DNA of 64,000 nt from Henricia sp. BOLD:AAB3569 (lineage: Eukaryota > Echinodermata > Asteroidea > Spinulosida > Echinasteridae), in the NCBI GenBank assembly GCA_037783545.1, contig JBBELK010000056.1:496001-560000 (forward strand), written 5' to 3'. Made by a program: the position numbers and the translations under genes. The first letter of the stretch is position 1, and each line of letters opens with the position of its first letter. Shown piece by piece: positions 1-64,000 of the stretch. The notes beneath the pieces were generated by a model. It worked only from the letters and a program-made list of their open reading frames with translations, did no database searches and was not told the DNA's origin.

Positions 1-111
1 AATCGCCGTTCAAAACCTCGTTTCAAACCATTTGAATCACCTTTTCAAACCATTTAAACCACCGTTCGAAAACCCAGTTTCGAACCATTTCAACCGCCGT
101 TCGAAACCCCG

Positions 112-898
112 TTTCTGTATTTTTTCGGTATACATTGAACAAAGATTTGAAGGAAATTACCTCCTGGAATCAACAGATCATCCAATTACAAGATATACTT
201 CCCACTTTCACTTCTGTCGGAAATGTTGCATTGCTGAGATAAATAAATGATAAAATTACATTGTACTGCATAAAGTAATGCACAAAATTAATTACGGCGC
301 GAGCGGTCCGTGCGTAAGCGGGACAACAGAGGGCGCTGCGCGCAGGCGTGAATGATTATCTTGTGCACTAACTGAATACAAATTTTGAAGCAGAAAATGT
401 GATTTTTCTACATAAAAGCAACATTTGCGACAAAAGTGCAAGTGGGAAGTACATGTATACATGTATCTTAAATGCTCAATAACTTTATGCACAGTTTTTG
501 CTGCATATGAAGGATTACTTGTGTAGAAAGACAATACTACTGTTCATTTTGATACCCCATGAATAAAAAGTGGCATTTTTCAACTTTGAAAATTTCTTCA
601 CATAAACTCACAGAAAGAGGGTGCTGTTTGGGGCATGTCACTTTAGGAACACACAGCAGAAAAGCAAATAAAAAACATAAGACTTCAAACTGGAATTGTG
701 GAAAAATGCTGCAGTTTCCAGCCTTAGTTTTTTATTGTTTACAACAGGCGACATGTAAAACAAACCTAAACCGTCATGGGGTTACAAAAGTTTTAGCAAG
801 TTGGAAAAAATTTTGGAAACTTTTGTGCACAGTTGAATGAGATTTTCCTGTGTTTTCCTAATGTGACATCACCACTTTTCTCATGCATATGTAAATTT
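112..898 (+). mobile_element. MITE-like composite module 1 inside the satellite
   Basis: Non-satellite block starting at the terminal motif of the MITE seen complete at 32609-33013. It holds that element's inner inverted repeat (CTTCCCACTTTCACTTCTGT on one side, its diverged reverse complement ending GTGCAAGTGGGAAGTA on the other) around an AGAGGGCGCTG core. It then runs into a second dispersed repeat (GGATTACTTGTG, TTTTTCAACTTTGAA, CACAGAAAGAGGG) also found at 27.8-28.2 kb. The right terminal repeat of the MITE is missing, so this is a chimera carried along by the satellite. Confidence 0.7.
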
Positions 899-1630
899 TC
901 ATTCGAAACCCCTTTTCGAACCATTTCAACCGCCATTCGAAAACCCCGTTTCGAACCATTTCAATTAAACCGCCGTTCGAAACCCCGCTTCGACTCATTC
1001 GGTTCCAACCGCCATTCAAAATCCCATTTCGAACCATTTCAGCCGCCATTCGAAACCCTGTTTCGAACCAATTTCAACCGCCATTCGAAATCCCATTTCG
1101 AACCATTTCAACCGCCATTCGAAAACCCCGTTTCGAACCATTTCAACCACCGTTCAAAACCCCGTTTCGAACTATTTCAACCGCCGTTCGTTTCAGATGG
1201 GTGTTTATTTGAGATCGAAACCCCGTTTCAAAGCATTTCAACCACCGTTCGAAACTCCGTTTCAAAGCATTTCAACCGCCATTCAAAACCCGGTTTCGAA
1301 CCATTTTCAATCGCCGTTCGAAACCCCGTTTCGAACCATTTCAATCGCCGTTCGAAACCATGTTTCAAACCATTTCAACCGCCGTTCGAAACCCCGTTTC
1401 GAACCATATCAATTGCCGTTTGAAACCCCGTTTCGAACCATATCAATTGCCGTTTGAAACCCCGTTTCAAACCATTTCAATCACCTTTTCAAACCATTTA
1501 AACCGCCGTTCGAAACCCCGTTTCGAACCATTTAAACCGCCGTTCGAAACCCCGTTTCAGACCATTTCAACCACCGTTCGAAAGCCCGTTTCGAACTATT
1601 TCAACCGCCGTTCGTTTGAGATGGGTGTTT

Positions 1631-1678
1631 GTTTGAGATGGGTGTTTGTTTCAGATGAAACAAACGCCCATCTGAAAC
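1631..1678. repeat. 48-bp hairpin at the head of the exon module
   Basis: The left arm GTTTGAGATGGGTGTTTGTT plus TC pairs with the right arm GAAACAAACGCCCATCTGAA plus AC around an AGAT loop. Arms are 22 nt with two mismatches, one of which is G-U compatible in RNA. It marks the satellite/exon-module junction. Near-identical hairpins sit at 5857-5904, 6268-6315, 8564-8611, 11456-11503, 14190-14237 and 16930-16977. It is followed by GTTGGGCAAG / CAAGCTGGCC short repeats. Confidence 0.8.
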
Positions 1679-1844
1679 GAGTTGGGCAAGCGGGCAAGCT
1701 GGCAAGCTGGCCAACAGATGGATGTTTCATTACCGTTCGACTTCAAAAAGATTGTGATAGACTCGTGATGGACTCAACTACAACCCTGGTGCTATAAAGT
1801 TGGTTCCAGCAATTAATTTAAATAGCATAACAAATTTAACTCAC

Positions 1845-1938
1845 GGGTTTGCTTGCCCTTTCTTCGATAATACTCCATGATGTGATGAACTGGAAAAGCA
1901 AAGGGAGCATCAACACCTTGGAATCGTAGGAGTTTATT
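1845..1938 (-). CDS. Candidate internal coding exon, copy 1
   Basis: Read on the minus strand, a 94-nt open block lies between a strong acceptor (pyrimidine-rich tract ending TTTTTTTCAG) and a consensus donor (GTGAGT). It encodes 31 codons plus one base, starting NKLLRFQGVDAPF and ending EYYRRKGKQT, with no stop. It is not made of the 34-bp unit. The family is not recognised. The stretch FPVHHIMEYYRRKG has a faint resemblance to the F-x-V-x-x-I-x-x-Y-x-R pattern in the second half of SH2 domains, which is only a hint. No partner exon is visible upstream or downstream in the satellite. It could be a real exon of a gene with repeat-filled introns, or an exon fragment captured and amplified by the satellite. 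Confidence 0.45.
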
Positions 1939-2417
1939 CTGAAAAAAAGAAATTTTAATACTTACATTGAGAATTGCTTACATTGAAAAATTGTGACCTG
2001 TCACCACAAAATGAGCTTAAAGTTGGAATTTTGAACCATTTCAACCGCCGTTCAAAATCCCATTTCGAACTATTTCAGCCGCCATTCAAAACCCTGTTTC
2101 GAACCATTTATACCGCCGTTCGAAACCCCATTTCGAACCAATTTCAACCGCCATTCGAAATCCCATTTCGAACCATTTCAATCGCCGTTCGAAACCCCGT
2201 TTCGAAGCATTTCAACCACCGTTCGAAACCCCGTTTCCAACCATTTCAACCGCCGTTCGAAAACCCAGTTTCGAACCATTTCAAACATATCAATTGCCGT
2301 TCGAAACCCCGTTTCAAATATTTCAACCACCGTTCGAAACCCCGTTTCAAACCATTTAAACCACCATTCGAAAACCCAGTTTCGAACCATTTCAACCGCC
2401 GTTCGAAACCCCGTTTC

Positions 2418-3203
2418 GGTATTTTTTCGGTATACATTGAACAAAGATTTGAAGGAAATTACCTCCTGGAATCAACAGATCATCCAATTACAATATATAC
2501 TTCCCACTTTCACTTCTGTCGGAAATGTTGCATTTCTGAGATAAGTAAATGATCAAATTACATTGTACTGCATAAAGTAATGCACAAAATTAATTACGGC
2601 GCGAGCGGTCCGTGCGTAAGCGCGACAACAGAGGGCGCTGCGCGCAGGCGTGAATGATTATCTTGTGCACTATCAACTGAATACAAATTTTGAAGAAGAA
2701 AATGTGATTTTTCTACATAAAAGCAACATTTGCGACAAAAGTGCAAGTGGGAAGTATACATGTATCTTAAATGCTCAATAACTTTATGCAGTTTTTGCTG
2801 CATATGAAGGATTACTTGTGTAGAAAGACAATACTACTGTTCATTTTGATACCCCATCAATAAAAAGTGGCATTTTTCAACTTTGAAAATTTCTTCACAT
2901 AAACTCATAGAAAGAGGGCGCTGTTTGGGGCATGTCACTTTAGGAACACACAGCAGAAAAGCAAAGAAAAAACATAAGACTTCAAACTGGAATTGTGGAA
3001 AAATGCTGCAGTTTCCAGCCTTAGTTTTTTATGGTTTACAACAGGCAACATGTAAAACATACCTAAACCGTCATGGGGTTACAAAAGTTTTAGCAAGTTT
3101 CAGCAAGTTGGAGAAAATTGTGGAAACTTTTGTGCACAGTTGAATGAGATTTTCCTGTGTTTTCCTAATGTGACATCACCACTTTCCTCATATGTAAATT
3201 TTC
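2418..3203 (+). mobile_element. MITE-like composite module 2
   Basis: Same architecture as module 1: left terminal repeat, inner inverted repeat around AGAGGGCGCTG at 2630-2640, then the AACTTTGAAAATTTCTTCAC repeat, ending where TTCGAAACCCC units resume. It differs from module 1 by small indels, so the modules diverged before the 6933-bp duplication copied both. Confidence 0.7.
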
Positions 3204-3919
3204 ATTCGAAACCCCTTTTCGAACCATTTCAACCGCCATTCGAAAACCCCGTTTCGAACCATTTCAATTAAACCGCCGTTCGAAACCCCGCTTCGACCCA
3301 TTCGGTTCCAACCGCCATTAAAAATCCCATTTCGAACCATTTCAATCGCCGTTCGAAACCCCGTTTCAAACCATTTCAAACTCCGTTCGAAACCCTGTTT
3401 CGAAGCATTTCAACCACCGTTCGAAACCCTGTTTCAAACCATTTCAACCGCCGTTCAAAACCCCGTTTCAAACCATTTCAATCACCTTTTCAAACCATTT
3501 AAACCGTACCGCCATTCGAAAACCCAGTTTCGAACCATTTAAACCGCCGTTCGAAACCCCATTTCAACCGATGTTCGAAAGCCCATTTCGAACCATTTCA
3601 ACCACCGTTCAAAACCCCGTTTCGAACTATTTCAACCGCCGTTCGTTTGAGATGGTGTTTGTTTGAGATCGAAACCCGTTTCAAACCATTTCAATCGCCG
3701 TTCGAAACCCCGTTTCAAACCATTTCAATCACCTTTTCAAACCATTTAAACCACCATTCGAAAACCCGTTTCGAACCATTTCAACCACCGTTCAAAACCC
3801 CATTTCAGACCATTCCAATCGCCGTTTCCAACGATTTAAGCCGCCATTCGAAAGCCCGTTTCGAACCATTTCAACCACCGTTCAAAACCCATTTCAACCG
3901 CCGTTCGAAACCCCGTTTC

Positions 3920-4401
3920 GGTATTTTTTTCGGTATACATTGAACAAAGATTTGAAGGAAATTACCTCCTGGAATCAACAGATCATCCAATTACAAGATA
4001 TACTTCCCACTTTCACTTCTGTCGGAAATGTTGCATTTCTGAGATAAATAAATGATACAATTACATTGTACTGCATAAAGTAATGCACAAAATTAATTAC
4101 GGCGCGAGCGGTCCGCCCCGTGCGTAAGCGCGACAGCAGAGGGCGCTGCGCGCAGGCGTGAATGATTATCTTGTGCACTAACTGAATAAAAATTTTGAAG
4201 AAGAAAATGTGATTTTTCTACATAAAAGTAACATTTGCGACAAAAGTGCAAGTGGGAAGTATACATGTATCTTAAATGCTCAATAACTTTATGCAGTTTT
4301 TGCTGCATATGAAGGATTACTTGTGTAGAAAGACAATACTACTGTTCATTTTGATACCCCATGAATAAAAAGTGGCATTTTTCAACTTTGAAAATTTCTT
4401 C
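3920..4401 (+). mobile_element. MITE-like composite module 3 (3' truncated)
   Basis: Same left part as modules 1 and 2, but satellite units resume directly after TTTTTCAACTTTGAAAATTT. The last ~300 bp present in the other modules are absent. Confidence 0.7.
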
Positions 4402-5412
4402 AACCACCGTTCGAAACCCCGTTTCAAACCATTTTAATCGCCGCTTCAAACCATATTACTTGCCGTTCGAAACCCCGTTTCAAACCATTTCTACCGCCGT
4501 TCGAAACCCCGTTTCAAACCATTTCAATCACCTTTTCAAACCATTTAAACCACCATTCGAAAACCCAGTTTCGAACCAATTTCAACCGCCATTCGAAATC
4601 CCATTTCGAACCATTTCAATCGCCGTTCGAAACCCCGTTTCAAACCATTTCAACCGCCGTTCGAAACCCCGTTTCAAACCATTTCAACCGCCGTTCGAAA
4701 CCACGTTTCAAACCATTTCAATCACCATTTCAAACCATTTAAACCGCCATTCGAAAACCCAGTTTCGAACCATTTAAACCGCTGTTTAAAACCCTGTTTC
4801 GAACCATTTCAACCACCGTTCAAAACCCCGTTTCGAACTATTTCAACCGCCGTTCTTTTTTAGATGGGTGTTTATTTAAGATCGAAACCCCGTTTCAAAG
4901 CATTTCAACCACCATTCAAAACCCGGTTTTGAACCATTTTCAACCACCATTCGAAATCCCATTTCGAACCATTTTCAATCGCCGTTCGAAACCCTGTTTC
5001 GAACCATTTCAATCGCCAATCGAAACCCCGTTTCAAACCATTTCAACCGCCGTTCGAAACCCCTGTTTCAAACCATTTCAACCGTCTTTCAAAACCCCTG
5101 TTTCGAACCATTTCAATCACCTTTTCAAACCATTTAAACCGCCATTCGAAAACCCAGTTTCAAACCATTTCAACCACCGTTCAAAACCCCGTTTCAAACC
5201 ATTTCAACCGCCTTTCGAAACCCCGTTTCAAACCATTTCAATCACCTTTTCAAACCATTTAAACCGCCATTCGAAAGCCCGTTTCGAACCATTTCAACCA
5301 CCGTTCGAAACCCCAATTCAATCGCCGTTCGAAACCCCGTTTCAAACCATTCAAACCACCATTCGAAAACCCAGTTTCGAACCATTTCAACCGCCGTTCG
5401 AAACCCCGTTTC

Positions 5413-5530
5413 GGTATTTTTTCGGTATACATTGAACAAAAATTTGAAGGAAATTACCTGCTGGAATCAACAGATCATCCAATTAATTAATGTGACATCA
5501 CCACTTTCCTCATGCATATGTAAATTTTCA
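5413..5530 (+). mobile_element. Internally deleted MITE-like module
   Basis: Begins with the same GGTATTTTTTCGGTATACAT end, but jumps after CAGATCATCCAATTAAT straight to the last part of the full module (TGTGACATCACCACTTTCC). About 670 bp of interior are lost. Confidence 0.7.
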
Positions 5531-6349
5531 TTCGAAACCCCTTTTCGAACCATTTCAATTAAACCGCCGTTCGAAACCCCGCTTCGACCCATTCGGTTCC
5601 AACCGCCATTCAAAATCCCATTTCGAACCATTTCAGCCGCCATTCGAAACCCCGTTTCGAACCAATTTCAACCGCCATTCGAAACCCCATTTCGAACTAT
5701 TTCAATCACCGTTCGAAACCCCGTTTCAAACCATTTCAATCGCCATCCGAAAACCCAGTTTCGAACCATTTAAACCGCCGTTTTGAACCATTTAAACCGC
5801 CGTTTGAAACCCTGTTTCGAACCATTTCAACCGCCGTTCGTTTGAGATGGGTGTTTGTTTGAGAGGGGTGTTTGTTTCAGATGAAACAAACGCCCATCTG
5901 AAACAAGTTGGGCAAGTTGGGCAAGCTGGCCAACAGATGGGTGTTTCATTACCGTTCGACTTCTAAAAAGATTGTGATAGACTTGTGATGGACTCGACTA
6001 CAACCCTGGTGCTATAAAGTTGGTTCCAGCAATTAATTTAAGAAGCATAAAAAATTTAACTCGCCGCTTCAAATCATATTAATTGCCGTTCGAAACCCCG
6101 TTTCAAACCATTTCAACCGCCATTCGAAAACCCCGTTTCGAACCATTTCAACCACCGTTTCAAACCATTTCAATCGCCGTTCAAAACCCCGTTTCCAACC
6201 ATTTCAACCGCCATTCGTTTCAGATGGGTGTTTGTTTCAGATGGGTGCTTGCTTCAGACGCTTGTTTGTTTGAGATGGGTGTTTGTTTCAGATGAAACAA
6301 ACGCCCATCTGAAACAAGTTGGGCAAGCTGGCCAACAGATGGATGTTGT

Positions 6350-6514
6350 AGATGGATATATAAAACGAATGCTCTTGATCCGGGTGATGGTGAAAGTTAC
6401 CACCACTCTGTGATTACTTTCAAAGAATTTGGGGTTGTTTATCATGTACACAAGCTAAGCTTGATTCATGACTGTGGTCAACTACTGGTCGATGACTCAT
6501 GGCAACACACATAA
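6350..6514 (+). other. Unrecognised open segment in non-satellite insert
   Basis: Between two satellite blocks lies ~340 bp of unique sequence (6340-6680). One plus-strand frame is open from the upstream hairpin region to a TAA at 6512-6514, and includes the peptide NALDPGDGESYHHSVITFKE followed by FGVVYHVHKLSLIHDCGQ. It has balanced, protein-like composition but no ATG, no obvious splice sites and no family I recognise. It could be an exon remnant or chance. The rest of the insert ends in short TTGGCCAA-type repeats at 6610-6680. Confidence 0.2.
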
Positions 6515-7044
6515 GAATTAATTTGCAAGCCCGAATGCCTTTGATTAGTTAGTTTGTTCTGCGCAAAATGTAGCGGATGCGCGTAAATAAAGCCGGGGTA
6601 CCGGGCTGCTTTGTACCAAAAAAGTTGGCCAAGTTGGCCAAAAGTTGGCAAGCTGAGCTTGGTCAAGTTGGCCAAGTTCGAACCATTTAAACCGCCGTTT
6701 GAAACCCTGTTTCGAACAATTTCAACCGCCGTTCGAAACCCCGTTTCAAACCATTTCAATCACCTTTTCAAACCATTTAAACCGTAATTCGAAAACCCAG
6801 TTTCGAACCATTTAAACCGCCGTTTGAAACCCTGTTTCGAACCATTTCAACCACCGTTCGAAACCCCATTTCAGACGCCGTTTCATTGCAACCATTTAAG
6901 CCGCCATTCGAAAACCCAGTTTCAAAGCATTTCAATCGCCGTTCAAAACCTCGTTTCAAACCATTTGAATCACCTTTTCAAACCATTTAAACCACCGTTC
7001 GAAAACCCAGTTTCGAACCATTTCAACCGCCGTTCGAAACCCCG

Positions 7045-7831
7045 TTTCTGTATTTTTTCGGTATACATTGAACAAAGATTTGAAGGAAATTACCTCCTGG
7101 AATCAACAGATCATCCAATTACAAGATATACTTCCCACTTTCACTTCTGTCGGAAATGTTGCATTGCTGAGATAAATAAATGATAAAATTACATTGTACT
7201 GCATAAAGTAATGCACAAAATTAATTACGGCGCGAGCGGTCCGTGCGTAAGCGGGACAACAGAGGGCGCTGCGCGCAGGCGTGAATGATTATCTTGTGCT
7301 CTAACTGAATACAAATTTTGAAGCAGAAAATGTGATTTTTCTACATAAAAGCAACATTTGCGACAAAAGTGCAAGTGGGAAGTACATGTATACATGTATC
7401 TTAAATGCTCAATAACTTTATGCACAGTTTTTGCTGCATATGAAGGATTACTTGTGTAGAAAGACAATACTACTGTTCATTTTGATACCCCATGAATAAA
7501 AAGTGGCATTTTTCAACTTTGAAAATTTCTTCACATAAACTCACAGAAAGAGGGTGCTGTTTGGGGCATGTCACTTTAGGAACACACAGCAGAAAAGCAA
7601 ATAAAAAACATAAGACTTCAAACTGGAATTGTGGAAAAATGCTGCAGTTTCCAGCCTTAGTTTTTTATTGTTTACAACAGGCGACATGTAAAACAAACCT
7701 AAACCGTCATGGGGTTACAAAAGTTTTAGCAAGTTGGAAAAAATTTTGGAAACTTTTGTGCACAGTTGAATGAGATTTTCCTGTGTTTTCCTAATGTGAC
7801 ATCACCACTTTTCTCATGCATATGTAAATTT
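7045..7831 (+). mobile_element. MITE-like composite module 4
   Basis: Copy of module 1 produced by the 6933-bp duplication. Confidence 0.7.
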
Positions 7832-8777
7832 TCATTCGAAACCCCTTTTCGAACCATTTCAACCGCCATTCGAAAACCCCGTTTCGAACCATTTCAATTA
7901 AACCGCCGTTCGAAACCCCGCTTCGACTCATTCGGTTCCAACCGCCATTCAAAATCCCATTTCGAACCATTTCAGCCGCCATTCGAAACCCTGTTTCGAA
8001 CCAATTTCAACCGCCATTCGAAATCCCATTTCGAACCATTTCAACCGCCATTCGAAAACCCCGTTTCGAACCATTTCAACCACCGTTCAAAACCCCGTTT
8101 CGAACTATTTCAACCGCCGTTCGTTTCAGATGGGTGTTTATTTGAGATCGAAACCCCGTTTCAAAGCATTTCAACCACCGTTCGAAACTCCGTTTCAAAG
8201 CATTTCAACCCCCATTCAAAACCCGGTTTCGAACCATTTTCAATCGCCGTTCGAAACCCCGTTTCGAACCATTTCAATCGCCGTTCGAAACCATGTTTCA
8301 AACCATTTCAACCGCCGTTCGAAACCCCGTTTCGAACCATATCAATTGCCGTTTGAAACCCCGTTTCGAACCATATCAATTGCCGTTTGAAACCCCGTTT
8401 CAAACCATTTCAATCACCTTTTCAAACCATTTAAACCGCCGTTCGAAACCCCGTTTCGAACCATTTAAACCGCCGTTCGAAACCCCGTTTCAGACCATTT
8501 CAACCACCGTTCGAAAGCCCGTTTCGAACTATTTCAACCGCCGTTCGTTTGAGATGGGTGTTTGTTTGAGATGGGTGTTTGTTTCAGATGAAACAAACGC
8601 CCATCTGAAACGAGTTGGGCAAGCGGGCAAGCTGGCAAGCTGGCCAACAGATGGATGTTTCATTACCGTTCGACTTCAAAAAGATTGTGATAGACTCGTG
8701 ATGGACTCAACTACAACCCTGGTGCTATAAAGTTGGTTCCAGCAATTAATTTAAATAGCATAACAAATTTAACTCAC

Positions 8778-8871
8778 GGGTTTGCTTGCCCTTTCTTCGA
8801 TAATACTCCATGATGTGATGAACTGGAAAAGCAAAGGGAGCATCAACACCTTGGAATCGTAGGAGTTTATT
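8778..8871 (-). CDS. Candidate internal coding exon, copy 2
   Basis: Same sequence, acceptor, donor and phase as copy 1, brought by the 6933-bp duplication. The reading frame is intact. Confidence 0.42.
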
Positions 8872-9350
8872 CTGAAAAAAAGAAATTTTAATACTTACAT
8901 TGAGAATTGCTTACATTGAAAAATTGTGACCTGTCACCACAAAATGAGCTTAAAGTTGGAATTTTGAACCATTTCAACCGCCGTTCAAAATCCCATTTCG
9001 AACTATTTCAGCCGCCATTCAAAACCCTGTTTCGAACCATTTATACCGCCGTTCGAAACCCCATTTCGAACCAATTTCAACCGCCATTCGAAATCCCATT
9101 TCGAACCATTTCAATCGCCGTTCGAAACCCCGTTTCGAAGCATTTCAACCACCGTTCGAAACCCCGTTTCCAACCATTTCAACCGCCGTTCGAAAACCCA
9201 GTTTCGAACCATTTCAAACATATCAATTGCCGTTCGAAACCCCGTTTCAAATATTTCAACCACCGTTCGAAACCCCGTTTCAAACCATTTAAACCACCAT
9301 TCGAAAACCCAGTTTCGAACCATTTCAACCGCCGTTCGAAACCCCGTTTC

Positions 9351-10136
9351 GGTATTTTTTCGGTATACATTGAACAAAGATTTGAAGGAAATTACCTCCT
9401 GGAATCAACAGATCATCCAATTACAATATATACTTCCCACTTTCACTTCTGTCGGAAATGTTGCATTTCTGAGATAAGTAAATGATCAAATTACATTGTA
9501 CTGCATAAAGTAATGCACAAAATTAATTACGGCGCGAGCGGTCCGTGCGTAAGCGCGACAACAGAGGGCGCTGCGCGCAGGCGTGAATGATTATCTTGTG
9601 CACTATCAACTGAATACAAATTTTGAAGAAGAAAATGTGATTTTTCTACATAAAAGCAACATTTGCGACAAAAGTGCAAGTGGGAAGTATACATGTATCT
9701 TAAATGCTCAATAACTTTATGCAGTTTTTGCTGCATATGAAGGATTACTTGTGTAGAAAGACAATACTACTGTTCATTTTGATACCCCATCAATAAAAAG
9801 TGGCATTTTTCAACTTTGAAAATTTCTTCACATAAACTCATAGAAAGAGGGCGCTGTTTGGGGCATGTCACTTTAGGAACACACAGCAGAAAAGCAAAGA
9901 AAAAACATAAGACTTCAAACTGGAATTGTGGAAAAATGCTGCAGTTTCCAGCCTTAGTTTTTTATGGTTTACAACAGGCAACATGTAAAACATACCTAAA
10001 CCGTCATGGGGTTACAAAAGTTTTAGCAAGTTTCAGCAAGTTGGAGAAAATTGTGGAAACTTTTGTGCACAGTTGAATGAGATTTTCCTGTGTTTTCCTA
10101 ATGTGACATCACCACTTTCCTCATATGTAAATTTTC
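9351..10136 (+). mobile_element. MITE-like composite module 5
   Basis: Copy of module 2 produced by the 6933-bp duplication. Confidence 0.7.
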
Positions 10137-10740
10137 ATTCGAAACCCCTTTTCGAACCATTTCAACCGCCATTCGAAAACCCCGTTTCGAACCATTTCAA
10201 TTAAACCGCCGTTCGAAACCCCGCTTCGACCCATTCGGTTCCAACCGCCATTAAAAATCCCATTTCGAACCATTTCAATCGCCGTTCGAAACCCCGTTTC
10301 AAACCATTTCAAACTCCGTTCGAAACCCTGTTTCGAAGCATTTCAACCACCGTTCGAAACCCTGTTTCAAACCATTTCAACCGCCGTTCAAAACCCCGTT
10401 TCAAACCATTTCAATCACCTTTTCAAACCATTTAAACCGTACCGCCATTCGAAAACCCAGTTTCGAACCATTTAAACCGCCGTTCGAAACCCCATTTCAA
10501 CCGATGTTCGAAAGCCCATTTCGAACCATTTCAACCACCGTTCAAAACCCCGTTTCGAACTATTTCAACCGCCGTTCGTTTGAGATGGTGTTTGTTTGAG
10601 ATCGAAACCCGTTTCAAACCATTTCAATCGCCGTTCGAAACCCCGTTTCAAACCATTTCAATCACCTTTTCAAACCATTTAAACCACCATTCGAAAACCC
10701 AGTTTCGAACCATTTCAACCGCCGTTCGAAACCCCGTTTC

Positions 10741-10860
10741 GGTATTTTTTCGGTATACATTGAACAAAGATTTGAAGGAAATTACCTCCTGGAATCAACA
10801 GATCATCCAATTAATTAATGTGACATCACCACTTTCCTCATGCATATGTAAATTTTCATT
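10741..10860 (+). mobile_element. Internally deleted MITE-like module
   Basis: Same deletion junction as at 5413-5530, so the deleted form was already part of the repeat that spread. Confidence 0.7.
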
Positions 10861-11669
10861 CCAAACCCCTTTTCGAACCATTTCAACCGCCATTCGAAAA
10901 CCTCGTTTCGAACCATTTCAATTAAACCGCCGTTCGAAACCCCGCTTCGACCCATTCGGTTCCAACCGCCATTCAAAATCCCATTTCGAACCATTTCAGC
11001 CGCCATTCGAAATCCCGTTTCGAACCATTGATACCGCCGTTCGAAATCCCATTGCGAACCATTTCAACCGCCGTTCGAAACCCCGTTTCAAATCATTTCA
11101 ACCGCCGTTCGAAACCCCGTTTCAAACCATTTCAACCGCCGTTCGAAACCCCGTTTCGAACCATTTCAATCGCCGTTCGAAACCATGTTTCAAACCATTT
11201 CAACCGCCGTTCGAAACCCCGTTTCGAACCATATCAATTGCCGTTTGAAACCCCGTTTCGAACCATATCAATTGCCGTTTGAAACCCCGTTTCAAACCAT
11301 TTCAATCACCTTTTCAAACAATTTAAACCGCCGTTCGAAACCCCGTTTCGAACCATTTAAACCGCCGTTCGAAACCCCGTTTCAGACCATTTCAACCACC
11401 GTTCGAAAGCCCGTTTCGAACTATTTCAACCGCCGTTCGTTTGAGATGGGTGTTTGTTTGAGATGGGTGTTTGTTTCAGATGAAACAAACGCCCATCTGA
11501 AACGAGTTGGGCAAGCGGGCAAGCTGGCAAGCTGGCCAACAGATGGATGTTTCATTACCGTTCGACTTCAAAAAGATTGTGATAGACTCGTGATGGACTC
11601 AACTACAACCCTGGTGCTATAAAGTTGGTTCCAGCAATTAATTTAAATAGCATAACAAATTTAACTCAC

Positions 11670-11763
11670 GGGTTTGCTTGCCCTTTCTTCGATAATACTC
11701 CATGATGTGATGAACTGGAAAAGCAAAGGGAGCATCAACACCTTGGAATCGTAGGAGTTTATT
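11670..11763 (-). CDS. Candidate internal coding exon, copy 3
   Basis: Tandem copy of copy 2 (offset 2892). Frame and both splice sites are unchanged. Confidence 0.42.
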
Positions 11764-12242
11764 CTGAAAAAAAGAAATTTTAATACTTACATTGAGAATT
11801 GCTTACATTGAAAAATTGTGACCTGTCACCACAAAATGAGCTTAAAGTTGGAATTTTGAACCATTTCAACCGCCGTTCAAAATCCCATTTCGAACTATTT
11901 CAGCCGCCATTCAAAACCCTGTTTCGAACCATTTATACCGCCGTTCGAAACCCCATTTCGAACCAATTTCAACCGCCATTCGAAATCCCATTTCGAACCA
12001 TTTCAATCGCCGTTCGAAACCCCGTTTCGAAGCATTTCAACCACCGTTCGAAACCCCGTTTCCAACCATTTCAACCGCCGTTCGAAAACCCAGTTTCGAA
12101 CCATTTCAAACATATCAATTGCCGTTCGAAACCCCGTTTCAAATATTTCAACCACCGTTCGAAACCCCGTTTCAAACCATTTAAACCACCATTCGAAAAC
12201 CCAGTTTCGAACCATTTCAACCGCCGTTCGAAACCCCGTTTC

Positions 12243-13028
12243 GGTATTTTTTCGGTATACATTGAACAAAGATTTGAAGGAAATTACCTCCTGGAATCAA
12301 CAGATCATCCAATTACAATATATACTTCCCACTTTCACTTCTGTCGGAAATGTTGCATTTCTGAGATAAGTAAATGATCAAATTACATTGTACTGCATAA
12401 AGTAATGCACAAAATTAATTACGGCGCGAGCGGTCCGTGCGTAAGCGCGACAACAGAGGGCGCTGCGCGCAGGCGTGAATGATTATCTTGTGCACTATCA
12501 ACTGAATACAAATTTTGAAGAAGAAAATGTGATTTTTCTACATAAAAGCAACATTTGCGACAAAAGTGCAAGTGGGAAGTATACATGTATCTTAAATGCT
12601 CAATAACTTTATGCAGTTTTTGCTGCATATGAAGGATTACTTGTGTAGAAAGACAATACTACTGTTCATTTTGATACCCCATCAATAAAAAGTGGCATTT
12701 TTCAACTTTGAAAATTTCTTCACATAAACTCATAGAAAGAGGGCGCTGTTTGGGGCATGTCACTTTAGGAACACACAGCAGAAAAGCAAAGAAAAAACAT
12801 AAGACTTCAAACTGGAATTGTGGAAAAATGCTGCAGTTTCCAGCCTTAGTTTTTTATGGTTTACAACAGGCAACATGTAAAACATACCTAAACCGTCATG
12901 GGGTTACAAAAGTTTTAGCAAGTTTCAGCAAGTTGGAGAAAATTGTGGAAACTTTTGTGCACAGTTGAATGAGATTTTCCTGTGTTTTCCTAATGTGACA
13001 TCACCACTTTCCTCATATGTAAATTTTC
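12243..13028 (+). mobile_element. MITE-like composite module 6
   Basis: Copy of module 5 produced by the 2892-bp tandem duplication. Confidence 0.7.
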
Positions 13029-13632
13029 ATTCGAAACCCCTTTTCGAACCATTTCAACCGCCATTCGAAAACCCCGTTTCGAACCATTTCAATTAAACCG
13101 CCGTTCGAAACCCCGCTTCGACCCATTCGGTTCCAACCGCCATTAAAAATCCCATTTCGAACCATTTCAATCGCCGTTCGAAACCCCGTTTCAAACCATT
13201 TCAAACTCCGTTCGAAACCCTGTTTCGAAGCATTTCAACCACCGTTCGAAACCCTGTTTCAAACCATTTCAACCGCCGTTCAAAACCCCGTTTCAAACCA
13301 TTTCAATCACCTTTTCAAACCATTTAAACCGTACCGCCATTCGAAAACCCAGTTTCGAACCATTTAAACCGCCGTTCGAAACCCCATTTCAACCGATGTT
13401 CGAAAGCCCATTTCGAACCATTTCAACCACCGTTCAAAACCCCGTTTCGAACTATTTCAACCGCCGTTCGTTTGAGATGGTGTTTGTTTGAGATCGAAAC
13501 CCGTTTCAAACCATTTCAATCGCCGTTCGAAACCCCGTTTCAAACCATTTCAATCACCTTTTCAAACCATTTAAACCACCATTCGAAAACCCAGTTTCGA
13601 ACCATTTCAACCGCCGTTCGAAACCCCGTTTC

Positions 13633-13752
13633 GGTATTTTTTCGGTATACATTGAACAAAGATTTGAAGGAAATTACCTCCTGGAATCAACAGATCATCC
13701 AATTAATTAATGTGACATCACCACTTTCCTCATGCATATGTAAATTTTCATT
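13633..13752 (+). mobile_element. Internally deleted MITE-like module
   Basis: Tandem copy (offset 2892) of 10741-10860. Confidence 0.7.
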
Positions 13753-14387
13753 CCAAACCCCTTTTCGAACCATTTCAACCGCCATTCGAAAACCTCGTTT
13801 CGAACCATTTCAATTAAACCGCCGTTCGAAACCCCGCTTCGACCCATTCGGTTCCAACCGCCATTCAAAATCCCATTTCGAACCATTTCAGCCGCCATTC
13901 GAAATCCCGTTTCGAACCATTGATACCGCCGTTCGAAATCCCATTGCGAACCATTTCAACCGCCGTTCGAAACCCCGTTTCAAATCATTTCAACCGCCGT
14001 TCGAAACCCCGTTTCAAACCATTTCAACCGCCGTTCGAAACCCCGTTTCAAACCATTTCAACCGCCGTTCGAAACCCAGTTTCAAACCATTTCGACCGCC
14101 GTTCGAAACCCCGTTTCAAACCATTTCAACCACCGTTCAAAACCCTGTTTCGAACTATTTCAACCGCCGTTCGTTTCAGATGGGTGTTTGTTTGAGATGG
14201 GTGTTTGTTTCAGATGAAACGAACGCCCATCTGAAACAAGTTGGGCAAGCTGGCCAACAGATGGATGTTTCATTACCGTTCGACTTCAAAAAGATTGTGA
14301 TAGACTTGTGATGGACTCGACTACAACCCTGGTGCTATAAAGTTAGTTCCAGCAATTAATTTAAGAAGCATAAACAAATTAACTCAC

Positions 14388-14481
14388 GGGTTTGCTTGCC
14401 CTTTCTTCGATAATACTCCATGATGTGATGAACTGGAAAAGCAAAGGGAGCATCAACACCTTGGAATCGTAGGAGTTTATT
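14388..14481 (-). CDS. Candidate internal coding exon, copy 4
   Basis: The exon block is identical to copy 1, while its flanks already differ (AAGAAGCATAAACAAATTAA against AATAGCATAACAAATTTAAC, and a shorter region upstream of the acceptor on the minus strand). An exon that stays the same while its surroundings change is a mild sign of constraint, though 94 nt is too short to be sure. Confidence 0.45.
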
Positions 14482-15368
14482 CTGAAAAAAAGAAATTTAC
14501 TTACATTGAGAATTGCTTACATTGAAAAATTGTGACCTGTCACCACAAAACGAGCTTAAAGTTGGAATTTTGAAAGTTTGAACCATTTCAACCACCGTTT
14601 GAAACCCCTTTTCAAACGGCATTCGAAACCCCGTTTCAAACCATTTTAATCGCCGCTTCAAACCATATTACTTGTCGTTCGAAACCCCGTTTCAAACCAT
14701 TTCTACCGCCGTTCAAAACCCCGTTTCGAACTATTTCAACCGCCATTGAAAACTTCGAAACCCCTTTTCGAACCATTTCAACCGCCGTTCGAAAACCCGT
14801 TTCCAAACATTTCAACCGCCATTCGAAAACCCATTTCGAACCAATTTCAACCGCCATTCGAAAACCCTGTTTCGAACCATTTCAACCGCCATTCGAAAAC
14901 CCCCGCTTCGACCCATTCGGTTCCAACCGCCATTCGAAACCCCATTTCGAACCAATTTCAACCGCCATTCGAAATCCCATTTCGAAGCATTTCAACCACC
15001 GTTCGAAACCTCGTTTCAAACCGTTTCAAACCATTTCAAACCATTTCAACCGCCGTTCGAAAACCCCGTTTCAAACCATTTCAATCGCCGTTCAAAACCA
15101 CGTTTCAAACCATTTAAACCACCATTCGAAAACCCAGTTTCGAACCATTTCAACCGCCGTTCGAAATCCCATTTCGAAGCATTTCAACCACCGTTCGAAA
15201 CCTCGTTTCAAACCATTTCATCCGCCGTTCGAAAACCCAGTTTCGAACCATTTCAATCGCCGTTTCAAACATATCAATTGCCGTTCGAAACCCCGTTTCA
15301 AACCATTTAAACCACCATTCGAAAACCCAGTTTCGAACCATTTCAACCGCCGTTCGAAACCCCGTTTC

Positions 15369-16004
15369 GGTATTTTTTTCGGTATACATTAAACAAAGAT
15401 TTGAAGGAAATTACCTCCTGGAATCAACAGATCATTCAATTACAAGATATACTTCCCACTTTCACTTCTGTCGGAAATGTTGCATTTCTGAGATAAATAA
15501 ATGATAAAATTACATTGTACTGCATAAAGTAATGCACAAAATTAATTACGGCGCGAGCGGTCCGTGCGTAAGCGCGACAGCAGAGGGCGCTGCGCGCAGG
15601 CGTGAATGATTATCTTGTGCACTAACTGAATACAAATTTTGAAGAAGAAAATGTGATTTGTCCACATAAAAGCAACATTTGCGACAAAAGTGCAAGTGGG
15701 AAGTATACATGTATCTTAAATGCTCAATAACTTTATGCAATAACTTTGGCATTTTTCAACTTTGAAAATTTCTTCACATAAACTCATAGAAATAGGGCGC
15801 TGTTTGGGGCATGTCACTTTAGGAACACACAGCAGAAAAGCAAAGAAAAAACATAAGACTTCAAACTGGAATTGTAGAAAAATGGTGCAGTTTCCAGCCT
15901 TAGTTTTTTATGGTAAAACAAACCTAAACCGTCATGGGGTTTTAATACAAAAGTTTTTAATTAGCAAGTTTCAGAAAATTGTGGAAACTTTTGTGCACAG
16001 TTGA
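15369..16004 (+). mobile_element. MITE-like composite module 7 (shortened)
   Basis: Same order of parts as module 1, with deletions near CTTTATGCAATAACTTTGGC and in the 3' part. It ends directly in a CCCCGTTTCGAACC unit. Confidence 0.65.
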
Positions 16005-17140
16005 ACCCCGTTTCGAACCATTTCAATTAAACCGCCGTTCGAAACCCCGCTTCGACACATTCAGTTCCAACCGCGATTCAAAATCCCATTTCGAACCATT
16101 GATACCGCCGTTCAAACCATTTCAATTAAACCGCCGTTCGAAACCCCGCTTCGACACATTCAGTTCCAACCGCGATTCAAAATCCCATTTCGAACCATTG
16201 ATACCGCCGTTCGAAACCCCATTTCGAACCATTTCAATCGCCGTTCGAAACCCTGTTTCGAACCATTCATACCGCCGTTCAATCGCCGTTCAAAACCCCG
16301 TTTCAAACCATTTCAACCGCCGTTCGAAACCCCATTTCGAACCATTTCAATCGCCGTTCGAAACCCCGTTTCAAACCATTTCAACCGCCGTTCGAAACCC
16401 CGTTTCGAACCATATCAATTGCCGTTTGAAACCCCGTTTCGAAGCATTTCAACCACCGTTCGAAATCCCATTTCGAACCATTTCAAACCATTTCAACCGC
16501 CGTTCGAAACCCCTTTTCGAACCATATCAATTGCCGTTTGAAACCCCGTTTCGAAGCATTTCAACCACCGTTCGAAACCCCATTTCAGACCATTTCAACC
16601 GATGTTCGAAAGCCCGTTTCGAACCATTTCAACCACCGTTCAAAACCCCGTTTCGAACTATTTCAACCGCCGTTCGTTTGAGATGGGTGTTTGTTTGAGA
16701 TTGAAACCCCGTTTCAAAGCATTTCAACCACCGTTCGAAACCCCGTTTCAAACCATTTCAATCGCCGTTCAATACCCCGTTTCAAACCATTTCAACCGCC
16801 GATCGAAACCCCGTTTCAAACCATTTCAATCACCTTTTCAAACCATTTAAACCACCATTCGAAAACCCAGTTTCGAACCAATTAAACCGCCGTTCGAAAC
16901 CCAGTTTCGAACTATTTTGATGGGTGTTTGTTTGAGATGGGTGTTTGTTCCAGATGAAACAAACGCCCATCTGAAACAAGTTGGGCAAGCTGGGCAAGCT
17001 GGCCAACAGATGGATGTTTCATTACCATTCGACTTCAAAAAGATTGTGATAGACTTGTGATGGACTCGACTACAACGTACCCTGGTGCTATAAAGTTGGT
17101 TCCAGCAATTAATTTAAGAAGCATAACAAAATTAACTCAC

Positions 17141-17237
17141 CGGTTTGCTTGCCCTTTCTTCGATAATACTCCGGCATGATGTGATGAACTGGAAAAGCAA
17201 AGGGAGCATCAACACCTTGGAATCGTAGGAGTTTATT
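17141..17237 (-). CDS. Candidate internal coding exon, copy 5 (one extra codon)
   Basis: This most diverged copy has a 3-nt insertion that adds a proline codon (HHIMPEYYRRKG) and keeps the frame. The base before the donor changes from C to G (ACCG|GTGAGT). The acceptor tract is purine-interrupted (TTTCTCTTTTCAG) but still good. An in-frame indel in the oldest-looking copy fits either coding constraint or chance. Confidence 0.42.
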
Positions 17238-18206
17238 CTGAAAAGAGAAATTTACTTACATTGAGAATCGCTTACATTGAGAATCGCTTACATTGAAAAA
17301 TTGTGACCCGTCAGCACAAAATGAGTTGAAAGTTTGAACCATTTGAACCGCCGTTCGAAACTCCGTTTCAAACCATTTCAACCGGCGTTCGAAACCCCAT
17401 TTCAAACCATTTCAACCGCCGTTCAAAACCCCGTTTCGAACTATTTCAACCGCCATTGAAAACTTTGAAACCCCGCCATTTCAACCGCCGTTCGAAAACC
17501 CGTTTCTAAACATTTCAACCGCCATTGGAAAACCCCGTTTCGAACCATTTCAATCGCCGTTCAAAACCCAGTTTCGAACCATTTCAACCGCCATTCGTTT
17601 CAGATGGGTGTTTGTTTGAGATGGGTGTTTGTTTCAGATGAAACAAACGCCCATCTGGGGCAAGTTGGGCAAGCTGGCCAACAGATGGATGTTTCAAACC
17701 ATTTCAACCGCCGTTCGAAACCCCGTTTCCAACCAATTTAACCACCATTCGAAACCCCGTTTCCAACCATTTCAATCGCCGTTCAAAACCACGTTTCAAA
17801 AGATTTCAACCGCCGTTCGAAACCCCGTTTCAAACCATTACAATCACCTTTTCAAACCATTTAAACCACCATTCGAAAACCCTGTTTCGAACCATTTCAA
17901 CCGCCGTTTCAAACCATTTCAACCGCCGTTCAAAACCCCGTTTCGAACCATTTCAACCGCCATTCGTTTCAGATTGATGTTTGTTTGAGATGGGCGTTTG
18001 TTTCAGAGGGGTGTTTGTTTTAGATATAACAAAAGCACATCTTAAACAAGTTGGGCAAGCTGGCCAACAGATGGATGTTTCATTACCGTTCGACTTCAAA
18101 AAGATTGTGATAGACTTGTGATGGACTCGACTACAACCCTGGTGCTATAAAGTTGGTTCCAGCAATTAATTTAAAAATCATACAAAATTTAACTCACCGG
18201 TTTGCT

Positions 18207-18440
18207 TGTGTCGTCGACTCTGAGATCGCAAACTTAGACTGGTTTCCACTGAAGCGTTTTATTGTCACAGACTCAGTTACGCAACACTCCGTGAAAACTA
18301 TTGACAAATCAAAGCAAAAGATAACAAAAATAGTAATACACGGAGTAATCTACCTTAAATTAGACACATGAAATATGCAAATGTCTCTAACAAACCTCTA
18401 ACTACATGTAAATACAGAACAAGGCAAAAACATGTATAGA
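18207..18440. other. Satellite edge; no gene recognised
   Basis: The last exon module stops after the final bases of the exon and its donor (ACTCACCGGTTTGCTTG, ending near 18206). The following 230 bp are unique AT-rich sequence with no convincing coding frame. Confidence 0.6.
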
Positions 18441-19036
18441 ATACAGGGCCCACTATACTTCAATCTCAACGTCTCCGGAGACAGAGTCACCGTCACGCAC
18501 TGACGCACATTCATACATTGCGCCCTCTTTAGAATGAAATCAAAACATTCACAGGCGTCTCCGCGTCACCAGAAACCCTCTTACCCAGAATAATCGAGTC
18601 ATACATGTAACGCACTTACACATTCATATATTGCGCCCTCTTTGGAATGAACTGTTCAAGCGGGGCGCTCGGAAACGATCCCGTCGCCGGAGTCGCGCAC
18701 TTCTTTTATTTTAATTACCGACGAACTAATCACCCACCCACCCACCCCTCCCCCCATTCAAAGTAGTTCGGTGTCCAGAGAGGGCGCTTTTCTTTTAATT
18801 ACCGACGGGATACCCCCCTCGAATTCAAAAAATTCACAGCCGTCTCTCATCTCCGCGTCTCCAGAGACCCTCTTGTTAAGAAAAATGGCGGCACGAGAGG
18901 GATGTTTTAAAAAAGGTAAATAAAGACCGGAAACAGTGACGTTTTTATTCAAAGTAGTTCGGTGTCCAGAGAGGGCGCTTTTCTTTTAATTACCGACGGG
19001 ATACCCCCCTCGAATTCAAAACATTTACAGCCGTCT
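18441..19036. repeat. Dispersed GAGGGCGC repeat family with a ~191-bp direct repeat
   Basis: A block starting ATTCAAAGTAGTTCGGTGTC occurs at 18756 and again at 18947 (offset 191). Each carries AGAGAGGGCGC, a C-rich run and CCGTCTCT. Looser relatives (CAACGTCTCCGGAGAC, CCAGAGACCCTCTT, ACGAGAGGGAT) link this region to the array at 20540-21090, so both derive from one family. Confidence 0.75.
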
Positions 19037-19068
19037 CTACAAAGTGTCCCTTCTCGGACACTTTGTAG
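19037..19068. repeat. Perfect 13-bp hairpin
   Basis: CTACAAAGTGTCC and GGACACTTTGTAG flank a 6-nt CTTCTC loop. No T-run follows and no gene ends here, so a terminator reading is unsupported. Confidence 0.8.
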
Positions 19069-20539
19069 TTAGGAGATTTTTTATAAAGGGAATAAAGCCC
19101 GATAACCATTCCGGTAACGAATTCACGGCACAGTGGTGCTTTCGACCACCGCAGAGGGCGCTCATCTCCCGTCTTCCGCATATACGGCCCTGGTCTCCCG
19201 TATCGCCGTCTCTGCTAGAAGTTCGATCACATCGTCTACGACGTCTCCATTCAACTTTGAAAAGGTGCTGTCGCGTTACTCCAAAACTAGCCCCGCGAGC
19301 AGTTTTCGACGATGTAAGGCATTGTTTTCAAATTGATCAGAATAAAGGAAAGTAAACGTCAAACAATGTCTCAGTTGCCTTCTTCAGTCCATAGCCTTAC
19401 GGTTTAAATTTGGTGAATGTTGCTCACTGCCGTTTTTGTTGCTGCCTGAAGCGCGCCGACAGCGATCATCGTGACCGGTTTTCGACGCTCGCGTTGAGTA
19501 CGGTGTCCCAGTGAAACCATGTGCAGAAGAAAACGTCTGTAATGACCCCAAACCCTTGTGTGGCAATACAAAATCCTTCAGTGTCGAATTCTTATTGGTT
19601 CATCTTTCTTTCTTTCTCTACTCCGTCTCCAACTCTTCCCTTAAGAATGATTACGTGTTGGAAACTTTTTGACTTGTATTATTCTTGTTGTTTTGCCCCA
19701 GCTAAAGCTGGGATACATGTAGGCCTAGCTGGTGTTTTCTCCCTTTGTTATCATACATGTAATTATCATCGAAACACATATTAGCCTACATGTATTTTAA
19801 AATAATCTTGTTTTTGACAAAATTCCCAGTATGGGGAGCAATTAATGAAATAAAAAATTTTGCAATTTTACAGCTTGGTCACTTTTTAAATTGTGTTTGG
19901 GGAATAATTCACCTACATGTATAAATTTGCAGAATCCTCCAAAACCAACACGATGTATCTCACAACCGTGAAACATACACATGGCCCGATAAATACAGCT
20001 AACTAGTAAGGCGGAGTTGGTGCCATTCAACTAACACACATTTGCTGTTCTCGTCAATGTATTCATCGGAAGATGTGTCGACACAATATTTTTTTGTGCT
20101 GTGCCCTGATTGTTAGACTGGGCTTGATGGACAACTCTTTCAAATACAGAGAAAAAACTTGGTTCATTCAACTATTTACAAAAACAAATAATCAAAAAGC
20201 ATGTTACTTACAATAAAATTACACTCAACAAATTATACATATCATTTTATTAGTCTTTCCTTAGATTTTAACGGGAAAATACAACCCCCATGAAACAGGA
20301 AATTATGCAGCTTTTCAGAACCAGTAAACAAATAATATAAGCGACATGTTCTTTTAGGACCTCTGTAGTATTTCCCCGCTGTGCGGAGCCACAAAGTTTG
20401 TGGCATTTTCTGAATCTGCATACTCGGGGCTTCGTATTGACCCAAACTGAAACGTTTGGGGGATAATAATAGAACAAATAAGAGCCCAGCAAGATCTTAC
20501 AATTTTGTATCTACATGTAGCAAAATATGGCTAAACTAT
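19069..20539. other. No gene or repeat recognised
   Basis: About 1.5 kb of mixed-composition sequence. The first 280 bp are relatively GC-rich and contain one CAGAGGGCGCT word. The rest is AT-rich with TACATGTA words. Frames of 60-100 codons exist on both strands but show no domain, biased composition or splice context that would support them. Confidence 0.5.
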
Positions 20540-21090
20540 AGAATGCAGGGCACACTATACTTCAATCTCCACGTCTCCGGAGACGTGGTCACGGTGGTCA
20601 CGGACTATAATCTCGACTTGAATAGAGGGCGTTCTACGTTTCAACTTAATTCGATCCCCCCACCCCCCATCCACAACCGTCTCCGCGTCGCCGCTCCTCC
20701 AGAGACCCTCTTACCAGGAATAATCTCGACACGAGAGGGATATTTAAAAAAAGGTAAATAAAGTCTGGAAATAGAGGGCGTTCTACGTTTCAACTTATTT
20801 CGATCACCCACCCCCCCCCCACATTCACAACCGTCTCCGTGTCGCCGCTCCTCCAGAGACCCTCTTACCAGGAATAATCTCGACATGAATAGAGGGCATT
20901 CTACGTTTCAACTTAATTCGATCCCCCCTCCCCCACTTTCACAACTGTCTCCGCGTCGCCGCTCCTCCAGAGACCCTCTTACCAGGAATAATCTCGACAC
21001 GAGAGGGATATTTTAAAAAAGGTAAATAAAGTCTGGAAATAGAGGGCGTTCTACGTTTCAACTTATTTCGATCAACCCCCTCCCCTCCCC
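20540..21090 (+). repeat. Tandem array of a 118-150-bp unit with C-rich tracts
   Basis: Units start with ATAGAGGGCGTTCTACGTTT near 20622, 20771, 20889 and 21039 (spacings 149, 118, 150). They contain a run of 6-10 C, the words CCGTCTCCGCGTCGCCGCTC and CAGAGACCCTCTTACCAGG, and in longer units ACGAGAGGGATATTT. The two alternating lengths reflect presence or absence of the AAAAAAGGTAAATAAAGTCT segment. The C-tracts could form G-quadruplexes on the minus strand. Confidence 0.85.
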
Positions 21091-21104
21091 CGTCCGGTAG
21101 TACT

Positions 21105-21432
21105 ATTTACTGGAAAACACCGGAAAACATACTAAATACCGGAAAACTACTAAATACCGGAAAACAGTATTTTATGGTGTTTTCTGCAGGTAGTGGGGGT
21201 GGTGTTTTAAGTGCTTTCGGGTGTTTTCCGGTATTTAGTGTGTTTTCCGGTATTTAGTACCGGTATGTTTTCCGGTGTTTTCCGGTATTTAGTGTGTTTT
21301 CCGGTATTTAGTGTGTTTTCCGGTATTTAGTATGTTTTCCGGTGTTTTCCGGTATTTAGTGTTTTCCGGTATTTAGTATGTTTTCCGGTGTTTTTCGATG
21401 AGTTTTCCGGTGTTTTCCGGTATATAGTATCA
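21105..21432. repeat. CCGGTATTTAGT minisatellite with an inverted first block
   Basis: From about 21180 the plus strand repeats TTTTCCGGTATTTAGTGTG and TTTTCCGGTG in a ~19-bp rhythm. The block at 21112-21170 carries the reverse complement (CTAAATACCGGAAAAC). The whole can therefore fold back on itself through a short centre near TTTATGGTGTTTTCTGCAGG. Confidence 0.85.
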
Positions 21433-21445
21433 CCCGTTATGCACC

Positions 21446-22533
21446 TGTCAATTGTAATCCCGGCCCCGGGGGACCCGGGACTAGCGGGGACTGGGCCGGG
21501 GATGTCCAAGTGGCCCAGCGTGATACTCCCGCTACGTCCCCGCTACGTGCCCGGCCCTGCGGGGCACTTGATTTTGTACATCTCCGGCTATACCCCGGCC
21601 CCGGTATGCGGGGCATTATTGTACAACCCCCGCACGATCCCGGCCCCGACATGCGGGGCATTTAGTACATCCCCCGCACAATCCCGGCCCCGACATGCGG
21701 GGCATTTTGGACAACCCCCGCGCTGTCCCGGCCCCAACATGCGAGGCATAACAGTACAACTCCCGCCCGATCTCGGCCCCGACTCAACTGCTTTATGAAA
21801 TTCGCGGCCGGCAAGAGTGTCCAAAAAGTACATTTCGTTCCTAAGATTTGTTTAAAAATTTGTACTGCTTTTAAAAAGCCCAACAAAGATGCATCCATAT
21901 TCTATTTGATGGCGACGAAAATTATTGTAGTACTGCACTAGCAAGAACATTTTTATGAACTGCATGTACTAAATTCCTGTGTACGCCTATCCAACCCCAC
22001 CCTTAAACCAAAATAATAATCCCCCGGCCGGCAAACGTGACATATACGTTGCCCGCTCATTCCTGGCGCGCGGCCAGTGCATGCGCGCGCTCAGGTTGAG
22101 GAAACATTGGTATCGTCAGAACCCCTAAATCCACGCGGTCCTATTTCTACGCACTCGCCTTATTGTTTGTTAATGCGCGCGCGCGTATATAAAAAGCGTA
22201 TTATAGTTGCGCAGATTATGGAGGGTCGAGGATACATATCTGGCCAAGTCCCCGCTGTTGTCCCGGCCGGTAGGGCGGGGCAACAAATTAGACAACCCCG
22301 GCAAAGTCCCCGCTACTGTCCCGGTAGGGCGGGGCAGCAAATTTGTACAACCCCGGCTATGTCCCCGCTATTGTCCCGGTATAGCGGGGCAACAAATTGT
22401 ACAACCCTGGCCAAGTCCCCGCTATTGTCCCGGCTAGCGGGGCACGTTTTTTGGACATCCCCGGCTATGTCCCCGCTACTTTCTCCAAAGTCCCGGGTCC
22501 CCCCCGGGCCCGGGGCCGAGATTACAATTGACA
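21446..22533. mobile_element. GC-rich fold-back element with internal minisatellites
   Basis: The ends form an inverted repeat: TGTCAATTGTAATCCCGGCC at 21446 and its reverse complement (CGAGATTACAATTGACA) ending at 22533, continuing through CCCGGG tracts and GGGGATGTCCAA. Inside the left arm is a ~44-bp tandem repeat carrying CCCGGCCCCGACATGCGGGG. The right arm carries a related ~55-bp repeat (CCCCGCTATTGTCCCGG, GCGGGGCAACAAATT) in roughly opposite orientation. The centre (21830-22220) is unique. No clean target duplication is visible. It resembles Foldback-type elements, and no transposase is present. Confidence 0.6.
22185..22196 (+). promoter_or_regulatory. TATA-box-like motif inside the fold-back element
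   Basis: GTATATAAAAAG follows a (GC)n tract in the unique centre of the fold-back element. It is a good TATA match by eye, but no transcript start or gene is visible downstream, so promoter function is inference. Confidence 0.25.
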
Positions 22534-23176
22534 AGTTAATACGTCAAAGGTAAAGCGTCGAAAACGCGTACCGTCGAAAACAGGGCCCTCGACGATCATG
22601 ACGATACACCAAATCTGTGGCAAACTCACGCAAATGAAATTTGCTCAATAGGTGCACTCACCCCAGTTTGCAAATTTTCCGAAGAGTACGCATCGATCCG
22701 ATGTCTAGTTTCGGTGAAATCGTGGGGACAGTTTGAGACCTTCCTTGCGATGAAATTCCCACTCTTTGACCAAAAATCAAATATGCGCATGCGCGAGGGC
22801 GGAGAGGTCAACATAATAGCGCCATCTCGCGACGGCGTCGACACTTACTAGCTGCACAGCGGCTGTTTCATGAGAGAGCACATCGATTCTATGGTGGCGT
22901 ACAAGAGACGTCGCGACGCAAATCAAAGTTATCTTTGCAATATGATGTCAAACAACTTCGATATCTACCTGAAAATAGTACGGACGATTTAATAGATATA
23001 ACGTACCGCGCGAGAGAGCCGACTAAAAACAAAAAGGATTTTCAAAAAAATTAAAAATTATATACCGGCCCGATACACAGTGAGAGCCCAAAGGAAAAAA
23101 ATACCATAGTTTGGCAGTTGAGACTCTTGTTTCTTCCACCATGCGTACACTAAGTCAACGCGTCCAAAACACTGCA
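22534..23176. other. No gene recognised
   Basis: Roughly 640 bp between the fold-back element and the 23.2-kb insertion. A 72-codon minus-strand frame (22626-22844) has no recognisable domain. The segment has several CpG-containing words and otherwise nothing I can assign. Confidence 0.5.
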
Positions 23177-23233
23177 GCCCGCATCGACCTAGTTGAAGTG
23201 AGCCGCCTATTCGGCCGAATGAGCTCGCCGCTC
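23177..23233. repeat. Left flank of interrupted repeat (pairs with 31003-31049)
   Basis: AGTTGAAGTGAGCCGCCTAT and TCGGCCGAATGAGC match the reverse complement of 31010-31049 closely. The continuation of the same repeat is found at 23571-23660, beyond the insertion. Confidence 0.75.
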
Positions 23234-23570
23234 GCGATATTTTTTTCCGTACCACATATTCGCTATGGGGCTTCATCGATTGGTGTATTGTAAATGAATA
23301 TTCATATTTTCTATATAGCGCCTCCAAGTCGTTTGGTAGTCTAGTGGTTAAGACGTAGTGCTATCAATCGAGAGATTGCAGGTTCGAATCTCCTATCGAA
23401 TCTCGTATTAAATTTTTTAAACTATTAATTGAGGAAAGAGTGTGGTATGGTGTGGGGTTATGTTGAGGTAGTTATTGACAAAACACATCAGTATTATGCA
23501 ACATATGCATAGGGGTTAAACCAATCAGAAGCAATGTTCGCTAAACAGCGGTACGGAAAAAATATCGCGG
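23234..23570. mobile_element. 337-bp MITE-like insertion with terminal inverted repeats and target duplication
   Basis: The left end GCGATATTTTTTTCCGTACC is the inverted counterpart of the right end GGTACGGAAAAAATATCGC. The element is bracketed by the 7-bp direct repeat GCCGCTC at 23227-23233 and 23571-23577 (8 bp with one mismatch). The reverse-oriented relative at 30923-31049 has a single uninterrupted GAGCGGC (31003-31009), so it behaves as an empty site. An 8-bp-class duplication would suit hAT-like elements, but the ends do not prove a superfamily. It contains a tRNA-like Pol III unit. Confidence 0.75.
23330..23418 (+). ncRNA. tRNA-derived Pol III unit (SINE head or tRNA pseudogene)
   Basis: An A box TAGTCTAGTGG (23337-23347) matches the consensus TRGYNNARNGG. 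A B box GGTTCGAATCT (23381-23391) follows at normal distance, and a T6 terminator lies at 23413-23418. A perfect 4-bp D-stem GTCT/AGAC forms, but acceptor, anticodon and T-stems do not pair properly, so a working tRNA is unlikely. Position inside a MITE-like element suggests a small Pol III transcript carried by a mobile element. Confidence 0.6.
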
Positions 23571-23660
23571 GCCGCTCATTCAGCCGCTGATTCAGCCGCA
23601 CATTCAGCCGCACATTCGAAAATTTATAAAATCTAGAATACATACACCACAGGATGTTTG
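23571..23660. repeat. Right flank of interrupted repeat with 12-bp sub-repeats
   Basis: GCCGCTCATTCA / GCCGCTGATTCA / GCCGCACATTCA are ~12-bp sub-repeats. The rest (ATCTAGAATACATACACCAC, then GGATGTTTGTCATCC) is shared in reverse with 30923-31003, which has one sub-repeat fewer. It merges into the 3' end of the gag-like pseudogene. Confidence 0.75.
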
Positions 23661-24712
23661 TCATCCGGGATGTTTGTCATCCGGGATGTTTGTCTTCCCT
23701 CGGCTGTCCGCTGGGCCGGCTTAGATTCGCCCTGTCCTCTCCTCAGATTGTCGTCGAATCCTTGTTTCCTACGCGGACAATCACGCCGGAAGTGCCCGAA
23801 TTCGTGGCACCCGAAGCACTCCACCATCGATCGGTCGAGCGGTCTACGCGCGTAGCCTGTGCTCTCAGTATTCCTGTCTGGCGGAGGTTGCGTTAGGTGC
23901 ACTACCGACCTCACGTCCCTGGTTCCTTGTTTCCGTTTCTTATTCTGCACCTAGGAGTCTGGGAAAGCCTCCATGCATCTCCGTGGCCAGGGTTATTGCT
24001 TCGGTCAGGGTCGTCGCTTTCTCGAAAAGACGTGGCGTTGCAGCTGTTCGTCGCCTAATGCATTCCTGAAAGCCTCCACAGCCATGTCCTCCCGCGCTTG
24101 CGTGGGGAGGTTCGGGTATAGCTCTTGGAAACCAACCGCCTGATCGACTGCCCCAGGCTGCTGATAGGTTCGTCCCGACCCCTGGTGCGCATCGACAAAC
24201 GGGCCCGATGTAAAGGAATTTGGGCCGTGACCCCAAACCGCTGCTCGAAGTACTCCAGGATGCTGGGATACTCCCTTCGTGCCTCCGGGGCCATGTTGGC
24301 CAGGACCTCTTGTGCCGAGCTCCTCAGATGGGAGGCTAAAAACATATATAGCCTTTTCGGCCTCGCCCCACTGGTTAACCGTTGCCACGCTCTCGAAGTG
24401 GATAAGGTAATCGGACCACGACGAGACCCCATCAAACTTATCTGGGAGCATCAATGGTCGTCGGCTCCCCGAGGGGTCCTCAGCGGCTCCTGCCCTGGAG
24501 CCGCAGGTGAAACCGTCCCGGCCTGATTTCAAATCCATAGGTTTGTACAGTGCGGAGCGGATCTTCGTGCTCCGCACCATAGGTTTGTGCAGTGCGGAGC
24601 GGCTTTCCATATGGTTGTGCAGTGCGGAGCGGCTCTCCATAGGTTTGTGCAGTGCGGAGCGGCTCTCCATAGGTTTGTGCAGTGCGGAGCTGATTTTCGT
24701 GCGGGGATCCAA
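23640..24712 (-). pseudogene. Decayed LTR-retrotransposon gag, frameshifted
   Basis: Read on the minus strand, a capsid-like gag of the Ty3/Gypsy type is spread over at least three frames. The N-terminal part with the motif FDGVSSWSDYLIHFESVA is near 24440. The following capsid segment (EVLANMAPEARREYPSILEY) lies in another frame near 24300, a later segment (REDMAVEAFRNALGDEQLQR) is back in the first frame, and the capsid end is in a third frame near 23990. A CCHC zinc knuckle, CFGCHEFGHFRRDC (C-x2-C-x4-H-x4-C), follows at about 23800-23840. The order matches known gag proteins: capsid then nucleocapsid. Frameshifts between segments mean it cannot be translated as one protein. No protease, reverse transcriptase or integrase follows, and the 3' end runs into the repeat at 23571-23660. 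The extreme N-terminus is made of a 30-bp tandem repeat. Confidence 0.75.
24537..24705. repeat. 30-bp tandem repeat at the gag N-terminus
   Basis: About five copies of CATAGGTTTGTGCAGTGCGG followed by AGCGGCTCTC. On the minus strand they encode a repeated ~10-residue peptide (SALHKPMESR) in frame, because the unit is divisible by three. Confidence 0.85.
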
Positions 24713-25328
24713 ATCGTTAATTAGGTACTAAATAATGTGCGGCTGAAGCTAGGTCTAAAATTAAGTGTGCCCGGGGATGGAACCAATTAGAAAATGCATT
24801 AAAAGTCGTTAATTTTCCAAAAATGAGTGTAGCAAAATGTTTTAAAGGAGTGCGGGCGAAAATATTATTGAAATCCTGACTTTTTAGGGCTACTCCTTTA
24901 AATCGTTAATTAGGTACTAAATAATGTGCGGCTGAAGCTAGGTCCAAAATTAAGTGTGCCCGGGGATGGAACCAATTAGAAAATGCATTAAAAGTCGTTA
25001 ATTTTCCAAAAATGAGTGTAGCAATATTTTTAAAGGCTTGCGGTCGAAAATATTATTGAAATCTTGACTTTTTAGGGCTACTCCTTTAAATCGTTAATTA
25101 GGTACTAAATAATGTGCGGCTGAAGCTAGGTCCAAAATTAAGTGTGCCCGGGGATGGAACCAATTAGAAAATGCATTAAAAGTCGTTAATTTTCCAAAAA
25201 TGAGTGTAGCAAAATTTGTAAAGGCTTGCGGTCGAAAATATTATTGAAATCTTGACTTTTTAGGGCTACTCCTTTAAATCGTTAATTAGGTACTAAATAA
25301 TGTGCGGCTGAAGCTAGCTCCAAAATTA
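24711..25328 (+). repeat. 188-bp tandem repeat, about 3.3 copies
   Basis: Units begin AAATCGTTAATTAGGTACTA at 24711, 24900, 25088 and 25276 (spacings 189, 188, 188). They carry GTGTGCCCGGGGATGGAACC, and the fourth is cut short at AAGCTAGCTCCAAAATTAAG. Copies differ at few positions. Lying just upstream (minus strand) of the gag, they may be the leader region of the same retroelement. Confidence 0.9.
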
Positions 25329-25438
25329 AGGTTCACGTTGTGTGACGGCTTCTGCGTTGCAGATTGTACGTCCTTGATAATTATCGTTGTCAAACCGAAT
25401 TGTTTGTTCTGTTTAACACAGTTTGTCACTGTTGCCAA
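25326..25438 (+). repeat. 113-bp direct repeat, copy 1
   Basis: Identical by eye to 26133-26245 (offset 807). It begins TTAAGGTTCACGTTGTGTGA and ends CACTGTTGCCAA. It may be a transcribed part (R/U5 or leader) of an LTR element, since copy 2 lies just downstream of a TATA motif. Confidence 0.85.
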
Positions 25439-25562
25439 AAATCATTAAGTGCTAAATTGTGAGATTGTAACCGTCTCGTCACTACAACACAATCCCAAGG
25501 AAAGTGACTAACAAGAACTGCAGCTTTTCTGTTACTGTTAACCTCGTCGTTTGACGCAATCA

Positions 25563-25774
25563 AGACCTCAACTATTCATCTTGATCGAAGAGTGTAACTT
25601 GCAAGAACTAGCTGCTTGCTGACAACGAGCTTGGTTTCTACGCTTTATTTCGGATTTCTCCTTTCTTGAGACCTCAACTATTCATCTTGACCGAAGAGTG
25701 TAACTTGCAAGAACTAGCTGCTTGCTGACAACGAGCTTAGTTTCTACGCTTTATTTCGGATTTCTCCTTTCTTA
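25563..25774 (+). repeat. 106-bp tandem duplication
   Basis: AGACCTCAACTATTCATCTT starts at 25563 and 25669. The two copies differ at very few positions (for example TTGATCGAA against TTGACCGAA). Confidence 0.9.
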
Positions 25775-25837
25775 AGGTAAAAAAGAATAATGGACTTTTC
25801 CCCCAAACCTCAGTTGTTTTTCTTTGTCATTTCAAGA

Positions 25838-25957
25838 GGGTACCCGGCCCTCCCATATTGCAAATAAACCACTGAATCGAATGTCTGGTGTTATTTGAGT
25901 CATTCTTTAGAGTCAAACTACTTTTTATGCGGATGAGCGAAGCGAAATAGCATAAAA
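25838..25957 (+). repeat. 120-bp dispersed repeat, copy 1
   Basis: GGGTACCCGGCCCTCCCATA through GCATAAAA recurs at 30779-30898 (offset 4941) with about one difference. It contains AATAAA and is probably LTR-derived, because the same two neighbours (this repeat and the 23.6-kb repeat) occur together near 30.9 kb. Confidence 0.85.
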
Positions 25958-26072
25958 ATATAGTTTTGTTCGTTAGAATGATCGAATAAAGGCTATACAA
26001 TTGTATTGTGTAATGGATTAGCGCATGATGCACTCATGCATGAATGCGCATTCTTGACATACTATAATAAAG

Positions 26073-26080
26073 TATATAAA
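26073..26080 (+). promoter_or_regulatory. TATA box of a putative LTR promoter
   Basis: TATATAAA sits 20-30 bp upstream of CCTTCACTTCACGCC, followed by TCTCTCAGTCGAGC and then copy 2 of the 113-bp repeat. The layout suggests an LTR U3-R junction on the plus strand. LTR borders and a primer-binding site were not identified. Confidence 0.35.
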
Positions 26081-26132
26081 GGACGACTGGGTATTGTCCT
26101 TCACTTCACGCCGAGTCTCTCAGTCGAGCACG

Positions 26133-26245
26133 TTAAGGTTCACGTTGTGTGACGGCTTCTGCGTTGCAGATTGTACGTCCTTGATAATTATCGTTGTCAA
26201 ACCGAATTGTTTGTTCTGTTTAACACAGTTTGTCACTGTTGCCAA
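26133..26245 (+). repeat. 113-bp direct repeat, copy 2
   Basis: Copy of 25326-25438. The sequence after it diverges into a C-rich run (CCCCCCACCCCCCC). Confidence 0.85.
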
Positions 26246-26469
26246 TTTCCCCCCACCCCCCCTCGAGCAGTACTTCTCTCTTTCGTTCTTTTTTATGGTT
26301 TTCCCCAGATACGTCGACCGAACGTCTAGCACACGAAGAGAAGGCTACACTTCATCCTAACCGTTGAAAAGTCAGTTAAGATAAAATAGGCTTGTAGGAA
26401 ATAATTCAACAGTTAACCATGATTTCAGACCTTGTGTTTACAAATTTTAAAATAATAACCATATGTATC

Positions 26470-27470
26470 CTACTGTGGTGAGATTTTCCTCGTTTTCCGC
26501 CCAAATTAGGCCTATCGCAAATAATTTGGCAGTTGGCGGGCGCCGTCAACTACCTAGTCTTGATTCAAGACACAAATATGGACATAGACATGGGCATAAC
26601 AAAGCCCGTGCTTATAGCGCCCTCATGCTATACTAGGCGCCGCTGTCAGTTTATGACGCCATATTACAGTCCGCTCTTGAAGCACATGAGAATAACTCCT
26701 GAATACACGTCGGGTAAGGGCAAAACAAACCCTAATTGACAATAATATTTACACAAAGAAGTAAGAGAGTACGGACTTTACTAGTGTCGTGCACTAATAA
26801 TGGTCAAATATGTAACCGAAGTTAATTAGCTTGATGGACCGCTACGTGAATTGCACTGTAAATCATGCCGCCTTTTGTTTTCTCATTTAATCTGTCGGGC
26901 TGAATTTCTTTTGATGCAGGTTCATTGGGGCTGGTTTTCTTATATTTGTGCCAAATATCACGCAAAACCTCCTGTGATGTGGTGAGAATATTTTCGTTTT
27001 CCGCCCAAAAATATCGCCAAAATTGGCAGTTGGCGGCCGCCGTCAACTACTTAGTCTTGTTCCAAGACACCAATATGGACATGAACATGGACACAACTAA
27101 GCCCGTGCATATAGCGCCCTCATGCTGTACTTGGCGCTACTGTATAATGTCAGTTGATGGCGCCCTGTTACAGTCCGCTCTTGAAGGACGTGATAACTCT
27201 TAAACTAAGACTAACCAAGATAAAATAGCGTGCTTCGTGTCAAAGAGGTCGCTTTGCATCACATCACAATGTTGCTGTCTATTATTTTCATTGTCGATTC
27301 CGCACGTAAAATTTGTCGCCATTTAACTAGCATAAAAATACAACCGCTTGATTTGATTGCACCAAAAGTAATTTGTTTCAAATTAAAATCTGTTTCAACT
27401 TGTCTGTTGCGTAAACAAAATATAAATTTTGAATTTGTTTTCCAAGTCACTAACTTTACAGTCGCATGTA
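26470..27470 (+). repeat. Dispersed AGCGCCCTCATGC repeat: partial copy and longer copy
   Basis: The region 26820-27470 is a diverged relative of 31560-32230 and of its inverted twin near 35.9-36.6 kb. Shared words are AGCTTGATGGAC, GCCGCCTTTTGTTT, GGGGCTGGTTTTCTT, GTGCCAAATATCAC, ATAGCGCCCTCATGC, AATGTCAGTTGATGGC and TTTGCATCACATCACA in the same order. A shorter piece (GGCAGTTGGCGG to TATAGCGCCCTCATGC) lies at 26525-26700. No coding capacity is apparent. Confidence 0.75.
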
Positions 27471-27666
27471 ACTCTTGAGATACTTTAGGTATACGTGTAT
27501 GTCTGACTGAAATTATGCACATCAGTCATATGCCACATGAAAATAATGAGAAATAAGAGCGGCAGGTCAGTAGCCAGTATTGTTTTTCTAGACATTGAGG
27601 ACAGCCAAACTTATCAGCATGTTTAATACATTGTCTATACAAGTACCGGCTATACATGTAAAAAAG
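27471..27666. other. No feature recognised
   Basis: AT-rich linker between two dispersed repeats with nothing assignable. Confidence 0.4.
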
Positions 27667-27771
27667 TGCCGGGCGAGTCCCGAAGGGCCCGAAGGTGGCC
27701 AAGAAAAGTGGTTGCAAATATGTTTGATATTTACATATCGTATATGTACATACAGTACAGTATAAACCACG
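27667..27771 (+). repeat. CCCGAAGGGCCCGAAGG repeat, copy with extended 3' part
   Basis: GCCGGGCGAGTCCCGAAGGG followed by CCCGAAGGTGGCCAAG and CATATCGTATATGTACATAC recurs at 30345-30449. Its core alone recurs at 30465-30505. Degenerate forms (GTCCGAAGGCCTAAAGGGCC) lie near 29740, 30210 and 30545. The core is rich in self-complementary GGGCCC-type words. Confidence 0.75.
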
Positions 27772-27830
27772 GTTTCCAACACTAACGTAGTTGGGACTTT
27801 AAAGGGCCTATGACATGCTAAACAACTTCT

Positions 27831-28200
27831 GCCTAATATTTGCTTCATACGATGGATTACTTGTTCAGCAAGACAAGCTATTGTTCGTCTGGATGTGAAT
27901 TCAATAAAAGGTAGCCTTTTTCAACTTTGAAGATTTCATTGCAATAAACCACAGAAACAGGACGCTGTATATTCGCTGAGAAATTAAAATTTGGGCCTTT
28001 AATTTAGTTTATACGCACCAACTTTAGGTATGTTGAATCAGCCCTCCTGTTGTCAGCTGACCAATTAGCGCGCAGCATTCTGAACACGCCAAATATTTGC
28101 TTCATACGATGGATTACTTGTTCATTCAATAAAAGGTAGCCTTTTTTCAACTTTGAAGATTTCATTGCAATAAACCACAGAAACAGGACGCCTTATATTA
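27831..28200 (+). repeat. Two copies of the AACTTTGAAGATTTC dispersed repeat
   Basis: ATATTTGCTTCATACGATGG through AAACCACAGAAACAGGACGC occurs at 27837-27970 and, shortened, at 28090-28192. Both resemble the second half of the MITE-like modules in the 34-bp satellite (GCTGCATATGAAGGATTACT, TTTTTCAACTTTGAAAATTT). Confidence 0.7.
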
Positions 28201-28443
28201 TCTCGATAGCGTCACCCACACCAATTTTGTGTTTTGCTTTGATTAGTGCAAGTCAAAAAACGCTTTAGCATGTCCTTGTCGTTGCTTTATTCTCATTTCG
28301 AATTTTGCAGTTGTAATTATTCATTTGTAATTGAAGATTACGCTGTTCTGAAATCTTCGCGTGCAATTACTATTGCTCGAATTAAAAAAATTTTTCATAA
28401 ATGCTGTACTTGCGAGTATGTATATATAATTATAATATGTATA
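28201..28443. other. No gene recognised
   Basis: AT-rich sequence. A 130-codon frame crossing into the following element (28246-28638) has no recognisable domain. Confidence 0.4.
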
Positions 28444-29106
28444 TGTTGGGGGAGGGACGGATACTTGTCCTCCGATTGCTGTGCCTCCGAGGGGCGGTTC
28501 AACACAGACTTGAGGTGGGGACGGCGAGTCCCCGGATTAAGGGAAACAAAGGAGATGGCCACACTAGTGTTTATAAAGGTTGTTCAAAAGTTGTTTATTT
28601 CTCAAGCAAAACACAGCCGCATCACAGGATCTAGGTAGATCACGCCTTGTCGAATTAACAATTACACACACACGCTCTGAGAAATAGTTTTCCGCACTAC
28701 GCCAAGGTCCGGTGCACAGTGGGACAAGACGGGCAATTCCACGGCTTAATAATTCATGTCGTTCACGCTGTACTCCACGCGGCCGGACGCACAATCTGTC
28801 CTGCTCGCAGGCACAAAAGCCGACTAAATCACCGTTGCATCGACCAAGCCATGGCCAAAATTCACACGGCAAGACGGACACTCAGATTACAGCAAATATA
28901 CCGATGTCTTTGGCAACAGCATCTTAACGACAATCGTTCAATTTGTTGTTCTTAACCAACTCGGAAGAATGCAGCATGCACAATCAACATCATCCGACAT
29001 GTTTCTTTCTCTCTGTCATACACGCGCGCGGTCTCTCGTGTGTGCGTGTAATGTATGTCAGTATACATGTATACAATTACATTAAAGGGGCATCACAACC
29101 ACAACA
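28444..29106 (-). mobile_element. Candidate solo LTR (663 bp)
   Basis: The segment begins TGTTG and ends CAACA, the classic short inverted ends of LTRs, and is flanked on both sides by TATA, a possible 4-bp target duplication in a low-complexity context. On the minus strand a poly(A) signal AATAAA lies about 510 bp from the start, leaving ~150 bp of U5-like sequence. No second LTR or internal coding region is nearby, hence solo. Orientation rests only on the poly(A) signal. Confidence 0.35.
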
Positions 29107-29561
29107 TATATATATAGACATGTACATGCTATGCGTAATCTTTTCTTCGGCGAGCCTATCGGGCGTAGTTTACTGCTTGTGTTCGGTTCTTCCTATAGAT
29201 AATTCAAGTCGAATCTAAATTCGAAATCGTTAATCTTGATAAGTTTTATACCATACCCTCGTTTGTAACCAAGCTAAGAACAGTATGACGTTTGGGTTTA
29301 AATTCATATCATTTATACATTGGTGTAACTGTTATTTTCCGTTACAAGGGTCGTTACGTGACGAGACCAATAATACCGGGTGAATTGTGAAAACCTAAAG
29401 CATTTGGTTTTCCAGAATAATGGCTGTACTAGTATAGTAGTACTACTGTTATGCATGATGCACATTCGGAACTTGAAAACTTAAAGGGCTGGCTAAGAAG
29501 GAACATATATATATCTTTATATAGGGCCTACTCGAGAATAACTCGTCGAGAGTAACCTGAT
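29107..29561. other. No feature recognised
   Basis: AT-rich sequence with (TA)n tracts and no convincing frame. Confidence 0.4.
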
Positions 29562-29674
29562 GCGCGTTCAATAGCGCAATACGTATGCATACCGACATTA
29601 CCTTCAACGGTGAAGCTATATATAGGAAAATATACCAATACCGGCGTATATACGTATTGTGCTATTGAGCGCGC
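29562..29674. mobile_element. 113-bp inverted-repeat element (tiny MITE-like)
   Basis: GCGCGTTCAATAGCGCAATA plus CGTAT at 29562-29586 is the inverted counterpart of 29650-29674 with two mismatches over 25 bp. The centre is a 63-bp spacer with TATATATAGG. No certain target duplication was found. Confidence 0.6.
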
Positions 29675-30344
29675 CCCTGTTAATTTTTGTACAGTTATAC
29701 GAACAAATTGACTATTTGATTTGAAACGAACCGAACAATGTCCGAAGGCCTAAAGGGCCAGGTGGGACCAGTATGTTGAGTGTTTTTCGTTGTCTTTGTT
29801 TTGAATAGATGCATGCATTTTTTCTTCTTTAGCTTACCCCTTTAACAAATTCAAATTGTTTTCAAACTCCCCCGGGAACAAACCTAGGTAATGTGGCAAT
29901 AATAGGGGGAGTGCGCCTCCTTTTGGTGTCCCAGGATGCACGCCAAAAGCAATGTCATGTTCCTGGGCGAGTTCTCGATCCCAGAGATTTATCCGATTGT
30001 AGTACATGGAAATCTTTCATGCTTTATACGATTTCTGCTTTTTCGTGTCGTGTGCAGGCATTCTTGATGTATTTTATTTTAATGTTTTTTTTTCTTTTTT
30101 CCACACGGTAGACCTTTTCACTTGTAAACACAAATGTACTAAACATGTACTAATCTTACTCTCAATTGTTAAAATGTAGCCCATGTTTGAGTTTGAGTTG
30201 TTGAAAGCCGGACGATGTCCGAAGAGCCTAAAGGGCTTGGTTCCAGATGGATACCAGGAGAAGAGCTTTTTCGTTTTTTTTTAGTTTTTTTTTTTTAACA
30301 ATACAATTACAAGATGTTTGCTTTGTTTTGAGTTTGAGTTGTTG
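29675..30344. other. Mostly unassigned, with degenerate CCGAAGG repeats
   Basis: Contains degenerate CCCGAAGGGCCCGAAGG motifs near 29740 and 30210. GAGTTTGAGTTGTTGAAAGC precedes the core at both ~30190 and ~30330. A 72-codon frame at 29893-30111 ends in a hydrophobic F-rich run from T-rich DNA and is probably chance. Confidence 0.5.
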
Positions 30345-30505
30345 AAAGCCGGGCGAGTCCCGAAGGGCCCGAAGGTGGCCAAGAAAAGTGGTTAAAAATA
30401 TTCTTGATATTTACATATCGTATATGTACATACAGTACAGTATAAATACCTTTGAGAGGTTAAAGTGCCGGGCGAGTCCCGAAGGGCCCGAAGGTGGCCA
30501 AGAGA
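30345..30505 (+). repeat. Two further CCCGAAGGGCCCGAAGG repeat copies
   Basis: The first (30345-30449) shares the extended 3' part with 27667-27771. The second (30465-30505) holds the core only. Confidence 0.75.
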
Positions 30506-30778
30506 ATACATGTTCATAATAATATATATATATCTTTTTTCAATGACGGCTGATATCCGAAGAGCTTAAAAGAATTGGCTCATGTAGAATTGGGAATGGA
30601 TGCCGTTTTCTCATTGAAGTTTTCTAGTTAAACATATGACACATGTATGATTTTGCTTTTTAACACCTACAGGTATATTGCTATAATTCACCTGTATAAT
30701 TATACCAATACCTTGATTCTGTACCTATAAGGTAACGTACAAATGTCAAACTTATACAGTTGGAACGTGCTCGGCAAA

Positions 30779-30898
30779 GGGTACCCGGCCCTCCCATATT
30801 GCAAATAAACCACTGAATCGAATGTCTGGTGTTATTTGAGTCATTCTTTAGAGTCAAACTACTTTTTATGCGGATGAGCAAAGCGAAATAGCATAAAA
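30779..30898 (+). repeat. 120-bp dispersed repeat, copy 2
   Basis: Copy of 25838-25957, followed 24 bp later by the reverse-oriented empty-site repeat. Confidence 0.85.
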
Positions 30899-30922
30899 TG
30901 AGACAATTGTTTAGTATTGAGT

Positions 30923-31049
30923 CCCGGATGACAAACATCCTGTGGTGTATGTATTCTAGATTTTAAACATTTTCGAATGTGCGGCTGAATCAGCGGCTGA
31001 ATGAGCGGCGTGCTCATTCGGCCGAATAGGCGGCTCACTTCAACTAGGT
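30923..31049 (-). repeat. Uninterrupted (empty-site) relative of the 23.2-23.7 kb repeat
   Basis: In reverse it reads continuously through the point where 23234-23570 is inserted at the other locus. It contains TCCCGGATGACAAACATCC, GCGGCTGAATCAGCGGCTG and CGGCCGAATAGGCGGCTCAC. The target GAGCGGC is present once (31003-31009). Confidence 0.8.
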
Positions 31050-31559
31050 TTGAAAAGCTCTTTTGTTATACATTTTTAAGGATGCATGTTTTTTTGTGCA
31101 ACAGGGAACTGCATATGAGTGTACTCTTGGGGGCAGTTATACACTACAGAATTAGCCCATACATGTAGTACTACCAGGGCAGAGCTGGTCTCTAAATTGT
31201 TGGCTTGGGGTCAAGTCAGTTTTTCGTTTTTGACCTGTAACTTGACTCTGGAGAAAATGACTTGTGACAAGACTTAGGAAATATGATTGATTTACGACTT
31301 GAAATAAAAACTAGTCATCAAGTCTCCAGCTCCATAGACATACATAAAACTGCAAGTGCAGTCTTTTGGGGAATAAATTGGAACCAGGCTGGCCAAGGAC
31401 CGAAAGAAACTGTATAGTAGGACATGGGTCTGTTTTATTGCAACTGGACAGCCGGACCATTTGGGAGGCTTTCCAGCTGGCCCTAGATGATTTCAACTGT
31501 CATTTAGCCAACGGACCAGTGCTAATTCGAACGCTGTATTAAAGTTAGCGACTTGGAAA

Positions 31560-32230
31560 TCCGTGACGTCAAAGTTCACAAGCTTGATGGACTCCTGCCT
31601 GAAATTGCACTGTAATCAAGCCGCCTTTTGTTTCTGTCATTTAATCTGTCAGGCTGATTTCTTTTTTGTGCAGGTCCATTGCATTGGGGCTGGTTTTCTT
31701 TATTCTTGTGCCAAATATCACACAAATCCACCTGTCCAATGCATGGACATGGTGGGAATTTCCGTCCCAAAATATCACAAAAATCGGCAGTTGGGGGTGC
31801 CAGCAACTACCTAGTCTTGATTCAAGACACCAATACAGGCACGACCATGGGTTCAACAAAGCCTGTGCCTACATTTATAGCGCCCTCATGCTCTGCTTGG
31901 CACCGATGAATAATGTCAGTTGATGGCACCCTGTTTACCGTCTGCTTTGACAAGATAAATATATATAACCCTTGAATTTAAGACTAACCAAGAAAAAAAT
32001 AACGTGGTTCATGCCAAACATGGCACTTTGCATCACATCACATCACAATTTTTGAAGTTGTTGTCTATTCATTTTCATTGACGATTCCACACGTTTAACA
32101 AGCATAAAACAGCAATCGCTTGATGAATTTTTATTGCGACAAAAGTATTTTTGAAATCTGTTGCAACTTGTCTGTTGTGTGAAAGTGGTTTAACTCACAA
32201 TAGGCCTAGATATTGTTTTGGTTTTTTTCC
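31560..32230 (+). repeat. AGCGCCCTCATGC dispersed repeat, palindrome left-arm copy
   Basis: Diverged relative of 26820-27470. The mirrored copy is at about 35898-36568. Frames inside it on both strands have no domain and are shared only because the DNA is duplicated. Confidence 0.75.
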
Positions 32231-32608
32231 AAGTCGCTACCTATAGGTCATGTAGGCCTAGGTACATATCGTTTTAAATTTTTTTTTAGAGTGGGCAGTT
32301 ACTTTATTGGCAAGGCCATATAGGCCTACTTATATTTTTAAATATAAGTAGGCCTAGGGCTATGCTACTTCCTGTTTATTTTTTTTACTGAAATGATAGT
32401 ATTAGGGCCTAAAAGTATATTTTTTAATGGATGACGAGAAAAGGTACCATGGCAAAAGGGGATTAGAAGCACAGCACTCTACTGCCGTTGTTGAAGGCAA
32501 AATTACAATGGTATTGACTGCGTGGAGAACCCTGCCAAGCATTTTCTAAATGATACATGTAGTTTGCTTTCTTAACAAGAAATAATTAAAAAGTAACATT
32601 ATAATTTG

Positions 32609-33013
32609 GGTATTTTGTTCGTATACATTGAACAAAGATTTTAAGGAAATTACCTCCTGGAATCGACACATAATGTAATTTTAAGATATACTTCCCACTT
32701 GCACTTTTGCCGCAAATGTTGCTTTTCTGTAGAAAAATCACGTTTTCTTCTTCAAAAATTGCCTTCAGTTAACGCACAAGATAACCATTCACGCGCGTGC
32801 GCAGCGCCCTCTGTTGTTGCGCTTACGCACAGACCGCTCGCCGCGTCATTTTGTGCATTACTTTATGCAGTAATTTTATCATTTATTTATCTCAGAAATG
32901 CAACATTTGCGACGGAAGTGTCAGTGGGAAGTATATCTTAGAATTGAATAAGCTATCGATTCCAATATATAAATTTACCCAAATCCGTGTTCAATGTATA
33001 TGAAAAAAATACC
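32609..33013. mobile_element. Complete 405-bp MITE with 8-bp target duplication
   Basis: The left end GGTATTTTGTTCGTATACAT and the right end (reverse complement GGTATTTTTTTCATATACAT) form terminal inverted repeats. These continue inward through TTGAACAAAG, TGGAATCGA and the ACTTCCCACTTGCACTTTTG segment, giving ~130-bp imperfect arms. It is flanked by the exact 8-bp repeat ATAATTTG at 32601-32608 and 33014-33021. Ends starting GG with 8-9-bp duplications are described for Merlin-type elements, while 8 bp also fits hAT, so the superfamily is inference. The centre holds CAGCGCCCTCTGTTG (CTCF-like core). No transposase is present. Confidence 0.85.
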
Positions 33014-33035
33014 ATAATTTGTTTTGCCTCTTCAG

Positions 33036-33303
33036 GCGGTGCATGGTGTTACTGAAGAAAATTGAGATTGGAGTTATTGAAGAGGTCAGTTCAGTTAAGG
33101 AACAAGAAACTGAGGAGGCACAACATGAAACTGAAGAGGAGGCACAACATGAAACTGAAGAGGAGGCACAACGTGAAACTGAATGGGAGTCGCAACATGA
33201 AACTGAATGGGAGTCACAACATGAAACTGAGGAGGAAGCACAACATGAAACTGAAGAGGAGGCCGATGAGCCACCTCAAAAGCGACCAAAGAATTACCTA
33301 CCA
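33036..33303 (+). pseudogene. Duplicated acidic-repeat exon, left palindrome arm
   Basis: Mirror copy of the minus-strand exon at 34825-35092. It keeps the acceptor (TTTTGCCTCTTCAG at 33022-33035), the open frame with six or so copies of an 8-residue repeat (EEAQHETE type), the PPQKRPKN basic stretch and the GTAATA donor. The arm ends 120 bp into the following intron and the zinc-finger exons are not present on this strand. The copy is therefore truncated, although its own frame is unbroken. It differs from the other copy by, for example, G for R early in the exon. Confidence 0.6.
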
Positions 33304-33887
33304 GTAATACAAACAAGCTGTATCAAAATTTGAGAAAAAAAGCACAGTCAAGCGCTGTGCGATTTTTGCCACGAAATTCCAACGATTATAGGTACGATTT
33401 GGTACGTTTGTGGCAAAAGTTGCCAAATTTTGCATTACGTGAAGCACAAAGCTGCACAGTTGGTCCACAGCTATATGCTGCACACGCGATTCTACACGCA
33501 CAGGGTCTAGCTAATTCAATGCCCCCTGCTTTTAACCAATCAGATGACAGGAGTCTACGCATAAGGTATATAATATAATTTGTTGCCTCATAGGCCTGCA
33601 TGATGACCCACATTGCCGCAAACTCCCCACATTGACAAAATGGGGTCAACCACTGTCTGATATGCAGAAGTAGCTGCATCAAAAACATGCGCTATGTTGA
33701 CATTACGAGCGCCCATTTGTGGGTATGAAAGGGGCATGCACTGTGTACTACATGTACATGTTGATTTGCACCCCCGGCCACCACCCCCAACTTTTCAAGA
33801 GCTTGCTACGCTGTTGAATGTCATGGATGTCAGTCGCAATGCAGTGAAAATGTCATCCAACCTGGATTACTGTTTTAATGTACGTAC

Positions 33888-34026
33888 ATTTAACCCATGT
33901 ATGTCATGCAAATGCACATCAAGGCGGTTCAAGCCTCTCGTTGAGCAGCCAGGGTAGAGACATGGGTAGCCTTTGGTAAACAGCCTCTGTCCTGATTTCC
34001 CGGAATGGGAAATGGGTTCGCGCGCT
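33888..34026 (-). CDS. C2H2-like zinc-finger gene, exon C
   Basis: On the minus strand the acceptor is a pyrimidine-rich stretch ending CACTGTACTAG. The exon opens with one base that completes the codon left by exon B (TT + A = Leu), then continues AREPISHSG and reaches the finger CLYPGCSTRGLNRLDVHLHD followed by IH (C-x4-C-x10-H-x4-H). A donor-like GTACGT follows at 33887-33882, at phase 0. If it is not used, the frame continues seven codons to a TAA ending at 33867. Finger spacing is slightly unusual (four residues between cysteines). No downstream exon could be identified. Confidence 0.55.
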
Positions 34027-34305
34027 CTAGTACAGTGAAAATGAGGAGAGAAAAGAAAGAGAAAAGTAATGATAACTGTGATCAAACTATACAGTTTACA
34101 ATGCTTAGCAGATGTAAAACATCTATAAAACTGATCTGAAGCTGTACTGCAAATGGATACGTTCCACGCACATTCATAGGTATTCACAATTTTGTGCAGC
34201 TTGTGAACTTGGTATAACACCTCGTTTAGACATTGCCAGGTGTATAAGGTGTATTAATTAAAGGTGTTGACAAGATCACTTTTTGTGAGGAACAACTGGA
34301 TATTA

Positions 34306-34388
34306 ACAGTTCATTGCACACAGAATCATGATGTAAACATGTGCTGCATGCACATGTTTACATCATGATTCTGTGTGCAATGAACTGT
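34306..34388. repeat. Perfect 39-bp hairpin in the intron
   Basis: Two 39-nt arms (34306-34344 and 34350-34388) are exactly complementary around the 5-nt loop TGCAT. The left arm begins ACAGTTCATTGCACACAGAA. The hairpin lies in the intron between exons B and C of the minus-strand gene. Perfect pairing over 39 bp implies recent origin or maintenance. It could act as a pre-miRNA-like stem if transcribed, or be a replication-slip palindrome. Confidence 0.9.
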
Positions 34389-34512
34389 CAAAAAGAAATG
34401 CACATTTAATAGTTTGATTGAGAGCTTAAGTAGCAAACTGCGTAACCGGAACCTGCTCCTCGTCAGGCAAGACGTATTGAAAAATCAAAACAAGATTAAA
34501 CACCAGACTTAC

Positions 34513-34640
34513 AACTCTCGGGCTTGGCCCATTAGAAGTTTGACTTTGTCTTCTGATACTCTATGATAGCGTCGTAAGTGATGACTGAGGTAAACATTCA
34601 CGCCTCCACACATGGGACATTTGCGTGCTTTTCGTATGCC
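34513..34640 (-). CDS. C2H2-like zinc-finger gene, exon B
   Basis: A 128-nt minus-strand exon between acceptor TTGACTTTCAG and donor GTAAGT (34512-34507). It encodes 42 codons plus two bases, starting GIRKARKCPMCGGVN. Residues C8, C11, H21 and H26 form a C-x2-C-x9-H-x4-H finger, followed by RVSEDKVKLLMGQARE. It starts at phase 0, matching the end of exon A, and its last two bases match the phase of exon C. This phase agreement across three exons is the main reason to believe in the gene. Function is unknown; DNA or RNA binding would be the usual inference for such fingers. Confidence 0.6.
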
Positions 34641-34824
34641 CTGAAAGTCAAGTAAGAACAGATTTCAATGTTAAACAGAAAGACTAAAGCGGGCCTCCCA
34701 CCGTGCAACTTTTGCCACAAACGTACCAAATCGTACCTATAATCGTTGGAATTTCGTGGCAAAAATCGCACAGCGCTTGACTGTGCTTATTTTCTCAAAT
34801 TTTGATACAGCTTGTTTGTATTAC

Positions 34825-35092
34825 TGGTAGGTAATTCTTTGGTCGCTTTTGAGGTGGCTCATCGGCCTCCTCTTCAGTTTCATGTTGTGCTTCCTCCTCA
34901 GTTTCATGTTGTGACTCCCATTCAGTTTCATGTTGCGACTCCCATTCAGTTTCACGTTGTGCCTCCTCTTCAGTTTCATGTTGTGCCTCCTCTTCAGTTT
35001 CATGTTGTGCCTCCTCAGTTTCTTGTTCCTTAACTGAACTGACCTCTTCAATAACTCTAATCTCAATTTTCTTCAGTAACACCATGCACCGC
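34825..35092 (-). CDS. Acidic-repeat exon A of the zinc-finger gene
   Basis: A 268-nt exon after the acceptor TTTTGCCTCTTCAG (just next to a MITE target duplication), open for 89 codons and ending at a GTAATA donor. It includes a Met (CMVLLKKIEIRVIEEV), then an acidic tandem repeat of 8-9 residues (EEAQHETE, WESQHETE) encoded by a 24-27-bp DNA repeat, then a basic segment PPQKRPKNYLP resembling a nuclear localisation signal. The 5' exons, if any, lie upstream beyond the MITE and were not found. The palindrome breakpoint (34705) falls in the 184-nt intron between this exon and exon B. It may be the N-terminal part of a nuclear protein with acidic region and two fingers. Confidence 0.55.
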
Positions 35093-35114
35093 CTGAAGAG
35101 GCAAAACAAATTAT

Positions 35115-35519
35115 GGTATTTTTTTCATATACATTGAACACGGATTTGGGTAAATTTATATATTGGAATCGATAGCTTATTCAATTCTAAGATATACTTC
35201 CCACTGACACTTCCGTCGCAAATGTTGCATTTCTGAGATAAATAAATGATAAAATTACTGCATAAAGTAATGCACAAAATGACGCGGCGAGCGGTCTGTG
35301 CGTAAGCGCAACAACAGAGGGCGCTGCGCACGCGCGTGAATGGTTATCTTGTGCGTTAACTGAAGGCAATTTTTGAAGAAGAAAACGTGATTTTTCTACA
35401 GAAAACCAACATTTGCGGCAAAAGTGCAAGTGGGAAGTATATCTTAAAATTACATTATGTGTCGATTCCAGGAGGTAATTTCCTTAAAATCTTTGTTCAA
35501 TGTATACGAAAAAAATACC
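35115..35519. mobile_element. Complete 405-bp MITE, right-arm copy
   Basis: Mirror copy of 32609-33013, with target duplication CAAATTAT at 35107-35114 and 35520-35527. Its presence in both arms shows that the insertion preceded the inverted duplication. Confidence 0.85.
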
Positions 35520-35897
35520 CAAATTATAATTTTACTTTTTAATTATTTCTTGTTAAGAAAGCAAACTACATGTATCATTTAGAAAATGCTTGGCAGGGTT
35601 CTCCACGCAGTCAATACCATTGTAATTTTGCCTTCAACAACGGCAGTAGAGTTGTGCTTCTAATCCCCTTTTGCCATGGTACCTTTTCTCGTCATCCATT
35701 AAAAAATATACTTTTAGGCCCTAATACTATCATTTCAGTAAAAAAAAAAAACAGGAAGTAGCATAGCCCTAGGCCTACTTATATTTAAAAATATAAGTAG
35801 GCCTATATGGCCTTGCCAATAAAGTAACTGCCCACTCTAAAAAAAAATTATAAACGATATGTACCTAGGCCTACATGACCTATAGGTAGCGACTTGG

Positions 35898-36568
35898 AAA
35901 AAAAACCAAAACAATATCTAGGCCTATTGTGAGTTAAACCACTTTCACACAACAGACAAGTTGCAACAGATTTAAAAAAATACTTTTGTCGCAATAAAAA
36001 TTCATCAAGCGATTGCTGTTTTATGCTTGTTAAACGTGTGGAATCGTCAATGAAAATGAATAGACAACAACTTCAAAAATTGTGATGTGATGTGATGCAA
36101 AGTGCCATGTTTGGCATGAACCACGTTATTTTTTTCTTGGTTAGTCTTAAATTCAAGGGTTATATATATTTATCTTGTCTTAGCAGACGGTAAACAGGGT
36201 GCCATCAACTGACATTATTCATCGGTGCCAAGCAGAGCATGAGGGCGCTATAAATGTAGGCACAGGCTTTGTTGAACCCATGGTCGTGCCTGTATTGGTG
36301 TCTTGAATCAAGACTAGGTAGTTGCTGGCACCCCCAACTGCCGATTTTTGTGATATTTTGGGACGGAAATTCCCACCATGTCCATGCATTGGACAGGTGG
36401 ATTTGTGTGATATTTGGCACAAGAATAAAGAAAACCAGCCCCAATGCAATGGACCTGCACAAAAAAGAAATCAGCCTGACAGATTAAATGACAGAAACAA
36501 AAGGCGGCATGATTACAGTGCAATTTCAGGCAGGAGTCCATCAAGCTTGTGAACTTTGACGTCACGGA
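35898..36568 (-). repeat. AGCGCCCTCATGC dispersed repeat, palindrome right-arm copy
   Basis: Mirror copy of 31560-32230. Confidence 0.75.
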
Positions 36569-39500
36569 TTTCCAAGTCGCTAACTTTAATACAGCGTTCG
36601 AATTAGCACTGGTCCGTTGGCTAAATGACAGTTGAAATCATCTAGGGCCAGCTGGAAAGCCTCCCAAATGGTCCGGCTGTCCAGTTGCAATAAAACAGAC
36701 CCATGTCCTACTATACAGTTTCTTTCGGTCCTTGGCCAGCCTGGTTCCAATTTATTCCCCAAAAGACTGCACTTGCAGTTTTATGTATGTCTCTGGAGCT
36801 GGAGACTTGATGACTAGTTTTTATTTCAAGTCGTAAATCAATCATATTTCCTAAGTCTTGTCACAAGTCATTTTCTCCAGAGTCAAGTTACAGGTCAAAA
36901 ACGAAAAACTGACTTGACCCCAAGCCAACAATTTAGAGACCAGCTCTGCCCTGGTAGTACTACATGTATGGGCTAATTCTGTAGTGTATAACTGCCCCCA
37001 AGAGTACACTCATATGCAGTTCCCTCTTGCACAAAAAAACATGCATCCTTAAAAATGTACTGTAAAAATGTACTATATTGCGCACTTGTCCTAAACAATT
37101 GACAGACTTTCGCCGGGAAATGACAGAGAAATTTCAGAGTTTAGAAAAAAAAGGGGTTGACGCTTCCTGGATGCTCCCGCAACCTGTGGCTGTCTGTACA
37201 CACCTCTTTGGTGTACTCCTGACTCGTGCGCATGCTCAGTCCTTCGGACTGTCGTTGACACGGCCCAGTTTGGGACGGGATTTTGGTCAAAGTGTGGTCC
37301 AAACGTCGGCAAATTTGGAGGTCGAAAAATGTTCCGACGAACTTCAAATTTTGCATGCTCCAAAGACTCTATATTGCGCACTTGTCCTAAAAAATTGACA
37401 GACTTTCGCCGGGAAATGGCAGAGAAATTTCAGAGTTTAGAAAAAAAAGGGGTTGGCGCTTCCTGGATGCTCCCGCAACCTGTGGCTGTCTGTACACACC
37501 TCTTTGGTGTACTCCTGACTCGTGCGCATGCTCAGTCCTTCGGACTGTCGTTGACACGGCCCAGTTTGGGACGGGATTTTGGTCAAAGTGTGGTCCAAAC
37601 GTCGGCAAATTTGGAGGTCGAAAAATGTTCCGACGAACTTCAAATTTTGCATGCTCCAAAGACTCTATATTGCGCACTTGTCCTAAAAAATTGACAGACT
37701 TTCGCCGGGAAATGGCAGAGAAATTTCAGAGTTTAGAAAAAAAGGGGTTGGCGCTTCATGGATGATCCCGCAACCTGTGGCTGTCTGTACACACCTCTTT
37801 GGTGTACTCCTGACTCGTGCGCATGCTCAGTCCTTCGGACTGTCGTTGACACGGCACAGTTTGGGACGGGATTTTGGTCAAAGTGTGGTCCAAACGTCGG
37901 CAAATTTGGAGGTCGAAAAATGTTCCGACGAACTTCAAATTTTGCATGCTCCAAAGACTCTATATTGCGCACTTGTCCTAAAAAATTGACAGACTTTCGC
38001 CGGGAAATGGCAGAGAAATTTCAGAGTTTAGAAAAAAAGGGGTTGGCGCTTCCTGGATGCTCCCGCAACCTGTGGCTGTCTGTACACACCTCTTTGGTGT
38101 ACTCCTGACTCGTGCGCATGCTCAGTCCTTCGGACTGTCGTTGACACGGCCCAGTTTGGGACGGGATTTTGGTCAAAGTGTGGTCCAAACGTCGGCAAAT
38201 TTGGAGGTGGAAAAATGTTCCGACGAACTTCAAATTTTGCATGCTCCAAAGACTCTATATTGCGCACTTGTCCTAAAAAATTGACAGACTTTCGCCGGGA
38301 AATGGCAGAGAAATTTCAGAGTTTAGAAGAAAAAAAGGGGTTGGCGCTTCCTGGTTGCTCCCGCAACCTGTGGCTGTCTGTACACACCTCTTTGGTGTAC
38401 TCCTGACTCGTGCGCATGCTCAGTCCTTCGGACTGTCGTTGACACGGCCCAGTTTGGGACGGGATTTTGGTCAAAGTGTGGTCCAAACGTCGGCAAATTT
38501 GGAGGTCGAAAAATGTTCCGACGAACTTCAAATTTTGCATGCTCCAAAGACTCTATATTGCGCACTTGTCCTAACAAATTGACAGACTTTCGCCGGGAAA
38601 TGGCAGAGAAATTTCAGAGTTTAGAAAAAAAAAGGGTTGGCGCTTCCTGGATGCTCCCGCAACCTGTGGCTGTCTGTACACACCTCTTTGGTGTACTCCT
38701 GACTCGTGCGCATGCTCAGTCCTTCGGACTGTCGTTGACACGGCCCAGTTTGGGACGGGATTTTGGTCAAAGTGTGGTCCAAACGTCGGCAAATTTGGAG
38801 GTCGAAAAATGTTCCGACGAACTTCAAATTTTGCATGCTCCAAAGACTCTATATTGCGCACTTGTCCTAAAAAATTGACAGACTTTCGCCGGGAAATGGC
38901 AGAGAAATTTCAGAGTTTAGAAAAAAAAGGGGTTGGCGCTTCCTGGATGCTCCCGCAACCTGTGGCTGTCTGTACACACCTCTTTGGTGTACTCCTGACT
39001 CGTGCGCATGCTCAGTCCTTCGGACTGTCGTTGACACGGCCCAGTTTGGGACGGGATTTTGGTCAAAGTGTGGTCCAAACGTCGGCAAATTTGGAGGTCG
39101 AAAAATGTTCCGACGAACTTCAAATTTTGCATGCTCCAAAGACTCTATATTGCGCACTTGTCCTAAAAAATTGACAGACTTTCGCCGGGAAATGGCAGAG
39201 AAATTTCAGAGTTTAGAAAAAAAAGGGGTTGGCGCTTCCTGGATGCTCCCGCAACCTGTGGCTGTCTGTACACACCTCTTTGGTGTACTCCTGACTCGTG
39301 CGCATGCTCAGTCCTTCGGACTGTCGTTGACACGGCCCAGTTTGGGACGGGATTTTGGTCAAAGTGTGGTCCAAACGTCGGCAAATTTGGAGGTCGAAAA
39401 ATGTTCCGACGAACTTCAAATTTTGCATGCTCCAAAGACTCTATATTGCGCACTTGTCCTAAAAAATTGACAGACTTTCGCCGGGAAATGGCAGAGAAAT

Positions 39501-40922
39501 TTCAGAGCTTAGAAAAAAAAGGGGTTGGCGCTTCCTGGATGCTCCCGCAACCTGTGGCTGTCTGTACACACCTCTTTGGTGTACTCCTGACTCGTGCGCA
39601 TGCTCAGTCCTTCGGACTGTCGTTGACACGGCCCAGTTTGGGACGGGATTTTGGTCAAAGTGTGGTCCAAACGTCGGCAAATTTGGAGGTCGAAAAATGT
39701 TCCGACGAACTTCAAATTTTGCATGCTCCAAAGACTCTATATTGCGCACTTGTCCTAAAAAATTGACAGACTTTCGCCGGGAAATGGCAGAGAAATTTCA
39801 GAGTTTAGAAAAAAAAGGGGTTGGCGCTTCCTGGATGCTCCCGCAACCTGTGGCTGTCTGTACACACCTCTTTGGTGTACTCCTGACTCGTGCGCATGCT
39901 CAGTCCTTCGGACTGTCGTTGACACGGCCCAGTTTGGGACGGGATTTTGGTCAAAGTGTGGTCCAAACGTCGGCAAATTTGGAGGTCGAAAAATGTTCCG
40001 ACGAACTTCAAATTTTGCATGCTCCAAAGACTCTATATTGCGCACTTGTCCTAAACAATTGACAGACTTTCGCCGGGAAATGGCAGAGAAATTTCAGAGT
40101 TTAGAAAACAAAGGGGTTGGCGCTTCCTGGATGCTCCCGCAACCTGTGGCTGTCTGTACACACCTCTTTGGTGTACTCCTGACTCGTGCGCATGCTCAGT
40201 CCTTCGGACTGTCGTTGACACGGCCCAGTTTGGGACGGGATTTTGGTCAAAGTGTGGTCCAAACGTCGGCAAATTTGGAGGTCGAAAAATGTTCCGACGA
40301 ACTTCAAATTTTGCATGCTCCAAAGACTCTATATTGCGCACTTGTCCTAAAAAAATTGACAGACTTTCGCCGGGAAATGGCAGAGAAATTTCAGAGTTTA
40401 GAAAAAAAAGGGGTTGGCGCTTCCTGGATGCTCCCGCAACCTGTGGCTGTCTGTACACACCTCTTTGGTGTACTCCTGACTCGTGCGCATGCTCAGTCCT
40501 TCGGACTGTCGTTGACACGGCCCAGTTTGGGACGGGATTTTGGTCAAAGTGTGGTCCAAACGTCGGCAAATTTGGAGGTCGAAAAATGTTCCGACGAACT
40601 TCAAATTTTGCATGCTCCAAAGACTCTATATTGCGCACTTGTCCTAAAAAAATTGACAGACTTTCGCCGGGAAATGGCAGAGAAATTTCAGAGTTTAGAA
40701 AAAAAAGGGGTTGGCGCTTCCTGGTTGCTCCCGCAACCTGTGGCTGTCTGTACACACCTCTTTGGTGTACTCCTGACTCGTGCGCATGCTCAGTCCTTCG
40801 GACTGTCGTTGACACGGCCCAGTTTGGGACGGGATTTTGGTCAAAGTGTGGTCCAAACGTCGGCAAATTTGGAGGTCGAAAAATGTTCCGACGAACTTCA
40901 AATTTTGCATGCTCCAAAGACT

Positions 40923-43620
40923 CTATATTGCGCACTTGTCCTGAAAAATTGACAGACTTTCGCCGGGAAATGGCAGAGAAATTTCAGAGTTTAGAAAAAA
41001 AAGGGGTTGGCGCTTCCTGGTTGCTCCCGCAACCTGTGGCTGTCTGTACAAACCTCTTTGCTGTACTCCTGACTCGTGCGCATGCTCAGTCCTTCGTACT
41101 GTCGTTGACACGGCCCAGTTTGGGACGGGATTTTGGTCAAAGTGTGGTCCAAACGTCGGCAAATTTGGAGGTCGAAAAATGTTCCGACGAACTTCAAATT
41201 TTGCATGCTCCAAAGACTCTATATTGCGCACTTGTCCTAAAAAATTGACAGACTTTCGCCGGGAAATGGCAGAGAAATTTCAGAGTTTAGAAAAAAAAGG
41301 GGTTGGCGCTTCCTGGATGCTCCCGCAACCTGTGGCTGTCTGTACACACCTCTTTGGTGTACTCCTGACTCGTGCGCATGCTCAGTCCTTCGGACTGTCG
41401 TTGACACGGCCCAGTTTGGGACGGGATTTTGGTCAAAGTGTGGTCCAAACGTCGGCAAATTTGGAGGTCGAAAAATGTTCCGACGAACTTCAAATTTTGC
41501 ATGCTCCAAAGACTCTATATTGCGCACTTGTCCTAAAAAATTGACAGACTTTCGCCGGGAAATGGCAGATAAATTTCAGAGTTTAGAAAAAAAAAGGGGT
41601 TGGCGCTTCCTGGATGCTCCCGCAACCTGTGGCTGTCTGTACACACCTCTTTGGTGTACTCCTGACTCGTGCGCATGCTCAGTCCTTCGGACTGTCGTTG
41701 ACACGGCCCAGTTTGGGACGGGATTTTGGTCAAAGTGTGGTCCAAACGTCGGCAAATTTGGAGGTCGAAAAATGTTCCGACGAACTTCAAATTTTGCATG
41801 CTCCAAAGACTCTATATTGCGCACTTGTCCTAAAAAATTGACAGACTTTCGCCGGGAAATGGCAGAGAAATTTCAGAGTTTAGAAAAAAAAGGGGTTGGC
41901 GCTTCCTGGATGCTCCCGCAACCTGTGGCTGTCTGTACACACCTCTTTGGTGTACTCCTGACTCGTGCGCATGCTCAGTCCTTCGGACTGTCGTTGACAC
42001 GGCCCAGTTTGGGACGGGATTTTGGTCAAAGTGTGGTCCAAACGTCGGCAAATTTGGAGGTCGAAAAATGTTCCGACGAACTTCAAATTTTGCATGCTCC
42101 AAAGACTCTATATTGCGCACTTGTCCTAAAAAAATTGACAGACTTTCGCCGGGAAATGGCAGAGAAATTTCAGAGTTTAGAAAAAAAAGGGGTTGGCGCT
42201 TCCTGGTTGCTCCCGCAACCTGTGGCTGTCTGTACACACCTCTTTGGTGTACTCCTGACTCGTGCGCATGCTCAGTCCTTCGGACTGTCGTTGACACGGC
42301 CCAGTTTGGGACGGGATTTTGGTCAAAGTGTGGTCCAAACGTCGGCAAATTTGGAGGTCGAAAAATGTTCCGACGAACTTCAAATTTTGCATGCTCCAAA
42401 GACTCTATATTGCGCACTTGTCCTAAAAAATTGACAGACTTTCGCCGGGAAATGGCAGAGAAATTTCAGAGTTTAGAAAAAAAAGGGGTTGGCGCTTCCT
42501 GGTTGCTCCCGCAACCTGTGGCTGTCTGTACAAACCTCTTTGCTGTACTCCTGACTCGTGCGCATGCTCAGTCCTTCGTACTGTCGTTGACACGGCCCAG
42601 TTTGGGACGGGATTTTGGTCAAAGTGTGGTCCAAACGTCGGCAAATTTGGAGGTCGAAAAATGTTCCGACGAACTTCAAATTTTGCATGCTCCAAAGACT
42701 CTATATTGCGCACTTGTCCTAAAAAATTGACAGACTTTCGCCGGGAAATGGCAGAGAAATTTCAGAGTTTAGAAAAAAAAGGGGTTGGCGCTTCCTGGAT
42801 GCTCCCGCAACCTGTGGCTGTCTGTACACACCTCTTTGGTGTACTCCTGACTCGTGCGCATGCTCAGTCCTTCGGACTGTCGTTGACACGGCCCAGTTTG
42901 GGACGGGATTTTGGTCAAAGTGTGGTCCAAACGTCGGCAAATTTGGAGGTCGAAAAATGTTCCGACGAACTTCAAATTTTGCATGCTCCAAAGACTCTAT
43001 ATTGCGCACTTGTCCTAAAAAAATTGACAGACTTTCGCCGGGAAATGGCAGAGAAATTTCAGAGTTTAGAAAAAAAAGGGGTTGGCGCTTCCTGGTTGCT
43101 CCCGCAACCTGTGGCTGTCTGTACACACCTCTTTGGTGTACTCCTGACTCGTGCGCATGCTCAGTCCTTCGGACTGTCGTTGACACGGCCCAGTTTGGGA
43201 CGGGATTTTGGTCAAAGTGTGGTCCAAACGTCGGCAAATTTGGAGGTCGAAAAATGTTCCGACGAACTTCAAATTTTGCATGCTCCAAAGACTCTATATT
43301 GCGCACTTGTCCTAAAAAATTGACAGACTTTCGCCGGGAAATGGCAGAGAAATTTCAGAGTTTAGAAAAAAAAGGGGTTGGCGCTTCCTGGTTGCTCCCG
43401 CAACCTGTGGCTGTCTGTACAAACCTCTTTGCTGTACTCCTGACTCGTGCGCATGCTCAGTCCTTCGTACTGTCGTTGACACGGCCCAGTTTGGGACGGG
43501 ATTTTGGTCAAAGTGTGGTCCAAACGTCGGCAAATTTGGAGGTCGAAAAATGTTCCGACGAACTTCAAATTTTGCATGCTCCAAAGACTCTATATTGCGC
43601 ACTTGTCCTAAAAAATTGAC
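40923..43620 (+). repeat. Higher-order pattern marked by a variant unit (offsets 1482 and 889)
   Basis: A variant unit with ACAAACCTCTTTGCTGTACT and CCTTCGTACTG occurs near 41050, 42530 and 43420. Spacing equals five and three units. Neighbouring units, including 297-bp ones with one extra A, repeat in matching order. Confidence 0.75.
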
Positions 43621-45429
43621 AGACTTTCGCCGGGAAATGGCAGAGAAATTTCAGAGTTTAGAAAAAAAAGGGGTTGGCGCTTCCTGGATGCTCCCGCAAC
43701 CTGTGGCTGTCTGTACACACCTCTTTGGTGTACTCCTGACTCGTGCGCATGCTCAGTCCTTCGGACTGTCGTTGACACGGCCCAGTTTGGGACGGGATTT
43801 TGGTCAAAGTGTGGTCCAAACGTCGGCAAATTTGGAGGTCGAAAAATGTTCCGACGAACTTCAAATTTTGCATGCTCCAAAGACTCTATATTGCGCACTT
43901 GTCCTAAAAAATTGACAGACTTTCGCCGGGAAATGGCAGAGAAATTTCAGAGTTTAGAAAAAAAAGGGGTTGGCGCTTCCTGGATGCTCCCGCAACCTGT
44001 GGCTGTCTGTACACACCTCTTTGGTGTACTCCTGACTCGTGCGCATGCTCAGTCCTTCGGACTGTCGTTGACACGGCCCAGTTTGGGACGGGATTTTGGT
44101 CAAAGTGTGGTCCAAACGTCGGCAAATTTGGAGGTCGAAAAATGTTCCGACGAACTTCAAATTTTGCATGCTCCAAAGACTCTATATTGCGCACTTGTCC
44201 TAACAAATTGACAGACTTTCGCCGGGAAATGGCAGAGAAATTTAAGAGTTTAGAAAAAAAAGGGGTTGGCGCTTCCTGGATGCTCCCGCAACCTGTGGCT
44301 GTCTGTACACACCTCTTTGGTGTACTCCTGACTCGTGCGCATGCTCAGTCCTTCGGACTGTCGTTGACACGGCCCAGTTTGGGACGGGATTTTGGTCAAA
44401 GTGTGGTCCAAACGTCGGCAAATTTGGAGGTCGAAAAATGTTCCGACGAACTTCAAATTTTGCATGCTCCAAAGACTCTATATTGCGCACTTGTCCTAAA
44501 AAATTGACAGACTTTCGCCGGGAAATGGCAGAGAAATTTCAGAGTTTAGAAAAAAGGGGTTGGCGCTTCCTGGATGCTCCCGCAACCTGTGGCTGTCTGT
44601 ACACACCTCTTTGGTGTACTCCTGACTCGTGCGCATGCTCAGTCCTTCGGACTGTCGTTGACACGGCCCAGTTTGGGACGGGATTTTGGTCAAAGTGTGG
44701 TCCAAACGTCGGCAAATTTGGAGGTCGAAAAATGTTCCGACGAACTTCAAATTTTGCATGCTCCAAAGACTCTATATTGTGCACTTGTCCTAAAAAATTG
44801 ACAGACTTTCGCCGGGAAATGGCAGATAAATTTCAGAGTTTAGAAAAAAAGGGGTTGGCGCTTCCTGGATGCTCCCGCAACCTGTGGCTGTCTGTACACA
44901 CCTCTTTGGTGTACTCCTGACTCGTGCGCATGCTCAGTCCTTCGGACTGTCGTTGACACGGCCCAGTTTGGGACGGGATTTTGGTCAAAGTGTGGTCCAA
45001 ACGTCGGCAAATTTGGAGGTCGAAAAATGTTCCGACGAACTTCAAATTTTGCATGCTCCAAAGACTCTATATTGCGCACTTGTCCTAACAAATTGACAGA
45101 CTTTCGCCGGGAAATGGCAGAGAAATTTCAGAGTTTAGAAAAAAAGGGGTTGGCGCTTCCTGGATGCTCCCGCAACCTGTGGCTGTCTGTACACACCTCT
45201 TTGGTGTACTCCTGACTCGTGCGCATGCTCAGTCCTTCGGACTGTCGTTGACACGGCCCAGTTTGGGACGGGATTTTGGTCAAAGTGTGGTCCAAACGTC
45301 GGCAAATTTGGAGGTCGAAAAATGTTCCGACGAACTTCAAATTTTGCATGCTCCAAAGACTCTATATTGCGCACTTGTCCTAACAAATTGACAGACTTTC
45401 GCCGGGAAATGGCAGAGAAATTTCAGAGT

Positions 45430-48060
45430 TTAGAAAAAAAGGGGTTGGCGCTTCCTGGATGCTCCCGCAACCTGTGGCTGTCTGTACACACCTCTTTGGT
45501 GTACTCCTGACTCGTGCGCATGCTCAGTCCTTCGGACTGTCGTTGACACGGCCCAGTTTGGGACGGGATTTTGGTCAAAGTGTGGTCCAAACGTCGGCAA
45601 ATTTGGAGGTCGAAAAATTTTCCGACGAACTTCAAATTTTGCATGCTCCAAAGACTCTATATTGCGCACTTGTCCTAACAAATTGACAGACTTTCGCCGG
45701 GAAATGGCAGATAAATTTCAGAGTTTAGAAAAAAAAGGGGTTGGCGCTTCCTGGATGCTCCCGCAACCTGTGGCTGTCTGTACACACCTCTTTGGTGTAC
45801 TCCTGACTCGTGCGCATGCTCAGTCCTTCGGACTGTCGTTGACACGGCCCAGTTTGGGACGGGATTTTGGTCAAAGTGTGGTCCAAACGTCGGCAAATTT
45901 GGAGGTCGAATAATTTTCCGACGAACTTCAAATTTTGCATGCTCCAAAGACTCTATATTGCGCACTTGTCCTAACAAATTGACAGACTTTCGCCGGGAAA
46001 TGGCAGAGAAATTTCAGAGTTTAGAAAAAAAAGGGGTTGGCGCTTCCTGGATGCTCCCGCAACCTGTGGCTGTCTGTACACACCTCTTTGGTGTACTCCT
46101 GACTCGTGCGCATGCTCAGTCCTTCGGACTGTCGTTGACACGGCCCAGTTTGGGACGGGATTTTGGTCAAAGTGTGGTCCAAACGTCGGCAAATTTGGAG
46201 GTCGAAAAATGTTCCGACGAACTTCAAATTTTGCATGCTCCAAAGACTCTATATTGCGCACTTGTCCTAAAAAATTGACAGACTTTCGCCGGGAAATGGC
46301 AGAGAAATTTCAGAGTTTAGAAAAAAAAGGGGTTGGCGCTTCCTGGATGCTCCCGCAACCTGTGGCTGTCTGTACACACCTCTTTGGTGTACTCCTGACT
46401 CGTGCGCATGCTCAGTCCTTCGGACTGTCGTTGACACGGCCCAGTTTGGGACGGGATTTTGGTCAAAGTGTGGTCCAAACGTCGGCAAATTTGGAGGTCG
46501 AAAAATGTTCCGACGAACTTCAAATTTTGCATGCTCCAAAGACTCTATATTGCGCACTTGTCCTAACAAATTGACAGACTTTCGCCGGGAAATGGCAGAG
46601 AAATTTCAGAGTTTAGAAAAAAAGGGGTTGGCGCTTCCTGGATGCTCCCGCAACCTGTGGCTGTCTGTACACACCTCTTTGGTGTACTCCTGACTCGTGC
46701 GCATGCTCAGTCCTTCGGACTGTCGTTGACACGGCCCAGTTTGGGACGGGATTTTGGTCAAAGTGTGGTCCAAACGTCGGCAAATTTGGAGGTCGAAAAA
46801 TTTTCCGACGAACTTCAAATTTTGCATGCTCCAAAGACTCTATATTGCGCACTTGTCCTAACAAATTGACAGACTTTCGCCGGGAAATGGCAGAGAAATT
46901 TCAGAGTTTAGAAAAAAAAGGGGTTGGCGCTTCCTGGATGCTCCCGCAACCTGTGGCTGTCTGTACACACCTCTTTGGTGTACTCCTGACTCGTGCGCAT
47001 GCTCAGTCCTTCGGACTGTCGTTGACACGGCCCAGTTTGGGACGGGATTTTGGTCAAAGTGTGGTCCAAACGTCGGCAAATTTGGAGGTCGAAAAATGTT
47101 CCGACGAACTTCAAATTTTGCATGCTCCAAAGACTCTATATTGCGCACTTGTCCTAAAAAATTGACAGACTTTCGCCGGGAAATGGCAGATAAATTTCAG
47201 AGTTTAGAAAAAAAGGGGTTGGCGCTTCCTGGATGCTCCCGCAACCTGTGGCTGTCTGTACACACCTCTTTGGTGTACTCCTGACTCGTGCGCATGCTCA
47301 GTCCTTCGGACTGTCGTTGACACGGCCCAGTTTGGGACGGGATTTTGGTCAAAGTGTGGTCCAAACGTCGGCAAATTTGGAGGTCGAAAAATGTTCCGAC
47401 GAACTTCAAATTTTGCATGCTCCAAAGACTCTATATTGCGCACTTGTCCTAACAAATTGACAGACTTTCGCCGGGAAATGGCAGAGAAATTTCAGAGTTT
47501 AGAAAAAAAGGGGTTGGCGCTTCCTGGATGCTCCCGCAACCTGTGGCTGTCTGTACACACCTCTTTGGTGTACTCCTGACTCGTGCGCATGCTCAGTCCT
47601 TCGGACTGTCGTTGACACGGCCCAGTTTGGGACGGGATTTTGGTCAAAGTGTGGTCCAAACGTCGGCAAATTTGGAGGTCGAAAAATTTTCCGACGAACT
47701 TCAAATTTTGCATGCTCCAAAGACTCTATATTGCGCACTTGTCCTAAAAAATTGACAGACTTTCGCCGGGAAATGGCAAATAAATTTCAGAGTTTAGAAA
47801 AAAAAGGGGTTGGCGCTTCCTGGATGCTCCCGCAACCTGTGGCTGTCTGTACACACCTCTTTGGTGTACTCCTGACTCGTGCGCATGCTCAGTCCTTCGG
47901 ACTGTCGTTGACACGGCCCAGTTTGGGACGGGATTTTGGTCAAAGTGTGGTCCAAACGTCGGCAAATTTGGAGGTCGAAAAATGTTCCGACGAACTTCAA
48001 ATCTTGCATGCTCCAAAGACTCTATATTGCGCACTTGTCCTAAAAAATTGACAGACTTTC
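45430..48060 (+). repeat. Ten-unit higher-order repeat, copy 1 (offset 2954)
   Basis: Unit variants (GTCGAAAAATTTTCC, GTCGAATAATTTTCC, CCTAACAAATT, GGCAGATAAATT, CTTCAAATCTTGC) occur in the same order 2954 bp downstream. Edges are approximate. Confidence 0.8.
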
Positions 48061-48383
48061 GCCGGGAAATGGCAGAGAAATTTCAGAGTTTAGAAAAAAG
48101 GGGTTGGCGCTTCCTGGATGCTCCCGCAACCTGTGGCTGTCTGTACACACCTCTTTGGTGTACTCCTGACTCGTGCGCATGCTCAGTCCTTCGGACTGTC
48201 GTTGACACGGCCCAGTTTGGGACGGGATTTTGGTCAAAGTGTGGTCCAAACGTCGGCAAATTTGGAGGTCGAAAAATGTTCCGACGAACTTCAAATTTTG
48301 CATGCTCCAAAGACTCTATATTGTGCACTTGTCCTAAAAAATTGACAGACTTTCGCCGGGAAATGGCAGATAAATTTCAGAGT

Positions 48384-51014
48384 TTAGAAAAAAAGGGGTT
48401 GGCGCTTCCTGGATGCTCCCGCAACCTGTGGCTGTCTGTACACACCTCTTTGGTGTACTCCTGACTCGTGCGCATGCTCAGTCCTTCGGACTGTCGTTGA
48501 CACGGCCCAGTTTGGGACGGGATTTTGGTCAAAGTGTGGTCCAAACGTCGGCAAATTTGGAGGTCGAAAAATTTTCCGACGAACTTCAAATTTTGCATGC
48601 TCCAAAGACTCTATATTGCGCACTTGTCCTAACAAATTGACAGACTTTCGCCGGGAAATGGCAGATAAATTTCAGAGTTTAGAAAAAAAAGGGGTTGGCG
48701 CTTCCTGGATGCTCCCGCAACCTGTGGCTGTCTGTACACACCTCTTTGGTGTACTCCTGACTCGTGCGCATGCTCAGTCCTTCGGACTGTCGTTGACACG
48801 GCCCAGTTTGGGACGGGATTTTGGTCAAAGTGTGGTCCAAACGTCGGCAAATTTGGAGGTCGAATAATTTTCCGACGAACTTCAAATTTTGCATGCTCCA
48901 AAGACTCTATATTGCGCACTTGTCCTAACAAATTGACAGACTTTCGCCGGGAAATGGCAGAGAAATTTCAGAGTTTAGAAAAAAAAGGGGTTGGCGCTTC
49001 CTGGATGCTCCCGCAACCTGTGGCTGTCTGTACACACCTCTTTGGTGTACTCCTGACTCGTGCGCATGCTCAGTCCTTCGGACTGTCGTTGACACGGCCC
49101 AGTTTGGGACGGGATTTTGGTCAAAGTGTGGTCCAAACGTCGGCAAATTTGGAGGTCGAAAAATGTTCCGACGAACTTCAAATTTTGCATGCTCCAAAGA
49201 CTCTATATTGCGCACTTGTCCTAAAAAATTGACAGACTTTCGCCGGGAAATGGCAGAGAAATTTCAGAGTTTAGAAAAAAAAGGGGTTGGCGCTTCCTGG
49301 ATGCTCCCGCAACCTGTGGCTGTCTGTACACACCTCTTTGGTGTACTCCTGACTCGTGCGCATGCTCAGTCCTTCGGACTGTCGTTGACACGGCCCAGTT
49401 TGGGACGGGATTTTGGTCAAAGTGTGGTCCAAACGTCGGCAAATTTGGAGGTCGAAAAATGTTCCGACGAACTTCAAATTTTGCATGCTCCAAAGACTCT
49501 ATATTGCGCACTTGTCCTAACAAATTGACAGACTTTCGCCGGGAAATGGCAGAGAAATTTCAGAGTTTAGAAAAAAAGGGGTTGGCGCTTCCTGGATGCT
49601 CCCGCAACCTGTGGCTGTCTGTACACACCTCTTTGGTGTACTCCTGACTCGTGCGCATGCTCAGTCCTTCGGACTGTCGTTGACACGGCCCAGTTTGGGA
49701 CGGGATTTTGGTCAAAGTGTGGTCCAAACGTCGGCAAATTTGGAGGTCGAAAAATTTTCCGACGAACTTCAAATTTTGCATGCTCCAAAGACTCTATATT
49801 GCGCACTTGTCCTAACAAATTGACAGACTTTCGCCGGGAAATGGCAGAGAAATTTCAGAGTTTAGAAAAAAAAGGGGTTGGCGCTTCCTGGATGCTCCCG
49901 CAACCTGTGGCTGTCTGTACACACCTCTTTGGTGTACTCCTGACTCGTGCGCATGCTCAGTCCTTCGGACTGTCGTTGACACGGCCCAGTTTGGGACGGG
50001 ATTTTGGTCAAAGTGTGGTCCAAACGTCGGCAAATTTGGAGGTCGAAAAATGTTCCGACGAACTTCAAATTTTGCATGCTCCAAAGACTCTATATTGCGC
50101 ACTTGTCCTAAAAAATTGACAGACTTTCGCCGGGAAATGGCAGATAAATTTCAGAGTTTAGAAAAAAAGGGGTTGGCGCTTCCTGGATGCTCCCGCAACC
50201 TGTGGCTGTCTGTACACACCTCTTTGGTGTACTCCTGACTCGTGCGCATGCTCAGTCCTTCGGACTGTCGTTGACACGGCCCAGTTTGGGACGGGATTTT
50301 GGTCAAAGTGTGGTCCAAACGTCGGCAAATTTGGAGGTCGAAAAATGTTCCGACGAACTTCAAATTTTGCATGCTCCAAAGACTCTATATTGCGCACTTG
50401 TCCTAACAAATTGACAGACTTTCGCCGGGAAATGGCAGAGAAATTTCAGAGTTTAGAAAAAAAGGGGTTGGCGCTTCCTGGATGCTCCCGCAACCTGTGG
50501 CTGTCTGTACACACCTCTTTGGTGTACTCCTGACTCGTGCGCATGCTCAGTCCTTCGGACTGTCGTTGACACGGCCCAGTTTGGGACGGGATTTTGGTCA
50601 AAGTGTGGTCCAAACGTCGGCAAATTTGGAGGTCGAAAAATTTTCCGACGAACTTCAAATTTTGCATGCTCCAAAGACTCTATATTGCGCACTTGTCCTA
50701 AAAAATTGACAGACTTTCGCCGGGAAATGGCAAATAAATTTCAGAGTTTAGAAAAAAAAGGGGTTGGCGCTTCCTGGATGCTCCCGCAACCTGTGGCTGT
50801 CTGTACACACCTCTTTGGTGTACTCCTGACTCGTGCGCATGCTCAGTCCTTCGGACTGTCGTTGACACGGCCCAGTTTGGGACGGGATTTTGGTCAAAGT
50901 GTGGTCCAAACGTCGGCAAATTTGGAGGTCGAAAAATGTTCCGACGAACTTCAAATCTTGCATGCTCCAAAGACTCTATATTGCGCACTTGTCCTAAAAA
51001 ATTGACAGACTTTC
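48384..51014 (+). repeat. Ten-unit higher-order repeat, copy 2
   Basis: Copy of 45430-48060. The preceding units (47982-48464) instead match 44438-44920 at offset 3544, showing a junction between two overlapping amplification events. Confidence 0.8.
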
Positions 51015-52907
51015 GCCGTGAAATAGCAGAGAAATTTCAGAGTTTAGAAAAAAAAGGGGTTGGCGCTTCCTGGATGCTCCCGCAACGGCCCAGTTTGGGA
51101 CGGGATTTTGGTCAAAGTGTGGTCCAAACGTCGGCAAATTTGGAGGTCGAAAAATGTTCCGACGAACTTCAAATTTTGCATGCTCCAAAGACTCTATATT
51201 GCGCACTTGTCCAAAAAAAATTGACAGACTTTCGCCGGGAAATGGCAGAGAAATTTCAGAGTTTAGAGAAAAAAGGGGTTGGCGCTTCCTGGATGCTCCC
51301 GCAACCTGTGGCTGTCTGTACACACCTCTTTGGTGTACTCCTGACTCGTGCGCATGCTCAGTCCTTCGGACTGTCGTTGACACGGCCCAGTTTGGGACGG
51401 GATTTTGGTCAAAGTGTGGTCCAAACGTCGGCAAATTTGGAGGTCGAAAAATGTTCCGACGAACTTCAAATCTTGCATGCTCCAAAGACTCTATATTGCG
51501 CACTTGTCCTAAAAAATTGACAGACTTTCGCCGTGAAATGGCACAGAAATTTCAGAGTTTAGAAAAAAGGGGTTGGCGCTTCCTGGATGCTCCCGCAACC
51601 TGTGGCTGTCTGTACACACCTCTTTGGTGTACTCCTGACTCGTGCGCATGCTCAGTCCTTCGGACTGTCGTTGACACGGCCCAGTTTGGGACGGGATTTT
51701 GGTCAAAGTGTGGTTCAAACGTCGGCAAATTTGGAGGTCGAAAAATGTTCCGACGAACTTCAAATTTTGCATGCTCCAAAGACTCTATATTGCGCACTTG
51801 TCCTAAAAAATTGACAGACTTTCGCCGGGAAATGGCAAATAAATTTCAGAGTTTAGAAAAAAAAGGGGTTGGCGCTTCCTGGATGCTCCCGCAACCTGTG
51901 GCTGTCTGTACACACCTCTTTGGTGTACTCCTGACTCGTGCGCATGCTCAGTCCTTCGGACTGTCGTTGACACGGCCCAGTTTGGGACGGGATTTTGGTC
52001 AAAGTGTGGTCCAAACGTCGGCAAATTTGGAGGTCGAAAAATGTTCCGACGAACTTCAAATCTTGCATGCTCCAAAGACTCTATATTGCGCACTTGTCCT
52101 AAAAAATTGACAGACTTTCGCCGTGAAATAGCAGAGAAATTTCAGAGTTTAGAAAAAAAAGGGGTTGGCGCTTCCTGGATGCTCCCGCAACGGCCCAGTT
52201 TGGGACGGGATTTTGGTCAAAGTGTGGTCCAAACGTCGGCAAATTTGGAGGTCGAAAAATGTTCCGACGAACTTCAAATTTTGCATGCTCCAAAGACTCT
52301 ATATTGCGCACTTGTCCTAAAAAATTGACAGACTTTCGCCGGGAAATGGCAGAGAAATTTCAGAGTTTAGAGAAAAAAAGGGGTTGGCGCTTCCTGGATG
52401 CTCCCGCAACCTGTGGCTGTCTGTACACACCTCTTTGGTGTACTCCTGACTCGTGCGCATGCTCAGTCCTTCGGACTGTCGTTGACACGGCCCAGTTTGG
52501 GACGGGATTTTGGTCAAAGTGTGGTCCAAACGTCGGCAAATTTGGAGGTCGAAAAATGTTCCGACGAACTTCAAATCTTGCATGCTCCAAAGACTCTATA
52601 TTGCGCACTTGTCCTAAAAAATTGACAGACTTTCGCCGTGAAATGGCAGAGAAATTTCAGAGTTTAGAAAAAAGGGGTTGGCGCTTCCTGGATGCTCCCG
52701 CAACCTGTGGCTGTCTGTACACACCTCTTTGGTGTACTCCTGACTCGTGCGCATGCTCAGTCCTTCGGACTGTCGTTGACACGGCCCAGTTTGGGACGGG
52801 ATTTTGGTCAAAGTGTGGTCCAAACGTCGGCAAATTTGGAGGTCGAAAAATGTTCCGACGAACTTCAAATTTTGCATGCTCCAAAGACTCTATATTGCGC
52901 ACTTGTC
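50698..52907 (+). repeat. Two tandem 1105-bp higher-order repeats with a 78-bp-deleted unit
   Basis: The blocks 50698-51802 and 51803-52907 each contain three normal units and one 218-bp unit. In that unit CCCGCAAC joins directly to GGCCCAGTTTGG (near 51086 and 52191), losing 78 bp at an AC microhomology. Confidence 0.8.
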
Positions 52908-55900
52908 CTAAAAAATTGACAGACTTTCGCCGGGAAATGGCAGAGAAATTTCAGAGTTTAGAAAAAAAAGGGGTTGGCGCTTCCTGGATGCTCCCGCAAC
53001 CTGTGGCTGTCTGTACACACCTCTTTGGTGTACTCCTGACTCGTGCGCATGCTCAGTCCTTCGGACTGTCGTTGACACGGCCCAGTTTGGGACGGGATTT
53101 TGGTCAAAGTGTGGTCCAAACGTCGGCAAATTTGGAGGTCGAAAAATGTTCCGACGAACTTCAAATTTTGCATGCTCCAAAGACTCTATATTGCGCACTT
53201 GTCCTAAAAAATTGACAGACTTTCGCCGGGAAATGGCAGAGAAATTTCAGAGTTTGGAAAAAAAGGGGTTGGCGCTTCCTGGATGCTCCCGCAACCTGTG
53301 GCTGTCTGTACACACCTCTTTGGTGTACTCCTGACTCGTGCGCATGCTCAGTCCTTCGGACTGTCGTTGACACGGCCCAGTTTGGGACGGGATTTTGGTC
53401 AAAGTGTGGTCCAAACGTCGGCAAATTTGGAGGTCGAAAAATGTTCCGACGAACTTCAAATTTTGCATGCTCCAAAGACTCTATATTGCGCACTTGTCCT
53501 AAAAAATTGACAGACTTTCGCCGGGAAATGGCAAATAAATTTCAGAGTTTAGAAAAAAAAGGGGTTGGCGCTTCCTGGATGCTCCCTCAACCTGTGGCTG
53601 TCTGTACACACCTCTTTGGTGTACTCCTGACTCGTGCGCATGCTCAGTCCTTCGGACTGTCGTTGACACGGCCCAGTTTGGGACGGGATTTTGGTCAAAG
53701 TGTGGTCCAAACGTCGGCAAATTTGGAGGTCGAAAAATGTTCCGACGAACTTCAAATTTTGCATGCTCCAAAGACTCTATATTGCGCACTTGTCCTAAAA
53801 AATTGACAGACTTTCGCCGGGAAATGGCAGAGAAATTTCAGAGTTTAGAAAAAAAGGGGTTGGCGCTTCCTGGATGCTCCCGCAACCTGTGGCTGTCTGT
53901 ACACACCTCTTTGGTGTACTCCTGACTCGTGCGCATGCTCAGTCCTTCGGACTGTCGTTGACACGGCCCAGTTTGGGACGGGATTTTGGTCAAAGTGTGG
54001 TCCAAACGTCGGCAAATTTGGAGGTCGAAAAATGTTCCGACGAACTTCAAATTTTGCATGCTCCAAAGACTCTATATTGCGCACTTGTCCTAAAAAATTG
54101 ACAGACTTTCGCCGGGAAATGGCAGAGAAATTTCAGAGTTTAGAAGAAAAAGGGGTTGGCGCTTCCTGGATGCTCCCGCAACCTGTGGCTGTCTGTACAC
54201 ACCTCTTTGGTGTACTCCTGACTCGTGCGCATGCTCAGTCCTTCGGACTGTCGTTGACACGGCCCAGTTTGGGACGGGATTTTGGTCAAAGTGTGGTCCA
54301 AACGTCGGCAAATTTGGAGGTCGAAAAATGTTCCGACGAACTTCAAATTTTGCATGCTCCAAAGACTCTAAATTGCGCACTTGTCCTAAAAAATTGACAG
54401 ACTTTCGCCGGGAAATGGCAGAGAAATTTCAGAGTTTAGAAAAAAAAGGGGTTGGCGCTTCCTGGATGCTCCCGCAGCCTGTGGCTGTCTGTACACACCT
54501 CTTTGGTGTACTCCTGACTCGTGCGTATGCTCAGTCCTTCGGACTGTCGTTGACACGGCCCAGTTTGGGACGGGATTTTGGTCAAAGTGTGGTCCAAACG
54601 TCGGCAAATTTGGAGGTCGAAAAATGTTCCGACGAACTTCAAATTTTGCATGCTCCAAAGACTCTATATTGCGCACTTGTCCTAAAAAATTGACAGACTT
54701 TCGCCGGGAAATGGCAGAGAAATTTCAGAGTTTAGAAAAAAAGGGGTTGGCGCTTCCTGGATGCTCCCGCAACCTGTGGCTGTCTGTACACACCTCTTTG
54801 GTGTACTCCTGACTCGTGCGCATGCTCAGTCCTTCGGACTGTCGTTGACACGGCCCGGTTTGGGACGGGATTTTGGTCAAAGTGTGGTCCAAACGTCGGC
54901 AAATTTTGAGGTCGAAAAATGTTCCGACGAACTTCAAATTTTGCATGCTCCAAAGACTCTATATTGCGCACTTGTCCTAAAAAATTGACAGACTTTCGCC
55001 GGGAAATGGCAGAGAAATTTCAGAGTTTAGAAAAAAAAGGGGTTGGCGCTTCCTGGATGCTCCCGCAACCTGTGGCTGTCTGTACACACCTCTTTGGTGT
55101 ACTCCTGACTCGTGCGCATGCTCAGTCCTTCGGACTGTCGTTGACACGGCCCAGTTTGGGACGGGATTTTGGTCAAAGTGTGGTCCAAACGTCGGCAAAT
55201 TTGGAGGTCGAAAAATGTTCCGACGAACTTCAAATTTTGCATGCTCCAAAGACTCTATATTGCGCACTTGTCCTAAAAAATTGACAGACTTTCGCCGGGA
55301 AATGGCAGAGAAATGTCAGAGTTTAGAAAAAAAAGGGGTTGGCGCTTCCTGGATGCTCCCGCAACCTGTGGCTGTCTGTACACACCTCTTTGGTGTACTC
55401 CTGACTCGTGCGCATGCTCAGTCCTTCGGACTGTCGTTGACACGGCCCAGTTTGGGACGGGATTTTGGTCAAAGTGTGGTCCAAACGTCGGCAAATTTGG
55501 AGGTCGAAAAATGTTCCGACGAACTTCAAATTTTGCATGCTCCAAAGACTCTATATTGCGCACTTGTCCTAAAAAATTGACAGACTTTCGCCGGGAAATG
55601 GCAGAGAAATTTCAGAGTTTAGAAAAAAAAGGGGTTGGCGCTTCCTGGATGCTCCCGCAACCTGTGGCTGTCTGTACACACCTCTTTGGTGTACTCCTGA
55701 CTCGTGCGCATGCTCAGTCCTTCGGACTGTCGTTGACACGGCCCAGTTTGGGACGGGATTTTGGTCAAAGTGTGGTCCAAACGTCGGCAAATTTGGAGGT
55801 CGAAAAATGTTCCGACGAACTTCAAATTTTGCATGCTCCAAAGACTCTATATTGCGCACTTGTCCTAAAAAATTGACAGACTTTCGCCGGGAAATGGCAG

Positions 55901-57959
55901 AGAAATTTCAGAGTTTAGAAAAAAAAGGGGTTGGCGCTTCCTGGATGCTCCCGCAACCTGTGGCTGTCTGTACACACCTCTTTGGTGTACTCTTGACTCG
56001 TGCGCATGCTCAGTCCTTCGGACTGTCGTTGACACGGCCCAGTTTGGGACGGGATTTTGGTCAAAGTGTGGTCCAAACGTCGGCAAATTTGGAGGTCGAA
56101 AAATGTTCCGACGAACTTCAAATTTTGCATGCTCCAAAGACTCTATATTGCGCACTTGTCCTAAAAAATTGACAGACTTTCGCCGGGAAATGGCAGATAA
56201 ATTTCAGAGTTTAGAAAAAAAAGGGGTTGGCGCTTCCTGGATGCTCCCGCAACCTGTGGCTGTCTGTACACACCTCTTTGGTGTACTCCTGACTCGTGCG
56301 CATGCTCAGTCCTTCGGACTGTCGTTGACACGGCCCAGTTTGGGACGGGATTTTGGTCAAAGTGTGGTCCAAACGTCGGCAAATTTGGAGGTCGAAAAAT
56401 GTTCCGACGAACTTCAAATTTTGCATGCTCCAAAGACTCTATATTGCGCACTTGTCCTAAAAAATTGACAGACTTTCGCCGGGAAATGGCAGAGAAATTT
56501 CAGAGTTTAGAAAAAAAAGGGGTTGGCGCTTCCTGGATGCTCCCGCAACCTGTGGCTGTCTGTACACACTTCTTTGGTGTACTCCTGACTCGTGCGCATG
56601 CTCAGTCCTTCGGACTGTCGTTGACACGGCCCAGTTTGGGACGGGATTTTGGTCAAAGTGTGGTCCAAACGTCGGCAAATTTGGAGGTCGAAAAATGTTC
56701 CGACGAACTTCAAATCTTGCATGCTCCAAAGACTCTATATTGCGCACTTGTCCTAAAAAATTGACAGACTTTCGCCGTGAAATAGCAGAGAAATTTCAGA
56801 GTTTAGAAACAAAGGGGTTGGCGCTTCCTGGATGCTCCCGTAACCTGTGGCTGTCTGTACACACCTCTTTGGTGTACTCCTGACTCGTGCGCATGCTCAG
56901 TAATTCGGACTGTCGTTGACACGGCCCAGTTTGGGACGGGATTTTGGTCAAAGTGTGGTCCAAACGTCGGCAAATTTGGAGGTCGAAAAATGTTCCGACG
57001 AATTTCAAATTTTGCATGCTCCAAAGACTCTATATTGCGCACTTGTCCTAAAAAATTGACAGACTTTCGCCGCGAAATGGCAGAGAAATTTAAGAGTTTA
57101 GAAAAAAAAGGGGTTGGCGCTTCCTGGATGCTCCCGCAACCTGTGGCTGTCTGTACACACCTCTTTGGTGTACTCCTGACTCGTGCGCATGCTCAGTCCT
57201 TCGGACTGTCGTTGACACGGCCCAATTTGGGACGGGATTTTGGTCAAAGTGTGGTCCAAACGTCGGCAAATTTGGAGGTCGAAAAATGTTCCGACGAACT
57301 TCAAATTTTGCATGCTCCAAAGACTCTATATTGCGCACTTGTCCTAAAAAATTGACAGACTTTCGCCGGGAAATGGCAGAGAAATTTCAGAGTTTAGAAA
57401 AAAGGGGTTGGCGCTTCCTGGATGCTCCCGCAACCTGTGGCTGTCTGTACACACCTCTTTGGTGTACTCCTGACTCGTGCGCATGCTCAGTAATTCGGAC
57501 TGTCGTTGACACGGCCCAGTTTGGGACGGGATTTTGGTCAAAGTGTGGTCCAAACGTCGGCAAATTTGGAGGTCGAAAAATGTTCCGACGAACTTCAAAT
57601 TTTGCATGCTCCAAAGACTCTATATTGCGCACTTGTCCTAAAAAATTGACAGACTTTCGCCGGGAAATGGCAGAGAAATTTCAGAGTTTAGAAAAAAAAG
57701 GGGTTGGCGCTTCCTGGATGCTCCCGCAACCTGTGGCTGTCTGTACACACCTCTTTGGTGTACTCCTGACTCGTGCGCATGCTCAGTCCTTCGGACTGTC
57801 GTTGACACGGCCCAGTTTGGGACGGGATTTTGGTCAAAGTGTGGTCCAAACGTCGGCAAATTTGGAGGTCGAAAAATGTTCCGACGAACTTCAAATTTTG
57901 CATGCTCCAAAGACTCTATATTGCGCACTTGTCCTAAAAAATTGACAGACTTTCGCCGG

Positions 57960-60900
57960 GAAATGGCAGAGAAATTTCAGAGTTTAGAAAAAAAGGGGTT
58001 GGCGCTTCCTGGATGCTCCCGCAACCTGTGGCTGTCTGTACACACCTCTTTGGTGTACTCCTGACTCGTGCGCATGCTCAGTCCTTCGGACTGTCGTTGA
58101 CACGGCCCAGTTTGGGACGGGATTTTGGTCAAAGTGTGGTCCAAACGTCGGCAAATTTGGAGGTCGAAAAATGTTCCGACGAACTTCAAATTTTGCATGC
58201 TCCAAAGACTCTATATTGCGCACTTGTCCTAAAAAATTGACAGACTTTCGCCGGGAAATGGCAGAGAAATTTCAGAGTTTAGAAAAAAAAGGGGTTGGCG
58301 CTTCCTGGATGCTCCCGCAACCTGTGGCTGTCTGTACACACCTCTTTGGTGTACTCCTGACTCGTGCGCATGCTCAGTCCTTCGGACTGTCGTTGACACG
58401 GCCCAGTTTGGGACGGGATTTTGGTCAAAGTGTGGTCCAAACGTCGGCAAATTTGGAGGTCGAAAAATGTTCCAACGAACTTCAATTTGTGCATGCTCCA
58501 AAGACTCTATATTGCGCACTTGTCCTAAAAAATTGACAGACTTTCGCCGGGAAATGGCAGAGAAATTTCAGAGTTTAGAAAAAAAAGGGGTTGGCGCTTC
58601 CTGGATGCTCCCGCAACCTGTGGCTGTCTGTACACACCTCTTTGGTGTACTCCTGACTCGTGCGCATGCTCAGTCCTTCGGACTGTCGTTGACACGGCCC
58701 AGTTTGGGACGGGATTTTGGTCAAAGTGTGGTCCAAACGTCGGCAAATTTGGAGGTCGAAAAATGTTCCGACGAACTTCAAATTTTGCATGCTCCAAAGA
58801 CTCTATATTGGCACTTGTCCTAAAAAATTGACAGACTTTCGCCGGGAAATGGCAGAGAAATTTCAGAGTTTAGAAAAAAAAGGGGTTGGCGCTTCCTGGA
58901 TGCTCCCGCAACCTGTGGCTGTCTGTACACACCTCTTTGGTGTACTCCTGACTCGTGCGCATGCTCAGTCCTTCGGACTGTCGTTGACACGGCCCAGTTT
59001 GGGACGGGATTTTGGTCAAAGTGTGGTCCAAACGTCGGCAAATTTGGAGGTCGAAAAATGTTCCGACGAACTTCAAATTTTGCATGCTCCAAAGACTCTA
59101 TATTGCGCACTTGTCCTAAAAAATTGACAGACTTTCGCCGGGAAATGGCAGAGAAATTTCAGAGTTTGGAAAAAAAGGGGTTGGCGCTTCCTGGATGCTC
59201 CCGCAACCTGTGGCTGTCTGTACACACCTCTTTGGTGTACTCCTGACTCGTTCGCATGCTCAGTCCTTCGGACTGTCGTTGACACGGCCCAGTTTGGGAC
59301 GGGATTTTGGTCAAAGTGTGGTCCAAACGTCGGCAAATTTGGAGGTCGAAAAATGTTCCGACGAACTTCAAATTTTGCATGCTCCAAAGACTCTATATTG
59401 CGCACTTGTCCTAAAAAATTGACAGACTTTCGCCGGGAAATGGCAGAGAAATTTCAGAGTTTAGAAAAAAAAGGGGTTGGCGCTTCCTGGTTGCTCCCGC
59501 AACCTGTGGCTGTCTGTACAAACCTCTTTGCTGTACTCCTGACTCGTGCGCATGCTCAGTCCTTCGGACTGTCGTTGACACGGCCCAGTTTGGGACGGGA
59601 TTTTGGTCAAAGTGTGGTCCAAACGTCGGCAAATTTGGAGGTCGAAAAATGTTCCGACGAACTTGAAATTTTGCATGCTCCAAAGACTCTATATTGCGCA
59701 CTTGTCCTAAAAAAATGACAGACTTTCGCCGGGAAATGGCAGAGAAATTTCAGAGTTTAGAAAAAAAGGGGTTGGCGCTTCCTGGATGCTCCCGCAACCT
59801 GTGGCTGTCTGTACACACCTCTTTGGTGTACTCCTGACTCGTGTGCATGCTCAGTCCTTCGGACTGTCGTTGACACGGCCCAGTTTGGGACGGGATTTTA
59901 ATCAAAGTGTGGTCCAAACGTCGGCAAATTTGGAGGTCGAAAAATGTTCCAAAGACTCTATATTGCGCACTTGTCCTAAAAAATTGACAGACTTTCGCCG
60001 GGAAATGGCAGAGAAATTTCAGAGTTTAGAAAAAAAAGGGGTTGGCGCTTCCTGGATGCTCCCGCAACCTGTGGCTGTCTGTACACACCTCTTTGGTGTA
60101 CTCCTGACTCGTGCGCATGCTCAGTCCTTCGGACTGTCGTTGACACGGCCCAGTTTGGGACGGGATTTTGGTCAAAGTGTGGTCCAAACGTCGGCAAATT
60201 TGGAGGTCGAAAAATGTTCCGACGAACTTGAAATTTTGCATGCTCCAAAGACTCTATATTGCGCACTTGTCCTAAAAAATTGACAGACTTTCGCCGGGAA
60301 ATGGCAGAGAAATTTCAGAGTTTAGAAAAAAAGGGGTTGGCGCTTCCTGGATGCTCCCGCAACCTGTGGCTGTCTGTACACACCTCTTTGGTGTACTCCT
60401 GACTCGTGCGCATGCTCAGTCCTTCGGACTGTCGTTGACACGGCCCAGTTTGGGACGGGATTTTGGTCAAAGTGTGGTCCAAACGTCGGCAAATTTGGAG
60501 GTCGAAAAATGTTCCGACGAACTTCAAATTTTGCATGCTCCAAAGACTCTATATTGCGCACTTGTCCTAAAAAATTGACAGACTTTCGCCGGGAAATGGC
60601 AGAGAAATTTCAGAGTTTAGAAAAAAAGGGGTTGGCGCTTCCTGGATGCTCCCGCAACCTGTGGCTGTCTGTACACACCTCTTTGGTGTACTCCTGACTC
60701 GTGCGCATGCTCAGTCCTTCGGACTGTCGTTGACACGGCCCAGTTTGGGACGGGATTTTGGTCAAAGTGTGGTCCAAACGTCGGCAAATTTGGAGGTCGA
60801 AAAATGTTCCGACGAACTTCAAATTTTGCATGCTCCAAAGACTCTATATTGCGCACTTGTCCTAAAAAATTGACAGACTTTCGCCGGGAAATGGCAGAGA

Positions 60901-63225
60901 AATTTCAGAGTTTAGAAAAAAAAGGGGTTGGCGCTTCCTGGATGCTCCCGCAACCTGTGGCTGTCTGTACACACCTCTTTGGTGTACTCCTGACTCGTGC
61001 GCATGCTCAGTCCTTCGGACTGTCGTTGACACGGCCCAGTTTGGGACGGGATTTTGGTCAAAGTGTGGTCCAAACGTCGGCAAATTTGGAGGTCGAAAAA
61101 TGTTCCAACGAACTTCAATTTGTGCATGCTCCAAAGACTCTATATTGCGCACTTGTCCTAAAAAATTGACAGACTTTCGCCGGGAAATGGCAGAGAAATT
61201 TCAGAGTTTAGAAAAAAAAGGGGTTGGCGCTTCCTGGATGCTCCCGCAACCTGTGGCTGTCTGTACACACCTCTTTGGTGTACTCCTGACTCGTGCGCAT
61301 GCTCAGTCCTTCGGACTGTCGTTGACACGGCCCAGTTTGGGACGGGATTTTGGTCAAAGTGTGGTCCAAACGTCGGCAAATTTGGAGGTCGAAAAATGTT
61401 CCGACGAACTTCAAATTTTGCATGCTCCAAAGACTCTATATTGGCACTTGTCCTAAAAAATTGACAGACTTTCGCCGGGAAATGGCAGAGAAATTTCAGA
61501 GTTTAGAAAAAAAAGGGGTTGGCGCTTCCTGGATGCTCCCGCAACCTGTGGCTGTCTGTACACACCTCTTTGGTGTACTCCTGACTCGTGCGCATGCTCA
61601 GTCCTTCGGACTGTCGTTGACACGGCCCAGTTTGGGACGGGATTTTGGTCAAAGTGTGGTCCAAACGTCGGCAAATTTGGAGGTCGAAAAATGTTCCGAC
61701 GAACTTCAAATTTTGCATGCTCCAAAGACTCTATATTGCGCACTTGTCCTAAAAAATTGACAGACTTTCGCCGGGAAATGGCAGAGAAATTTCAGAGTTT
61801 GGAAAAAAAGGGGTTGGCGCTTCCTGGATGCTCCCGCAACCTGTGGCTGTCTGTACACACCTCTTTGGTGTACTCCTGACTCGTTCGCATGCTCAGTCCT
61901 TCGGACTGTCGTTGACACGGCCCAGTTTGGGACGGGATTTTGGTCAAAGTGTGGTCCAAACGTCGGCAAATTTGGAGGTCGAAAAATGTTCCGACGAACT
62001 TCAAATTTTGCATGCTCCAAAGACTCTATATTGCGCACTTGTCCTAAAAAATTGACAGACTTTCGCCGGGAAATGGCAGAGAAATTTCAGAGTTTAGAAA
62101 AAAAAGGGGTTGGCGCTTCCTGGTTGCTCCCGCAACCTGTGGCTGTCTGTACAAACCTCTTTGCTGTACTCCTGACTCGTGCGCATGCTCAGTCCTTCGG
62201 ACTGTCGTTGACACGGCCCAGTTTGGGACGGGATTTTGGTCAAAGTGTGGTCCAAACGTCGGCAAATTTGGAGGTCGAAAAATGTTCCGACGAACTTGAA
62301 ATTTTGCATGCTCCAAAGACTCTATATTGCGCACTTGTCCTAAAAAATTGACAGACTTTCGCCGGGAAATGGCAGAGAAATTTCAGAGTTTAGAAAAAAA
62401 GGGGTTGGCGCTTCCTGGATGCTCCCGCAACCTGTGGCTGTCTGTACACACCTCTTTGGTGTACTCCTGACTCGTGTGCATGCTCAGTCCTTCGGACTGT
62501 CGTTGACACGGCCCAGTTTGGGACGGGATTTTAATCAAAGTGTGGTCCAAACGTCGGCAAATTTGGAGGTCGAAAAATGTTCCAAAGACTCTATATTGCG
62601 CACTTGTCCTAAAAAATTGACAGACTTTCGCCGGGAAATGGCAGAGAAATTTCAGAGTTTAGAAAAAAAAGGGGTTGGCGCTTCCTGGATGCTCCCGCAA
62701 CCTGTGGCTGTCTGTACACACCTCTTTGGTGTACTCCTGACTCGTGCGCATGCTCAGTCCTTCGGACTGTCGTTGACACGGCCCAGTTTGGGACGGGATT
62801 TTGGTCAAAGTGTGGTCCAAACGTCGGCAAATTTGGAGGTCGAAAAATGTTCCGACGAACTTGAAATTTTGCATGCTCCAAAGACTCTATATTGCGCACT
62901 TGTCCTAAAAAATTGACAGACTTTCGCCGGGAAATGGCAGAGAAATTTCAGAGTTTAGAAAAAAAGGGGTTGGCGCTTCCTGGATGCTCCCGCAACCTGT
63001 GGCTGTCTGTACACACCTCTTTGGTGTACTCCTGACTCGTGCGCATGCTCAGTCCTTCGGACTGTCGTTGACACGGCCCAGTTTGGGACGGGATTTTGGT
63101 CAAAGTGTGGTCCAAACGTCGGCAAATTTGGAGGTCGAAAAATGTTCCGACGAACTTCAAATTTTGCATGCTCCAAAGACTCTATATTGCGCACTTGTCC
63201 TAAAAAATTGACAGACTTTCGCCGG
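57960..63225 (+). repeat. Two tandem 2633-bp higher-order repeats
   Basis: The blocks 57960-60592 and 60593-63225 are nearly identical. Both carry the private variants TTCCAACGAACTTCAATTTG, CTATATTGGCACTTG, CTCGTTCGCATG, TTTTAATCAAAG and a 26-bp deletion (AAATGTTCCAAAGACTC, near 59945 and 62578). They differ by about one change at 59715 against 62348. Confidence 0.85.
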
Positions 63226-64000
63226 GAAATGGCAGAGAAATTTCAGAGTTTAGAAAAAAAAGGGGTTGGCGCTTCCTGGATGCTCCCGCAACCTGTGGCT
63301 GTCTGTACACACCTCTTTGGTGTACTCCTGACTCGTGCGCATGCTCAGTCCTTCGGACTGTCGTTGACACGGCCCAGTTTGGGACGCGATTTTGGTCAAA
63401 GTGTGGTCCAAACGTCGGCAAATTTGGAGGTCGAAAAATGTTCCACCGAACTTCAAATTTTGCATGCTCCAAAGACTCTATATTGCGCACTTGTCCTAAA
63501 AAATTGACAGACTTTCGCCGGGAAATGGCAGAGAAATTTCAGAGTTTAGAAAAAAAAGGGGTTGGCGCTTCCTGGATGCTCCCGCAACCTGTGGCTGTCT
63601 GTACACACCTCTTTGGTGTACTCCTGACTCGTGCGCATGCTCAGTCCTTCGGACTGTCGTTGACACGGCCCAGTTTGGGACGGGATTTTGGTCAAAGTGT
63701 GGTCCAAACGTCGGCAAATTTGGAGGTCGAAAAATGTTCCGACGAACTTCAAATTTTGCATGCTCCAAAGACTCTATATTGCGCACTTGTCCTAAAAAAT
63801 TGACAGACTTTCGCCGGGAAATGGCAGAGAAATTTCAGAGTTTAGAAAAAAAAGGGGTTGGCGCTTCCTGGATGCTCCCGCAACCTGTGGCTGTCTGTAC
63901 ACACCTCTTTGGTGTACTCCTGACTCGTGCGCATGCTCAGTCCTTCGGACTGTCGTTGACACGGCCCAGTTTGGGACGGGATTTTGGTCAAAGTGTGGTC

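Follow-up and report, generated by a model that had tools for sequence, protein, structure and literature searches.

Higher-order (complex) satellite arrays are homogenised by unequal crossing-over, and the capture of gene fragments by mobile or repetitive DNA is a recognised kind of event. Clusters of mutually exclusive exons consist of head-to-tail exon copies that resemble each other in length and share their splice sites, and the inclusion of two copies disrupts the frame (PMC3228551, PMC5740500). In human, 60% of such clusters include exons whose length is not a multiple of three (PMC5740500). The locus described here shares features with each of these systems, and a like case was not found among the literature matches listed. 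The explanation that we favor, with moderate confidence, is that a gene exon and its adjoining intron were captured by an array of a 34-bp satellite and amplified by unequal crossing-over.

The DNA analyzed came from Henricia sp. BOLD:AAB3569 (assembly GCA_037783545.1, 740.7 Mb) and consisted of positions 496,001-560,000 of contig JBBELK010000056.1 (C56), a stretch of 64,000 nt referred to as the window. The array portion of the window spans 1-18250 and is about 56% 34-bp satellite, with exon-bearing (E) segments and B segments interspersed. Five exon blocks were located on the minus strand: c1 (1845-1938), c2 (8778-8871), c3 (11670-11763), c4 (14388-14481), and c5 (17141-17237), which is the first complete array copy when reading along that strand. 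This confirmed the existence and positions of the five minus-strand blocks of 94-97 nt listed in the initial annotation. All five are preceded by ...TTTCAG, with GTGAGTTAA directly after. The c1-c4 blocks are 94 nt long and identical in sequence. c5 is 97 nt long and had been described as differing by exactly one codon; the 3-nt insertion (CCG) is indeed present, but the last base is also changed from C to G. Two further copies of the downstream, post-exon segment were found on the minus strand. In d6 (17989-18208), at the array edge, the exon is truncated to its last 11 nt and the strong donor is intact, while in d7 (5846-6069) the exon is absent and the donor GT is replaced by GC where the satellite joins. 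A possible LTR, suggested by the look of the 18.2-kb edge, was dropped since the window showed no paired repeat.

The identity of c1, c2, and c3 across about 405 bp, flanks included, reflects recent duplication of their units. Positions 1-3806 match 6934-10740 at 99.84%, and c1 and c2 show 2 differences in 3,733 bp. The c2/c3 tandem duplication (8251-14111, offset 2,892 bp) has edges within the satellite and shows 6 differences in 2,968 bp, with none across about 2.4 kb. Because c1-c3 derive from very recent duplications, the five blocks represent no more than three independent lineages. All three duplication edges seen (one for c1/c2 and two for c2/c3) lie in satellite, which is weak evidence alone since satellite makes up 56% of the stretch. 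The initial annotation had also proposed that the flanks of the fourth copy vary more than its exon, and this was borne out: c4 differs from c1-c3 at 0 of 94 exon columns and by 11 substitutions in 291 flank columns (Fisher p 0.044). The non-satellite part of the unit is the B segment (2418-3205, minus strand, 788 bp), which contains internal inverted repeats and has relatives of 82-83% at 32687-33013 and 35441-35115. Twenty-one B copies of at least 600 bp were found in C56:300001-560000. Tandem units of several kilobases with a 34-bp repeat at their base, recent local duplications, and edges in satellite are also what is seen in higher-order satellite arrays, although the unit length here is irregular. 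What sets this array apart from them is that its unit carries a splice-intact block, of which one diverged relative occurs as a single copy outside the arrays, on contig C161.

Within the window, donor position -1 is C in four of the five blocks and only c5 has G|GTGAGT, the strongest donor. When scored with a splice matrix, the c5 donor tied with that of the truncated copy at 18198 for best among 7,769 GT sites, and the c1-c4 donors ranked 212. The 94-nt block length is 3n+1, which forbids the joining of two copies; when two are joined, TAA appears in frame 0. The open frame is weak evidence because 44% of shuffled blocks had one or more open frames (5% had at least two). Sixty Markov controls gave 3.95 +/- 2.05 splice-like pairs scoring at least 8.3 per 37 kb, and the scan-corrected P for conservation within the window was 0.14-0.18. 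In the window alone, neither splice signals nor conservation clearly exceeded chance. These values are consistent with another explanation, which we regard as rather unlikely: that the block is not an exon but a stretch with splice-like ends that arose by chance within intronic or repeat sequence common to the array and the C161 locus.

Across the assembly, copies were found at 81 places (88 rows, with seven copies listed twice; all 88 candidates were scored). The minus strand of C56 carries 53 of them between 359 and 513 kb, all in one orientation across 154 kb, and the plus strand carries 12 between 255 and 287 kb. Another 15 are on contig C377, and C161 has a single diverged copy. A pattern search of the assembly, which tolerated one mismatch only, gave 76 matches versus 0 in the control. 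Since 80 of the 81 copies sit in arrays on C56 and C377, they are not dispersed as those of a transposon would be. The array is like gene-fragment capture in that a small gene piece appears to have been multiplied together with repeats, but unlike capture by mobile DNA its multiplication is in tandem, and neither a transposase, nor terminal repeats flanking the exon segment, nor a target duplication was noticed in passing.

C377 is probably the other haplotype. Its identity with the C56 edge is 99.8% over 963 bp, and with one unit 99.64% over 3,093 bp; it lacks the 36 bp containing the d6 exon remnant and donor, and its first copy is 97 nt long and encodes the same peptide as c5. The main C56 array has 51 complete copies versus 14 on C377, and this difference in copy number between probable haplotypes is another likeness to higher-order satellites. 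These near-identities, together with the lack of any difference between c2 and c3 across about 2.4 kb, could also be read as duplicated haplotype or misassembly, so that the copy number would be inflated for some of the identical tracts. We consider this highly improbable. The 51 copies comprise 19 exon haplotypes at irregular spacings of 450 to 10,671 bp, unlike the duplication of a single tract, and for two of the four C377 units that were compared, L001 and L003, no C56 match over at least 1 kb exceeds about 97% and 92%, respectively.

The copies were then considered as a possible working cluster of mutually exclusive exons, in which a gene on the C56 minus strand would splice one copy per transcript, with the 3n+1 length blocking double inclusion and c5 as the default. 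Like Dscam-type clusters, the array has homologous, tandem copies of similar length in the same orientation (53 on the C56 minus strand) with conserved splice sites, and a stop upon double inclusion is found in many known clusters. Direct reading of 61 complete array copies showed AG and GT in every one, namely 51 of 51 from the C56 minus strand and 10 others. This retention fits a working cluster and argues against a chance splice-like stretch. The nine donor positions show no variation among the 51 copies. Two further observations fit a working cluster: all 13 scored substitutions in frame 0 are non-synonymous, and of the six distinct indels in the exon, four have a length divisible by three, versus 11 of 60 elsewhere (p = 0.021). 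An earlier count of 4/5 (p = 0.009) was superseded once a 1-nt deletion in the plus array was included. Variable columns are fewer in the exon (14/94) than in the preceding 85 nt (24/85; p = 0.023). A stronger exon-versus-flank contrast in the 51 copies (p = 0.0002) was set aside in favor of separate alignments, since poor alignment of the downstream columns had exaggerated it. The lower exon variation, invariant donors, and in-frame indels are hints of constraint. The B segment, however, is conserved to about the same degree, with 90 of 772 columns variable in 21 copies versus 7 of 94 exon columns in the 17 nearest units.

Other results make a working cluster unlikely. Frame conservation across all copies, which is expected of mutually exclusive exons, was not found: 11 of the 77 complete array copies are frame-shifted, comprising four of 83 nt and seven split matches. 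One of the split matches was read directly and is a 93-nt copy in the plus array with a 1-nt deletion. That none of the 13 scored frame-0 substitutions is synonymous can also be read as a sign against a working coding array. The 51 copies have just 19 haplotypes, the commonest of which occurs 16 times, and a C precedes the donor in 50 of them. No flanking coding exon was identified among the 10 of 60 long open frames (at least 110 aa) scanned in C56:300-362 kb, of which five had transposon or retroelement domains and five had no match. The frame shifts, many identical copies, satellite-filled spacers, and lack of an identified flanking exon in the frames scanned all differ from Dscam-type clusters. 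It is most likely that the block is an exon caught in satellite rather than part of a working exon cluster. The initial annotation had offered two options, a gene with a tandemly duplicated exon or a satellite spreading a captured exon; the genome-wide copies favor the second, and the first is not favored given the frame-shifted copies and the lack of a protein match.

Searches for the identity of the block did not return a match. The peptide, for which the initial annotation had advised a profile search, had no Pfam family and no match among solved structures. Protein searches with both open frames at two length ranges found no match either: one gave two candidates with shared words, neither of which scored, and the other gave none. 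Nothing was found in Rfam at the gathering threshold, and the patterns had no exact match in viral and prokaryote collections. The absence of Pfam and protein matches is consistent with a block that is not an exon. Frameshifts elsewhere, dead splice sites, and lack of a protein match had been named beforehand as signs against an intact, spliceable exon. The first and last were observed, but dead splice sites were rare, with the acceptor changed in one of the 76 matches (at C56:276850) to a pattern that tolerated a single mismatch.

The C161 copy was informative about the origin of the block. It has both an acceptor and a donor, and its putative exon of 96 nt has a frame unlike that of the 94-nt array copies, which would fit a non-exonic segment. 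Its first match to the array is 86.7% over 135 bp that take in 31 nt of intron, the exon, and the donor, and the second covers 65 bp of post-exon intron at 81.5%, about 390 bp past the donor, with order and strand kept. When 300 bp on each side were viewed, the similarity appeared to end at the exon edges; this was ruled out since it resumes downstream. Because it continues into the downstream intron motif, the similarity alone does not establish the block as an exon; the continuation supports a link to the C161 locus while weakening the case for an exon. On the other hand, C161 and the array differ by 12% yet have both splice sites in common, and the exon part is somewhat closer than the intron motif; both points argue against a chance splice-like stretch.

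Short pieces of the intron motif occur at three further spots in the 20-kb stretch of C161 and none were found in three non-array stretches (57,000, 18,700, and 5,240 bp). This distribution connects the captured segment with the C161 locus. With the C161 exon as query, the best 40 of 76 candidates gave no further contig, and four 13-mers found no satellite at the C161 locus. Ig exons lie about 6 kb downstream of the C161 copy on the same strand; among solved structures, their closest relatives are SYG-1, Kirre, and Roughest (E 8e-13 to 2e-11). Array intron-motif pieces also adjoin the first Ig frame of C161. From its proximity, strand, and the shared intron motif, the C161 copy may belong to this Kirre/SYG-1-like Ig gene, of the IRRE/Kirre/SYG-1 kind of cell-adhesion proteins. 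No Ig match was found in C56:300-560 kb or in L046, which also weighs against a working cluster.

Capture by satellite, our preferred explanation, would have proceeded as follows. The source would have been the gene that the C161 locus now represents, or one closely related to it, with the exon, its acceptor side, and some downstream intron passing into a 34-bp-satellite complex. The direction of capture is presumed to be from gene to satellite. Unequal crossing-over between satellite stretches would then have carried the exon within a larger unit of exon segment, satellite, and B segment, giving rise to the 80 copies in three places on two contigs. Most array copies may be passengers, presumably without function, and their spliceable appearance could be due to the youth and repeated homogenisation of the array, perhaps with some selection. 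A living polymorphic exon array is quite improbable. This would be an Ig-type cell-surface gene with more than 50 near-identical mutually exclusive exons, in which an intronic satellite drives copy-number change and the strong-donor first copy is the default. If it were true, the substitutions, all of which change an amino acid, would reflect diversification.

These data describe a naturally occurring instance of a satellite that appears to have multiplied a spliceable-looking exon to about 80 copies. They open the questions of how genes tolerate or make use of many identical exons, whether intronic satellites drive changes in exon copy number, and whether transcripts of such an array are spliced. 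Since the C161 locus has matching exon and intron pieces, it is a candidate parent, and the direction and age of the capture become testable.

Five minus-strand exon blocks, at 1845-1938, 8778-8871, 11670-11763, 14388-14481 and 17141-17237 of the window (c1 to c5), had been proposed in the initial annotation, and their positions were correct, with TTTCAG on one side and GTGAGTTAA on the other. Blocks c1 to c4 were each 94 nt and mutually identical. The fifth was said to differ by exactly one codon; the extra CCG was present, but c5 also ends in G. The five blocks overstate independence, since 1-3806 and 6934-10740 of the window were 99.84% identical and c2 and c3 had zero differences across ~2.4 kb (6 mismatches in 2,968 bp for the c2/c3 tract, both edges of which were within satellite). 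The window holds seven copies of the post-exon segment; the copy at 18208 retains only the final 11 nt of the exon, and the one at 6069 has none of it.

Splice sites in the window were scored with a splice-site matrix. The donors of c5 and of the remnant at 18198 tied for best among 7,769 GT sites, the c1-c4 donors, in which C precedes GT, ranked 212, and the block acceptors ranked 16 to 97 among 5,993. Open-frame splice pairs whose two scores add up to 8.3 or more, a level reached by c1-c3 and c5 with c4 below it, numbered 7 in the first 37 kb compared to 3.95 ± 2.05 in 60 Markov controls. The flanks varied more than the exon, as had been noticed for c4 against the other copies. Among three lineages, 1/94 exon columns and 24/291 flank columns were variable (Fisher p = 0.007); a poorer placement of the CCG gap gave 2/94 exon columns (p = 0.026). 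After correction for scanning, the probability for this conservation in the window was 0.14 to 0.18. The exon claim from the window alone is therefore only suggestive.

Across the assembly (740.7 Mb, 2,104 contigs), a 21-base pattern with at most one mismatch gave 76 matches and a control pattern gave 0. In a protein search, 88/88 candidates were scored and counted as at least 81 places; seven plus-strand copies were listed twice because they are frame-shifted. These places, lower bounds like all of the assembly-wide copy counts, were on the minus strand (53) and plus strand (12) of C56, the contig holding the window (at C56:496001-560000), and on contigs C377 (15) and C161 (1). The 53 copies in C56:300001-560000, all minus-strand and confined to 359398-513237, comprised 51 complete and 2 truncated copies. 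The complete ones were 94 (36 copies), 100 (4), 85 (4), 83 (4), 79 (2) and 97 nt (1) long, and AG and GTGAGTTAA were present in 51/51. Ten further complete copies were read, four from C377 (stretches L001-L004), one from L043 and five from C56 plus (L041, L042, L048); all ten kept AG and GT, with GTAAGT in two. One plus-strand copy among the pattern matches had CAT in place of the acceptor CAG. Exons were broken in six units of C56:300-560 kb, at 361.6, 362.6, 452.0, 495.1, 502.0 and 514.2 kb. The break adjoined the 34-bp satellite or its 17-bp relative in four units and other sequence in two, as in the truncated last copy of C377. Two of the four satellite-adjoining breaks, those of 495.1 and 502.0 kb, probably go back to a single event that was later copied.

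Other repeats were seen on C56. Window 37066-64000 is a tandem array with a unit of ~296 bp, copies ~98-99% identical and long open frames traversing it; its register changes near 51086-52190, a stretch that is also 296-bp satellite. An inverted repeat (31069-33423 and 34705-37059; 2.36-kb arms, 99.2% identity, 1.28-kb centre) stops exactly at the start of this array. Gag-like open frames on the minus strand at 23636-24727, one with a zinc knuckle under the curated cut-off, are perhaps a decayed retroelement. Between the two opposite-orientation arrays of C56 sits a Ty3/Gypsy-like retroelement (C56:316-323 kb; L022, L023), in which integrase, reverse transcriptase and PNMA-like gag domains were recognised. 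At C56:344248-345243 there is a short-period tandem repeat with several frames open and YVRDNS repeats on the minus strand.

The five window blocks had been described as keeping the proposed reading frame (frame 0). Across the assembly, 11 of 77 complete array copies (51 + 12 + 14; unread ones judged from the protein-search match) were shifted from the common phase. Four of these were 83 nt, and the other seven gave split protein-search matches; the one of these seven that was read directly was 93 nt with a 1-nt deletion. Distinct exon indels were +3, +6, -9, -15, -11 and -1, and 4/6 were multiples of three compared to 11/60 in the segments before and after the exon and the non-satellite B segment (p = 0.021), the -1 indel being from the plus array and the comparison indels from C56 minus. 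In a count confined to C56 minus, and leaving aside the final base, the 83-nt copies and one change beside the 15-nt deletion, 13/13 distinct substitutions were non-synonymous in frame 0, where the expected synonymous share is 0.25 (P = 0.025 for zero among 13). In frame 1, four of the same 13 were silent and one creates a stop. Variable columns were fewer in the exon (14/94) than in the preceding 85 nt (24/85; p = 0.023). In the 17 units nearest the long B copies, they were 7/94 in the exon, 10/84 before it and 19/162 after it, not far from 90/772 in the B segment (21 copies). These data therefore give no support for purifying selection on a frame-0 protein. Splicing or the frame may be under weak constraint.

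The C161 copy (1659667-1659762, minus strand) is 96 nt, 88% identical to c5, with acceptor CAG, donor G|GTTAGT and a frame unlike that of the array. Its contiguous match to the array (135 bp, 86.7%) spans 31 nt of pre-exon sequence and the whole exon and ends a few bases into the donor. A further 65-bp match (81.5%), to the post-exon intron of the array, lies ~390 bp past the donor, with strand and order preserved. No similarity above shuffled sequence was found on C161 within 300 bp upstream of the shared 31 nt, and four satellite 13-mers had 0 matches in the 20 kb of C161 examined. Ig-type frames start ~6 kb downstream on the same strand; two were above Pfam cut-offs (I-set, Ig_3, V-set), a third matched below them, and a fourth had no Pfam family yet resembles the first, whose best solved relatives were SYG-1, Kirre and Roughest (E 8e-13 to 2e-11). 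The C161 block may be an exon of this nearby Ig-type gene. A 33-bp piece of the intron motif is repeated inverted further along C161, and two more pieces lie near 3.5-3.7 kb of L044 (C161), beside the first Ig frame; C56:300-357 kb, window 18.3-37 kb and the unique part of L046 yielded none. Such short copies of the motif, which face either way around the Ig gene (C161:1659.0-1659.3 kb and 1653.5-1653.7 kb, L044), are perhaps a small dispersed repeat of the locus. The same neighbourhood as the Ig gene and the single-copy exon also has a single-frame open frame of a rhodopsin-type receptor (Pfam 7tm_1; C161:1664229-1665368, plus).

The C377 array opens with a 97-nt copy (C377:43852), as in c5. 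Its second unit matched that of c4 at 99.64% identity over 3,093 bp, and the flank outside the array matched C56 at 99.8% over 963 bp. Near 42895, C377 is without the 36 bp between two AGTT repeats of window 18195-18230, which contain the exon remnant and strong donor at 18.2 kb. The array has 15 copies in 58 kb on C377 compared to 53 in 154 kb on C56 minus. C377 most likely represents the other haplotype, on which the copy number differs. Counting against a simple allele, among the four units compared the best C56 matches of L001 and L003 were just ~97% and ~92%, and the far edge of C377 matched the part of C56 compared only in pieces resembling dispersed repeats.

Collinearity supports a first step in which the C161 gene, or a relative, would have been the source of a captured acceptor, exon, donor and some intron. 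The exon-carrying units could then have been multiplied through unequal crossing-over within the 34-bp satellite, giving the pattern seen. Recombination-broken copies, point changes and frameshifts build up in the array while splice sites persist. The array resembles a tandem exon cluster in appearance and works like a higher-order satellite. Reading-frame conservation is among the criteria for predicting mutually exclusive exons (PMC3228551), and the array departs from it. No comparable case was found among the literature matches listed, which is a weak statement; what is unusual is the combination of ~80 spliceable-looking copies and a single diverged relative elsewhere. If a single copy were used, including two copies would yield a stop, and c5, having the strong donor, would be preferred to the other copies.
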